Below are positions 1-64,000 of a stretch of 64,000 nt of DNA, one piece after another (positions within the stretch are counted from its first letter, which is position 1; every line of letters begins with the position of its first letter). Position numbers and translations under genes: made by a program. Source of the stretch: Bolinopsis microptera. Lineage: Eukaryota > Ctenophora > Tentaculata > Lobata > Bolinopsidae. A model generated the notes under the pieces. The model was given only the letters and a program-made list of their open reading frames with translations, was not told where the DNA came from and ran no database searches. Where the stretch lies: the NCBI RefSeq assembly GCF_026151205.1, contig NC_087072.1, forward strand, positions 15,724,169 to 15,788,168. Reading direction: 5' to 3'.

Positions 1-16
1 CCGGCGCTTTTTCTTT

Positions 17-70
17 TTGATACATGTTGCATTTCCCTTTGCGCGAAAAAGAGTATGCAACTTGTATCAA
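17..70. repeat. 54-bp inverted-repeat element (family C-like)
   Basis: Sixteen-base terminal inverted repeats begin TTGATACATGTTGCAT and end ATGCAACTTGTATCAA, with one mismatch. The spacer contains TTTGCGCG. It resembles the 73-bp element at 58857-58929, which also ends in TGTATCAA. No convincing target-site duplication is visible here. Confidence 0.5.
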
Positions 71-420
71 ACTTCTTTACCTAGCCATTACTAGTCTCTT
101 GTCTGAGTTGTCCCACGTCGCGATCCTCATCGTTTCATTTCATTTAAGAAAATTAAAACAGCGCTGCGGGCTCACAGCGTGGGGCAAAGCTTTTCTCGAT
201 CTCACAGCCACTGTTGTGTGTTGGGGAAGCTTGAAAAGAGCGCCGCGCACACAGTACACAGCACAGAGATTGGTGTACTATACCAGGCAAGATACCCCCA
301 TTACATAATATTGTAGAGATATAGCGCACGTATTTGAGATATCGTTTCAAAGATCAACATTGGCATGATTGATGATGCGGAGAGCAATCGATGAAAATTG
401 AGACAAGACACAGCTAGGGG

Positions 421-704
421 AGTTATTTTGACGGATGTTACTCGTCTAAATTTCTTCGAAGTAGCGCGCGCCGCTTTCTTCTCGAAATGTTATGGCCCGA
501 CGGCACGAGCTACGAAGTAGCGCGCGCCGGGCCAGATCATTAACAATGGTCAAGAGTTATTTTGACGGATGTTACTCATCTAAATTTCTTCGAAGTAGCG
601 CGCGCCGCTTTCTTCTCGAAATGTCTCGAAATGTCTCGAAAATGCCCGACGGCACGAGCTACGAAGTAGCGCGCGCCGGGCCAGATCATTAACAATGGTC
701 AAGG
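421..704. repeat. Tandem duplication of a 134-150 bp unit (family D)
   Basis: Two direct copies (421-554 and 555-704) share AGTTATTTTGACGGATG, GAAGTAGCGCGCGCCG twice per copy, and a closing ATTAACAATGGTCAAG. The second copy is longer because CTCGAAATGT is repeated. A partial third copy lies at 3250-3304. Confidence 0.75.
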
Positions 705-762
705 AGTTATTATGCAGAATTGAATTACACATATTCGTAGGCGAAGCTTGGCTTACATAATG

Positions 763-831
763 TTACCTGGGGACCAGGCTATTATGTTCATAAAGATTCA
801 CCGAAATGACAGGCTGAGCGCCGCCCAGTAA
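763..831. mobile_element. Family A mini-element, 69 bp, copy 1
   Basis: The ends are TTACCTGG and CCCAGTAA, an imperfect inverted repeat. The 8-bp sequence ACATAATG directly precedes (755-762) and follows (832-839) the element, as a target-site duplication. The core ATGACAGGCTGAGCGC is shared with copies at 3364, 4931 and 58162. Confidence 0.75.
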
Positions 832-1157
832 ACATAATGCAGCGATTTCATCGGACGAGAGCAACTGTTGGCGACGTTTGACTACAAATGGCAGCATTTG
901 ATCGAAAACCTGGTTATCTTGACACACGCTGCAACCCCTTTTGATCGCGCGCGAAGCTGGCCGGGGTGCACGCTTCGCGTGCACGAGAGGTATACAACGT
1001 GTAGCAATGGTTATCAGCCCCCCCCCCCCCCCCCTGTGAAGAAAGTTGGATCTATATTGATATTCTATATCCAAATGCCAAAGTTGGATCTATAGAATTA
1101 GAAACAGTTCGGTATGTTTTTCTTAGCGATATCAGATACCTTACTCTGGATTATTAC

Positions 1158-1257
1158 GACGGGTTTATTAACGACCGGTTAAAATATGGCTCGGGAAAAA
1201 TATGGCGAAATTGCTCAAAACCCACCACATTTTCCCGGTCGCCATTTTACCGGTGTC
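1158..1257. repeat. Family E repeat, copy 1
   Basis: About 100 bp sharing GGGTTTATTAACGACCGG and GGGAAAAATATGGCGAAATT with 3072-3163. The ends contain complementary CCGGT/ACCGG and CGGG/CCCG motifs, so it can fold back. No target-site duplication was identified. Confidence 0.6.
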
Positions 1258-1518
1258 CAACCTTTCAATTTTAGATCCAAAAATGTTGTCTCAGATGTAA
1301 ATTTCCTTATTAGAGATAAGCAAGTTTAGTAATTTTTTTCTAAACTTGCTTATCTGCATTGCTAAAACTTGTGAAACAAGTCGAATTATCAATAATTAGG
1401 GGGTGCACGATAAAAATAAACTTGCTCGGATTTTTAAAAATTTTGTACCATTGTTTTCTATCTACTAGAGACTGTGAGAATTTTCACAATACCAAATTTT
1501 TCATACCTTTTTGGAAAG

Positions 1519-1999
1519 ATCAGTGAGTTTCGCCTAGGTGCCATATTTGATGGTGCGCGGCTTTTGGAACAAAAGTAGCTGTAAAAGTCGCGTAATTTGA
1601 CCAAATTTGACCAAATTCGTTGATTTTTGTCGTATTAATTGGATATATCTTTGATCTTCGGTTCCTTGAATGAGATCATTCTGAAAATTGGCGACGACCT
1701 TCCAATAGGGCTTTCACAACTGTCCGAAAAATTTGGTGGATATCGGAGTTGATATAGTGATGAAAATGGGGCAAAATGCGCTGCTTTTAGCTGTAACATA
1801 ACGTCTGATGGTTGGATATGCTTTAAATTTTTCGGACACTTTCCTTGTAAGTCAATGAGTAAGCTAACCAATTTTTGTTGCAATCGGAGGTCGGGAAGTA
1901 TACTGATACTGAATATCTATTTGTTTGAAGAAAATTGTGCTGGCCGAAATTAGCGCTAAAAACCATCCTACAGTCGGCACGCGCGGCTTACTGTCGATG
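1519..1999. repeat. Family F ~480-bp dispersed repeat, unoccupied copy
   Basis: This stretch is homologous to 3558-4199, from ATCAGTGAGTTTCGCCTAGG to CTGTCGATG. It has single uninterrupted copies of ACAACTGTC (1716-1724) and AGTCGGCAC (1972-1980). In the second copy, two different mini-elements are inserted at these two places, so this copy serves as the empty site. Confidence 0.75.
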
Positions 2000-2087
2000 G
2001 CGCACTACCTACAATAATTGTTGAAAGTAGACTCTAGCAAATTGTTTTTTTGAATTAGCATTAAATGTTTACGTGTATCAAATAACC

Positions 2088-2205
2088 TTGATTGACGATG
2101 TCCATCCGTCGAGATCGTTGCTCTGCGAAGCAGAGCAACGATCTACGACGATGCGAAGCAAGAATGCTAGTTCGCGCGGCGCGTCGAAGCGGCGAAGTCC
2201 TCCAA
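2088..2205 (-). mobile_element. Hairpin mini-element (family H9), 118 bp, copy 1
   Basis: The element begins TTGATTGACGATG and ends GAAGTCCTCCAA. It is flanked by the exact 9-bp duplication CAAATAACC (2079-2087 and 2206-2214). It carries a perfect 15-bp hairpin with a 3-nt loop, AGATCGTTGCTCTGC-GAA-GCAGAGCAACGATCT. The orientation is opposite to the copies at 3738 and 4520. A 9-bp duplication is typical of Mutator-like (MULE) elements; that assignment is inference. Confidence 0.85.
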
Positions 2206-2409
2206 CAAATAACCATTATGACTCAATTTGTAGAAAATCTTCGAAAGAATGCATCGTTCACATTGTTTAGAATTATGAATAAATGACTGATGAAACTGAT
2301 TCATGTTATTGACAGTTTTAATTAATTCAAGTTTTAATTTAACTGTTACTTTTACTTTGAGTCCTATTTCATTATTATATTGTTATATGTAGAGATAGTC
2401 AATACCTAA

Positions 2410-2850
2410 GAAATTAACAAGAATTGCGCCCGTTGTTTCGTTTTGGCGGACGCTAGATTTCCATTTCACATTTACTATAAATTTAAGTATAAGCTCCAAT
2501 CAGCTCACTTCAATCTTCATAATATTAATAGTATTGATAAATTATGCATCAAATACGGGGAAAAATTCAGTTCAATTGCCGTAGAACTTAACTTGTATCT
2601 GTAAATCAAGAAATGATCAGCAAAGGTAAACTATACTCGTGTACAAATCAATACACTACGCATGCCACTTACAAATTTATTGGGCGTATTACCTAATAGT
2701 AATATTATACATTACATGCATCATATACATTAAAACACAGTCGTGCCGCGCATTCATAGATCACAGGCTATCTATACATCACATCTCCGCAAGCAATCCT
2801 CGCGCGCGCGCAACTTTTTCGTTGCTTGGTAACGGACGGAAAGAACACGA
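2410..2850. repeat. Family J dispersed repeat, copy 1
   Basis: This is an interspersed copy of about 440 bp, matched in reverse complement at 50695-50995. Shared blocks include TTGCGCCCGTTGTTTCG, TTGGCGGACGCTAGATTTCC, AGCTCCAATCAGCTCACTT in diverged form, and the TCTCCGCAAGCAAT/GCGCGCGC block. No coding content is visible. Confidence 0.65.
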
Positions 2851-3071
2851 CATACTCAGACCCACCTACTGCAATCAAAAATTGGCCTATTTAAATCAAC
2901 TTTGACAATAAGGATATATGACAAGAATTGGGCAAAAAGGTGAATTTTTTGCAATTTTAGCCAAATGAATTCGAAAAACCTACAACAAGTGTCCCAATAG
3001 TCTTCTTTAGTGAATATAAGACAACGATTAAAATATGAGCACCCGTACCCCTTGGGAACCCTAAAAGCTGA

Positions 3072-3163
3072 GACGGCGGGTTTATTAACGACCGGTGAAA
3101 ATGTGGTTCGGGAAAAATATGGCGAAATTACCCTAAACCCGCCACTTTATCCCGGTCATAATA
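3072..3163. repeat. Family E repeat, copy 2
   Basis: A second copy of the 1158-1257 repeat, with GGGTTTATTAACGACCGG near one end and CCGCCACTTTATCCCGGTC near the other. The GGCGGGTTT and AAACCCGCC segments are inverted complements. Confidence 0.6.
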
Positions 3164-3249
3164 ATCCCGAGTAAGGTATACATAAAATTTTTCGCAATTA
3201 ATGGGAAAAATCGCGATTCCGTACATGCCGCGATTTCCTTTTGTCCCTG

Positions 3250-3304
3250 ACGCGGCAAGTGCTACGAAGTAGCGCGCGCCGGGCAAGACCATTAACAATG
3301 GTCA
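3250..3304. repeat. Family D partial copy
   Basis: Contains GCTACGAAGTAGCGCGCGCC and ATTAACAATGGTCAA, as in the tandem copies at 421-704. It ends in the small palindrome GACCATTAACAATGGTC. Confidence 0.6.
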
Positions 3305-3363
3305 ATATCAGGCCGCGCAAACACCCTCACTAAGTTCGGGCGTTATCATGCGCGGCCCTCAGA

Positions 3364-3440
3364 TTACCTGAGGACCCCAGGCTATTATGTTCATTAACAT
3401 AAAGATTTGGCGGAATGACAGGCTGAGCGCGGCCCAGTAA
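3364..3440. mobile_element. Family A mini-element, 77 bp, copy 2
   Basis: The ends are TTACCTGAGG and GGCCCAGTAA. The 8-bp duplication CCCTCAGA lies at 3356-3363 and 3441-3448. The core sequence is that of the other family A copies. Confidence 0.75.
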
Positions 3441-3467
3441 CCCTCAGAGCGCGAGAGTATTATTGCG

Positions 3468-3551
3468 TTATAACCTACCAGGACGAGCGCCGAGTTGGAC
3501 TCGTCGACGGTCCTGATAACAAATATTTTACGAGTATTACCCGTTCGTTAA
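3468..3551. mobile_element. Family B mini-element, degenerate copy
   Basis: TTATAACCTACCAGGACG...GCCGAGTTGGACTCGTC...TTTTACGAGTATTACCCG match family B elements. The ends are altered and no flanking duplication is recognisable. Confidence 0.55.
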
Positions 3552-3737
3552 GGAATGATCAGTGAGTTTCGCCTAGGTGCCATATTTTATAGTGCGCGTA
3601 AAAGTCGCGTAATTTGACAAAATTATATTTGTTGATTTTTGTCGTATTATTCTGTCATATCTTCGGTTCTTAATTAAATTAAATGAGATCATTCTGAAAA
3701 TTTGTGAAGACCTTCCGATAAGGCTCTTACAACTGTC

Positions 3738-3847
3738 TTGGAGGACTTCGCCGCTTCGACGCGCCGCGCAAACTAGCATTCTTGCTTCGTCGATCGTTGC
3801 TCTGCTTCGCAGAGCAACGATCTCGATGGGTTGACACCGTCAATCAA
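3738..3847 (+). mobile_element. Hairpin mini-element (family H9), 110 bp, copy 2
   Basis: The element begins TTGGAGGACTTCGCC and ends CACCGTCAATCAA. ACAACTGTC is duplicated exactly at 3729-3737 and 3848-3856, and the unoccupied site with one ACAACTGTC is at 1716-1724. It holds the same GATCGTTGCTCTGC/GCAGAGCAACGATC hairpin as copies 1 and 3, and is shorter by a small deletion near the hairpin. Confidence 0.87.
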
Positions 3848-4096
3848 ACAACTGTCCGAAAAATTTGGCGGATGTTGAAGTTGATATTAAAATTCAATGA
3901 TATAGTGATGAAAATGGAGCAAAATACGCTGCTTTTAGCTGTAACTTTTTGGACAGTTTCCTTGTAAATCTATAAATAAGCTAAGCTAACCAATTTTTGT
4001 TAAAATTGGATCAAGGGAAAGTTACTAAATACGCATTTGTTTCAGGAATTTTGTGCTGGCCGAAATTAGCGCTAAAAACCATCCTACAATCGGCAC

Positions 4097-4171
4097 TTGT
4101 AGGTTTACAACCTACCACCACCAGGACGCGCGCCGAGTTGGAACAAATATTTCACGAGTATCACCCGTTAA
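4097..4171 (+). mobile_element. Family B mini-element, 75 bp, copy 1
   Basis: The element begins TTGTAGGTTTACAACC and ends ATCACCCGTTAA. AATCGGCAC is repeated exactly at 4088-4096 and 4172-4180, while the homologous unoccupied site at 1972-1980 has one AGTCGGCAC. The core contains GGACGCGCGCCGAGTTGGA. Confidence 0.83.
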
Positions 4172-4206
4172 AATCGGCACGCGCGGCTCACTGTCGATGT
4201 TTGATG

Positions 4207-4294
4207 TTAACGGGTGATACTCGTAAAATATCTGTTCCATATACCGTCAACGAGTCCAACTCGGCGCGCGTCCTGGTAGGTTGTAAACCTACAA
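4207..4294 (-). mobile_element. Family B mini-element, 88 bp, inverted copy
   Basis: It runs from TTAACGGGTGATACTCG to GTTGTAAACCTACAA, in reverse orientation to the element at 4097-4171. The two therefore form a large palindrome over 4097-4294. No clean target duplication flanks this copy. Confidence 0.7.
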
Positions 4295-4504
4295 TGCACT
4301 AGTAGCCACTAAATCGCTCGCCCAAATTTTGTAAAATTCTAGTTAAAAGGCCCTGAATACTGAAAGGTACGAAAGTAATAGTAATACAATTCAGTGTATT
4401 TTAGGCCAGGACGCTGATTCTGAATCACGCTCCAGGCCCATGACGTATGCAGTAGGGTAAAATTGTTTTCCTGCATGGAGGGTTATGGGCAAAAAACCAG
4501 CAAA

Positions 4505-4723
4505 TTGTAGGTTTATAACTTGGAGGGCTTCGCCGCTTCGACGCGCCGCGCGAACTAGCATTCTTGCTTCGCATCGTCGATCGTTGCTCTGCTTCGCAGA
4601 GCAACGATCTCGATGGGTTGACATCGTCAATCAAGTTTATAACCTATCAGGACGCGCGCCGAGTTGGACTCGTCGACGGTCTAATATTTGAAACAAATAT
4701 TGTACGAGTATATTACCCGTTAA
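4505..4723 (+). mobile_element. Family B mini-element split by a hairpin mini-element
   Basis: The left part is TTGTAGGTTTATAAC at 4505-4519. The rest resumes after 4643 with CTATCAGGACGCGCGCC and ends TATTACCCGTTAA at 4723. The gap is exactly filled by the hairpin element 4520-4634 plus its 9-bp duplication. Confidence 0.75.
4520..4634 (+). mobile_element. Hairpin mini-element (family H9), 115 bp, copy 3, nested in family B
   Basis: The element begins TTGGAGGGCTTCGCC and ends CATCGTCAATCAA. GTTTATAAC is duplicated exactly at 4511-4519 and 4635-4643. It carries the perfect GATCGTTGCTCTGC...GCAGAGCAACGATC hairpin. It has landed inside an older family B element. Confidence 0.87.
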
Positions 4724-4930
4724 GCTATGTCATTGTCATGTTATAGGCGCCAAATTTGAAATTATCCATTTTTCGTCAATTTTACACACTTGCAACTTAT
4801 TTGTGCTGCACGCGCTACGGTGAATTTGTATTACTATTATTCACACTTAGAGGCAACTATTATACTGTGTATTGGTACCAAATTTATCAAAATCGGAGAC
4901 AACGAATCTGTGCCAACTCATAGCGCTTAT

Positions 4931-5007
4931 TTACTGGGCCGCGCTCAGCCTGTCATTCCGCCTAATCTCTATCTTTATGAACATAATAGCCTGAGGTCCC
5001 CAGGTAA
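4931..5007. mobile_element. Family A mini-element, 77 bp, copy 3
   Basis: The ends are TTACTGGGCC and CCCCAGGTAA. AGCGCTTAT is duplicated exactly at 4922-4930 and 5008-5016. The core GCTCAGCCTGTCATTCCGCC matches the other copies. Confidence 0.8.
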
Positions 5008-5016
5008 AGCGCTTAT

Positions 5017-6250
5017 TAATATTACATAGAGTTAGACTATGATATTGTCCTATTTAAGATGTTCATTTATGTTCTATTTTTGATTTGAATAAAGTTATAT
5101 AAATATAATATAATTATTATGTTTTAGTTGTCATCTTATACATATTATACTTATAGTGCAATATATTTAAATGACCATGGCTCAATGACCAGACGCGATC
5201 ATGCATGCAATATAAGTATAACCTATGGCCATGTTTCGTAAATTTGACCCAGTCAAACTGGCTATCAAAGATATGTTTATATCGAATCCGATCTCCGCTA
5301 CAGTGCACAGGATAAGATCGCGCACTGGTGAAATCGATTTATTAGCCCACAGCCAGCAGGTCAGTTGCAAGTTGAATTTGATAGAACAAACTTGAAATAC
5401 CGAATACGTTTACTACTTTGCTTTTCTCATCTTTAGTTCTAGGTATCTTACATTAATTTGACGCTGAACATTGGTATATTTACTTTTTTTACTGTTTACT
5501 CATCAAAGCTTAAACTTGAATGCTGTTTGTCCAACAGTTTGAGTTACAGTTCACCAATTCTTTGCGATTAAGTTTGACCAACTGTCGCCAGATAATGGTA
5601 GTCCTCAGATCACCAATCTAATTCCGATAATGTTATTGATCATTAACGTTGATTGATCCGTCTTGAAGTCTCGACTACGGTCAATAATTTACTTCTGATA
5701 GGATCGGTCCTTTAAGTTTAACATGTTACAATTTTCGAGTAACCGTTTCGTGATTATCGTTAAATTCCCGTTCGAATCTCAGTCAAATATTATACTTTCT
5801 GCCTCTAAATACTGAAGACGAAGTTGCAGAACATATTTCCGAGCGCATTTAGACAACCCTTTAAACGATAGGAAACTGGATCTTATCCTGTATCCGAATA
5901 GTTCATGACAGATTACTTAGGATTCCAAACAGTTACAGCCCGGCCTACGTCGACACAGGTCTCCTAATTACTCCGTTTCTCCGAGTAGATGGGTACCAGG
6001 CAGGGCCACGGTAGCAGAGCCGTTTTATTATGCTACTCCTTGACTTTTGTGTGCCGGTATCCAGAGTGTTAGCGGTGTCCATGGTAACGGCATATTTAAC
6101 CGCTCTCATGTCCGCAACGTAGCAAATAATTAGGAGGTAGCTTAAGGGTAATTACAGGGTTTATCGAGCTGAAGCAAAATATAGAAGGCTAATGTTGGTC
6201 TCATCACATGTTAGATGAGCGGGTAACAAGGAAGTACTGATAGTCGTTTA
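5017..6250. other. Intergenic stretch upstream of the EF-hand gene
   Basis: No coding pattern or repeat is seen. It presumably contains the promoter and 5' non-coding part of the EF-hand gene. A polypyrimidine-rich tract ending ATCGATACAG at 6350 looks like a 3' splice site of a leader intron. Confidence 0.4.
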
Positions 6251-6368
6251 TCGCATTCTCTTGCGCCCATTAGCATTGTCTTCCTCTAGGCTTGCCTATT
6301 CTGTATTCAGATTTCTTTTATCAGTTCCCTTTGTTTGTCTATCGATACAGGTTTTTGATTGGGTCGCC

Positions 6369-7238
6369 ATGTTCAGTAAATCCGGTAAAGAGAACCCCAG
6401 ACAACTGTACAGCACTTCAAGCCGGAACAGTTCTGCTCGGAACAGTGGCAGACACCTCCCCCTACCAGACGACGTGGCAGTGAGCGCCAACAAGGAGGCC
6501 GCAGAGCAAACTACTCGCATGAGAAAGTTTCTGGAATCTACTAAAAACTTCTTGCAAAGTCAGAGCCAAGCTGCCAATCTTCACATCACCCTGAACGAAG
6601 TTAGAGGTAAAGATAGGCAGGACAAGTTGACTCGAAGAGCCTCCAACTCCTCTAACGATTCCAGTGGTGGAACAGGCGCCCCTAACAGCATGAGTCGGAA
6701 AGCTGGCAGGAGAACATCCTGCCTCTTCAACCCGAGCGAGAGAAAGGTCCTGCATCCTGTTACCCTGAGTATCGATCAGATTTCTGAGTACGAGCACGCT
6801 TTCAGAAAGTACGACCAGAACGGGGACGGAGTGATCTCGGTGGCAGAGCTGAGTTTCCTCCTGGAGACCATCAGCCTGAAGCCCTCAGAGGAAGAAGTGG
6901 TGGAGATGATCGCTACTGTGGACGCTGACAGGGATGGTGTTCTGAGCATGTCGGAGTTCGTGAAGCTCATGTCCCGGCACCACAATCCCGCGGTAACACC
7001 TCAGCAGCAGTACGAGGCTATCTTCAAGGTGTTCGATGCTGATGGTAACGGCTATATCAGCAGATCTGAATTTAAAGACACCTTGTTCAGCATTGGACAG
7101 CGGTGCTCGGAGGAGGAGTTGAATGCACTGGTTGACGAGATAGATCTGAACAGAGATGGAATTATTAGCAAGAGGGAGTTTTTGAGAGTGTTTCTTAACC
7201 ATCCCACTGTTGCAAGTCTTGACAAGATGCAGGACTGA
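6369..7238 (+). CDS. Calmodulin-like protein with four EF-hands
   Basis: An apparently single-exon coding region of 289 residues. Residues 1-130 are polar, rich in Ser, Arg and Gln, and look disordered. The C-terminal half is calmodulin-like, with four canonical 12-residue Ca2+ loops: DQNGDGVISVAE (149-160), DADRDGVLSMSE (185-196), DADGNGYISRSE (223-234) and DLNRDGIISKRE (259-270). All four have acidic residues at positions 1 and 12 and Gly at 6, so all should bind calcium. The frame is open back to an ATG at 6261, but the stretch just before 6351 (TTTGTCTATCGATACAG) looks like a splice acceptor. The ATG at 6369 (MFSK) is therefore preferred. The protein is likely a cytosolic Ca2+ sensor; its partner cannot be told from sequence. 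Confidence 0.85.
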   Translation: MFSKSGKENPRQLYSTSSRNSSARNSGRHLPLPDDVAVSANKEAAEQTTRMRKFLESTKNFLQSQSQAANLHITLNEVRGKDRQDKLTRRASNSSNDSSGGTGAPNSMSRKAGRRTSCLFNPSERKVLHPVTLSIDQISEYEHAFRKYDQNGDGVISVAELSFLLETISLKPSEEEVVEMIATVDADRDGVLSMSEFVKLMSRHHNPAVTPQQQYEAIFKVFDADGNGYISRSEFKDTLFSIGQRCSEEELNALVDEIDLNRDGIISKREFLRVFLNHPTVASLDKMQD

Positions 7239-7333
7239 AGGAGTGTAGTGATCATAGGAATAGTATATATTATATTACTGCACATTATACTTATAGCTTT
7301 TAGAAATTCATGTTTTTTTCCCAGATAAAATTA

Positions 7334-7339
7334 AATAAA
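7334..7339 (+). promoter_or_regulatory. Polyadenylation signal AATAAA of the EF-hand gene
   Basis: A canonical AATAAA sits about 95 bp after the EF-hand stop codon, a normal spacing for a 3' UTR end. Confidence 0.55.
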
Positions 7340-7609
7340 AGTTTACCCGTAACCTTTGTGATCAGTATCTGAAGCTATTTCATCCTTTCAGAAACTGAAG
7401 GCTCTTTCCACTTAAAAGCATAATGAAAGGCTCAGATAATATTTTCCATATCCAATATCTGGACAATTTGAACGAGAAGAAAATGTTATGGTTATGAAAG
7501 ATTGTTTAAACTTAAAGTGTTACGTATCATTTATTGTCATAATTATTTTTGTTATACTTTTAAATTTTGATACCACTGTGTTACTGACTATTCGTGATAT
7601 TAGTTATAT

Positions 7610-7639
7610 GGGGGTAGTTCACATATTACATAATCAGCT

Positions 7640-7672
<33 letters not shown>

Positions 7673-7810
7673 TCCTGAATGATTAAGCTAGTGTAATTTT
7701 GACACAATAGCTATGAGTAATGTATAAAACTGATTACGGAGGGAGGGGGGGGGGGGGGGGGGGTAAAAATGTTCCAAAAAATGATTACGTAATATAATGT
7801 GAACGACCCC
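7610..7810. mobile_element. MITE with long G tracts (family K), copy 1
   Basis: The ends are GGGGTAGTTCACATATTAC and TAATATAATGTGAACGACCCC, an imperfect terminal inverted repeat. Inside are two pure G runs (about 30 and 20 bases) around TAATTTTGACACAATAGCTA. A related copy lies at 14484-14632. The superfamily is not assigned. Confidence 0.65.
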
Positions 7811-9124
7811 TAATGTTAATAAGACATGGTACAACTTCGATAATTCAAAATAGCAAACTAATCAAATATAAATACAGCTTAGAAACTTATTTATACTGTT
7901 AATACAATCTTGCATGGTTTTATAATCATATATACTACAACTAAACGAAAACGTAACAAAACAAAAGCACATTGAGAAACATTCAGCCCTGTGAGTTTGT
8001 TCACTGTGCTGCACAATATCTTTATCACTAGAAGAGGGTTATACCTGTACAGATAGGATCTCAACTTTGGTAGAGGGGCTAAAGTCAGGTGATGTTCTAA
8101 GTTTTGACTCTTTCGATACAAATAAAATTTAAAATTTGTAAAGATCTAAACGTTCAGATCAGAATCCATTCTAGACTGATATAATTCCAAGGTGACTGAA
8201 ATTTTGGGTCACGCAGAAGAAATGTGCCACAACTTGGGAGTTTTTCACTGAACTTACAGAATTAGGTCTAACAAGTTACGGTTTAATTATTTAAAATAAA
8301 AAGTATTTCTGAAGTTCATAATATAACCCACTCCTACGACTGTTAATAGTAAATCTAACGGATAAAAACTTGTTTCTGAACTAAAGTCTGATCTAAAAGT
8401 TGAAACAATGAAGTTAAAGAAATTTAGTCATGATCATTTAAAATAAAATTTTGATAAAACTGTATGACCAACATGAACAGTGCACTAAATAATTTAATAA
8501 TGATTAAATTAATGCATCGGAACATGCTAGTTAATGTGTAAGTACAACAGTAACATAATTTCTATTAACGACTTCTTTTCTGGGATAAATCAATCATCTT
8601 ATTTAAAACAAACTACAGAGTGGCCACGAATTAATAAACGATCCTAAACACCGGTAATCTAAGCAGAGGAAAAGTTGCTCAGACAAGATACTCTACAACA
8701 GTTCAACCTACTCTACTTAATATTGCGTTAGTTATGGGCCACTTCGTATTATACGTACGATTGATTCGAAAATTCTGAATACAAATAATCAACATTTGAT
8801 GAGGAATCATAAACACTGCGTCAAATCAAATTAGAAAATAAAAATTACTGATTATGGCAAATTTTACAGGGAATGATGGAATGAGTATAATTTGAAAATC
8901 CTGATTACCATGCCCAATAGATCTGGAGACTGGTGGGAAGATGAACTATATGTTTTCGAAACACGTGACAGCAATTTACCAATCAGCTTCCAGCATTGAC
9001 CATTCCGAACCCAGCATCTCTGTCACGTGCCCCAACAAATACAGTTCCCAAACAGTATGCTGATCTATGAACTGATGTAAATTCAGTAATGTTTAATTCA
9101 AACTTGATCGTCATCTCTATATTG
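7811..9124. other. A+T-rich stretch between two convergent genes
   Basis: It lies between the EF-hand gene (+) and the end of the attractin-type gene (-). It presumably includes the attractin 3' UTR. I see no further coding region or clear repeat. Confidence 0.4.
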
Positions 9125-9304
9125 CTATACTTCGGCAGTGAAATAGACGTTAGGGTTTGATATGACTTTGCCGTAAGGTAAAGAAGTGACAAAGGAACCA
9201 GATACGATGGCGAGGTTTATGTCTTTAGGCCCGGGCATTGTGAGTAGATATGATGAGAGACCGTACTTTTCTTCTGCTAATGGTTCTATTCCTAGAGGGC
9301 GTAC
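9125..9304 (-). CDS. Attractin exon 24: C-terminal tail
   Basis: Fifty-nine codons plus TAG, beginning VRPLGIEPLAEEKYGLSSY. The segment GPKDINLAIVSGSF recalls the conserved GLAIASALI block near the attractin C-terminus. The acceptor is TTTTTTTCAG/GTACGC. Confidence 0.75.
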   Translation of the reverse strand, partial: VRPLGIEPLAEEKYGLSSYLLTMPGPKDINLAIVSGSFVTSLPYGKVISNPNVYFTAEV

Positions 9305-12300
9305 CTGAAAAAAAAACATGAATCAATTTGGTGTTTTAATTTTAACACATCAGCTATAGTCATTTGTTTATGAAATTTCGACGAATAGTTGATTCTCATG
9401 ACCATGATTTTAAGCAGTACACGCGGCAATTTAATATTAAAATCATCAAAATTCGACTGACCTCGAATATTCTTCCTGGTGCGGGGGAATTTGGGTCTTT
9501 AAAGAGAACTTTGTGGGTTTTGAAAGGTCTAAGTGCTCTTTCTTGAAGTTGAATCTCTAAGTTCCTCTGAGTTCGGTATTGGGAGTACCGTATCTTAGCT
9601 GAAATAAGTGCTGTCACTTTTACCATTATAGTACATGTTCGATACTCAAAATGTCTGCAAGCATGCACTTGACTAAACCTAAAGAATCTTTAGGCTCTTC
9701 ATCTTTAGTAAATATGAAGAACGTACGTTGAAAAGCTGGGCAGAGCACGGGATGACCACACATATCCCTGCTGCCTACCATCACATACTGCTGCCTACCA
9801 TCACATACTGCTGCCTACCATCACATACTGCTGCCTACCATCACATGAGTGAGAGTCATCTCCATTCTCCAGGCAATAATGGAACTTAGTACAGACAGAT
9901 CCGTCTAAAAAAATCGATCTGCTGACACTCAAAGCTTTCAGAGGTTTTTTGACGTTTTTGAGTCCCATTAGGTGCCCTTTATGGCTGACCAACTTTTCCA
10001 AACTTTTCCACTTGTCTTAAGGCCACTTTTTGCCACTTTACCACTTTTTACCACCTTTTTTGTTTGTCGGATATCTTTAGTTGTGAACATCGTAAAAGGT
10101 TGCGGATCAATCGAGTGTGTTCATATTATCAGGAAGAAAAACTTTTGTTCAAACAATTTTTACGTCAGATAATAAGTTAATTGGATAATTATCAATTAAC
10201 TAATTAGCAAAATTCTAAAAAATTTTTATTGGCTAAAAATGATCGGAATAGCTTAAAACACGGATAAAAGTAGTTTTTAGAAAAAATTTTAAAATTTTTC
10301 ACTTACATTTTTTTTCGAGACTTGGAAAAAATTTCCGCCAAAAGTGATCAAATCGCATGAAACACGGATAAAAATGCCTTTCTAAAAAACGTAGTGAATT
10401 TTTCGTTTCAAGAATACTTAAATCGCCAATATTTGTAGTTGGAGTTCAGTAAATCTCGGCAGATTTTAGTAATCAGGAATTAGTATTACTAAGTGAAGAG
10501 GTCTGAAACTGAAAAACGTTAACCATACGATCGCGCGGCAATATAAGAGTTTCATAAACTAATTTTCACAGAAACTGCACCAATGGCACAGTCAAGATCG
10601 AAACGATAGCCTGCTGTACTGTCATTTTATTGATTTCAATGATGAATCAGTGGGGTTAAGATAATCACATTTGTAATAAAATATAAATAAAACATCTCTG
10701 TACCGTCAATTGTGCTAGTCTAAACCAGCCTACCTGTATTACCAGACCTCTTCTTTTCCTCGACAATCAAACCAAGTTGCTCATATGAGTCATATCGCAT
10801 TTGGTGGGTGATGTAAGTAGTAATACATATCGAGCTGTATTCAATCACAAAACGACACAATGCAATACGTGTATATTATATTATGGCCCTTAATGAGGTA
10901 TATGAAACGTTCTATATCGTACACTTCTCGTTTCTCCCGTGAGAGGCCCAGTATGGAGAGGTTTTACAGTTTATCACGAAAACGTCTACTTGGCCTCATG
11001 GCTCAAAGAAGGCAAGAAAAGACCAGAAAGCTTTCAACTCGCTCTTTTCAATGCCCGTCCATCTGTCCCACATTAATCCTGAGCTGATCATCATAGCCCC
11101 GAATATCCTACGGGAAGAACCTGTATTTTTATCTCACGACGTCCGGATTTCAAATCAACACCCTCAATAACATTAACAATCCTTCCTGATCAGAATCTGT
11201 CTCTATTAGCAATTTCCAAAATATCCTGACTCTCGTGGAATATTTCACTGAATTATTTATTACCGGTTCTTTACTACCCCTTGCCCGTCACTCGTATCTA
11301 CATCTTACCCTTGCCAGTATGTTACCCTTGCTGATTTTACGTTTAGCCGACCCTGACATATGGGGGTGATTTGAGGTATCCAGCATAGCAAATGAAGCGG
11401 TATGCAGAACAATACAAAACAAGTCACAGTTGATGTTGGAAGGTGTATTTACACTTGCTTTCTGGATCTGGCTGTTCCTTAGTTTCCTTGGTCTGTTCTT
11501 GCCTTCTTCGAACTGTAAATGAGCCATGTAATGAGGCCAAGTATACTTTTTCGTGATAAACATTAAAACGTCTCTATACCGGGTTTCTCATTAAGAGCCA
11601 TATAATATACACGTATTGTGTCGTATTCTGATTGAATACAGCTCGTTATGTATAAGTTTCAATACCTACAACACTACTATATAACAAATAATTTGAATGA
11701 CAGGATGGATTACTGAGGGCACTGTGTTAAAGTGATTTGAATGACAGGATGGATTACCGAGGGCACTGTGTTAAGGTGATTTAAGTGGGTCCCAATCCCC
11801 ACCGACCATTCTTCTTTGTGTCATGAATACTTGCTTCATCATCTCCTTTTAATAAAAATCACGGTGTCTTTATTGAATAAGCGCATTACTACTTACATCA
11901 CCCACCAAATGCGATATGAGCAACTTGGTTTGATTGTCGAGGAAAAGAAGAGGTCTGGTAATACAGGTAGGCTGGTTTAGACTAGCACAATTGACGGTAC
12001 AGAGATGTTTTATTTATATTTTATTACAAATGTGATTATCTTAACCCCACTGATTCATCATTGAAATCAATAAAATGACAGTACAGCAGGCTATCGTTTC
12101 GATCTTGACTGTGCCATTGGTGCAGTTTCTGTGAAAATTAGTTTATGAAACTCTTATATTGCCGCGCGATCGTATGGTTAACGTTTTTCAGTTTCAGACC
12201 TCTTCACTTAGTAATACTAATTCCTGATTACTAAAATCTGCCGAGATTTACTGAACTCCAACTACAAATATTGGCGATTTAAGTATTCTTGAAACGAAAA

Positions 12301-15300
12301 ATTCACTACGTTTTTTAGAAAGGCATTTTTATCCGTGTTTCATGCGATTTGATCACTTTTGGCGGAAATTTTTTCCAAGTCTCGAAAAAAAATGTAAGTG
12401 AAAAATTTTAAAATTTTTTCTAAAAACTACTTTTATCCGTGTTTTAAGCTATTTCGATCATTTTTAGCCAATAAAAATTTTTTAGAATTTTGCTAATTAG
12501 TTAATTGATAATTATCCAATCAACTTATTATCTGACGTAAAAATTGTTTGAACAAAAGTTTTTCTTCCTGATAATATGAACACACTCGATTGATCCGCAA
12601 CCTTTTACGATGTTCACAACTAAAGATATTCGGCAAACAAAAAAGGTGGTAAAAAGTGGTAAAGTGGCAAAAAGTGGCCTTAAGACAAGTGGAAAAGTTT
12701 GGAAAAGTTGGTCAGCCATAAAGGGCACCTAATGGGACTCAAAAACGTCAAAAAACCTCTGAAAGCTTTGAGTGTCAGCAGATCGATTTTTTTAGACGGA
12801 TCTGTCTGTACTAACTAGTTTCCTGACTTTCTTACCTTTTTAATTTCATATGGGATCATAGCGATACACATTCAACGTAATACAGTAAAGTTCACCAAAG
12901 TTAATCTTATTAAGATTGCAATGCAATATTTAAAAAATAAAAGCACCTGTCCATGCTAAGAGGAATATTAGGAGGAGGATGACAATGCAGGAGGAGAAAA
13001 TAATAAAGAACTGCTTCAGATCGATCTGGTTGCTAGCCTGGTGCACCTGAAATAAAAACAATAATTAGCAAATATATACAGCAAAACCCTGATTTACCGT
13101 ACCCCTTCCCTTTCCACCAAAGCTTTGGGAAAATGTGTAAATATTTAGTTTGATATTATATAGTAATAGTACTATGTTTGATATCGCGTGATCTTATAAA
13201 ATACAGCTTACTAACGTGTCCCTTATGCCAAGCAAGGTTTTCGGGCTCAAGGCTCGTTACTTCCCCCATTATATAAAGTGCTTGTGAAATAAAACCCCTA
13301 ATGAAGAACCAGTATTGAGCGGACAGAAACCATGTGAATTGCGATCCGACTGTGATTCAAAAATCAGATTTTTTTCTTTCCTCAAACTACACGGTAAATC
13401 GTGGTTTTACTGTATATATTATATATACTCAATTTGCGTTTTTAAAAAGCCTATTATGTTCCATGTTTGAGTTGGTAAACAGTAGTGGTTCAGCAGACTA
13501 CTAAATGGCTCCTAATTCTCACTGACTCTTGTTATCACGTTTATCGGTTTATGGTCTATTTTTTTGCGGCTCATGGTCATTTCAAGTCTAGTGACCTTAC
13601 TTAACACTACTAGATAACCTAAAAGCAGATACTGGGCTGACGACAGTAGATGAGATAGCTAGACTGATGGAGGACAGAAAGATGTGGAGAACTGGATCTC
13701 AGGAACACTACCTGCCTTAAGCCAAGTCAGTAAGTCATGGTCATTTCAACCTTCTGTATAATAAACCTTGTGAACATGTGATAACTTATGTCAGACGAGG
13801 TTATCAGGTAATCGGCTTTATGGAAACGACCATCTGCAAAATGTTTTGTCGTGAATGATGGCCTTTACATATAAATATTACTGTGTTTATGTCATGCTAT
13901 GGTTAAGAGGATGGGACATAACAAATTGTTTACAATTGACACAATATTATAATAACTCTATCAAGGGAAATTAACATTTAATCTCTGTTGCCAATATCCT
14001 TTAAAACCGTTGGCTAAGAAGCAAACTTATTTTCCATCCACATTTAACATTGTATCATTATACTAAGGTAATTAAGGCATTAAACCCGTCATTCGTCGTT
14101 CTACACAAATAGAAGTAAGATTATGCTATAATTGCTATAATTGTTCTAATTGACCTCCCCCTCCACAAGCTGCTAGTGCTCACTACAATCATATGAACAC
14201 AGCACCGACCACCACCTCCCTAGGAATATCACTACTCAATGCCATGTCCCAAGGTTAAATTAAATTGTACTAATAATCTACTAATTAATCTACTAATCTA
14301 CCAAAGCAGGCCCATCGGTGGTTTACTAATAGTCAAACACGGAGAAGGCATTTTAGTGTCACCCTTGCTTCTAGGTATCTTGGTGATTTATCTATTGTTT
14401 TCTCTATTTGGACAACACAAACGACACATTTGACTGCCGGTACAGAAACCCAACATTGCGTCCACGAGCCATTTGCATGATAAGGGGTCGTATTACGTAA
14501 TCGAGGGGGGAGGGGGGGTTTCCAAATGATAACACTAGCGTAATTTTGACACAATAGCTATGTGTAAAACTGATTACGGAGGAGGAGGGGGAGGGGGTCC
14601 AAAAAGTGATTAAGTGATATGTGAATGACCCCGGTCTAAGCAATTACAAAAGATAGGTTAATCAGATAGACATCATTCATGAACTATCAAATGTTTTCCA
14701 CAAATGTTTGATTTATTTCTCACTATTCTATAAGATCGTGTTTTCAAAAAATAAATCACCTTAAATTTTCTCATAACAAGAGACATATTATACAAAATAG
14801 AGGAACCATTAAGTATTAACCAAGGCAATTTCGGTGCTGAAGCTGCTAATAAAACAACTCCAAGAAGAACAACCAGATTTGAGGCGCCCAGTATTTATCT
14901 AAAATTAAAAAAGGAATAATCTGACGTGAGTTTCAAAGAATAAAGTAATACTAATACTGGACCACTTACTCGCTCAGGATTTGACTATTATATTAATTTA
15001 AAATTTGTGTCGACGACTCGACTGTGCTGCATAAATTACGTCTTTGATCTTTGACGCAACCTTTGGTAGAATCGACCAACGAAAACTCAAGCATTAAAAA
15101 ACCCCCGCCACTTCTGTGCTAACAAACCCCAACTTTACCCACTTCTGTGCTAACAAACCCCAACTTTACCCGATTAATACGGATGGTTCTTCAGCATTTA
15201 AGGTTTTCTACCATTCCTTATCTTTAGAGTTGAGTTCTAACCTCTATCCTAAGAGTTCGCACATCTCCAGGCCTGTAGTTTTTGAACTCCAAGTAGAGTC

Positions 15301-18300
15301 TCAGCTCTGCAGCCCGCAAGTCCCAGTCATATCTTGACTTCTTAAAGGTGTTAGCCCAACTCCTTTGTATCGTCTTTTCCCTCTGTAACATTTAGCTTTT
15401 ATTAGAATCATGACTACGATACCACAGATTTATAAGTAGTCAAGGCAGCTCTTACGCTTTGATTAGGAACCAGGATTCATTATTCTGAACAACAAACAAA
15501 CAGTCGTGTTAAATTTGGGTACAAATTGTTAGTAACAACATATTGTCAACATGTCAAGTATTACAGGCATTTACAGGTCAAGTATTACAAGTCAAGTATT
15601 ACAGTCAGATCCCTATTAGAAGACAAACTACCACACACAACAGAGGTATTGTGGAATGTGGGGTATTACAAATGAAGAATGCTTTAGGCAGCAGCAGTAA
15701 ATAATGCTACTATTAGCGGATCATGGCTAAGTTTAAAATTATGAATAATTTAGATAAAGATTTTCAGGCAACAATAAGATGAGAATTCAATTCCATATTT
15801 TTAAGTGCAAGATTTTCGAACATCGATGACCTCCAGCTTTTATGATAAGTCAGTCTATGATTTTATTTATTATGGGTAAAGTGTTTTTTTGGTCATAATA
15901 TAACACCACATTTTCCGTCCAAGTTCCCAAGCAGCCCACTATAAAAAGAGTGCTGTTAAGAAAATGGCAAGGTACCCACAATTAATTCTTCCAGGAAGGT
16001 AACTTCCTTGTCGCGAGCTAAATGAGAGGTTATTTTTCGTGGCATTGGTTCGAAGACTGTCATGTCCTGTCTTTCTGGTGTCTGTTGTTTGGGTGAAGGA
16101 GCAGGGGGTTGCTTGGCGAGATACTATGCGAAATACTATCAGTCTCGTGGTTTAATCAAAAAGTTATGCTAAATTTACAGTGTCATTTCAAAGCATCACT
16201 TTTGACAAAAATAATTTTGGTGAAGTGTTGTCGGTACATACGTTATAGGTGTTGTACGAGTTGCCGAGGTAAAACATAGTTGTGTTCAAATTAAACTCAG
16301 TGTAGTTGGAGGAGGAGAAGGTGACTACTATCTCTATCATCACATCCTCTGTAATGCTCGCATTTAACTTCGTCATAAAGTTCACCTGAAAGGAAAAGTC
16401 TTCTTTATCTTGCTTTTTCTACGAACTGGTTGTAGTCATTTCGGAAATGAATGATATGATGAACATGGTCAAGTGCAGTGAGGCGAAGCCGATAGAAATA
16501 TAATCACAAACTCCGCCGAGAGATGTGATAAGAAGTTAGAAGCATCTGTGGTTTTTCTACTTTTAAAGTAACATTCTGACTTGAAAACAATATTACCTTG
16601 CTGGTGGTAACGGTCGTAGAGTGAGTGAAACCGCCTGCATTCAACAGACGAAAACATGTTCCACCGTCTTTCTTCGGATCCCCTTCGTATCCTAATTAAG
16701 ATAATAAGGTTAAGAAGGTTTCTTCCCGAAATATCAAGCAAAATTGCTGATCTTATAATATTCGGGCGTAATAATTATATGCATTCAAGAGAAAATATCA
16801 AGCACACGAGGAGGATAAAAATAGACCCGCGAGCCCTGAACGAGCACATTTCAAGCAAAACCTAAAATTACCAATCTGAAGAATTTAAATTACCCTTAAT
16901 GCAGGTGTCACAGCCGGTTCCCCCAACTCCCATTGTGTTACACTTGCATCTACCAGACAAGTTGTTACAGAAAGGCTCAGAGTGCTCACTGCAGTGGCAA
17001 GGCTTGCAGAGTCCCTTGTTTGTAGCGTCACCATAGTAACCGTCTACACAGCTATCGCAGTTTTTACCTGAAATTAGAAAGAATGTCAACCGTTAAGCGA
17101 TTAGCCGGAAAAGCTTTGTTTATGCTTTGTCAGAAAACCATATATTATGGGCCGTATTTTTCATCCAATTTTTGTCCATTTGACCGCAGGAAAGTGATTG
17201 TGGTCGCCACAAAGGGAATTATATACATATTTCATATACAAAGTTACGTTACTGCTCACAGCACTGTACGATTGTTAACTGAAAATTGGATTTCCGACCT
17301 CCGCGGTTATGTTTCAGAAAGTCTAGAAAATCATTTTAAATGAGCACCAGTTTTTCACAGCCGTTAAAATAGTTGTCAAAACAATCTAATTTAACACCCA
17401 TACGCACGAAAACTCCGAAAATCTACCATCCACAATTTAAAGTTATAGTTATTATATTAGCTACTGTCCTAATTGTTTTTGTATTTAAAGCTATATACAA
17501 TCACGTGATTAGATGGTACGTGCGTGCGCGTCTCCTGTATATCACGATATATTGACTAGCGCCTTACATTAACGACATCAAAAATACACACAGCGGTTGA
17601 TGTTTTCTTCTCAGAATTGTAAGCGAATGTCGCCCCGGTTCAGATGCAAAATTAGCGCAAAAGTCAGGTCCGTGCGCAAATGTTACAATTTCGCCAGAAC
17701 ACCTCTAACCTGCAGTCTCATGAGATTTTGGCGCTGATAAAAATTTTTCGGCAACCAAATATTGAACAGATAAACTTTCATAGTCCAGGCAAGCAAATTA
17801 CCGACATGGATCAAATATGAGTTGTTAGAATTTAGATTTCTGCAATACATTGTTACAGTTCGGATGAAAAATATTGCTTCAGACCGAATTCGAACCCGGA
17901 CCTTCTGCATGCGAGGTGATAATCTTGCCAATGGAGCGACATTTGCTTCCAATTCTGAGAAATAAACTATGGGCGACAATTTTTCAACAATTTTGCTAGA
18001 AAACCTCCCCAAATACATAAGGTCCAATATACCCACTACGTTACACCAACGTCTGTACGCAACAAATTTATCCCTGGGTTCTCCTACTCAAAGTAAGTAT
18101 TTGGAGGATTGGAAAACATCCAGCACTAGCAATATACACTAGACAGACTAGAAACGTGAAATTGAAGATATAAAGTCACATGAGTCGTGAGCAAGTGACT
18201 CGATCAATAATTATTGCTATTGTAGTTGTACTACCAACAAAAGGGCATGGCTTCAACCATGACACGTGACACTGCAATTATCCAACCATGACACGTGACA

Positions 18301-21300
18301 CTGCAATTATCCACAAACCTCGAGTGTCCCCCTGGCACTGATCACAGTGGACGTTGTCCGTACAGTTACTGTGTCCGTTACACTGGCAAAGTGGGCAGGA
18401 TTCGTAAAACCAACTCTTCTCTGGACAAATCTGACAAATATCATATTATGTATTAAATCTATTGAACAAGAAAAGTAGTATATTAAAGTAGCGGAAATTA
18501 TAAAATATTAGCACATTTGTAAACGGTTTAATCCTGTATCTAGTTATGAAAATGTAGCTTACATTGGTAACAAGGGGACTATAAAAGGTTCCAGAATGGC
18601 AAGAACCAGTGCCTGTACCACTACCGTCATCACACCAGCCACACTCCGGCTCAGCTTGACACAGGGTGCAGTTACGATGTGCACTGCACGACGCAGCTAG
18701 TCGGGGGATAGGGCGTTATAATTCAACATTAAATTTTCAACATTCAACAAAAAAAGTATCAACATGTCAGTTCGGCAATTCCCCACTGGCAAAAAGTGTT
18801 CGCTTTTACAATGTGGATGTAACTTAGTAACCGCAAATTGGTTTTGTGGGGTAACAAATTATAAAAATCTTGAATTCGTGTAAAATAATTTACAAATTGA
18901 TTTCGGGGAATGTAATTATCTTAACCTGGGCATATTGGAGAGCTGTAGGTCATGGTCCACTTGACACACTGCCCGTAGGGATATCTTGCGTGGTATGTTG
19001 AAGTATCTAAACACTGACCCTCTCTCCGACCATCTAGCAGATACATATCTTAGTCTAGTAGATACATATCTTAGTCTAGTAGATACATATCTCAGTCTAG
19101 TAGATACATATCTTAATCTAGTAGATACATATCTTAATCTAGTAGAGCTACATAATCTCTTAGTTTACTAATATAGAGAGATATTATCTCAAACATGGTA
19201 TTAATGTTTTTCATACAAAGTTACAACAAAGTCTTCATGTTATGTATCCTGGGTTTGGACAGGATATTACCCGCTTAAAATATTTCCATCGCGTTACATA
19301 ATACTCAATAAATATAATAGATGTGTAGTGTTGTAATTAGTTTATGTATAGTATTAATTATTATGGTATAATATCTAGAACTACTATTAGGGGTGGGAGA
19401 AGTATGGGGTTACACAGAATGAGAGATATTATCGTGACTTCATAAAGTGTTATATATACACTATACAGTTACATCCTAATAAAATATCAATACATGTATC
19501 AACATACATGAGGGTATGATCAAATGTATGGGCAGTGATTTTAAGAAAACCATACATTCATTAAAATCATTTTTAAATGATTTCACACCATACTGCATAG
19601 TTAATACTATACACCAAAGTAATATAAACGCTTCTCCAAAAACAAAATAGTAAAATATCAACACTCAAGGTTTTAGTCTACAACCACGAAAAGCTGGCCT
19701 CTAAATACCCCAGTTTTTAACTTTTTAATGTAATGTTATTGTAATTTCCAGCTTTTCGCAGCCAGCTTTACACCACTGGGATAGAAAATAAAAACAGTAC
19801 TACTTGTACTGACCTGGATAGAGTTTATCAAGTTGGCACCACATACAGCTCCTGATCATGTGTTCATTGCCCAGGCACTTGCTACAGGAGGTGGCAGCAG
19901 AACACGGTCTGATAGCACTGCAGTCCACTTCTTGTCCTGTGTTAAGGAGCAATAAGTTGTGGGGTATTTGTGGGGGGGGGGGGGGGGTGTTAGAACAATG
20001 GTTACTGGGTTGTTGTTTAACGTATTGTGACCTATTAATTGTTCGTCAATTAGTAGAATAACGGGCAGCTAAAACTAACTAAATAACATGTTAACTATAA
20101 CACTTACTTTCATTCTCAACATTAACACCGCACCTCCTATTCTTAACATCCCACACACACTGCCCCTTACAATGCTCACACAACTTGTACTCCGAGCACT
20201 GGATACGACTTGGTTTATTATTCGGCACGTTCCGGCACTTGAACAGGTCATCAAAGCCGGTAGCGTTAACCAGAGCTGTAGGACGGCAGGTATCAGGGTA
20301 GTGTTGGTCCCACACGCAGTCCGGCCGGGTCTGGCAGGCGTGACACCGCCGGTCAAACCCGTCCCCTGGGACACACTCCTCGTCACACTTCACTGCGCCA
20401 CAGTCACCTGGGTTACTACAATTAGATGTTCTGATATTTCGTTCTAAATCACTGCAATATTAGTAAAGCAAGGGTTGGATAATATTTATCATTTATTCTT
20501 TAAAAGGATCAGGAGTCAGGTTCGTACTGCAACTCTACTCTATGACGCTCGTGCAAGAAGGCGTGATATCTGCAAACCATTGTAAGCTACATTCCATGTA
20601 CATTAGACAAACAAAAACAGTTATATTATGCCACAACAATAGGACGAGACTAAAGGGAAGTGATATATACACACACTTCCTACACAACAGATCGAAGTAT
20701 GAATTATATATTGTTTTAGGCAGACAAACAGAAACTATTAACTTATAATACTATATCATAGGGGAACAAATATAAATGATAGAAAAAATACTAGCAGTTA
20801 AGTAAGTACTCAGTAACACTAAGTAACACTAAGTAACACTAAGTAACACTAAGTAACACTAAGTAACACTAATTAACACTAAGTAACTCTAAGTAACACT
20901 AAGTAACACTAAGTAACACTAAGTAACACTAAGTAACACTAAGTAACACTAAGTAAGTACTAACTGATGGGAATGGTAAAGCAGTTGCTAGTAGTCTCAT
21001 TCCATCCGCACTCCGTAAAATCTTCTCTAGCGCTCAAACAACGTGATTTGTTGGTGTGATCCTCACACACGCCTGATAGTTGTGTGATTAATTAATCATT
21101 ATAATAATATTATTGATTAATATAACTATATAATATTGCATACTCTTCTGGAGTTGACTACTGGTGGGGAGTTGATGCAATTATTTAGAGTAATATTATA
21201 TCATAGCTAGTAATATTATATCATAGCTCAACATTTATGTGCGACTTATGGAGCAAGATATTATGCTCATAAATCTGTAAATGCTGTATTAAGGAGTGAT

Positions 21301-24300
21301 CTCCGCTTTGCTAGCGTAAATTTACGTCAACTGCCTATTTAAATCTGCTTTGTTGTAATTTTTTTGTAACGTTAGAATAGAAATAAAAATAAAGGTATAA
21401 CGTAACTAATTGTTTAATTGCTCAGTTGGTTTTCTTTAGCAATTATCTCTTCTAATTATACCAAGTAAAACTAAGAAATTCTTCTGATCACAAAGTATAA
21501 TGGCTGAATAAATGCTTCAAGAAAATAACTTTTACTAGTTAAATGTTCATAACTTGATAAATTAGAGTATCGTATTATGATAACTTGATAACTCGATATG
21601 TTTATAATCGGGTAAATTAGACGCTTTTAAAACTCAACGCAGATGTCTGCAGAATAAAGCGATTGAGGAAATAAAAATTTTCTTGTCCGAAAATATGCTT
21701 TTTATGATTTATAAACTCATGATGCATGCTTAATACAAGCATTTATAATGTTATAATTCACCAGAAAAATTCAAAATTAAGTATCGATTTTAATCACGCC
21801 TATTTATCCATTTGTAATAAAATGCTCAAATCTTGTAACCCCAGTGAAGACACCATGCTAAGCTCACATTTTAAATATCAAATCAGTGGATTGGGCGATG
21901 AACGGATGAACGTTGCGCAATAAACTTGCATTGGACATTTACAATTTGGGCGTTGTTTAAATACGAAGCAACCGTTAAGAGATACCAACCGTTAAGAGAT
22001 ACCAACTTGGGATTGAGTAAATCAAGCATATCTTTCAGCGTATTTAATGACAAATATCTCAATTTTCTGGTGGCCGTTTTCAAAATGAAAAAAAAAAACC
22101 TTTTAGTTTTAAACAAATTTTCGAAATGATTGACTGTGACTCAAAAGTCACTCGACAGCCTCTCATTGATCTGATTGAGTTTCGCCTGTTTGTCAGCCAT
22201 AGTGCCCCTATTCCTGACAACTCCGATGAAGTGGGCCCATCTCGTGAACTCCCCAGGAAATTGAGCCCAGTTCTGGAGTCCTGTTTCGGCTACGTTGTCT
22301 GATGGATTAGATGGGTTCCTGACCACAGGGCACATCTTCATTGGGAACATGGCACGTGCAGTCTCACTGTAGTTTGTAGACCATTCCAGACGCAGCTCAT
22401 GCTTACGTTGGATCATGTCGGTAAGTCTTTGTAACATTACCTCAGACGTGATGAGCAGGTTAGAGGCTCCTTTCTTTACCATGTCTTCGTGAGCCCCAAT
22501 AACGAGAAGGGACAGTAGCAGACTGCTTGGTCTGTGGAACTGATCCTTCCACAGAATACCATTCCTCCAATGCTTCACCATCCTGATCATATCCTTTATC
22601 TTTATCGGCTGTTTTCTGATGAAGTCGGACTCTTTTTCGCAGGCTGCTGAGAGATACCAGATGTAATCCATTGGTCGCTCTTCTTTTATTGTCTGGTACA
22701 AGTTTTCAGAACTGTAATCATTGCGCCAATCGTAACAAGGAATCAAATCCACGTCCATGTCTCCAACAGTGAATTGGACTGAGTATTGAGTGGTAGAGAT
22801 AAGGGTTAACTTTGGAAGAGATTTTTCTGCTTTTGTTAGCATCATTGCAGCATCCTTAAGCAAACTCGCCAGAGCACTTATGATGCTCGGTAGCCATCTA
22901 GCATGTCCTGTTTTTGGGAGATCATCACTGTACAGAACCAGATCTATATCTGATCTAGATTTAGTGGCAGTATCGTGGCCTAGAGATCCACCCTTGGCTA
23001 CTCTAGTCACACGGAACGGTAATCGGGTCTGGCAAAAATCAATAATCTGTTCAATAATTTCACGGTTGTCCTCGTATTTTACAAGCTCAGGACGAACAAT
23101 GCTTCCTTCAGATAAGTTGACTTGAAGTTTAACCTCCGGTCCGTCTACCGAGAAGTCGGGATGATCACCAACCGATCTCTCGATCATGGAACCCTGTAGT
23201 CTGACATCAAGTGGAGCATCTAGAGATCCTTGAAAGGACTGTTTCAGCTGATTCATGGTTAGATAAGAAGAGGTAGAAGACTGAAATGTATCCAAAATAT
23301 TGGACAGTACAGCATCATTTTCACCACCTCCATCCTGTCGCCGCTCAAACAGATCAGCCAGATTTTCAGGAGGCTGAGATCTGGACGTCTCTCTACCACC
23401 AAAGAACAGAACCGGATCTTCACTGAGGTCTTTCAGCAAATCCTTTAAAAAGTTATTTGAAATTATTATGGATACCCTGAGATTTTCTTCGGATGAAGCG
23501 GATATTACCTTGCCCTCACTCTCAATCTTCACAAGTTGTTTCTTGCTGTCGCATATATCCGTGGACGCCTTGGGATGTTCCTCGGATACAGTGGACTTTA
23601 CCTTACCCTCACTCTGACTGTTCTTGAGTTCCTTCTTGTTATCGGATATCTTTGTGGATCCTTTTGAATGTTCCTTTGATCCAGCAGACTTTACCTTGCC
23701 CTCACTCTCATTCTTCTTGACCTCTTTGATGTCATTGGATGTCTTCACGGAAGGTTTGGGATGTGCCCCTGATACGGCAGACCCTTGATTTCCCTCGCTC
23801 AGAACTTCCATGAATTGTTGTTTGTCATTGGACGCTGATCGAGTAATATTTAGCTTGCGCTGGGTCTGGATCCTTACCAGCTCTTTCTTGTTATTGTTCC
23901 CCATATTCTTGTTACTGTTCCCCATATTCTCTAAGATACTCATTTTTTTAGCTAACTTATAACAGTCACGTCAAAACTACATTGTTACAAAAATATCAAG
24001 GAAGGAATAAGTGATCGGGTTTGGATATATAGGAGCCGTTCACCGTTGCAACGTTGATGAACACAGATGACTTGTAACTGTAAGGAATTACAGATTACAA
24101 AACATAGAACTATAATGTTGGCGATCTTACTATCTCAGTCAAGAACTGATATAACTAAGCGTATGAGAGCTCGGCGTTAAGTATGCACATTGTTAATGTT
24201 TTACAATTTCAAATTCGGCAATATCAAAGATGTTGCTCCACGTAAATCAGATAGGGCAGAAGATGTTTTTACTTTTAAATTACTACTCTAGGAATCGGAC

Positions 24301-27300
24301 AACTTGCCCAACTTTCTCAGATTCCCACACACTGTTGCTTGATAAGATGCTTCAAATCGGATTTCCAATGCGCCCAAATTTTAACTGTCCTGTGGAGATC
24401 GTTGCAGTTCACATGATATTGATAAACGCGCTAGATACCATTTTACATGAACTGATCCATGGTATTATACTGTTATCTTAGATGCATGTGGTGTTACTAA
24501 GAGAGATCGTAGTGGTAAATATGGAATTTTTCACACCTTAAAAAAATTTGTTGAAACTTCCTTGCAACTACTTAAAATAATTTGCCTACTTCCGATAAAT
24601 CAGACGCTGTCGACGTAAAGATTGGGACAAAACGCAAGCTCCATTACGTCAACCCAAAAACATGTGCAGGATCATTTTACAACAATCAGAATTCTAATTT
24701 CGATATTGGTTTTTAACAAGTCTTTTTAAAAACGTGTTGGATCTGAATGACGTCACAACATGTTATGTTACAGATCATTTCAAGTTCCTTATACGCTATG
24801 TCGTGCACCTTGATAAGTTATGTATGTATTCGAGGAGCAACACGCGAAGATTCTCGGCTATTCCTATTAATCATCACAATATAATCCTTCATTATGCGAT
24901 CCAACACAATACTGCACTTCAAGGAAATGATACAATTGCAAAAATAGCACAACAATTGATATGAGATTGATATGAGAGAGGCTACCTTCAAGAAGACTTT
25001 TCCGTGAGAGCCTTATTTCGAGAGGAGGCTACACTTGCTCACATAAGGTCTTAAAGCTAGTGTTATTCTTAGCAAATTGTAACCCTCAACCAACTTGAAT
25101 TAAAACACTAACGTCCTTATCGCATTGACCAAAAAGCGTTATTTGAGTTTTATATCTAGTGTGCCGACTGTGAACCGTACATCATCCTTAATGATATGGT
25201 AATTCTAGTGCAATCATAGCTAAATCATATGCTAGATATATCTACTGCACAGTGTGAAGAATACAATTTAGGCGAGCTTAGACCTGAAATTATAGGTCTC
25301 AATTTAGTCGATAGAAGGGAAACGTAATCGTTCATTATTATAACTTTTGCCTGACCAATTACTGAATACCATTCAATTACTGAATACCATTCAAATTAAT
25401 AATTGGGAGCGGATTTCTAATAAAATGAAGAGCAAGCAAACACGTACTAGAGATACAACTTTACACGTTCAACTACTTTATCAAACTTTAAACTGTGGAC
25501 AAGGCGGTACTGTGAAAATAAGCTTATACCGTACAGATATAAACTGTGTAAAATCGAATATTTGCTATCAATGAAACCTATGACAGTAAACATTAAAGAA
25601 TAGCATGCAACATCACAAAAATTCATAGTGATCTTGACACGCATTACACTAAGGGTGAACCCCACTGATCACTATGCAATAAACAGATAACAAACTCAAA
25701 GGACCAATGCAATCGCGATCATAAAATGCACCGCACGAACAGTTTCCGATTGTTCATTTAAATTTTGTTCATCGTCATTTCCGCTACTAATTCTTGAGAT
25801 TTTGTAAATAAATCGCAAAGGTGGCGAAAAATAGTTTCACAATTTTCGCCACTACAAAGTAAGTAAGTAAACAGAAGAGCATGCTATCTGAAGTAACGAA
25901 GTTGATGTCCGGCGTCACAAATACGCACACTGCACAGAGAACTGAAGAGCTCAGCTGAATATGATAAGAAACCTAGTCCAGCAAAAATATAAAATTGTAT
26001 GTTTATGATTACTTGCCGATCAAGGCAGTTACAGGAATGTACAGCCAGGACTGATCACATGGCCACCCTTATCTTCAGTAACTGGTAAAGATGGCCGTAA
26101 AATTTTCCTAAGTTGGCGTGTTGTTTCTACTGGTATCAATACGGCCGCTTCGATCATAATAGCAAATACCCATGATAATTAGCCGCACCTATAATTAAAC
26201 TTTTTAATTTCATAGCTTAGTACGTTACCTCTATGTTATACATACGTCCAATAAAACGGTTGTAGAACCTCTAACCGGTCTCAATGGAAGGGAACATTTA
26301 TCATTTGTGCAAACGTGGTGAAATCCCTTAGTGCATAAGACAGATGCCTGATGAGTGAAGGTGCGTCGCGTGCATTTTATTTATGTTAAACAATTATATG
26401 GTAGTTTTGAATGAGTTTGGTACGAAACTCATTCAGTTGGGCAGTTGAAGGGTTTTATTTTTATCTTAGCTTTTGTATGTAGCTTTTTTTGTAAAACAGA
26501 AAATGGGCCTTCGAGCAGTATTACCTGGTTTCGTCAATTACTGGTACAAGGACGGTATCCCCCAGCAAGTACCAAGTCTGGCTTTTATTCACATAAAATA
26601 TTGACAGTACACAGTATCATTGTAAAAACGCACTCATTTTAATGCATAAATTGAAAAACTTTCCTAATCTAGTACCATTGTCTCTCAAGAAAACAATTCC
26701 CAAAAGCGCACCATTATTTAATACTAACCCGGATTCTATTCTCACTACACAATGGTCAGAAAAGTATGGTCAACACCCTTACAACAACTCAGTATTTTTT
26801 AAAGGTCCATTATTAGCAATAAACCGATATAATGTTGCAGCAACTTCCCCGCCTAGTCTGTATAAAAACTATGCTCATCGATCAGCAAAATGAAAACATT
26901 GAAGACGAATGGCCTAATTTCATGTTATTTTGTATAACAGGACTAAGAAAATCAAAGCGTAACATAAACCAAAATGCCGATAATAACCTTGTCTCTACAT
27001 CTTAGATTATATGCACACACTTATGCACCACTCAATAAACGTCGCATATCTCATCAATTACACTGCCAACATAGGACATTCTTTTTTATCGCCGCGTATT
27101 TCAAATCAAGTTACAAATTCTACAAATTTTGAAGTGCTCAGTCTTGTTTTACTTTTCTTATCTTTACCTATTAACCATTGGAAAATAAAACTTTAAGTTG
27201 TAAACCTTCATTGCATACTTTACCGGTAGAGTCTAAATTGAATAGTTTGAGATTTCCTTTACATTTTATATTTATGCATGTGCCCCACGGGGATGAATTT

Positions 27301-30300
27301 CTTATTACCATTGATATTTTTTTTGAGTAAACATTGGCTGGTACTACGGGCCAGTCCCCAACAAAAAAAAATTGAAAAATTATACCAAGTAAAACTAAGA
27401 TTTTAATCTGATAAGAAAGGTGGAGCAAATGCTTATTGAAATCTGTAGTAAATATTCATAACTTGATAAAATCGAGTATCGTATGATAGCCTGATAATAT
27501 ATAATATATTTTTCAACCGGATATCGACCGTTTTTAAGATTTAACAAAGATTTATTAACTTGTCGTAATGTCTATAGCATGACGCTATTTATAAAGTATC
27601 GATCCGGTAGTCCAAAGCAGGCTCTAGCTCTCAACATATAACAATCTCATAATGCTTGCTACATACATTTTCATAATTTACCGAAACATGATCATGATAA
27701 TTATAATAAAAAATGGATTATATTTTGTTACCTAAAAGCACAATTTCGCATAAAAAGTAACGCAGGAAATGAGCTTTTCCTTGCAAAGCTTACATTTCAA
27801 TATCATCAAAGCGATGGATTGAACAGTGCAAGTTGCAAAATGGATCTTCAGCATTTGCGCACTTTTTAAACACCGTGCAAACCATCCTATTCAGAAATTG
27901 CTGGTAAGGCATAGATATTCGGTCCAATCAGCCTCTAATAAATCGAGTATAACCTCAGTTTATAATGTCTTAAACCGCGGTGGGAGTTTCGCAAATCAAA
28001 ATGTGAGAAAATATTTATAATTCTGTACATCAGTATTTAAGTCCGTGACTCAAAAATCGCTCGAAAGCCTCTGAACGATTACATTGAGTTTTGCCTGTTT
28101 GGCAGCCATAGTGCCCCTATTCTTGACAACTCCGATGAAGTGGGCCCATCTCGTGAACTCCCCTGGGAACTGTGTCCAATTCTGCAGTCCTGTTTCTGCC
28201 ACGTTATCTGATGGGTTAGATGGGTTCCTGACCACAGGGCACGTCTTCATTGGGAACATGGCACGTGCAGTCTCACTGTAGTTTGTAGACCATTCCAGAC
28301 GCAGCTCATGCTTACGTTGGATCATGTCGGTAAGTCTTTGTAACATTGACTCAGACGTGATGAGCAGGTTAGATGCACCTTTCTTTACCATATCTTCGTG
28401 AGCCCCAATAACGAGAAGGGACAGTAGCAGACTGCTTGGTCTGTGAAATTGATCCTTCCACAGAATGCCATTCCTCCAATGCTTCACCATCCTGATCATA
28501 TCCTTTATCTTTATCGGCTGTTTTCTGATGAAGTCGGACTCTTTTTCGCAGGCTGCTGAGAGATACCAGATGTAATCCATTGGTCGCTCTTCTTTTATTG
28601 TCTGGTACAAGTTTTGAGAACTGTAATCATTGCGCCAATCGTAACAAGGAATCAAATCCACGTCCAAGTCTCCAACAGTGAATTGGACTGAGTACTGAGT
28701 GGTGGAGATGAAGGTTAACTTTGGAAGAGACTTTTCTGCTTTTGTCAGCATCTTTTGTGCATCTTTTAGCAAACTCGCCAAAGCACTGATGATGCTCGGT
28801 AGCCATCTAGCATGTCCCGTTTTTGGGAGATCATCACTGTATAGAACCAGATCTATATCTGATCTAGATTTAGTGGCAGTATCGTGGCCTAGAGATCCAC
28901 CCTTGGCCACTCTAGTCACACGGAACGGTAAACGGGTCTGGCAAAAATCAATAATCTGTTCAATAATTTCACGATAGTCCTCATACCTCACAAGCTCAGG
29001 ACGAACAAGACTTCCTTGACTTCCTTCAGTCAAGTTGACCTGAATTTTCACCTCCGGTCCGTCCACTGAAAAGTCGGGATGATCACCAACTGATTTCTCT
29101 ATTGTGTCAATTGTAGTGCTCGGTAGTCTGGCATTTAGTGGAGCATCTAGAGATCCTTGAAAGGACTGTCTCAGCTGGTTCATGGTTAGATTGGTGGAGG
29201 AAGAAGACTGAAATGTATCTAAAATATTGGACACCACTGCTCCATTTCCACCACTTCCTTCCTGCTTTCGCTCAAACACATCAGCCAAATGTTCAGGAGG
29301 CTGAGACCTGGACGTCTCTCTACCACCACAGAATGGAACTGGATCATCACTCAGATCCCTCAGCAAATCTTTCACAAAGTTATTGGATATTATCATGGAC
29401 GCCTTGAGATGATCTTCAGATCCAACAGACCTTTGCTTGCCCTCGCTCTGGATCTTCATGAGCTCGTCTTTGGTGCTGCTATCTTTCTTGTACTTCAAGT
29501 ATTTGGACTCCCAGCTTCGTTCCAACACAAACCTCTCCCTGTCAGTGGTTTGTCTGGCACTGACTGCTGTTTCTACCTCAGGAGCACTACAACCGTCAAT
29601 AGACGGCTCGAAAAGGACACAACTTCTCATCTCCATTAGGATTTGTATGGTTTTATCGCTGTATTCAGCAGGAAGTGGGGTGGTCATGAGGAGCTCAGCT
29701 CCTTCATTCCACACGATATCAATGCTAGGTCCCAGCACGACAGGAGTGCAGCCCTCAGCTCTCAGAACTACTCTCCATCTCAGTTGACAGATCCACCCAT
29801 AACACCTGTAGTTCACATACATTAATCTGCCCATTGAGCCATCAAGACGAAGAGCTATCTCATACGCTTGGGTGTTGTCACAAAGTGCCTTCCTGTTGAC
29901 GCACAGTTGCCACTTGAAGTTCTGGTCGTCCATCAAGTCGAGAAGTGCGACACCCTCCGCATCCCGATGAGTTCTGGTTTCAATTGCAGGGTTCTTGTAG
30001 ACCACTTCACTTGCGTAAAACAACGTCAGGATCTTCACACCCACCACTATGTGGTCTCCCGACACAAAGTTCTTCAGCTTGTTGGTCTCACAGATAGAGT
30101 CCACTCCTCTTCCAATACCAGAGCCGGGCGGGAACTCTGTTACCAACCTCCTACTCTCCACGTGATAGGGATCCTTCAGCTCTCCCAGGGTAAACTGGCA
30201 CTCCAACATATACCTCCGGTTCGTTTTGTCATCGTTTTTTATAAACATGGAGACTTTGCCACGTGCTTTCTCGTCGTCTCCGTTAGGAAAGAGACGTATT

Positions 30301-33300
30301 TGCCAGTGAGCACCTCCCATGTAGAACTTAGAACTGTGGTAGGACTCCCTGGAACAAAGTAGGTCCAACTTGTCCAGCTTAGCATTTTCATCATGATTAA
30401 CATCCATTGGATTGAGGGTGATGATATCTTGAAACATGGTACTGACTATAGTGCATTCTAGTTCTAAAGAGAGACAATCGTTCCTGACAAATCCCGGCTC
30501 GTTCATTACGTCAACTAACTTGAAGAAGCGCTGACAACCCCAGCACTGGCCGTTCTTTGAGAACACAGCACCCTCCCTGGCAGAAATATTGAGAGATTTG
30601 AGGGGAGCTAGTAAGTTAACGAGGGACAAGTTGAACTGTAGAGCAACTTGTACCCCAGCAGGGTACATCTGGGCCTTGTCAAGAGACAGGTAAACTTTAA
30701 CGTAATCCGCGTTCAGTGCCAACCCCAGCTCCCACTTGTGTCCTCCGAATGTGAAGGGTTCCGAGCAAGCTCCCTCGTAGAGCATCTTGGAGAAGTTGCC
30801 GAGGAGGAAGCGGAATCTGGTGGGTCTGTAGTCGAGGTGAGGTGGTGCCGAGGTGTAGTCATCACATGTCTCCACCCTGTTGAGGCGGAGGAAACAGTGC
30901 ATCTCCTGCAGCTCACGTGACATTGTGGATACTGCGGAGGGGGGACGGGGAGTTTTAGCGGGACTCCTTGTTAGTGCGGGACTCCTTGCTAGTCCGGGAC
31001 TCCTTGCTAGTCCGGGACTCTTTGTTCGTGCGGGACTCTTTGTTCGTTGAACTAGTTCAGAGGTCATCTTTACATTATCCTGGTATATTGATGTCGGTGA
31101 AACATACCGTTAATAAGCAATAAAATTACCAAGATCAATAAAGAGTAACTAAGTTTTAATTGAAACTCTAAATCAAAATGTCAGACAAGTTTCGAGTTTG
31201 AGGTTGAACTAGCACAAGCTTTCTGAAAAAGTAGACAAAACAAAATCTAAAAAGCCTACTAACTGAGAATAGTGGAAATTCAGCAAAACAATCAAGTGCA
31301 ATTTATCAGTAGTACTATCAATAAGAAAAGATTGGCCAGTTACATAATCACACAATCTCTTACGCTGCTTGATTTTGCCAAGCATAAATTGCTCCTACTA
31401 TATCGATTCGCAGCTCAAACGCGATTGTTGAAATTCACTAATACAGTTCTTACTAAACAATTTAAACTTTTAACAAGTGCAACAAATAGGACAGTAGTGT
31501 TGGTGTCACGTGACTCAGTATGGAAAACTGAGCTGAGCATCATACAGGGCCGGGACAATTGTTATTTCTGCCATGCAATCTATTTGTTTTTAGTGCAGGA
31601 CAACACGACACTTGCTACTTTACCATAACTTTCTTTACGACACAATTACAAGTCAAACTTCAAGTCACGTGAATATACAGCCTGGAAAGAATAAGGAGGG
31701 AGAATACTCACCGAAGTGGTAAACAATGAAGTCGTGATGGAGTTTGCCGTTGTATCCTCCGAAGAAGTAGACAGAGTTGTTGTAGGTGAAGGAACCCTGG
31801 CCCATTCTGAAAGGACCCACCTGTTTCAGCTTTCTGAAACTTTTCAGTTCTCGTCCTTCTCCGGTTTCTGAGTGCACAAATCTACTTATTGTACACTTTT
31901 AAATAATAATTATAAGCTAAGCACAAACGAGCAGCTTCCGTTTAATCAACTTTCCTTACTTTCTCACAGTTCTAAATCCCTAGGGATATCAATGTATTGT
32001 AGAAACATTTTCTAGCTCAAAAGAGAAAGGCGTTGCGTATTATAACTAAAGAAGAGCTAGTACATTACTGGAATAGTTTCTAACACCACACCGCCTCTGA
32101 CCGGTTCTTACCTAAGTTCAGGATATAAGGAGCAGTGTTGTAACACTGTGTTGAACCCTTGCTGAGATGAGCTCCTCCAAGTACAACTAGGTTCCTACCC
32201 ACCATCCCAACTGCGGCTAAGTACACTAGCGGTATTGTGTTTCTGTCTGCTTTGTACAGGTTGCTCCTGAAATTAAGGAGATTACAAGTTACTCCTGAAA
32301 TAAAGGAGATAACAGGTTACTCCTGAAATAAAGGAGATAACAGGTTACTCCTGAAATAAAGGAGATAACAGGTTACTCCTGAAAAAAGGAGATTACAAGT
32401 TACTCCTGAAATAAAGGAGATTACAGGTTACTCCTGAAAAAAGGAGATTACAGGTTACTCCTGAAAAAAGGAGATTATAAGTTACTCCTGGAATAAAGGA
32501 GATTACAGGTTACTCCTGAAAAAAGGAGATTACACGTTACTCCTGAAGAGAAGAGAGTACCCTCTCTGAATTCGCCAGGAGGGACTATTCAATCTAATTT
32601 AATAAATTCTACTCAGCATTTGAGAGTTCAACGATACATTTCATTCAAAAAAGACAAAAGTAAGTTTGGTGCCATGTTAACGTAAAATATTTTTGCTCTG
32701 AAAAGAAACTACAGCATGCTATCCTAGCTCCAGACACAAAGACCAATAAAACACATGGAAATTGGAAACAAGTCATGTGACTCAAGTATGGGGCATAGTT
32801 GGAGAAATATTTTCAGCTCACCATCGAACATGTCGAACAATTTTAAAGCGCGAGGTATTCCGTCTTCCCATAACGATTTACATAGTTAAAAAAGGCGAAC
32901 CACGTAAAACAGTCTTGAAGCTTAAGTCTTGACAACATTTTCAGTAGGTAAATCATTAGTCACCCAAATAAAATTGCAAATAAAAATTATCATTCCAGAA
33001 AATTGTAAATTTAAAAACAATAGGGGGGTAGCCAAGGGGAATTTTGGCGGAAAAAAAATCCATTAAGGCATTTCCCAGAATTCGCCAAAATTCCCCTTGG
33101 CTTCCCCCACAATATAAGTAAATTAAGATGCTCAAGACCATCGGGTACAGACTCTCGGTACAGACTCTCACGAATCACAGGGGTCTCCCAAATAAAGTTC
33201 TATCCAAGTTAAAAGAAGCTTTTAGTATTAATAATTAAACATTTCTGCAGAGCAGAATAACTTCTGAATGTCAGTATGTAATTTTTATTATTTGAATTAA

Positions 33301-36300
33301 CGTTAATGCTATTAATATACACATATGAAGTAAATCCTAATTATAATATACATGCTCCCAGACCACAATCAATGAACATGCTGATGAGAAATTACACACT
33401 GTGTACACGTGCACTAAAAATAATGATCCATTCAAACAAATTAGCGTACGTGTTGTAGAGGGCGAAGGACGCAGTAATTATTATAATAATATGGTAGTTA
33501 GATGCACTATGATTAGCCCGATACTAATGGCCGTTTTTCTTGTATATACAATATTGCTATTGTGTAATGGCATACTAAAGCCCTGATCCAAACGATGAGT
33601 ATCTTACTATATATAAAGCGAGACGATATATGTTTATCCGTGCCATTTTACTGACACCACGGCATCAACTTTAACGCTACTTTCCGCGAAAACCGTAAAA
33701 GATATACAACTGAAACTTTTTTGACTGGGCCAAATGCTTTAATGGCCTCCAAATCAGCATGAAAAAATAAAAAATTGGCCAAGAAATAGAAGTTTTAGAG
33801 CCCCAAATTTGGACCCCCAAGTGGTGTCAAAAACGCGAATTAAATAGATAATAATTATTTTAGTCTCTTGAGTCTTGACCCTATTTTAGGGTTATACGGG
33901 TTCCTGCTAGTTATAATAATCCAAGAGAGCGCCCTATAGTTTGTAATTATGTAGTAGACTGGGCGGTGGTAGACTAAATTATACAACAACAGAGACCGGT
34001 TTATATAAGATCCTGATAGTGGAATGTGAATATTTTACCACCACCTGCCCTAACAAATAGAGTTGCATCCCGTGCTATTATTAAACAGGTGGGTAAAAGT
34101 GTTCCTTCATATCAGTATAAGTAATAATAATAACATGATCAACACGATATCTACACGGTTGTCTAAACATGGTTTATCAAAACAGTTTTGGTTTCCACTT
34201 AGTCTGGATCTGTGGTGTCAAAGAAAAAGTACTTCAGCGCTTTGAGCTGAGCCTCAAATACTTGGTGGAATAATATATTACTCGAGAACAAATTATATAG
34301 AAAATTTGAAAATAAATGGCTGCCTCCCAACTCACCAGTGTTTCATATAAAAGTCGTACTCTACAAAAGTAGATTCCTTAATAGTTTCCAGCTCGCTCTG
34401 TATCCAGTACTGTTCGTTTTCTCCCATTATACGTGTCGTGTTTAAACCTCCGAATACTGCGAGATATAGGATATAATGGAGTTCCTAAAATAGAATCCCT
34501 AGAATTTACAAGTAAACATTATATGGTTCATATCAGGGTTATTCTTCAGAATCTAAACACGAGATCCAGTGGAAGAGGCTGAATTGTTCTGGCTAAACTT
34601 GTGTGTCAACCAGTGGAAGAGGCTGATTTATTCTGGCTAAACTTGTGTGTCGAATGGTTTATGTGTTGCAACTGCAATACGTGAAAGTGTGGTGCCTGAT
34701 ATTTCGATTTTCGCTCTGGAATAAGGGCAAAACATATAATAGCAGGGTGGAGCAAGAAGTTGTGCATTAAATTTAATACCTCACTCAAATAATGTAGGTG
34801 TAAATTTAGGCCGGCCCATGCCAATATGTAACCTCACAACATTTTCTTTTGTCCAGCTCAAAGTATTAAATTAAGCCCTAAAAGGCTCGCAGAGTCCTGA
34901 TCCCCTTGATAAAAAGTTTAAAGTTTCCACAATTTTCGAGAGCATGATCACTGATCATGCGCATATGAAAAGAAAACGTACCAGTATATAACTTACCAGT
35001 AACTTATTAGTAACTATATCCGTACATATACTATTATAATAACTTACCAGTTATCTTGTCAGTAATAGGATTCAGCACACACGACGGAGCGTATCGTCCG
35101 TGGTAGATCCGGCCATCTTCAAACTTAAGGAACCTGTCAGTAAACACAGTAAATACTCAGACAGCTCGCTAGTAACTACACGATACTCCTATTCAGAACA
35201 GACAGCAAACTCCTGTCTGCTCTACATTATAATAATATGTACACATTACACAATTGCAATTGTTTAAAAGTCCGACTAATCACAATTTTTCAAACACATC
35301 ACAGTTTCCAAATCTGGCTATTACAACACCATACTTTTAAAAACGTTCGAGATTTAAACGTTGAAGAGAGCACACTAACAATGTGAATTGTGAACAGTAA
35401 CAACAACCCACTGATTCAAGCCAGTGTAAAGGGAAATAACCTGCTATCAGCGTCGTAGAAATGTCTAGTCATCTTACGGTGGCCTATAACTTTCCACACA
35501 TTGGTTTCCACATCATAGGTTTGTATGTTTATAATGGCCACCCCCTTGGAGTCTATACCGCCTATATAGTAGATAGTACTGTTGACCAGCACAGCACAGT
35601 GTCCCATAGAGCTTGTCCTGTAGAAGTAACCAATTCAGTGAAAATAAATATACCCTCATTTTAAGTTTACGTCACCTATTTTTTGAGAGCAAATCGAACG
35701 CATGTCATTTATCGCCTAGTTATTTTGATAATTTTTACCGGGTTCAGTGCAATACCATGCTCATTAATCAAGAATATGCCAAAAATATGAGATAATTCTT
35801 ACTTCTGAATAAAGGTTAAATATTTTAAAGTTGTAAAACAGGTAAATTGATATTCACGGCAGGTATTATTAAAGCTTGAATGTTACCTGGCATAAGCTGG
35901 GTACATTTCTCCCAGGGGGTGCTGTGGGTTGAGTTGGTGCCACTGAGATGAAGTGATGTCATACTTCCACAACTCGTCTGTAATCTGGTAGTTCATCTGT
36001 CCTCCAAACATTATCAGGTAGTTCTGGGGTACGAGCATTTGTGTTAAATAATTATGTTATAATTACTGTTCTTACGAATAAATAATGAACTTTATAAGAA
36101 ACTTGGTCTCACCGCTCACGAAAGATTTGTCAAATCTCAATAAGTTAATGATTGACAGGATTGTCGATAATAATTGGCCGAATGACACCAAACCCACGTG
36201 AACACTAAATGTGCTCTTATCACGTGACACGTCAATGTGTCACGTGATCTTCTGACGTGGTCACCTCGCTTCAAAGAAAACACGGACACGGACTAAAAAA

Positions 36301-39012
36301 GGTGACGTCTTATCAACTGCAAGTCCACTAAAAGGACATAAGTTGCACTAATTATACACTAATTAGACACTAATTAGACACTTCTACAGGTTGTCCAGAT
36401 AAGGGGAGCTGCTCTGACGTGGTCTAATCAAGGCCCCACATTTAGAGCGTAAAGAAATTAAAACTAAAAGATTAAGAATTTGACCATACATTAGAAAAGA
36501 CTAAAAAAGGCCTGTCTTCGACTACGTTGGGTAACGTGGGTAACGCGAACGTGTTCTTGATAATTTATAATGGACACAGTTGTCTAGCAAGTAGTTACAT
36601 TCATTTCCATTTCTATGCTGTGACCTGTATCTAATATTTAGGATTGGAAACAGCATACATTAATGAACTGATACTCAACGAGGGATTTTGTCCAATAACT
36701 CGCTGTACTACGACATTTTCGTCAGAAGGAACTGGTACACAGTTGTTCCTTTACAACCTTACCATGTTAATTATTCAAAATTGTTTTGCCTTATATGGAG
36801 GTTAATGATATGGGGTAATTGAAACTTCAGTGGAAAGTTTACATTAAAAGAGAATAAAATATGAAGTTTTTCACCGAGTGGATTTGTAAAACTCATGCGA
36901 ATGATCTTACCCATATAATATGAATATCCTCTTTCCTCAATAAACTTTATCCCAAAAAGTAGCGAAATCTTGGGAAAATTGGGAGATTAGGTTTGGCCAC
37001 GATACAGTCACTATACGCCATACGGCATATAAACGGTGACCGTATCGTGGCCAAACATAATCTCCAAATTTCAAAAATTTAATTAATATCGGAAGAGAAA
37101 GCCAATAAGAACGTGTAATCAGCTTAAAAAGGAGGTCTACAAATGTACAGCATCCCTTGCAAGTTAGTCCCTTATCCCCGGTATATATTTAAAAACCTTA
37201 AACTAAATGTACCTTGTAAGCAGTGAGAGTGTGACCGTCCCTATCTATTGGTCCACTGTCTGTCCCTTTAGACCACGTGTTAGTTAACAGATCATACTTT
37301 GCCATCTTTACTTTAGTTCCATCCAGGTGGTACCCTCCGAACACCCAGTAGGTATGATCCACTAGAGCTCCACCGAAGCTAGCGCGTCCACCCGGCGATG
37401 AGGCTGCAAGTATGAGTCAGCAGATAGTTGACATGGTTCATGGATAAAAAGAACACGACACATTGTGGTTGCAGCTTTTTTCCTGGCATATGTCATAAAA
37501 TGCCATCATATATTATTTGTCGACATAATATTGATATCAAATTTCTTAATAACATTATAACATGACAGCCACAGTTCCAAAAAACGGCAGATACTGTCGT
37601 TAACACAACACTTGATTATTATACTCACTGCTAGCTGCTCGGTAACTCCACCAATTGACAAGGGTATCAATCTCACAGTTATCTCCAGTAAAACCGTCAG
37701 GACACTCACAACCCCCAACTTTACACTGACCACCATTCTCACATTTACAGGTTGCTGTGTTACACAGATCACCTTGCCAACCAGCATTACAGACACACAC
37801 CCCACCAGTGCACTGACCTTGACCACTGCAGTCGTTGGGACAACCGTCAACTCTGCAAATAGTTATAATTAGGAACTTATGACATCGGGACTATTGTTAG
37901 AAACTCCAGACATAAACTCCAGACATAAACTATTCAGACATACTAGAAGGAAACATAATTAACTAACATAATTAACGTATTCCAAACCTATATGAGATAC
38001 TGAAACCATCATGGTTAACAAACTCGTCAGGTCTGAAAACTAAGTAGATGGAATTGGATGTGGAAACCATTTCTCGGTCCTGCTTTAGTAGTTGTATGTC
38101 ATCGTCTATTAGCAGTCCCCTGATGTGGTAGTGGAGATTAAGTGCCTTAAATTTTGATTGCATTAGGAAGAAAACGTTGTAACAATGCGATATTTGCAAG
38201 GCCAGGATACTCAATTTGTAGAAAATTTGTGAAAATACTAAAATTTCAAACCCAATTCATTGACAAGTAAAGAAAAATAGTTTCATACCCATAAACACCA
38301 ATGGTACGATCAAAGGGAGAGAGACCATCATGAAAATGAAGGAAATCCCAGCAACACTCTGTCATGAATTCATTCACATACAGTCTGATTGTTGTGCCCC
38401 TGAAAATTTACTAGATTAACATATTGATTCAAGTAAAACGTTCCAAGAAAATGGATACAAAGCAGAAAAGTCAAAGAATTTAAAATGAAAATTATGTGCA
38501 TTACACATCTTTATTTAAAACTTAAAATCAAATGAAATGCATAGCTTACACTGGAGATTCTATAAGTACTGAACATTGGGAGAGATTTGAGTATCCTTTC
38601 TTAGAAACACCATCCCACTCATTACTAAGGATGACGCCCTCATTATCAGTTATCCTAAAAAGTAGTTGAATAATTATTAATTTAACTTTAAACCATAGAA
38701 AAATAATCCCTGGTTTATTGAGCCTCTACGTTATAGGGGATATCAAACGATTGTTGATGATCAAAAAGATTGTGCATCTAAAACAATAAACTTTCAAATG
38801 TATCTCTGGGATCTCAGTAAACTGTAAATTAAGAACTACCTTTTTCTCAACTGGCATATGGCACATGATATTTCATAAGACCCAGTGCTATTGGTACATG
38901 CACATTTATCAAGAATGCAAGGTCCAGTGCATGATCTGCAGACTTCAGAGACTACAACTTGAAAGTAAAGTATAAAATATATCCCTGCCGCGCACAACTT
39001 CCATATTCTCAT
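9125..39012 (-). CDS. ATRN-like: Attractin-type transmembrane protein (24 exons placed)
   Basis: A large multi-exon gene encoding a secreted-then-anchored attractin family protein, a cell-surface type I membrane protein. Exons, in order of transcription: 39012-38840, 38654-38550, 38399-38289, 38119-37988, 37852-37629, 37403-37213, 36023-35887, 35617-35441, 35133-35048, 34484-34336, 32266-32112, 31867-31712, 21072-20965, 20407-20108, 19936-19814, 19021-18926, 18696-18563, 18430-18319, 17067-16894, 16691-16597, 16385-16242, 13046-12947, 9598-9462, 9304-9125. Together they give about 1165 residues: signal peptide, CUB, EGF, kelch repeats, PSI-type Cys-rich repeats, laminin-EGF, transmembrane helix and cytoplasmic tail. 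Phases agree across joins except between 35048 and 34484, and an exon seems missing between 16242 and 13046. Vertebrate attractin also has a C-type lectin domain, which I do not find. MEGF8 is the alternative family, but the juxtamembrane region and tail fit attractin better. Confidence 0.85.
9462..9598 (-). CDS. Attractin exon 23: juxtamembrane cytoplasmic segment
   Basis: Encodes KIRYSQYRTQRNLEIQLQER then ALRPFKTHKVLFKD. This corresponds to the attractin region with WKIKQ and ..REQLLRE..ASRPF just inside the membrane. The acceptor is CTTATTTCAG. Confidence 0.75.
9769..9846. repeat. 20-bp tandem repeat in an attractin intron
   Basis: About four copies of CTGCTGCCTACCATCACATA in direct tandem. 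Confidence 0.85.
9886..12814. mobile_element. 2.9-kb foldback element with ~1.15-1.3-kb inverted arms
   Basis: The left arm starts TTAGTACAGACAGATCC (9886) and the right arm ends with its complement, GGATCTGTCTGTACTAA (12814). The match continues inward for over 1.1 kb, to about 11030 on the left and about 11480 on the right, leaving a loop of roughly 450 bp. The right arm is longer because of an extra segment near 11650-11880, which itself has a 41-bp tandem duplication. It lies in the intron between the transmembrane exon and exon 23. Small open frames inside give no recognisable protein. Confidence 0.8.
11691..11774. repeat. 41-bp tandem duplication inside the foldback
   Basis: Two copies of a unit starting GATTTGAATGACAGGATGG differ at two positions. 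They are absent from the opposite arm. Confidence 0.8.
12947..13046 (-). CDS. Attractin exon 22: transmembrane segment
   Basis: Encodes VHQASNQIDLKQ, then a single hydrophobic helix FFIIFSSCIVILLLIFLLAW. It joins in phase (T, then G+CT = Ala) to the K-I-R-Y exon. It resembles the FF..FFSCFL..L segment of attractins. Confidence 0.8.
14484..14632. mobile_element. MITE with G-rich tracts (family K), copy 2
   Basis: The ends are GGGGTCGTATTACGTAATC and GATATGTGAATGACCCC. It shares TAATTTTGACACAATAGCTA and AAAACTGATTACGGAGG with 7610-7810. The G tracts are shorter and interrupted. Confidence 0.65.
15110..15171. repeat. 28-bp tandem duplication
   Basis: CCACTTCTGTGCTAACAAAC followed by CCCAACTTTAC occurs twice in a row. 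Confidence 0.8.
16242..16385 (-). CDS. Attractin exon 21: membrane-proximal ectodomain
   Basis: Forty-eight codons starting VNFMTKLNASITEDVMIEI, with several N-glycosylation sites (NAS, NYT, NTT). It aligns in position to the INF..FINAS..NLNITW stretch of attractins. It is phase 0 at both ends. Confidence 0.7.
16597..16691 (-). CDS. Attractin exon 20: end of laminin-EGF region
   Basis: Encodes YEGDPKKDGGTCFRLLNAGG, the typical close of a laminin-type EGF module (GNP..GGTCY), then a Thr-rich stretch ending SK. Confidence 0.8.
16894..17067 (-). CDS. Attractin exon 19: laminin-type EGF
   Basis: Encodes KNCDSCVDGYYGDATNKGLC, then CKPCHCSEHSEPFC, then SGRCKCNTMGVGGTGCDTC. The Cys spacing is that of laminin-EGF modules, and GVGGTGCDTC parallels the GVKGDQCQLC block of attractins. 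Confidence 0.88.
17882..17955 (-). ncRNA. tRNA-like remnant (possible tRNA-derived SINE head)
   Basis: Reading the - strand gives GCTCCATTGGCAAGATTATC, then CACCTCGCATGCAGAAGG, then GGTTCGAATTC. This resembles the D arm, anticodon arm and B-box/T-loop of a tRNA. The stems pair poorly, so it is at best a pseudo-tRNA or SINE fragment inside an attractin intron. Confidence 0.35.
18251..18312. repeat. 29-bp tandem duplication next to a splice donor
   Basis: AACCATGACACGTGACACTG followed by CAATTATCC occurs twice. It ends six bases from the donor of attractin exon 18. Confidence 0.8.
18319..18430 (-). CDS. Attractin exon 18: laminin-EGF start
   Basis: Encodes ICPEKSWFYESCPLCQCNGH, then SNCTDNVHCDQCQGDTR. 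CPLCQCNGHSNC closely parallels the CPRCQCNGHSTC motif of attractins. It joins to exon 19 through G+GT = Gly. Confidence 0.9.
18563..18696 (-). CDS. Attractin exon 17: PSI repeat
   Basis: Encodes ASCSAHRNCTLCQAEPECGW, then CDDGSGTGTGSCHSG. The C..H..C..C....CGWC spacing is a PSI domain (plexin-semaphorin-integrin). Confidence 0.9.
18926..19021 (-). CDS. Attractin exon 16: PSI repeat segment
   Basis: Encodes GQCLDTSTYHARYPYGQCVK, then WTMTYSSPICP. The acceptor was chosen as GGAGAG/AGGGTC because it matches the phase of exon 15. The 21-bp tandem repeat at 19038-19145 lies just upstream of this acceptor. Confidence 0.75.
19038..19145. repeat. 21-bp tandem repeat upstream of a splice acceptor
   Basis: Five to six copies of TAGTAGATACATATCTTAGTC or close variants. 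They lie about 15 bp into the intron from attractin exon 16. Confidence 0.85.
19814..19936 (-). CDS. Attractin exon 15: PSI repeat
   Basis: Encodes QEVDCSAIRPCSAATSCSKC, then LGNEHMIRSCMWCQLDKLYP. Cys spacing C..C....SCMWC fits a PSI domain. Confidence 0.85.
20108..20407 (-). CDS. Attractin exon 14: two PSI-like Cys-rich units
   Basis: One hundred codons: DCGAVKCDEECVPGDGFDRR, then CHACQTRPDCVWD, later CSEYKLCEHCKGQCVWD. Two CxxC....C.WD patterns indicate two PSI-like units. In vertebrate attractin a C-type lectin domain lies in this part of the protein; no WND/EPN-type lectin motif is seen here. Confidence 0.85.
20815..20957. repeat. 10-bp minisatellite abutting a splice donor
   Basis: About fourteen copies of AAGTAACACT. 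It begins only a few bases into the intron behind the donor of attractin exon 13. Confidence 0.9.
20965..21072 (-). CDS. Attractin exon 13: PSI domain after kelch repeats
   Basis: Encodes VCEDHTNKSRCLSAREDFTE, then CGWNETTSNCFTIPI. PSI-type spacing with CGW. It is reached from the last kelch exon over a 10.6-kb intron that contains the two OAS-family genes. Confidence 0.85.
21450..22140. repeat. 3' flank of OAS-like gene 1, duplicated beside gene 2
   Basis: Shares ATACCAAGTAAAACTAAGA, TTCATAACTTGATAAA, GAGTATCGTAT and other blocks, in the same order and spacing, with 27375-28049. The copies are well diverged, unlike the adjoining coding regions. Confidence 0.65.
22141..23943 (-). CDS. OAS-family nucleotidyltransferase, MATH-less paralog
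   Basis: Single-exon, 600 residues. Residues 1-165 are a polar, charged region in which a 31-residue unit repeats four times: SEG at residues 49, 80, 111 and 142, each followed by a Ser/Lys-rich stretch with E-H/N and I-S/D-N motifs. Residues 290-600 are a 2'-5'-oligoadenylate synthetase-type domain: KGGSLGHDTATKSRSDIDLV (Gly-Gly-Ser 318-320, Asp332, Asp334), a third acidic site in GDMDVDLIPCYD (Asp399), the helix IKIKDMIRMVKHW, and the OAS-type NPSNPSDNVAETG near the C-terminus. All three metal-binding acids are present, so activity is plausible. OAS enzymes make 2'-5' oligoadenylates from ATP; here product and trigger are unknown. It is almost identical to the C-terminal part of the 28050-31067 gene and shares its strand and intron. 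cGAS-type is less likely, given the OAS C-terminal motifs. Confidence 0.88.
   Translation of the reverse strand: MSILENMGNSNKNMGNNNKKELVRIQTQRKLNITRSASNDKQQFMEVLSEGNQGSAVSGAHPKPSVKTSNDIKEVKKNESEGKVKSAGSKEHSKGSTKISDNKKELKNSQSEGKVKSTVSEEHPKASTDICDSKKQLVKIESEGKVISASSEENLRVSIIISNNFLKDLLKDLSEDPVLFFGGRETSRSQPPENLADLFERRQDGGGENDAVLSNILDTFQSSTSSYLTMNQLKQSFQGSLDAPLDVRLQGSMIERSVGDHPDFSVDGPEVKLQVNLSEGSIVRPELVKYEDNREIIEQIIDFCQTRLPFRVTRVAKGGSLGHDTATKSRSDIDLVLYSDDLPKTGHARWLPSIISALASLLKDAAMMLTKAEKSLPKLTLISTTQYSVQFTVGDMDVDLIPCYDWRNDYSSENLYQTIKEERPMDYIWYLSAACEKESDFIRKQPIKIKDMIRMVKHWRNGILWKDQFHRPSSLLLSLLVIGAHEDMVKKGASNLLITSEVMLQRLTDMIQRKHELRLEWSTNYSETARAMFPMKMCPVVRNPSNPSDNVAETGLQNWAQFPGEFTRWAHFIGVVRNRGTMADKQAKLNQINERLSSDF
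23397..23800. repeat. 93-bp in-frame coding minisatellite in OAS-like gene 1
   Basis: The 31-residue spacing of the SEG motifs corresponds to a 93-bp DNA unit, about four copies with moderate divergence. The paralog at 28050-31067 has only one unit (SEG at residue 541). Confidence 0.75.
23944..27374. other. Spacer between the two OAS-like genes (intron of attractin)
   Basis: A+T-rich. I see no exon, tRNA or clear transposon. The first few hundred bases should hold the promoter of OAS-like gene 1. Confidence 0.4.
27375..28049. repeat. 3' flank of MATH-OAS gene, diverged duplicate of 21450-22140
   Basis: Common blocks include ATACCAAGTAAAACTAAGA near 27384 and TTCATAACTTGATAAAATCG near 27457. 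This shows that the duplication unit included at least 0.7 kb of 3' flank. Confidence 0.65.
28050..31067 (-). CDS. MATH-MATH-OAS fusion protein
   Basis: Single-exon, 1005 residues. Residues 1-45 are a run of SPARTKSP/LARSP-type repeats. Residues about 83-207 are a MATH/TRAF-like domain: FRFLLGNFSK..., FTFGGHKWELGL, YLSLD, then GCQRFFKLVDV and GFVRNDCLSLELE. Residues about 234-350 are a second MATH domain: KFYMGGAHWQIRLFPNG, VSMFI, CQFTLGEL. Residues about 372-488 look like a third, degenerate beta-rich copy. A linker (490-690) leads to an OAS-type nucleotidyltransferase with GGSLGHDTATKSRSDIDLV (Gly723-Gly724-Ser725, Asp737, Asp739), GDLDVDLIPCYD (Asp804), IKIKDMIRMVKHW and NPSNPSDNVAETG. All three catalytic acids are kept. 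MATH domains bind peptides in TRAF, SPOP and USP7 proteins, so the fusion could target an RNA- or stress-triggered nucleotide synthetase to a partner; this is inference. An intron-free 3-kb frame in an intron-rich locus suggests retroposition or intron loss. Confidence 0.88.
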   Translation of the reverse strand: MTSELVQRTKSPARTKSPGLARSPGLARSPALTRSPAKTPRPPSAVSTMSRELQEMHCFLRLNRVETCDDYTSAPPHLDYRPTRFRFLLGNFSKMLYEGACSEPFTFGGHKWELGLALNADYVKVYLSLDKAQMYPAGVQVALQFNLSLVNLLAPLKSLNISAREGAVFSKNGQCWGCQRFFKLVDVMNEPGFVRNDCLSLELECTIVSTMFQDIITLNPMDVNHDENAKLDKLDLLCSRESYHSSKFYMGGAHWQIRLFPNGDDEKARGKVSMFIKNDDKTNRRYMLECQFTLGELKDPYHVESRRLVTEFPPGSGIGRGVDSICETNKLKNFVSGDHIVVGVKILTLFYASEVVYKNPAIETRTHRDAEGVALLDLMDDQNFKWQLCVNRKALCDNTQAYEIALRLDGSMGRLMYVNYRCYGWICQLRWRVVLRAEGCTPVVLGPSIDIVWNEGAELLMTTPLPAEYSDKTIQILMEMRSCVLFEPSIDGCSAPEVETAVSARQTTDRERFVLERSWESKYLKYKKDSSTKDELMKIQSEGKQRSVGSEDHLKASMIISNNFVKDLLRDLSDDPVPFCGGRETSRSQPPEHLADVFERKQEGSGGNGAVVSNILDTFQSSSSTNLTMNQLRQSFQGSLDAPLNARLPSTTIDTIEKSVGDHPDFSVDGPEVKIQVNLTEGSQGSLVRPELVRYEDYREIIEQIIDFCQTRLPFRVTRVAKGGSLGHDTATKSRSDIDLVLYSDDLPKTGHARWLPSIISALASLLKDAQKMLTKAEKSLPKLTFISTTQYSVQFTVGDLDVDLIPCYDWRNDYSSQNLYQTIKEERPMDYIWYLSAACEKESDFIRKQPIKIKDMIRMVKHWRNGILWKDQFHRPSSLLLSLLVIGAHEDMVKKGASNLLITSESMLQRLTDMIQRKHELRLEWSTNYSETARAMFPMKTCPVVRNPSNPSDNVAETGLQNWTQFPGEFTRWAHFIGVVKNRGTMAAKQAKLNVIVQRLSSDF
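31712..31867 (-). CDS. Attractin exon 12: last kelch blade
   Basis: Encodes TGEGRELKSFRKLKQVGPFR, then MGQGSFTYNNSVYFFGGYNG. The G-x-G-S...YFFGGYNG pattern is a kelch motif. The donor G/GTGAGT leads to the PSI exon at 21072 as HFG-VCED. Confidence 0.85.
32112..32266 (-). CDS. Attractin exon 11: kelch blade
   Basis: Encodes SNLYKADRNTIPLVYLAAVG, then MVGRNLVVLGGAHLSKGS, then QCYNTAPYILNL. It parallels the MVVFGG...HGAKCFSSDFMAYDI block of attractins. Confidence 0.88.
32259..32545. repeat. 27-28 bp minisatellite containing copies of a splice acceptor
   Basis: About ten tandem copies of TTACTCCTGAAATAAAGGAG plus ATTACAGG or variants. The array starts inside attractin exon 11. On the - strand each unit reads TTTATTTCAGGAGTAACC, matching the real junction TTAATTTCAG/GAGCAACC. 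Confidence 0.9.
33023..33108. repeat. Long hairpin, ~26-bp arms
   Basis: GTAGCCAAGGGGAATTTTGG is mirrored by CGCCAAAATTCCCCTTGGCT across a spacer of about 33 bp. It may be a MITE remnant in an attractin intron. Confidence 0.75.
33602..33910 (+). mobile_element. Helitron-like non-autonomous element, 309 bp
   Basis: The 5' end is TCTTACTATATATAAAGCGA, preceded by host A. The 3' end is GGGTTCCTGCTAG, followed by host T. A short hairpin, ACCCTATTTTAGGGT, lies upstream of the CTAG. A/TC...CTAG/T with a subterminal hairpin and no target duplication is the Helitron pattern. A diverged and enlarged copy is at 59402-61837 in the opposite orientation. Confidence 0.75.
34336..34484 (-). CDS. Attractin exon 10: kelch blade
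   Basis: Encodes ELHYILYLAVFGGLNTTRIM, then GENEQYWIQSELETIKES and FVEYDFYMKH. A kelch blade with the AVFGGLN turn. It joins to exon 11 in phase (TG+G = Trp). The incoming phase does not fit exon 9. Confidence 0.82.
34564..34656. repeat. Tandem duplication, ~47 bp
   Basis: AGTGGAAGAGGCTGA(A/T)TT followed by TTCTGGCTAAACTTGTGTGT occurs twice in the intron. Confidence 0.8.
35048..35133 (-). CDS. Attractin exon 9: kelch segment
   Basis: Encodes FLKFEDGRIYHGRYAPSCVL, then NPITDKIT. It joins exon 8 through AG+G = Arg. Its donor ACTG/GTAAGT leaves one base, which does not fit exon 10, so a small exon may be missing between them. Confidence 0.8.
35441..35617 (-). CDS. Attractin exon 8: kelch blade
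   Basis: Encodes TSSMGHCAVLVNSTIYYIGG, then IDSKGVAIINIQTYDVETN and VWKVIGH. A classic kelch motif (GH..V..NS.YYIGG....YDVETN.W). Confidence 0.9.
35887..36023 (-). CDS. Attractin exon 7: kelch blade
   Basis: Encodes NYLIMFGGQMNYQITDELWK, then YDITSSQWHQLNPQHPLGE. Kelch blade, phase 0 after exon 6. Confidence 0.9.
36208..36247. repeat. Small palindrome with CACGTG boxes
   Basis: ATCACGTGACAC-GTCAAT-GTGTCACGTGAT is a perfect 12-bp stem. It sits in an attractin intron. Confidence 0.7.
36982..37064. repeat. Hairpin element with 30-bp arms
   Basis: GTTTGGCCACGATACAGTCAC is complementary to GTGACCGTATCGTGGCCAAAC around a 23-bp loop. The outer GGAGATTA/TAATCTCC extends the arms to 30 bp with two mismatches. 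Confidence 0.8.
37213..37403 (-). CDS. Attractin exon 6: first kelch blade
   Basis: Encodes SSPGGRASFGGALVDHTYWV, then FGGYHLDGTKVKMAKYDLL and NTWSKGTDSG. Kelch blade. It joins the EGF exon through A+CC = Thr. Confidence 0.9.
37629..37852 (-). CDS. Attractin exon 5: two EGF-like modules
   Basis: Encodes VDGCPNDCSGQGQCTGGVCV, then CNAGWQGDLCNTATCKCENG and CECPDGFTGDNCEIDTL. Two EGF modules follow the CUB domain, as in attractin and MEGF8. Confidence 0.92.
37988..38119 (-). CDS. Attractin exon 4: end of CUB domain
   Basis: Encodes GLLIDDDIQLLKQDREMVST, then SNSIYLVFRPDEFVNHDGF, SISY. This is the SG..L.F.SD....GF...Y end of a CUB domain. The acceptor CACATCAG/GGG gives the phase needed by exon 3. 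Confidence 0.85.
38289..38399 (-). CDS. Attractin exon 3: middle of CUB domain
   Basis: Encodes GTTIRLYVNEFMTECCWDFL, then HFHDGLSPFDRTIGVYG. ECCWDFLHFHDG is the CUB C-x-D-x-L-x-V-x-D-G signature. Confidence 0.9.
38550..38654 (-). CDS. Attractin exon 2: start of CUB domain
   Basis: Encodes ITDNEGVILSNEWDGVSKKG, then YSNLSQCSVLIESP. It fits a CUB opening (G.I.S......Y....C.W.I). The donor CCAGT/GTAAGC matches the phase of exon 3. Confidence 0.85.
38840..39012 (-). CDS. Attractin exon 1: signal peptide and Cys-rich start
   Basis: The ATG at 39012 has an in-frame TAG just 6 bases upstream. It encodes MRIWKLCAAGIYFILYFQVV, a clear signal peptide, then a Cys-rich stretch with CRSCTGPC and CAIC. 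It ends in AG, completed by exon 2 (AG+G = Arg). Confidence 0.85.
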
Positions 39013-39418
39013 GACCTACATCTGAGAAGTAATGAAGATTAGAACTGAATCAATAAAATCAAATCAAAATACTAAAAGAAGAATCACTTTACAAATCTTC
39101 TAAGAACAAAACCAAAAAATAATCGTTACGTTAATTGCTAGTAGATAAGGATGTCTGATGAAGTGTGCTGTCATTTTAATCTCCTACTTCGTAACTTGGC
39201 TATCATACAAAGAAACATTACTGCCCTTGTCCTTCCATGTGATACCTAGCACCATAATGCATATGCAATATTCTAGTATATGTCCAGTCCAAACCATTTT
39301 TTGTTTCAAGCCTTTGTCAGTGTACAAGTTTTGGATCCTTTATAGAGCAGAACTAATTAATTAATTGTTCATTATCGCAAAACCTATCATTTGGGCTAGA
39401 TAAAGGAAGATACTGGAA

Positions 39419-39746
39419 CAGTGGTGTAACGAAGGGCCCGCCAACCCCGCTGTACGAGGGGTGCCGTCTTAGGGGGGGGGGGGGGGGGGGGGCATCAAAT
39501 CGTCGTTTGAATGTGGGACAATTTTGAAAAACCAACTGAGGTACTAGAAAAACTGCAAGTTTTGCTCTAGAAACACGCTTTTTTGAATATTTTATCCTCT
39601 AAAATCACCTAATTTGTTCAATTTTAGGGAGGGGCGCCAAAAGGCGGAGGTGCCAAAAGGCAGGGGGCGCCAACAGGGGCGCCTTTTCTCGGGGGGGGGG
39701 GGGGGGGGGGGGGGGGGGAGCGCCAACAGGCAACGTTATGCCACTG
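39419..39746. mobile_element. hAT-type MITE (family G), copy 1, 328 bp
   Basis: The ends are CAGTGGTGTAACG and CGTTATGCCACTG. The 8-bp duplication TACTGGAA lies at 39411-39418 and 39747-39754. Inside are long G runs and the shared TCGTCGTTTGAATGTGGGAC. CAGTGGCGTAAC-type ends with 8-bp duplications are characteristic of hAT elements. Confidence 0.88.
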
Positions 39747-40161
39747 TACTGGAATCATATCACACATATCCACAATCTTACATCAAACGCCTGATCGACG
39801 ACAAAGTCACCAGACTAAATCAGGAAACCTGGTTAACTGATGAACCCAGTCACACCAAATAGGGGAAGGAAGAAAAATTCAAACAATATACACATAATTA
39901 AATATAACAATGACCCTATATAAAAATTCAATATAAAAATTCAATAAAAATCTTAGAAAATTTCATAAAAACCCTTTGTAGTAGGATACAAAAGTGATAA
40001 TTACTTTATTGAGTACACAATAGTTGTAATTCTGAAATAATTTAAGTTACACAATTCTAATTATTTACAAGTGTGTAGGGATAATTTAGAAATGTTATAT
40101 AATGCTAGTTTTAGAAAAATAGATAAATCGAGTTTGTATGGTTCAATCTTATTTTAAGGTC

Positions 40162-40876
40162 CTATAGCATTATGCACTTGCCAGTATTTGAGTGGAAATC
40201 TGGGCTCTTATAGTAGGCTGTATAATTTTCGTTCACAGAGAGAATTGAATGGATTGCTCTTGCTGTAGCAGTGAGTGTGGTAGGATCTAGAGTTTTGTTG
40301 GAGAGCAAACCGACTAGGTCAGTAATGTTTAGGGGATGGAAATTGAATTTTTCCCTAACTGAGGAGTAGAGCAAACAGTCAATCAATACGTGACTTTCGT
40401 CCTCAATAGGCTTGAGCCCTTTGCTGAAAAAGCAGTAGGTGCACCAACGTTCTTCTCTTGGTACAAGGGGGGTTTCGTATCTGCCCCTTTCGATGTAGAG
40501 GTTGTGGCAGCTGATACGAAACCTTGTCAGACTTTTTCGAACATCCGGTATATTGATAATTCGTAGGTATGCCTCTGGTTCGAAATCATGTTTAATTAAG
40601 TTATAGAATTCTAGTTTTGGCGAGGAGGCCTTGGCAGCTTTCCAGGTATTCACGAATTCTTCCCTCATGTTATGACTGATTTGGGTGGAGAGCTTAGATT
40701 TTGAGGAAGATGAGGGGGTGAAGTTGTATTTGGTGAGAAGCTTTGAGATGTTGGTATACCAAGGAAGTCCCAACATGATTTGTTCGTGAAATGCAGCACA
40801 GAGTAGTTCGTTTTCAGTGTTTTCAAGGCGACTATAGTAATCTATTGCAAGTTTGCAGGCTTCAAAGAATAGAGTA
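40162..40876 (-). pseudogene. C-terminal tail of a non-LTR reverse transcriptase
   Basis: An open frame whose last 204 codons carry RFRISCHNLYIERGRYETPL, then CTYCFFSKGLKPIEDESHVL and IDC. This is the C-x2-C...E-x-H...C zinc motif found behind many non-LTR reverse transcriptases. The frame continues upstream as FEACKLAIDYYSRLENTENE until a hAT-type MITE interrupts it at 40883. The polymerase and endonuclease are missing, so this is a 5'-truncated remnant. Confidence 0.65.
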
Positions 40877-40882
40877 GTAGTA

Positions 40883-41170
40883 CAGTGGCGTGACGAAGGG
40901 CCCTGCTGACCCCGCTGTGCAGGGGGGCGCCGTCTTAGGGGGGCGCCAAATCGTCGTTTGAATGTGGGACAATTTCGAAAACTTAACTAAAGTACTAGCA
41001 AAACTGCGCGTTTTGCTCTAGATACACACTTTTTTAGAGATTTTACCGGCGTATCCTCTAAAATCACCTAATTTGTTCAATTTTAGGGAGGGGCACCAAA
41101 AGGGGAGGGGGCGCCAACAGGGGGGCGCCTTTTCGGCAGGGGGGCGCCAACAGGCAACGTTACGCCACTG
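40883..41170. mobile_element. hAT-type MITE (family G), copy 2, 288 bp
   Basis: The ends are CAGTGGCGTGACG and CGTTACGCCACTG. TAGTAGTA is duplicated exactly at 40875-40882 and 41171-41178. It has landed in the retrotransposon tail that ends at 40162. Confidence 0.9.
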
Positions 41171-41269
41171 TAGTAGTAGTAAAAGTAGCCAATTCAAATT
41201 GTTGGCCCTAAATTAATATCTAAATTTGATATTTTAACTATACTACCACTTTTTATCCCTCTTTCTCCA

Positions 41270-41790
41270 ACAAATTGACACAAACACATCAACATCATCA
41301 AAAATCTTATCACTACACTCGGCAACAACAGACAAAATTACAGAACTGCAGTGCACCTCATCACGGGATATTGTGGCTTAAACAAACACCTCCACACCAT
41401 TCGCAAATCAAGCACCAGTGCTTGTCCTATGTGCATCGACGGAGAGGAAACTGTCTCACACTTTTTAGGACAGTGTTCGGCTATTGCCCAAATAAGAAGT
41501 CAATATTTCCAGGACTATTACCTCTTCTTCTGTATCTTTGGTTAAATTACGCTGTAAAAGTATCATCCTGGGATCCCAATCCATCAACAATAATAACACC
41601 TGGACTTACCACAACTTTCACATCGCCCCTCACTCAGTCACAGACCAAACCATTTCATCACTCACTCACCAAATTGCCGACCCAATATCTATTGAAGTGG
41701 CGAAAATTTTCTAGACAAATGATATTTCGATATTATTGCTGCAGCAGATACAAATATCAACATTATTATATTCCCAAACGTTTGAACCTT
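41270..41790 (+). pseudogene. Broken tail of an RNase H-type non-LTR retrotransposon
   Basis: One frame gives HLITGYCGLNKHLHTIRKSS, then ACPMCIDGEETVSHFLGQC, the C-x2-C...ET-x2-H...C motif that follows RNase H in I/Jockey-like elements. A neighbouring frame continues with DQTISSLTHQIADPISIEVA. The break implies a frameshift. No intact domain remains. Confidence 0.5.
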
Positions 41791-41799
41791 TAAATTAAC

Positions 41800-43440
41800 T
41801 AGGAAAGTCAATCCTCAACTTGACTTTTACTGCTTTAAACAGATATGATGATATTAAGTGAAACAAATTTTAGTGAAACAAATTTAAAATTTTATCCTTT
41901 ATTTTACAATCATAATATAATAATATTTATAAGCCTCCGTTTTGAAAGTTTTAAATTTTAATATATTCACATTTCTATTTAAAATTCAATTTAATGTATA
42001 AGTCAATAACTGGCCGCCAAAGCCGCGCATTCTTAAAAACATGATTAAATTGTTTATGATTATACGACAAATAGAAATAAATTTAAAATTATCCGTGGTT
42101 TTTTTAAAAATAAATTATAATCTTACCTAAATCCAAAGCCAGCTTTGTAAAATTTACTTTTAGATCAAAATATATCGTCAATTCTAAATATTTACAATGC
42201 AACATTTCATTAATTTACATACAAGCGTACTCCAGCCCCTGCACGCATCCGTTCTTATGCGGCGCGGCTCAAGCCGCGCACGCACGTATTATTTTATACT
42301 TTTTGCTTTCTAATAAATATCGTGTCAATGTGTACGTCTAAATGTTCATGCTTTGTGTAAACCGAATCCAATTGAGATTAGTGACAAGGATAAGGACCCA
42401 AGTGCCTGTACGGCTTTTTCGGACCCCTGTGGACCACTACTCTTGAAGTCGCTCTACAACTATTGAACATTTATAACTGTTATATAATATATAACGACAT
42501 TTGACAATTATTATCATTAATCTATAATCTAGCTGTCTTGCTGAGGGGGAGGAGTAAACGCTTCACAAACTAAAGTGCTTACAACATACAAAATTTAAAA
42601 CCATCAACACGGTTATAGTTCATATCAAGGGCCAATTTGGTATACCTCTATTTCGTTGTAATATCTAGTATATCTTCACATCTTATATTAATACTATAAT
42701 GAAATACAATAGGATACATGTTTCGAGAAAGAAAGGTTGGTCCGATTATTAACAAAAGTAAACAAAAGTCCATCAGGGACTCCACGGAGTCGAAAAAGGT
42801 ACACGGCTGCTGTCTGGTGCTGCTAGGCATTTATTGATCACGATGTTTTATTGTATTGGTTTTTGATGATTCTATTGTTCGTGACTAATCAAGTTCTAAG
42901 TGGGGGTATAAAGTGCTGCTTAAGATACTTCGTCATCTCATTTCCAGTATAATGAATAAGATAGTAAACAATATAGTTTCAGTAGTTGACCCATACAGTT
43001 AGGTCCGTCATAACTCACAATTGTTTAGTCATCTGTCAATTGTCAAAGTCGTTGTGTGTTTAGTCGCTGAGTTAGCAGTAAGATAAGTTGTTACGCGCGC
43101 GCGCGTTTAATCCCGTCGACGTGAAATGTGACAATGAAAACGCTACAGAATTATTGTTTTCGCGCGTTACGTAGAATTTACTAGTGTGTAATACTGGTTA
43201 ACACTGGGTGTACACTGAGTGTAAGTCGCTAAGTTTCATATACGAGCCGAATATTTCTAATTTTGAGTGTATCGTGAGCATGTTTTACAGTGCAATTGTT
43301 CGGTACTAGTGTGTTTGTGTGTATATATAAATATATCATCTGTGGAGTATGGTGTGTGGACTGTGGTAAATAATGTGTTTAGTTGGAGTGCAGTGGTTGC
43401 ATGTATGAGGAAAGATAAGTGGTTATTTTAGTAACTCATA
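41800..43440. other. A+T-rich spacer
   Basis: No gene is seen. The part next to 43445 may be the 3' UTR of the CR1-like element. A (GC)n-like GCGCGCGCGCG run lies near 43096. Confidence 0.35.
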
Positions 43441-43444
43441 TTAA

Positions 43445-46400
43445 TCAAAACTTGAGCTTATTCGTGGCAAAATTAAGCTCACACCAATCAAGTGTATCAT
43501 GCTTGAATTGCAATTCTTGTAAAGCAATTTTCAATGTATTCTTAAACCCGTTTGTCGGAGTATTAAAACTTATCTTACTTGATGTTTGTCGACAGCTGTT
43601 CCACATGTAGGATGATTGGTAGATGAATTGTGAGGATGGTTGTGATGTGATGAAATGATCCTCTCGTCGTGGTGACCTGTTAAATGATGAGTACAGTGAT
43701 AATGGTTCCTCTAACTTATTAATTTTGAATAGTTCTAAGAGACAAGTGTACTTATACAGGTTGTGAACAGTTAACAATTTCTGATTCTTAAACAAGGGCT
43801 TAGAGTGTTCTTTTTTGTAAAAGTCCACACCTAGTCTTTGCTCACCAAATGGTCGTGTCCGGGCACAAGTTCTAAATTTTTCTAAGTAAGCTTCTTTATC
43901 CCCAAATAGAATTCTTATACACTTTTTCTGTGTTTTAAAGAGAGGTTCGAGTCGGTTGTTGCTAATACCACCCCATACAGATATTCCAAATCCCAAATGT
44001 GATTCGAATAAAGTATGGTATAAATCCTTATAATACTGTTTAGGGACAATGTGTCGTATTCTGCATAACTTACCTACTTCACATTTAAGTTTTGAGTTAA
44101 GTGACCGTGTGTGAGTTTTCCAATTAAGTTGATCATCGATAATGACACCTAGAAATTTAGCTTCTTGGACTTTTTTAATGACAACATTGTTCAAAGTTAA
44201 TATGTTCTCGTCATTTTCTACTTCCTCTTTGGCACGTGACGGTCTAAAGTGGATAAAACAGCATTTCTTAATGTTAATATGTAATAAGTTTAGTTTCATA
44301 TACTTATAAACAGATGCTAAAACTTCATTTCCCTTTTCGTACAGTCTTCTGACACATGTTTCTTCAATAAATATGTTAGTGTCATCGGCAAATAGTATAA
44401 ACGTTCCTATAATTGATGAGTTTCGGATGTCATTTATGTAGATGATAAACAGCAGGGGACCTAAACAGGACCCTTGGGGCACTCCGTAGACAACGGGCAG
44501 TTTCTCAGAGTCTTCACCTAATACTGAGACATACTGGTATCTATTCGACAGGTAACTTGCAATAAGGTTGTTTGCATTTCCACGGATCCCATAATTTTCT
44601 AACTTATGCAGTAACTTTTCATGTGAGATTGTATCAAAAGCTTTGCTAAGATCAATAAATATTCCAAGTACGTGTTGTTTTTTCTTGAGACGTGATTCTA
44701 TGTGGTTAACTGAGTAATTTAAAGCATAACTAGTTGAATGATTTTTACGGAATCCGTACTGGTTTTCATACAAGGAATTCTGTGAATGAAAGAAGCTATA
44801 TAATCTGTTGAATATAATTTTTTCAAATATTTTACCAAATACTGCAAGTGTCGACACAGGTCTATAATTTTCAAGGAGTTCCTGGTTATCTTTCTTGTAA
44901 ATTGGACTAATCCTTCCAATCTTAAGGTCATCAGGGAATATGCCATCTTTCATACATTCATTGTACAGTACAGTAAGTAGAGGAGTGACTATTTTTGAGG
45001 ACTGTTTTACAACATGAATAGGAATATCACTTGCCTTACCGTTCTTAAGTTCAGATATGATTTTGCTAACCTCGTCTGTTGTGCAGTCATGCATGTAAAT
45101 GCTGGAGGTGTTTGAGAGCGGTAAATAGTCATAGAAACTAGGTAGATTGTTTATGTTCATTTGACCAAGTTCATTGTAAGCAGTATTTAGGTCAGAGGCC
45201 AATGATACGAAATACTTATTGAATTCGTTTGCTATGATCCTCCTGTTCGTTATCTTAACGTTGTCTATGGTGAACAGCGGCTTTATTTCACGCCGCCGTA
45301 TTCCTCTTATACTATTAATTAGTTCCCAGGTCTTTTTACTATTCCCGCTATTTTCTGCAAATTTACCAGAGAAGTAATCTGTTTTCACTGTTTGACGTGT
45401 TTTCTTTAGGACTTTTCTGTATTCTTTGTAGATAAGGTAGCGACTACGTTTTAGTGAGCATTCAGGGCACTGGCAAATCCCGCCCTTGTTATCAGTTTCC
45501 CCGAGTTTACATTTTCTATTTCTTATCTCAACCCAATTTTCGTACAGTTTATGCTGATTATTAATTGAGCAAATGAGACCGGGAGTTATCCAAGGGTTAA
45601 CCTTAACAGTTCTCTTAGAGGTTTTCGGGGTTTCTAGTTTAAACGATTTTTCGATGCAGTTTTTGTAAGTGTCATGGAATTCAGTAAAGTTATGGATTAT
45701 TTTAGTTTTAAGCTCATCTTCAAGATCCACTAGGAAGCCGTTAACATTTGATTGACAGAAATCGTAATACTGTTTAATAGAAGTTTTTCCAGAGTTGACT
45801 TCAACATTCCAGTTAAATATGTTAAAAATAGGCGAGTGGTGAGTTATTCGTTCTTTTAGGGTGCCTGAAGTAATAACATTCTCAATGTCGTTGGTAATTA
45901 TGTTGTCTATGCAAGATGCTTTACAGCCTGGTTTTTCGTGAGTAGCAATAGATATTAACGGACAAAATCCTTTACTGAACAATATTTCTTCATATTTTTG
46001 TACATTTTTGTTATCTTTATCATGAAGATCGATATTAAAGTCTCCAGCTAGATAACTAAACTTCGGCATGTGATCAAGAAGGTTAGAAAGTTCAACTAGA
46101 GCTTGGGAAATACAGCCACTTGGTGGACGATACAAAACACCTACATTAACAGGTTGATCTTCGTTACTTAATGATAAGACAAGTATTTCTAGATGTTCTG
46201 TGACTTGTGATATATTTTCAATTACTGTAGCATTTAATCTATCGTCAACATAAAGGGCTACTCCAGTGCCCTTTTGTTTGTTAGGTGCTGTGTCCTGATA
46301 GTAACTATTATAACCGTCGAGCTGAAATAGGTTGCTTAATTCTTTCCCAGTGTTGGTTTCAGCTAGGCCTATTACGGAGAATTTTGTTTTGTACCTACAG

Positions 46401-46810
46401 GTTTCAATGGCAAGGTTGTCAAAATTTGATTTATTTCCATCAATATTTTGAAAGAGAATAGATGATTGTTTCTTTACTTGGTTGCAGAGAATATTGGTAA
46501 GGTCAGATGCAGTGTATGAGTTACAATTATTTAAAGTATTCGAGATTTTGGTTGTGTATTCGTCTAGGTTGTTGTCGTCGTTGTCGTTGTCAGTGAGTAG
46601 TTTAAATGGGTTGTATTTAACCTTGTCTAAATGGATACAACGAGTACAGTAAAACTCATTAGATTGGCTATTTGTATTGGATTTGCGATAGCATTTATGG
46701 TGCATTATGCAGTCACAGTGGAAACATTCAACTATTGTTTGGCCGATGACTATGTTCTTAGAACAGACAAGACATACCTCCTTAATGAGGGGAGTCATGT
46801 GGTTGGTAGC
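43445..46810 (-). CDS. CR1-like non-LTR retrotransposon ORF2 (PHD, endonuclease, RT)
   Basis: An intact frame of about 1120 residues. A PHD-type zinc finger comes first: CLVCSKN...CFHCDCIMHHKCY...CTRC. Next is an AP-like endonuclease with QNIDG, GLAETN, GTGVALYVD, LAGDFNIDLHD and ITHHSPI. Then a reverse transcriptase with NYRPVSTLAVFGKIFEKII, a GIFIDLSKAFDTI motif A, GVPQGSCLGPLLFIIYIND, and FADDTNIF with both catalytic Asp. Motifs look complete, so the polymerase could once have been active. The open frame extends back to an ATG at 46846; the start MATNHMTPL at about 46810 was chosen because it lies just ahead of the zinc finger. Its 5' end overlaps the 3' end of ORF1. Confidence 0.88.
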   Translation of the reverse strand, partial: ATNHMTPLIKEVCLVCSKNIVIGQTIVECFHCDCIMHHKCYRKSNTNSQSNEFYCTRCIHLDKVKYNPFKLLTDNDNDDNNLDEYTTKISNTLNNCNSYTASDLTNILCNQVKKQSSILFQNIDGNKSNFDNLAIETCRYKTKFSVIGLAETNTGKELSNLFQLDGYNSYYQDTAPNKQKGTGVALYVDDRLNATVIENISQVTEHLEILVLSLSNEDQPVNVGVLYRPPSGCISQALVELSNLLDHMPKFSYLAGDFNIDLHDKDNKNVQKYEEILFSKGFCPLISIATHEKPGCKASCIDNIITNDIENVITSGTLKERITHHSPIFNIFNWNVEVNSGKTSIKQYYDFCQSNVNGFLVDLEDELKTKIIHNFTEFHDTYKNCIEKSFKLETPKTSKRTVKVNPWITPGLICSINNQHKLYENWVEIRNRKCKLGETDNKGGICQCPECSLKRSRYLIYKEYRKVLKKTRQTVKTDYFSGKFAENSGNSKKTWELINSIRGIRRREIKPLFTIDNVKITNRRIIANEFNKYFVSLASDLNTAYNELGQMNINNLPSFYDYLPLSNTSSIYMHDCTTDEVSKIISELKNGKASDIPIHVVKQSSKIVTPLLTVLYNECMKDGIFPDDLKIGRISPIYKKDNQELLENYRPVSTLAVFGKIFEKIIFNRLYSFFHSQNSLYENQYGFRKNHSTSYALNYSVNHIESRLKKKQHVLGIFIDLSKAFDTISHEKLLHKLENYGIRGNANNLIASYLSNRYQYVSVLGEDSEKLPVVYGVPQGSCLGPLLFIIYINDIRNSSIIGTFILFADDTNIFIEETCVRRLYEKGNEVLASVYKYMKLNLLHINIKKCCFIHFRPSRAKEEVENDENILTLNNVVIKKVQEAKFLGVIIDDQLNWKTHTRSLNSKLKCEVGKLCRIRHIVPKQYYKDLYHTLFESHLGFGISVWGGISNNRLEPLFKTQKKCIRILFGDKEAYLEKFRTCARTRPFGEQRLGVDFYKKEHSKPLFKNQKLLTVHNLYKYTCLLELFKINKLEEPLSLYSSFNRSPRREDHFITSQPSSQFIYQSSYMWNSCRQTSSKISFNTPTNGFKNTLKIALQELQFKHDTLDWCELNFATNKLKF

Positions 46811-47480
46811 CATCCACGTGACCCTGACTAGCAGCAGCAGGAACAACAGGACCAGTTTCTCTTCCAGCAGTCACATCCCTGAAGGATCTACTGTCTACCT
46901 TTGTGGACCTCCTCTTCCTTTTGTCGATACCACCGTTAATCCTGAGAAGAACAGTGTTACGAATAAATTGACCTAACTTTGCTAGTCCCCTCCAGTTGAG
47001 GTGAAGGAAGTCTGGTTTTTGGTGTTTGTTGAGGTCGCGAGAGAGAGAGCGGTCAAGTAGACCATCTCTATCACAGAACTCATCAAATCCATCCACATAA
47101 CTGACACCAAAATTGGACGGGAGCAGCCTACGTCGAATCAAACTGTTAAAATATATAAGTTTTCTATTTAAGTCAGCACGTTTAGAGGGAATTGCTGGAC
47201 AAACAAAAACATGTATACACGGATTGACAGATTGTATCTGTGCAATCTTTGAAGCTAATGCGTTATAAATAATTTCAATGTCATGTTGGTTCTTGACGTC
47301 TTCGTTTTTGAGGTCGTTGACCCCGCACAATATTACACAGTTTCTATACCCCAACGTGACATAAGGATCTATATTATCAATGACCGGAGCGAAGATGCGT
47401 TTGCCAGGTAACCACTTGCCGAATGACTTAGCAGGATCAGTACCAAATTTCAAGCCTCCAGTGTTTAACTTAACTTATTA
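46782..47480 (-). CDS. CR1-like retrotransposon ORF1, SGNH/GDSL esterase, 5'-truncated
   Basis: The frame encodes NCVILCGVNDLKNEDVKNQH, then a long helix and FLHLNWRGLAKLGQFI. GVNDL and D/FLHLN..G are the GxND and DxxH blocks of SGNH esterases, which occur in ORF1 of CR1-type elements. The first block (GDS) and an initiator ATG are missing. Upstream there is a stop codon and unrelated sequence, so the element is cut at its 5' end. ORF1 overlaps ORF2 by a short stretch in another frame. Confidence 0.8.
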
Positions 47481-47580
47481 TTATTTTTTTTTACATACTC
47501 CTTCTTAGTGTGGTGACTTGGGGTCCATAAATATAACAATACAAGCTGATAAACCAAAAAGAACAACTGGGGTAGGTAGG

Positions 47581-47868
47581 CAGTGGCGTAACGTTGCCTG
47601 TTGGCGCCCCCCTGCCGAAAAAAGCGCCCCCCTGTTGGCGCCCCTCCCCTTTTGGTGCCCCTCCCTAAAATTGAACAAATTAGGTGATTTTAAAGAATAC
47701 GCCGGTAAAATCTCTAAAAAAGTGTGTATCTAGAGCAAAACGCGCAGTTTTGCTAGTACTTTAGTTAAGTTTTCGAAATTGTCCCACATTCAAACGACGA
47801 TTTGGCGCCCCCCTAAGACGGCACCCCCCTGCACAGCGGGGTCAGCAGGGCCTTTCGTTACGCCACTG
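47581..47868. mobile_element. hAT-type MITE (family G), copy 3, 288 bp
   Basis: The ends are CAGTGGCGTAACGTT and CGTTACGCCACTG. TAGGTAGG is duplicated exactly at 47573-47580 and 47869-47876. It is almost identical to copy 2 in the opposite orientation, so these two copies are young. Confidence 0.9.
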
Positions 47869-47876
47869 TAGGTAGG

Positions 47877-48895
47877 TAGCCCTGGTGGGTGCGTAAACTT
47901 TACGGTCTGCTCTCTCCAAGATCAGCCTGCTTCTCCATTTTACCGTGAAGCCTAATTTCTAGTTTTTGTAAAATATACAATGCAAGTGCAGGTTTACTAA
48001 TCTTAATCTAAGTTTAACAACTCAATAGCCCAAGTCACCATACCCGTAGTATATTCCATGGTAATAGAAGAGCTTTAAAGTTTTTCAAATTGTTGCTATA
48101 ATTGATTTAAATAAAAATGTGTTGTTTTCTTGAAAAAATTTGTTGTTTTCTTGCTCTCCGTACGTCAATGCCATATTCGACAAACAACACATCTCCACTA
48201 CTGTCAACTTCGCAAACCGCACCAAACGCTCAATTGTGCCAAAGGAGCTGGACCAGACTGGTGTGACATAACGACTACTCACACATCGTCTTAGTTCACC
48301 TTTCTCTTCCACACCCAGTTGTCACTTAAGCGTTCATATAATACACGACACATCTTACAACACTTACCATCATCCTACATTACACATTTTGATTCCACCG
48401 GCATCGGCCTCCCATAGGATTGCCATACCCCAGCATCCACATGTTATCCTTTCGTGGGCAACCCAAGCCAAGCCTCTCTTTAAGAAACACAGTGGCTGCA
48501 AAAGCGCAAATTGCAAACTAAGTATTTTGCGCGTTTTCTCGCGTTTTGACAAGATATATATTATAAGCACTCTTTAAATGCTGTCCATAAATTCCAGAAC
48601 AATCCTTTTAGTATGATTTTTAATACATCATACAATTTATGGTCTAAATATCATTATCTAGCAATTTTGAAATTTCTAGCTTAACTGTAAATAGAGTTAA
48701 GTGCATTTTAAAACAAATAAAAGTCCTCCATTTTGTTTTGATCATAACATATGAAATAAGTAAAACTAAATGGGCATATTTACACGAAATGATCAGAAAT
48801 TTTCTAAATAACAATACAGTCAAAGTTTTAGGTATAGGCAGGAAAATATTCATAACTAAAACGTTAATCAAAGATATACGAATTATACTTATTTA
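47877..48895. other. Spacer without recognisable gene
   Basis: Short frames on both strands show no family motif. I see no repeat with clear borders here. Confidence 0.35.
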
Positions 48896-48916
48896 GGCAT
48901 CATGTAGCCTCCAGGC

Positions 48917-49050
48917 TCGACAAACCCCGACAAACCCCAACACACCCCGACAAACCCCGACAAACCCCGACAAACCCCGACAAACCCCGACAGACCCCGA
49001 CAAACCCCGACATATCCCGACAAACCCCGACAAACCCCGACATATCCCGA
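48917..49050. repeat. CAAACCCCGA tandem array, locus 1
   Basis: About thirteen 10-bp units of ACAAACCCCG with variants, next to GACGTGTCGAGATATGTC. GGCATCATGTAGCC at 48897 is the inverse of GGCTACATGATGCC beside the second array (53820-53968). Both arrays therefore belong to one element family. Confidence 0.85.
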
Positions 49051-49249
49051 CGTGTCGAGATATGTCAGGGTATGTCGGATTATGTCAGTTTGCCCAATAA
49101 TTTCGGTATCAAATTGACGAAAATAATACTCTGGAGCTCTCATAATACAATTTTTTCCGTTCGCACTCTTTTGTAGAAAGACAATAGTGAAAGGTTACGA
49201 ATGGACGTTTTAGCAGAAAAACGTGGATTTTGGAGAACGAGGTAAGTGG

Positions 49250-50656
49250 TAGGCTATTCATTATCGGTATGGAATCTTTTATCTAGATAAACAGATAAAG
49301 ATTTAGGTTTTATCTAGATAAAACCGATAAAACCGATAATTTTTCTGCTGAAGGCCGAAGCCAAAATGTTTTCCAAATTTCGCAAAAACTAATTTGTCGA
49401 ATTTTATTACTGTTTACCAGTAATCTTGCTAAAGTACCACTTCCTTTCTTTCGAAAATATTAGAGCATCAGTTTTCTTCTCCGGGGAGCAGAAGTGCACC
49501 AGTTTTCTTCAAAACAGTAGACCAACAGTTTTCTTCTCCTAAGAACAGTAGTGCACCAGTTTTCTTCAAAACAGTAGACCAACGGTTTTCTTCTCCTGAG
49601 AACAGTAGTGCACCAGTTTTCTTCAAAACAGTAGACCAACAGTTTTCTTCTCCTAAGAACAGTAGTGTACCAGTTCTCTTCAAAACAGTAGACCAACAGT
49701 TTCCTTCTCCTGAGAACAGTAGTGTACCAGTTCTCTTCAAAACAGTAGACCAAGGGTTTCCTTCTCCTGAGAACAGTAGTGTACTACCAGTTCTCTTCAA
49801 AACAGTAGACCCCACCAGTTTTCTTCTCCTGAGAACAGTAACGCAATAGTTCTCTTCAAAACAGTAGACCAAGGGTTTCCTTCTCCTGAGAACAGTAGTG
49901 TACTACCAGTTCTTTTCAAAACAGTAGACCCCACCGGTTTTCTTCTCCTGAGAACAGTAACGCAATAGTTCTCTTCAAAACAGTAGACCAGTGACCACCG
50001 GTTTTCTTCTCATGAGAACAGTAGTGCACCTGTTTTCTTCAAAACAGTAGACCAAGGTTTTCCTTCTCCTGAGAACAGTAGTGCACCAAATACCAATTCT
50101 CCTCGAAACAGTTAAGCATTTAAAGTGATTCAGTGAACCGTTTTCTTATCCTGTTGATAACTTGGAGCAACAGATTCCTTCTCCTGAAAACAATGTTTCA
50201 CGCCCAGAACACTTACAGAATTAAATTGAGTGCCCTGCCGGTATTTTTTACTTTTGTTAACAGTTACATGCTCGTTCCCGTCTCCAGAATGATTATAAGG
50301 TAAAACGCCAGCACCCTCAAGAGAACAATATCAATAACCTTCTCTGGATTTCAGCAGTTCATACAGTTCTACAGTTCCATAGGTATACAAATGTAAATTA
50401 ACCTCTTAAGCTCACATCTAAGAAAACTACCTCTTCTATCATACTAGAAGACGTTTGGGACTGTTTCTTGGATTACTTGGGAAGGCAAAAACACTAATAT
50501 TTCTTTACAATTTTACGGTATTGTGGCAGTATTTTCGGTAATATCTAGTGAATTTTTATACCGATAAAAATATGTTTTATCTAGATAAACAGATAACTTA
50601 TTTTAACGAATTATCGGAGATAATTATCGGTTACGATTATCGGAGTGGATAGCCTA
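49250..50656. mobile_element. 1.4-kb hAT-type element carrying a minisatellite
   Basis: The ends are TAGGCTATTCATTATCGG and CGGAGTGGATAGCCTA, an inverted repeat with mismatches. GTAAGTGG is duplicated at 49242-49249 and 50657-50664. Near both ends lie TTTTATCTAGATAAA and several CCGATAA/TTATCGG motifs, such as transposase-binding repeats. No transposase is seen; the centre is filled by a tandem array. Confidence 0.82.
49469..50090. repeat. ~57-bp minisatellite inside the hAT-type element
   Basis: About eleven units built from TTTTCTTCAAAACAGTAGACC and TTCTTCTCCTGAGAACAGTA, with a few indels. The - strand frame happens to be open (repeats of VYCFEENW..TVLRRRK), but only because the unit lacks stops. 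Confidence 0.9.
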
Positions 50657-50694
50657 GTAAGTGGCTATAAATATGTCGTCAGTCCTTCCTTCCT

Positions 50695-50995
50695 TCCGTA
50701 AGTTACCATGACAACTAGCGCGCAGTGCAGCGCGCGAGTATTGCTTGCGGAGATTTAATGTATATTATATAGCTAGCATGTCAATGAATGCGCGGCGCGA
50801 GTGTATTTTAATGTATGCTATGTTATGTACAGTATTAGGTAATAAGCCCAATTTGTACATGGCATGCGTAGTATAATGTACTCTGTGTATATTATTATTA
50901 TAAAGTGAGCTGATTAGAGCTTATATTTATAGTTATAGTGAATGGAAATCTAGCGTCCGCCAAAACGAAACAACGGGCGCAATTCTTGTTAAAAC
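50695..50995. repeat. Family J dispersed repeat, copy 2 (inverted)
   Basis: Reverse-complement homolog of 2410-2850, with GGAAATCTAGCGTCCGCCAA, CGAAACAACGGGCGCAATTC and ATTGCTTGCGGAGA in the corresponding order. Confidence 0.65.
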
Positions 50996-51242
50996 TGTGC
51001 ACTCAGTATAATAATAATCTAATACGCACTATGAAGCTATGAGCACGAGAGAAGAGTACTATACCGGACGGGACTGCAAGATTGTGAGAAAGCAAGAGCG
51101 CAGCGCAAGAGACCAAAAGAGCAAGAGTGGGAGACAGTAAGAGCCACAGGATGAAAAGAAAGGAGTGTTGCGTCAGGCTTTGCTTCGCCGCATCGGTTCA
51201 CTTCCTAACCAATACATACATGCTACATGAAGAGGTCTCCCC

Positions 51243-52621
51243 CTAGTCGTTGGAGTGGCCTGCATCACACACATCTCTTCTACGGCGTAACATGTTCCTC
51301 CATTCCACTCGCTTTAGAGCCAACTGTTTTACTGCATCTCTGCTGATGTTATCGACACCTGTAAATTCAGCCGCATCCTCGAGTACACAGGCCATCCAGC
51401 CTTTGCGGGGTCGTCCTCTCAGTCTCTTTCCATAGTTTGGTTTCCAATCCAGTAAGAAATTGGGGAACCGCGTCTCTGGCATTCTGACAACATGTCCATA
51501 CCACCTTAGTCTAGCCGCACCGATGAAAGTTTCGATAGACTTAATTCCAGCACGCCTGAGAACTTCTTCATTGGAGACATGGGAGAACCACTTTATCTTC
51601 AAGATTCTTCTCAGGGAGGTCAGATGGAAGACCTCAAACCGTTTCATCTGCTTCTTTGTTGTGTTCCACACTTCAGCTCCATATAACAGAATAGTAATAA
51701 CAGCAGCCTTGTAGATACGGATCTTGGTGGGCGTTCTTATAGTTCGACTGTTCCATATCTTCCAAAGCTGATGGAACGCACCATTAGCACGCTGGATCCT
51801 GATGTCAAGATCTCTGTCAATGGTACCATCCCCACTGATGTTGGCACCAAGATAAACAAAGTTGCTGACCTGTTCAACAGGTTCTCCCTCCACTGTTAGC
51901 TTTATACTGTCTCTTTCGGTGTAAGGTCGCTGGGACGCACACTTGCTGATCGCCATGCATTGTGTCTTTTTAGCGTTGATCTTCAACCCAGCATAAGAGG
52001 TGTAATAAGCTATAAGATCAGTGGACTCATGCAGCCCTTCTTCAGTATTGTCCATCACTGCCAGATCATCAGCGTAGTCACTATCCATGATAACTTTTTC
52101 ATCTGCACCCTTTAGTTCCTTTTGCAGTACAGCACCATGACTGATTGCCTTGTGAACCTCGGCCAAAAAGATTCCAAAGTTCAGACAGAAATTAAATACA
52201 GGAGGGCCCTGGATATCACCCTGTCCAGTGCCCGAATTAACAGAGAACCAATCAGACATTTCACCATTAACCCTGACAGCACTCATGGTTCCGTTGAAGA
52301 ATGCCTGAAAGATTCTAACATATTTCTCAGGAAGTCCATAGTGTCTCATGCTTGACCAAATAAACTCTCTTCTGATGGAATCAAACGCTGCCTTAAAAGC
52401 AATGAAATTAACATAAAGTGGAATGTTAAACTCAATGCAGTTGTGAATAATGGTGCGGATGGAATAAATCTGATCAATACATGAGCGGTTCCGTCTGAAC
52501 CCACACTGATTTTCCCTAAGAAGACACTCCATTCCAACATCCAGCCTCTTAAGAAGAACCATTTGAAGAACCTTAAAAGACGTTGCCCTAAGAGTTATAC
52601 CCCTATTATTGCAGCAGTATA
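51243..52621 (-). pseudogene. Non-LTR reverse transcriptase, 5'-truncated, catalytic Asp lost
   Basis: A continuous frame of about 459 codons from CNNRGITLRATSFKVLQMVL at about 52621 to HSND at 51243. It has RT blocks ENQCGFRRNRSCIDQI, GTGQGDIQGPPVFNFCLN and DSDYADDLAVM. The C-terminal ARLRWYGHVVRMPETRFPN is common in RTE-like and related elements. Motif A reads NFIAFKAAFDSI; the usual form is NFIDFKKAFDS, so the catalytic Asp appears replaced by Ala (one base change). The endonuclease half is absent. It is a dead copy, not a host gene. Confidence 0.8.
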
Positions 52622-53639
52622 TACTACCCTAATATATACTTATATATACTTACCAATACTTGCCTAAATCCAATTCAATGAAACAAGCGATGCTGATTAA
52701 AAACAAAAAAATTTGTATCATGTATTTTAAATAACATACATACGTATAAAAGTTATTACTAATACTAAGAGTAACTTTTAAAATGTACTTTACAAGGCAT
52801 TATACAACTTAGAAGTACACGTATCCCAAAGGCCAAAATATCATGCAATTTGTAAAATTTAAACAAATATTCTTAATTATCATTGATAATTTTCTACATG
52901 TGTCGAACTCTAAAAACTACAACCCATTGTAAGAAGATTTAACGTGTAGCCTTTTGTTATTGTTAAAATAATAAAAAACAATGTAATATCTATTATATAG
53001 CATCACAATTATAATGATATCAAAATATGATAATTGGTAATGTACTGGCCAGTATATTAACATAGATCCGCTCATTACGTACCGAAGTGAACATTCACTA
53101 AGCACCGTTGATCGTCGTAATCAGAGAGCGCGGTAAAGGAGTAAAGGGCGGGAAGGAGTGGAGATTGGACAGTTAAGACAAGTTTGGAACTTTTGGGATC
53201 CATCGTTCAAAAAATTTCAAAACAAAACTTACATGAAAATTATGAAACCTTACAAAACTCTCCAAATCAATCACAATGCCTTCTAAAGTACAATGAATCA
53301 ATGTCCAAAAAAGATCAATTCGAGAGAAATCTTAGTTCCCAAAACAAGAACTTGATGTTTTTAGAAATAAAATAACAATATTTCAGCATCAAAGTATCAA
53401 ACAGTTCCCAGGTAATTTGACACTACTAAATAATTCAATATTTTAAAAACAACTTTAAAAACTTTATCAACTACTGCCCGACGTGACTCGTGTGCCACAT
53501 TGTACCAACTCTCGCTCTTCGTCCAAGCTTTTTCGTCTACTTGGCGTAGGGCGCGGTAAGATTTTATGTAATCACGCGCGTACTTATCGCGCTGTAGTAA
53601 TACGTGAACATGGTCTTGTGGCTTCCAATGACCCCTGTA

Positions 53640-53757
53640 ATCCATGTGCGGGGCAGGAGGGTCAAGCACTCTTTTTCTGGAATGAGCCTCCTGATCCGTG
53701 TGTGGGGCAGGAGGGTCAAGCACTGTTTTTTTCAGGTTGACCCTCCTGCGCCATTAT
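53640..53757. repeat. Local duplication around GGGGCAGGAGGGTCAAGCAC
   Basis: Two copies of TG(C/T)GGGGCAGGAGGGTCAAG, about 60 bp apart, followed by the inverse GTTGACCCTCCTGC. The group can fold back. Confidence 0.6.
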
Positions 53758-53819
53758 ACTGCCATTGATCAATCTTCTTTAGGCAACTTCCAATCACTTT
53801 TCATCCATTATTAACGAAT

Positions 53820-53968
53820 CCTGACAAACCCCGACAAACCCCGAAAAACCCCGACACACCCCGACAAACCCCGACAAACCCTGACAAACCCCGACAAACC
53901 CCGACAAACCCTGACAAACCCCGACAAACCCTGACAAACCCCGACAAACCCCGACAAAACCCCGACGT
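53820..53968. repeat. CAAACCCCGA tandem array, locus 2
   Basis: About fifteen 10-bp units of GACAAACCCC with C/T variants, followed by GACGTGTCGAGGTGTGTC and GGCTACATGATGCC. Same family as 48917-49050. Confidence 0.85.
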
Positions 53969-54560
53969 GTCGAGGTGTGTCGTATCAAGTCGGGCCCACC
54001 GGCTACATGATGCCTTTATTTGTTTAAAAGATTGACTTTAAATTGAACAAAATGCGCGGAACGCGCGCGATCTTATATCATATATGCGTAGGTGTTTAAT
54101 AAGCTCTACTAGTACTAGCCTTAGAGCATAACCATGCTCTTTCCACAATGCACCAGCATGAGCAAATAACTCCTTTCGCAGGAAACTATAAACGCCCTCA
54201 CAGGCTCCCATGTTTCATGTAACCGACCCCAGGTTTTGGTTTTAGATCGGACACTCAAAACAAAGATAGAAAAGCGGTCTACACGCTTACAGGCTACCAC
54301 GTCTCGTGGGAACCCAGGATTTAGTTTTGGATCGGACAATCAAAATACCGATATAGATAAACATAAAACAATAGAGGAGCAGTCTACACCCTCACAGGCT
54401 ACCACTGACCAGGTTACAGGAGCAGGACACTGTGTAGTTCGAGATATAAACACATAAGCGATGTCCAAAGCCAAGTTTCCGCTTAGATATGACAGTACCT
54501 AGGCAACTGTCTATTAACTGTTTGGCGATCCCATTAAGCAGATTTAGAAGTAACACTCAC

Positions 54561-57148
54561 CAGGAACACTGCACACTCCTACGAGTTGCACATAGCAGGC
54601 CATGATATCTCCTGGAAGTCCCTGTCTCTCCGTCTTCAACCCGAAGCGACGGGGTTGCACCAGGGGTGGTGATAACAGAGCTTCAAGACTCTCGAAGTCT
54701 GTAGTCGATATCTATGTTTGAAGATATCGACTACAGACTCCAAGAAAGAAGACTTCAACCCTAACCCAATTCCTAACTAAAGCATACGGTGAAATCCTAT
54801 TAACCCGTTGAAATCTTATTAACGGTAAAATCTTATTAACCCTAACGATAAATTATACCAACTTTCTTACAATATCATATCAAATGGTCGAGACAGTTTT
54901 AAAAATCTTGAAAGAGGACATCTTCACTTTCAGTTCTCTACATTGCTGATTTCTGTATACCCTCTGATAACTTTTTTCAAGAAATTTATCCCGCCTAGCT
55001 CCGATGAACTAATGAAATCGTCTGAGTATAATGACTTGATCTTTTTTGCTTTGCTGTTACGTACCTATAAAAGAATAAAATTATAATCTGAACTTTATTT
55101 CCAGGGTTAATTTGCCCTTTCGATATAGCCGACAACTAAATGTCTATTTACAAACGCAAAATTTGATCGTCTCTAATACTTCATTTCATGAAACTCCCAG
55201 GCAATATTAGTTTAGTGGTCTGGGACCACCGCGGAAGAGACAATGTCAGTGATACTGTTAAAGATCAAAGTAAGCCTTCTAAATTCGGGATAGCCTGTGG
55301 CAAGCAACGCCCGATTTTAATGCTTCTACAGACCTACAGTCCATAAGAAATTGGTTTTAAAGATTTACCTCATTCCTTCAACAATGTGATTCAGGAACAA
55401 GTTGTACCACGGAAAATCAATGTTTTTAGAGTCCGGTCCAAATTCGTAATCAAATTTCCTAGCCAAGAGCGGGAATTCCTGTAATAGATTTATACTGTTT
55501 AACAGTTATGTAATAATATTTGATCTATGTAGTACGTAATACAAAGAGAAACGAGACCGGAGATATATCCAAAATCTTCGGTCTCGTAGAAGAACATTCT
55601 ACACAAAAATCACCGAATCACATGACCCCCAATAGGCTCACGTGATACGACAGTAAACCAAATAAAGCCCCTCAAGGGTGCTGAACCTAATTATCAGGTA
55701 AGGTAATCCTAAAACTAAATAAATCACCGCAAGATTCCCAAGTCACAAGTAAACATTGCTAGACAGGTATTTAGTAAGGTAAACACATAATAGCCCTGTG
55801 ATTCCGCTGTTAAATAGCCTAGTTACACGCGTAGTAACACGTCAATATACGAGAGCACAATAACAGGTCACTTAAGGTACAGTTAGTGTTACGGCATGGT
55901 CAACGCACACATAACGGACACTCAATCCACGATAAAGGCACAGTAAAGACACGTTTAACGCCTAATATGGTTACTTAAGGAACGGACACTTAACGGTAAC
56001 CGTGCCTTTAATTAAGTGACCATCGATAGATTACCAAATTGCCCTTACCTGATATCGTCCCCTTATCAGAATCAGATGAACTTTCCTCTCGATATCCATT
56101 CTGACCTAGATTCTTCCGAAATAATGGTTCTGGCGTAGTACTCTTCTCAGAATTCATTGACTGACCTGATAAAATCAGGTCATAATTATATTATTATAAT
56201 TATATTATTATTGAAAATTATTAAATACTTTCTACTAGAGGGACCTCGACCACAAAGCCATTATTAAACCTTGGCAGTCGGCAACACTCATTCAGAGTAA
56301 GCTGCAAACCTAAGGACTAGATAGATAGGTAGCAAGAATCAGTACAAACGGAACATTATTTTGATCATTGAACACGGGCAATTCATTGTATTTTCGTTTC
56401 GTGTGTGGGACTGTGGGACATCTCTCATATCACGTCCGATGAAAGTGGACACACTACGAGACTTTGTTTGTGAGAGATTTCTCGGATTGAGTTATCGCAG
56501 TCTGATCGAAACTTTTATGCTATTGCCCGTATTCCGTAATGTTTTAACTTGTCGGGTCCATTACAAATATCTCTATTAATATTATAATAATCATACCTTT
56601 TGAGATAGACTGAAGTATTATTATATCTCTATATCCAGCTATATCGTCCACGTTAGTTTCGATTCGATCGAACTCTGAATCAGATTCGGACTCACTCGAC
56701 TCTCTTTCGGTATCCATTATTTCTTGTATCTCTTGATTCGCTAAATAAAAGTAGTTTCAGATGTTTAAAAAATCCATAACTAAAGATCGAGCTTTATTCA
56801 TCAAATTCGATCGAAATGTTAATTAGTACTGTAACATTGTAATTAATGCAGATGGCATAAAAGTAAAACGGGTAAAGAAAATTTAACGGTTTTTTAATCT
56901 ATAGTACCGCACGCTGGAAAGTATTTCCAGTGTAATTGTAGCTGCAATTCACGACCGACCTATGAATTATTATTATTCGTGCCAAAACATATAAATATAT
57001 TTGATATTAAAAATAAACTATATAAAGCGTGTTTTATTTAAACTTCAACATTTTTACTCACTCGTATTCGTAAGGAGTATTTCCTGATCTCCTTGTGAGA
57101 ATTAGAAGTAGAAGTTTCTTCGGTAGAATTCATACTCGCAGACTCCAT
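54561..57148 (-). CDS. Unidentified multi-exon gene (partial), acidic Ser-rich N-terminus
   Basis: Candidate exons: 57148-57062 (start MESASMNSTEETSTSNSHKE), 56740-56597 (QEIMDTERESSESESDSEFD), 56165-56049 (QSMNSEKSTTPEPLFRKNL, ESSSDSDKG), 55478-55369 (EFPLLARKFDYEFGPDSKNI, DFPWYNLFLNHIVEGM) and 54698-54561 (LEALLSPPLVQPRRFGLKTE, LPGDIMACYVQLVGVCSVPG). All have GT/AG borders, but phases do not join cleanly at every step, so exons are missing or borders are off. The early part is acidic and Ser-rich. The last exon resembles the start of a C2-like beta-strand pair (DI..YVQLVGVCSVPG), but I do not recognise the family. The rest of the gene must lie at lower coordinates or be lost in the repeats. 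Confidence 0.5.
54696..54739. repeat. Perfect 18-bp hairpin over a predicted splice acceptor
   Basis: AGTCTGTAGTCGATATCT (54696-54713) and AGATATCGACTACAGACT (54722-54739) are exact complements with an 8-bp loop. The predicted acceptor CGACTACAG/ACTTCG of the 54698-54561 exon lies in the stem. Confidence 0.85.
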
Positions 57149-58150
57149 CTTTAACTAAAAAGTACAACTTTACAAGTAAAGCCAGTAACCACATAAATCA
57201 ACAGTCGAAAGCGGAATATTTGTGGTTGATAAAGTAATGGTGTTAACAGGGAATAATAGAAACCTGTGGTCAATTGTTAAAATACGTGACTCATAAGTTC
57301 GGAAATACAGGAATGGGTGTTTTAAAACTTCGGACGAATCTGAACTATACTATGGACAAGTTTAAGCGGATGGTCTACAAAACGAAAATTATGCTGACTG
57401 CTGACGGCATAAGTATGTGGCCCTACAGAACAAAGAAGAAAGTAGTATCAAGTATGATGTAGCATTTATAAATTCGGAAAACGTACTGTAACAATTTAAA
57501 GCAATGCGGAAGCTTTTTTATGCATTGACGTGCGACCAACATTGGTTGATCAGGCGTTGATCGCGCTTTGAAATAGTGCACAAAGAAATGATTCTAGATT
57601 GAGCTCTGGAAATCTAATTTTTGAGTGGAGCTCTTGTGGAAGAGGTATTGCAAATTAAGGCTGCCTGGTATGTGAAACTGTGGAAGAGGCTGAAAAGTGA
57701 AAAGATTGCGGAGAACATTGGTTGGTCCTAGCTGTTTTATCAAAAATTGTGTTGCGACTGTGCGCGGCGTTACTGCGCATTTACAAAATATTTGTGCAAA
57801 TATGGCAAAATCATTGATCATACGTTGTCAATGATAAATCGACGTATAAGGTCTACTTAGTTCGACTGACGGTGGGGCGCCAAATTTGTGTGCTAGTTGC
57901 AGCGCAGCCACTGTGAGAAACAACATTCAGAAGACATAGCGCTCGATTATCACAATAAGAATTACGATATAAAATTTATATTCGCCGCGCCTACCCCATA
58001 CCCATGTGCTTACGTTGCTCTATTCAGAGCCCTTGCGCTTGCAGTACCACGTGCCCGCCTTTATATTAATGATGAAATCAGCGCGCCCACAGCGGCTTGC
58101 TCTAACCAGAGCCCTTTCGCTTGCAGTAGCGCGCGACCGCCGAAGGCGGC
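57149..58150. other. Spacer upstream of the unidentified gene
   Basis: No coding pattern. The GCGCGC-rich stretch near 58080-58140 marks the start of the second mini-element nest. Confidence 0.35.
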
Positions 58151-58161
58151 ACAGGAATTCT

Positions 58162-58258
58162 TTCTGGGCCGCGCTCAGCCTGTCATTCCGCCTAATCTCT
58201 TCTATTCCGCCTAATCTGTATATGTTTGTAAACATGATAGCCTGAGGTCCCCAGGTAA
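58162..58258. mobile_element. Family A mini-element, 97 bp, copy 4
   Basis: The ends are TTCTGGGCC and CCCCAGGTAA. AGGAATTCT is duplicated exactly at 58153-58161 and 58259-58267. It is longer than the other copies because ATTCCGCCTAATCT is doubled inside. Confidence 0.8.
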
Positions 58259-58266
58259 AGGAATTC

Positions 58267-58346
58267 TTAACGGGTGATACTCGTAAAATATCTGTTCCAT
58301 ATATTGTCCAACTCGGCGCGCGTCCTGGTAGGTTATAAACCTACAA
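58267..58346 (-). mobile_element. Family B mini-element, 80 bp
   Basis: It runs from TTAACGGGTGATACTCG to ATAAACCTACAA. AGGAATTC (58259-58266) and AAGAATTC (58347-58354) form a duplication with one mismatch. It lies directly against the family A element at 58162-58258. Confidence 0.7.
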
Positions 58347-58778
58347 AAGAATTCTACTTGTGAAACAACAAACAAGCGCGTCATGCAGTACGCGTAGACA
58401 CATGGCTATGTGAACACAGCGGCGTAAAAGCACAATATGGTCGAGTGAAATGTATTTGTGAATGCTTATGCGTACTCAGTATTACTATTAATATAATATT
58501 ATAAAATACTTGAGTCTTAAATGTACGCACACGTAACCAGCTAGTAACGTGCGGGTTCACGCCACAACAAAGCTAATGAGTTAATTTTTAATATAATCTA
58601 AACAGTTCTTTTTCAGTGTTTATTAGGGAGGGACCAGTAAAATTAAATTGTTTTAGTAAAACTTTTTTGTTCAAAATTTATTTCTGACCACTAGATCAAA
58701 ATTTATTTAAAAATTATAAATTAATAAATTAGCAAGACTGTATTAATAATTTAGCAAAGAAAAATATTACATTAAACT

Positions 58779-58944
58779 TTGTAGGTTTACAACCTACTAG
58801 GACGCGCGCCGAGTTGGATTCGTCGACAAGGGAACAAATATTTTACAAGTATTACCTTGCAGACATACGTTGCATGCCACTTTTCGCGCGCGAAGCGCGC
58901 GCCGCCGAAGGGATACGAAACATGTATCAAGTATTACCTGTTAA
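58779..58944 (+). mobile_element. Family B mini-element split by a family C element
   Basis: It begins TTGTAGGTTTACAACC and resumes after 58938 with TGTTAA. ATTAAACT (58771-58778) and ATGAAACT (58945-58952) flank it with one mismatch. The interruption is the 73-bp element at 58857-58929 plus its duplication. Confidence 0.7.
58857..58929 (+). mobile_element. Family C mini-element, 73 bp, nested
   Basis: The ends are TTGCAGACATACGTT and AACATGTATCAA, an imperfect inverted repeat. AGTATTACC is duplicated exactly at 58848-58856 and 58930-58938. The core TCGCGCGCGAAGCGCGCGCC is itself a hairpin. Confidence 0.75.
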
Positions 58945-59008
58945 ATGAAACTTTGTAAAAAATTTTGAATTAATAGCAAAAGTTATTTATATTATTAATA
59001 TGTTGGGG

Positions 59009-59060
59009 GAATTTGCCGCTTCGACGCGCCGTGCAAACTACCATACCATTTTTGATTCGC
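59009..59060. repeat. Fragment of hairpin mini-element (family H9)
   Basis: TTTGCCGCTTCGACGCGCCG with GCAAACTA matches the left half of elements at 3738 and 4520. The hairpin and right end are missing. Confidence 0.6.
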
Positions 59061-59401
59061 AATTCGCATCGCAATTAAAAAAATAAAATTTAAAATTTGT
59101 TAATCACTCACTAATTAAAACATAAATAAACCTACATTATTGCTTGTGAGGTAAAGGAAAGCAATTTTGCGAAAAAGTTTGTCTACAGTTGAACAGAATT
59201 ACTGAACACATTACTAAATTTTTAGTGTGCCTTAATTTTTTAGAATTTATAACGGACCACGGTTTCAATTCCAAATTAACATGGATTTCTTGCCAAATAG
59301 GGAAAAATAAAAATGTGGAGGGTTCAGTATTCAAACTTTGATCAAGAACTTGTGCTGATACAAAAGCTAAAGTTAACAACAGATTTAGGTTTTATAATAT
59401 A

Positions 59402-61837
59402 CTAGCAGGAACCCGTCTAACCCTAAAATGGTGTCAAGACTCAAGAGACTAAAACAATTATTACCTATTTAATTCGCGTTTTTGACACCACTTGGGGTAC
59501 CAAATTTTGGGCTTTAAAACTCCTATTTTTTGGCCAATTTTTTATTTTTTCATGCTGATTTGGAGGCCATTAAAGCATTTGACCCAGTCAAAAAAGTTTC
59601 AGTTGTATATCTTTGACGGTTTTTGCAGAAATTCGCGTTAAAGTTGATGCCGTGGTGTCAGTAAAATGGCACAGATAAATATATATATATATTATGATTG
59701 GCTACTGGGACACGTCATACACACGGTTGGATTGTTAATTCGGTTGAAGTACCTTTACATCCATTATCACCATAATCTGAACATGATTTATTAAAAATTT
59801 GCAATATCGAAAACGAAAAATCTGAATAAACTGAAAATTTTGAAAATGAAAGCTGCACTCAATTGATGGAAGGAAAAAATTTACTCATAACTAGCAAGGT
59901 AAAAACTACAAATGAACGGCAGATTTATAAATCTGCTGATAAAAATTAGATAAAAGACATGGTAACTGATAAGAGTTTGAAATTACACGTAAGCAGATAA
60001 ATTGTCTAAAATTTCTGTCTCAAATCAAGTTTATAGTGCATCATGAATTTAGGCTTGTTCGATCAAAGTTATATTAGGAGATATTAGGAAAATAGTTCGG
60101 TCGGCCGGAAGGGAGTCCAGACTGGGTGTGGTGTGGAGGCAGGATCACCGAGAGACTCGAGATGCTTGTGAGAGTAGTGTACTCATCTAACCGCCATCCA
60201 GTAGGTGCCACCGGTAGAAATACATATATTATGATTGGCTACTGGGACACGTCATACACACGGTTGGATTGTTAATTCGGTTGAAGTACCTTTACATCCA
60301 TTATCACCATAATCTGAACATGATTTATTAAAAATTTGCAATATCGAAAACGAAAAATCTGAATAAACTGAAAATTTTGAAAATGAAAGCTGCACTCAAT
60401 TGATGGAAGGAAAAAATTTACTCATAACTAGCAAGGTAAAAACTACAAATGAACGGCAGATTTATAAATCTGCTGATAAAAATTAGATAAAAGACATGGT
60501 AACTGATAAGAGTTTGAAATTACACGTAAGCAGATAAATTGTCTAAAATTTCTGTCTCAAATCAAGTTTATAGTGCATCATGAATTTAGGCTTGTTCGAT
60601 CAAAGTTATATTAGGAGATATTAGGAAAATAGTTCGGTCGGCCGGAAGGGAGTCCAGACTGGGTGTGGTGTGGAGGCAGGATCACCGAGAGACTCGAGAT
60701 GCTTGTGAGAGTAGTGTACTCATCTAACCGCCATCCAGTAGGTGCCACCGGTAGAAATACATATATTATGATTGGCTACTGGGACACGTCATACACACGG
60801 TTGGATTGTTAATTCGGTTGAAGTACCTTTACATCCATTATCACCATAATCTGAACATGATTTATTAAAAATTTGCAATATCGAAAACGAAAAATCTGAA
60901 TAAACTGAAAATTTTGAAAATGAAAGCTGCACTCAATTGATGGAAGGAAAAAATTTACTCATAACTAGCAAGGTAAAAACTACAAATGAACGGCAGATTT
61001 ATAAATCTGCTGATAAAAATTAGATAAAAGACATGGTAACTGATAAGAGTTTGAAATTACACGTAAGCAGATAAATTGTCTAAAATTTCTGTCTCAAATC
61101 AAGTTTATAGTGCATCATGAATTTAGGCTTGTTCGATCAAAGTTATATTAGGAGATATTAGGAAAATAGTTCGGTCGGCCGGAAGGGAGTCCAGACTGGG
61201 TGTGGTGTGGAGGCAGGATCACCGAGAGACTCGAGATGCTTGTGAGAGTAGTGTACTCATCTAACCGCCATCCAGTAGGTGCCACCGGTAGAAATACATA
61301 TATTATGATTGGCTACTGGGACACGTCATACACACGGTTGGATTGTTAATTCGGTTGAAGTACCTTTACATCCATTATCACCATAATCTGAACATGATTT
61401 ATTAAAAATTTGCAATATCGAAAACGAAAAATCTGAATAAACTGAAAATTTTGAAAATGAAAGCTGCACTCAATTGATGGAAGGAAAAAATTTACTCATA
61501 ACTAGCAAGGTAAAAACTACAAATGAACGGCAGATTTATAAATCTGCTGATAAAAATTAGATAAAAGACATGGTAACTGATAAGAGTTTGAAATTACACG
61601 TAAGCAGATAAATTGTCTAAAATTTCTGTCTCAAATCAAGTTTATAGTGCATCATGAATTTAGGCTTGTTCGATCAAAGTTATATTAGGAGATATTAGGA
61701 AAATAGTTCGGTCGGCCGGAAGGGAGTCCAGACTGGGTGTGGTGTGGAGGCAGGATCACCGAGAGACTCGAGATGCTTGTGAGAGTAGTATACTCATCTA
61801 TATATATATATATCGTCTCGCTTTATATATAGTAAGA
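59402..61837 (-). mobile_element. Helitron-like element with an internal 4 x 537-bp array
   Basis: On the - strand it starts TCTTACTATATATAAAGCGA after host A (61837) and ends GGGTTCCTGCTAG before host T (59402). The outer parts match the 309-bp element at 33602-33910. The extra 2.1 kb is a tandem array placed in the (AT)n stretch near the 5' end. No Rep/helicase is present, so it is non-autonomous. Confidence 0.75.
59691..61797. repeat. Four tandem copies of a 537-bp unit
   Basis: ATTATGATTGGCTACTGGG starts units at 59691, 60228, 60765 and 61302, exactly 537 bp apart. The units are nearly identical; the last lacks the ACCGCCATCCAGTAGGTGCC tail. No open reading frame of note. Such high identity points to very recent amplification or to assembly of a long array. 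Confidence 0.92.
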
Positions 61838-62050
61838 TTGGAGGAGAAATGTCCCGTTCAAATCTGTGTTGAAATGAAGGGAATCGACCAATAATTAAGC
61901 TTTGTTTTGACCTTAATTAATTTTGCAGAGACAGGTTGCAGAGACGAAACTAAATTCGTCGCTCACTCTTGGGATTGATACCACAAGCGGAACTGCATCT
62001 TCCAATTACAAATTATTTAAACCGTCACTAAACCACCGAATGGTTCCTTG

Positions 62051-62911
62051 TAGTAGAGGCTCTTACGGGCAAAAAGACGTGTTTTCTGCTACGAGTTTAG
62101 AGACCTAACCGCTAATTGGACACAATAGTATGATGTCTAAGGATCGATGATATGTTAAGAAGTATAAATTTGGCCTTATTAGTCACGTGCTATACCAATG
62201 CGCGTTTTAAACTTTGACAGTCTATTACTCTAAGGCAAATAGAGTAATTATATTCATATTTTGTCAGCAATAAGATCACATTATTTTCTATTTAGTGTGA
62301 AAATATGAGCTAGAACGGACATAATCTCGCTGAGTTATAGCTGTTTGAAATTTATGATGAACGCGCGGGTGCCAATTGATAACAACTAAATGCTTTTGCG
62401 CGTAGTGCGCGTCGAAAATTTGGCAAAAACGCTTGCGGAGTGAAAATATTCAAACTTCGATAAAGTATATGAAGTGGGTACTTCTCGGAAAGGAAAAATT
62501 TAGGCAAACACGATGTGACTATTTTTGGGTTGATTTAATACAACTGCAAAAAATTATTCAAACTTCAAGCAAAAAAGTCAAAATTTTTACCACTTTTTTG
62601 GATTTTTACCTCAGAACAAATAGAGGGATTTGTTTTATTTTTATACAATCTTGTGCGGCTGTCTTTTAGCTATCTTTATGCAAGTTTTGCCGACATGCCA
62701 ACAAAATTAACTTGCTCAAAATATCAAAAAACATGGTTTTTTGGCCTATTTTTGGCCCAAAAATCGGTTTTTTGCGATTTTACCCCAGAACAATCAGTCC
62801 AATCATCTTGAAACCACTTTCAATCGATTCTACGGTCAAAAATACGTCTAGTAAGGTGTATCTGGGGTCCCTAACGTATCGAGCAGACAATGCCCGTAAG
62901 AGCCTCTACTA
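62051..62911. mobile_element. Possible 861-bp element with perfect 21-bp inverted ends
   Basis: TAGTAGAGGCTCTTACGGGC at 62051 is repeated in perfect inverted form at 62891-62911. TTG flanks both sides (62048-62050 and 62912-62914), perhaps a 3-bp target duplication. The interior has no recognisable transposase. Confidence 0.55.
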
Positions 62912-62984
62912 TTGAAAAATACGCCATCTTCGAAAACTAATTTAGAAAAAATAGCTTACAACCGGGAGCCGACCTTATTACGTA

Positions 62985-63230
62985 AATGTGGCACTGTGAC
63001 ACTTGTGGCACTAACATGTGGCACTTGCGACACTCACATGTGGCACTTGCGACACTCACATGTGGCACTTGTGGCACTATCATATGTAGCATGTGGCACT
63101 TGCGGCACTCACATGTGGCACTTGTGGCACTATCATATGTAGCATGTGGCACTTGCGGCACTCACATGTGGCACTATCATATGTAGCATGTGGCACTTAC
63201 GGCACTCACATGTGGCACTTGCGGCACTTT
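62985..63230. repeat. GTGGCACTTGCGGCACT tandem repeat cluster
   Basis: A dozen or more units of about 15-22 bp, such as ATGTGGCACTTGCGGCACTC, mixed with CATATGTAGCATGTGGCACT. A few degenerate units recur at 63350-63450. Confidence 0.88.
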
Positions 63231-63314
63231 AATTTTGGTGGTAAGATATTTATATATTTCCATATAGTGATTTGATACTTTGTAGACATGTGTGATGATG
63301 TTATGTCATAATTT

Positions 63315-63345
63315 TTACTTTACTTTACTTTACTTTACTTTACTT
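63315..63345. repeat. (TTTAC)n microsatellite
   Basis: Six copies of TTTAC in tandem. Confidence 0.85.
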
Positions 63346-63459
63346 TCATATGCAGCATGCGACACTTGCAGCACTAAAATGCGCACTTGCGGCACTTTCA
63401 TTTGTAACATGTGGCACTTTTGGCACTAAAATGCGCACTTGCAGAACTAAATTATACCT

Positions 63460-64000
63460 TATCGGGCCTTACTTAAACGGATATAATTATGAACGGACAT
63501 TAATACGAACGCTAGAAAGCAATCAAAACCATCAAAAATCCGAATTTTTCATCTTTTTTTTACGTTTTTTGATTTAAGCAAATGATTTTTAAATCAATCG
63601 TTCATACAGTAAGCAAGAAAAGCAATCTTAAATCAGTTAACGTGTTAAAATATGTGTACATGATTATTGTCTTATATCACATATCATCTTCATCAAATGG
63701 GTTTTCGTGCATTAAAAATTCCATGCTTAAAGCATCAGTAATACCCACTTTTTGGAAACATTTTTTATCAAACTACCTCGGTCCTTTAAGTGTCAACTTT
63801 TACTAGCCATTCAGCGTTAAGTGGTTTTTATCTTAGAAAACTTTAGGTTAACCTTAACATCACGTGGATCTTTCCCAGCACTTATCTGTTTCATTATCTC
63901 CCCTAAGTTAACAAGTTTGTCATGTTGGCGGGGACTAACTCATGAACTATGTTATTTAGTGCCATAATTTTGTTGACTTTTTCCGTCAAGTGACCCTTGA
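63460..64000. other. A+T-rich end of window
   Basis: No supported gene, RNA or bounded repeat is visible. Confidence 0.35.

Follow-up and report, generated by a model that had tools for sequence, protein, structure and literature searches.

Gene A and its genomic setting

Gene A lies on the minus strand at 28050..31067 of the 64-kb window, the whole stretch of Bolinopsis microptera DNA that was analysed, and encodes two MATH domains, a linker and an OAS-type nucleotidyltransferase core. As the original prediction held, the interval is one unbroken open reading frame of 1005 codons: on the plus scale it extends from a stop codon at 28050-28052 to a first ATG ending at 31067, and the plus-strand frame over 28050-31067 is full of stops. 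The first 535 codons contain no stop, whereas 2000 mononucleotide shuffles held 26.5 stops on average and at least 12. Five Pfam families matched the 1005 residues at E<=10, with no RING, zinc finger, B-box or BTB among them, and at that threshold Mab-21 (PF03281) matched neither the whole protein nor the isolated OAS piece. Both MATH domains, the linker and an intact OAS core share one stop-free frame. Ser-Pro repeats at the N-terminus (residues ~8-38; 30954..31046, minus) resemble DUF1388 below the curated cut-off (E 0.00077; 19.7 bits against 25.9). An Rfam search of the window returned no match.

Gene A and its paralogue, gene B, are nested in an attractin-type gene with kelch, PSI and laminin/attractin-EGF exons, several of them recognized by eye, which runs on the same strand over approximately 16871..39015. 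Both sit between a host kelch-like frame at 31668-31898 and host Cys-rich/PSI frames from ~20.4 kb downward. The genome is an animal's, as had been supposed. Spliced-leader-like copies adjoin 5S genes in it, which points to a ctenophore; three of the eight candidate loci are leader-like (L018, L019, L020) and five are not clearly so (L013-L017). A COX1 search aimed at the taxon gave no match. Gene B, the nesting and the kind of animal are additions to the original prediction.

Two MATH domains in one frame

MATH domain 1 (residues 90-204; 30456..30800, minus) and MATH domain 2 (residues 239-346; 30030..30353, minus) were recognized by Pfam MATH_2 (PF22486) and by a small profile of SPOP, USP7 and TRAF2. 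MATH_2 gave 60.7 bits for domain 1 (E 1.4e-16 when searched separately) and 50.8 bits for domain 2 (E 1.5e-13), against a cut-off of 32. The small profile gave 10.4 and 13.9 bits, values reached by none of 417 and none of 436 scored shuffles, respectively (500 made each time). When the MATH region was searched by itself against the PDB, two rows came back, both chance-like: an antibody (E 0.36) and an amylase (E 0.44). The MATH call is founded on Pfam and the small profile.

A probable third MATH domain had also been proposed, at residues 372-488 (29604..29954, minus). No Pfam family matched residues 360-500 at E<=10, and the small profile scored residues 359-496 at a borderline 0.8 bits, reached by 10 of 336 scored shuffles, or at 1.6 bits (8 of 340) once extended with domains 1 and 2 (500 shuffles made in both cases). 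In pairwise alignments the real score was reached by 9 of 1000 shuffles for the first domain with the second, by 112 for the first with the third, and by 998 for the second with the third. Profile searches thus bear out the MATH assignments at 83-207 and 234-350 and the OAS assignment at 690-1005, while the third MATH domain is unproven; a diverged fold may lie there.

Compared with five MATH_2 loci taken from elsewhere in the genome, the gene A domains are closer to a locus read as TRIM37-like than to the SPOP-like one; domain 1 shares 40% identity over 37 columns with the former, which lies on C2. Those genomic matches are in exon-like pieces, whereas the MATH part of gene A is a single frame. 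TRIM37-type and SPOP proteins have the MATH family in common with gene A, but their RING, B-box and BTB domains are not matched in it by Pfam. The TRAF/SPOP-like complex first suggested for the protein is therefore an extrapolation, with MATH domains nearer the TRIM37-like locus and no RING, zinc-finger or BTB match.

An OAS core with its catalytic residues

The OAS-type core (residues 690-1005; 28053..29000, minus) is supported by Pfam, PDB matches and alignment. Its two parts, NTP_transf_2 (residues 702-749; 28821-28964) and OAS1_C (PF10421; residues 839-987; 28107-28553), both on the minus strand, exceed their Pfam cut-offs. Alignment with pig OAS1 and human OAS2 places, again on the minus strand, the GGS motif at G723 G724 S725 (28893-28901) and the acidic residues at D737 (28857-28859), D739 (28851-28853) and D804 (28656-28658), which confirms the catalytic motif and three acidic residues claimed earlier. 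All are identical in the four rows (A, B, pig OAS1 and human OAS2), of which A and B are close copies and not independent. Also identical in the four rows are R848 and K853 of the block R-x4-K-x-K-x2-I-R-x-V-K-H-W. The Lys preceding GGS is common to gene A and pig OAS1 and is Arg in human OAS2, whereas the glycine loop reads LGHDT in gene A and SGKGT in pig OAS1, so that the loop Lys is not kept. These positions (the Lys before GGS, R848, K853 and the glycine-loop Lys) are the ones we take to contact dsRNA in OAS1. Since the glycine loop differs from that of pig OAS1, RNA dependence of gene A is not assured.

The best PDB rows for gene A were OAS2 (E 1.8e-18) and OAS1 (E 1.6e-15). Animal OAS1 and OAS2 share with it the two-part core, GGS, the three acidic residues and the R/K-rich block before VKHW; in gene A this core follows a MATH pair and a ~200-residue linker. 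Vertebrate OAS1-3 consist of one to three OAS units.

Linker, paralogue and history

The linker (residues 489-690; 28998..29603, minus) is common to gene B from residue 532 onward. Gene B (22141..23970, minus) has linker and OAS core with no MATH match, in a stop-to-stop frame of 609 residues whose first Met is residue 10. A 31-residue linker repeat occurs four times in gene B (residues 48-171) and once in gene A. A short stretch of the linker, FQSSS in gene A and FQSST in gene B, resembles a SPOP-binding motif but was rejected as chance-level, being equalled or exceeded in number in 35% and 32% of 500 shuffles.

Over linker and OAS core the two genes are 87% identical. By NG86, the OAS core (315 codons) has dN 0.026 and dS 0.22, a dN/dS of ~0.12, and the linker (153 codons) has dN 0.15 and dS 0.54; YN00 goes in the same direction. 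With dN well below dS, both are translated and constrained, and linker and OAS core are under purifying selection. In the 264.65-Mb genome OAS1_C matches only A and B (E<=10), and the whole of gene A finds only itself and the OAS half of B (E<=0.001); since this search gave no relative of the MATH half, selection on that half is not measurable. Farther afield, the whole gene A gave 10 stretches and no relatives in a collection of genome contigs, and the OAS alignment gave 40 stretches fitting the pattern and no relatives among viral contigs. One viral-contig candidate (L001; 28% over residues 836-936, E 4e-4 within candidates) was set aside, its locus reading by eye as a phage region.

A segment of the gene A 3' flank (27378..27551, minus) is 69% identical over 193 columns to the gene B flank at 21454-21644, at a nearly equal distance from the stop codon in both. 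A tandem duplication fits this common offset. No MATH remnant was seen upstream of gene B (best tblastn E 0.7). The simplest history would make gene A the older, with gene B arising by tandem DNA duplication broken on the 5' side within the linker. Separate retroposition of A and B is disfavoured by the common flank piece (a dispersed repeat is possible there); an older retroposed origin of their intronless ancestor is possible.

Comparison with known fusions

No MATH-OAS fusion was found in the literature searched, and the available text of one paper that names both the MATH domain and oligoadenylate is without it (PMC8195603); within that scope the claim of an undescribed domain order holds. 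The nearest published parallel, in the available part of the same paper, is an invertebrate TRADD-N domain fused to an oligoadenylate synthase, for which retrotransposition was proposed as the source (PMC8195603). As in gene A, an OAS domain is joined there to a domain of TRAF/TRADD signalling; the added domain is TRADD-N, which pairs with a MATH domain when TRADD and TRAF2 form their complex, whereas gene A carries MATH itself. According to the accessible part of PMC9980059, cGAS-like receptors are likewise nucleotide-second-messenger synthases, a minority of them extended by ankyrin repeats, TPR repeats or other interaction domains, but they belong to the Mab-21 branch, and gene A matches OAS1_C.

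Proposed function and alternatives

The product of gene A is probably a nucleotidyltransferase of the OAS superfamily preceded by a pair of MATH domains for docking, most likely a dsRNA-activated synthase of 2'-5' oligoadenylates or a close relative that MATH places or regulates. Judging from the family, double-stranded RNA would switch on the core of this presumably cytosolic protein, the active core would make 2'-5'-linked oligoadenylates or a close relative, and the two MATH domains would recognise short peptide motifs in their partners, so placing or regulating the synthase. Gene B has retained the enzyme, with an enlarged linker and no MATH, so that one animal would have an addressed form (A) and an unaddressed one (B).

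An enzyme making another nucleotide signal, for instance a cyclic or 3'-5' product in place of linear 2'-5' oligoadenylate, is unlikely, though it deserves some weight. The OAS superfamily is placed within the bacterial clade C CD-NTases in the available part of PMC10732462, and gene A weakly matches bacterial CdnC in the PDB (E 0.0046) and SMODS below the Pfam threshold (E 0.037); the OAS2 and OAS1 rows nevertheless surpass CdnC by 12-15 orders of magnitude, and OAS1_C is over its cut-off.

We consider it improbable that the frame yields two products, the OAS part alone from a start or trans-splice acceptor in the linker, and a separate or decaying MATH part, with no working fusion. Gene B, which has no MATH match and starts in linker-derived repeats, favours such a reading, and an internal 5' end is conceivable given that mRNAs of the ctenophore Hormiphora commonly bear a trans-spliced leader (PMC8527503, seen in part); yet the 535 codons are open where shuffles average 26.5 stops, and both MATH domains pass the cut-off with no frameshift.

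Vertebrate OASL is an OAS relative with extra protein-interaction domains and without synthase activity. This precedent and the glycine-loop residues unlike OAS1 would suit a core repurposed for RNA binding or scaffolding, in a protein that acts through its MATH domains. Against this doubtful reading stand the retention of GGS and all three acidic residues by both genes, the low OAS dN/dS, and an OASL row (E 0.00045) far weaker than those of OAS1 and OAS2.

An assembly or frame artefact joining a MATH gene to an OAS gene is highly implausible: the fusion is known from one genome and one assembly, but it is a continuous ORF on a contig of >15.7 Mb, and the host-gene frames to either side of it are in order.

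Returning to the MATH-addressed synthase, a wider and distinctly speculative scheme would be an OAS pathway of the ctenophores' own, in which MATH-OAS and free OAS make 2'-5' oligoadenylates read by expanded soluble kinase-KEN ribonucleases, the RNase L catalytic half without ankyrin repeats, as a differently wired nucleotide-RNase antiviral circuit at the root of the animals. A search for the nuclease domain of RNase L/IRE1 gave 13 matches in the genome. The RNase L-like frames that were scanned showed no ankyrin repeat, which is a point against the function proposed above for gene A. STING_LBD, Mab-21 and TRAF-mep_MATH gave no genomic match; control genomes gave none either, so absence is not implied.

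Significance

Ctenophores are one of the two lineages proposed as sister to the rest of the animals. If the fusion is real, an OAS second-messenger synthase is joined to a MATH docking fold in a comb jelly, and a gene pair with and without MATH would allow a test of what docking does to an OAS enzyme. Together with the TRADD-N fusions described in the available part of PMC8195603, it would hint that docking of the TRAF type and signalling by OAS became joined on more than one occasion.

MATH domains and an OAS core in one frame

An open frame of 1005 codons (gene A) lies on the minus strand at 28050-31067, which bears out the uninterrupted frame of the original prediction; the opposite, plus strand over the same interval is stop-rich. 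No stop occurs in the first 535 codons, and 2000 mononucleotide shuffles of them gave a mean of 26.5 and a minimum of 12. A has two MATH_2 domains above the curated Pfam cut-off: one spans residues 90-204 (E 1.4e-16 when searched as an isolated piece), the other about 239-346 (E 1.5e-13). On a profile built from SPOP, USP7 and TRAF2, with 500 shuffles made per domain, they score 10.4 and 13.9 bits; none of the 417 scored shuffles of the first and none of the 436 of the second reached these scores, so that both domains stand as predicted. A third MATH domain, proposed at residues 372-488, is not established and was struck off, because residues 360-500 matched no Pfam family at E<=10, and residues 359-496 scored 0.8 bits on the same profile (equalled by 10 of 336 scored shuffles, 500 made) and 1.6 bits once the profile included the first two MATH domains of A (8 of 340 shuffles).

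The predicted OAS-type core with a GGS motif and three acidic residues was recovered as NTP_transf_2 (residues 702-749) and OAS1_C (839-987), both above the curated Pfam cut-offs. GGS 723-725, D737, D739, D804, R848 and K853 are identical in all four rows compared, namely A, its paralogue B, pig OAS1 and human OAS2. The closest solved structures are OAS2 (E 1.8e-18) and OAS1 (E 1.6e-15), with a much weaker match to bacterial CdnC (E 0.0046); a sub-threshold Pfam match to SMODS (E 0.037) fits a broader CD-NTase kinship. Judged by family, A is an OAS-superfamily enzyme bearing MATH domains. It differs from TRAF, TRIM37 and SPOP in having no Pfam match to their RING, B-box, zinc-finger or BTB domains, and from cGLRs, which match Mab-21 of the cGAS branch, in that the profile search of its OAS part matched OAS1_C and left Mab-21 unmatched. 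The MATH-OAS finding is thus real in its main part, less the third MATH domain. At the N-terminus of A a Ser-Pro repeat tract was observed (30954-31046, minus strand), KSP-repeat-like and DUF1388-like below the Pfam cut-off, and these repeats could be phosphorylation sites.

The paralogue and the history of the pair

Gene B, a 609-residue stop-to-stop frame on the minus strand at 22141-23970, gave no MATH match in Pfam, and the sequence separating B from A showed no MATH remnant (tblastn at best E 0.7). Residues 532-1005 of A are identical to B in 412 of 474 columns. Between the two genes dN is below dS in the OAS core (0.026 and 0.22; NG86, 315 codons) and in the linker preceding it (0.15 and 0.54; NG86, 153 codons), and therefore both are under purifying selection as protein. 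The estimate is limited to the linker and the OAS half, because a genome search with the whole of A at E<=0.001 returned, besides A, just the OAS half of B and gave no further relative of the MATH half.

Residues 48-171 of B comprise four 31-residue copies of a linker unit present once in A, at 531-561. The 3' flanks share 69% identity across 193 columns, at 499-672 bases past the stop codon of A and 497-687 past that of B. A tandem DNA duplication appears to be the best account of the pair and of this common flank piece; in the simplest history A came first, and the duplication had its 5' break within the linker. A possible alternative is that A gained its MATH domains. Gene conversion of the catalytic part between A and B is possible, since the OAS cores (22141-23531 and 28050-29458) are less diverged synonymously than the linkers or than the common flank piece, in which mismatch or gap amounts to 31%.

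Position inside an attractin-type gene

Frames of an attractin-type gene, some assigned by eye, flank A and B on both sides on the same minus strand. Above the cut-off are a PSI domain (18449-18715, Pfam) and two laminin/attractin EGF matches (18281-18445 and 16871-17092); below it are an attractin-type propeller (31668-31898) and a second PSI match (19803-20045). Assigned by eye are frames at 32083-32316 and 20094-20459, without meaningful family match, and more kelch and EGF frames to about 39 kb, all likewise on the minus strand. The 31.7-kb frame is on one side of A and B and the frames below about 20.4 kb are on the other, and the two genes probably share one intron. Such a nested, same-strand position is unremarkable for ctenophores, because 2357 nested intronic genes, many parallel to the host, are given for Hormiphora in PMC8527503.

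Elsewhere in the window, two minus-strand frames match RVT_1 and are perhaps non-LTR elements, at 43448-46870 (E 6.6e-37, plus sub-threshold matches of endonuclease-like and PHD-like type) and 51246-52628 (E 5.5e-23). A plus-strand frame at 6219-7238 encodes 339 residues with four EF-hand matches and a Ser-rich N-terminal part, and is calmodulin-like. An inverted repeat (9886-10824 / 11885-12814; 98.6% identity over 939 columns) is perhaps a recent transposon or palindrome, and a tandem repeat at 59683-61800 has a period of about 537 bases and copies at least 99.6% identical.

Searched for in the genome, AATTAATTTGAGGTA matched 10 times and its reversed control once. Three of eight loci (L018 on contig C12, L019 and L020 on C13) have a leader-like context, for instance TTTTAATACTTTCAACACTACTATATAACAATTAATTTGAG with GT after it; the context is not clear at the other five. 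L019 and L020, near 12.81-12.83 Mb of C13, together hold 8 Rfam matches to 5S rRNA, among which the spliced-leader-like genes are interspersed. The leader resembles that of Hormiphora, which ends AAATTAATTTGAG according to an excerpt of PMC8527503, and with the neighbouring 5S genes it marks the animal as a ctenophore.

Genome-wide matches and a proposed working

The genome (264,652,675 bases, 232 contigs), in which the window occupies C1:15724169-15788168, was searched with profiles in six frames disregarding introns, so split genes may have been overlooked. At E<=10 the two matches to OAS1_C were those in A and B. MATH_2 gave seven at E<=0.1, five of them above the cut-off: the two domains of A, three pieces on contig C5 interpreted as SPOP, and another two, on C2, interpreted as TRIM37-like. 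Among the five other MATH_2 loci, a C2 locus is closest to both the first (40% over 37 columns) and the second (23% over 52 columns) MATH domain of A. STING_LBD, Mab-21 and TRAF-mep_MATH had no match in the six-frame search, which does not by itself prove absence.

The nuclease domain shared by RNase L and IRE1 (Ribonuc_2-5A) was matched 13 times at E<=0.1; 11 of these matches are above the cut-off, and 10 of the 13 fall on C11 within 1.44-2.21 Mb. The six fetched loci (L021-L026; C11:1439035-2212773, C5:21916831-21917238, C2:6649041-6649442 and C3:6493223-6493459) all hold an R-N-x-x-x-H pattern, which in RNase L carries the catalytic Arg and His. Frames in L021, L022, L023 and L026 (one each, two in L023) combine kinase and nuclease domains and have no ankyrin repeats in Pfam; soluble kinase-KEN proteins appear to have expanded.

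The architecture, the catalytic residues and selection on linker and core were observed in A. In its most likely mode of action, RNA binding would switch on synthesis of 2'-5' oligoadenylate, and the MATH pair would address the enzyme by docking on partner peptide motifs; B would be the form without address. Kinase-KEN proteins are candidate readers of the product, but RNase L binds 2-5A through its ankyrin part, which the scanned frames lack.

Relation to known systems

An OAS response outside vertebrates is already known, because in the sea anemone Nematostella OAS1 and RNase L homologues take part in the response to poly(I:C), as the consulted portion of PMC8476169 states. A fusion of oligoadenylate synthase with TRADD-N is known from invertebrates, retrotransposition being proposed as one source of fusions of this kind (PMC8195603, in part). 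Stand-alone proteins make up 87% of cGLRs, and some cGLRs bear ankyrin or TPR repeats (PMC9980059, in extract). OAS, MATH, TRAF, oligoadenylate and STING are all absent from the main text of a paper on Mnemiopsis immune genes (PMC11797021), and no description of a MATH-OAS fusion was found in the partly accessible, mostly non-subscription literature searched. Since that coverage was mostly non-subscription and the comparison was made without an animal protein database, the fusion may be present, unremarked, in other ctenophore gene sets. In conclusion, the MATH-OAS fusion merits follow-up, as its testing is cheap.
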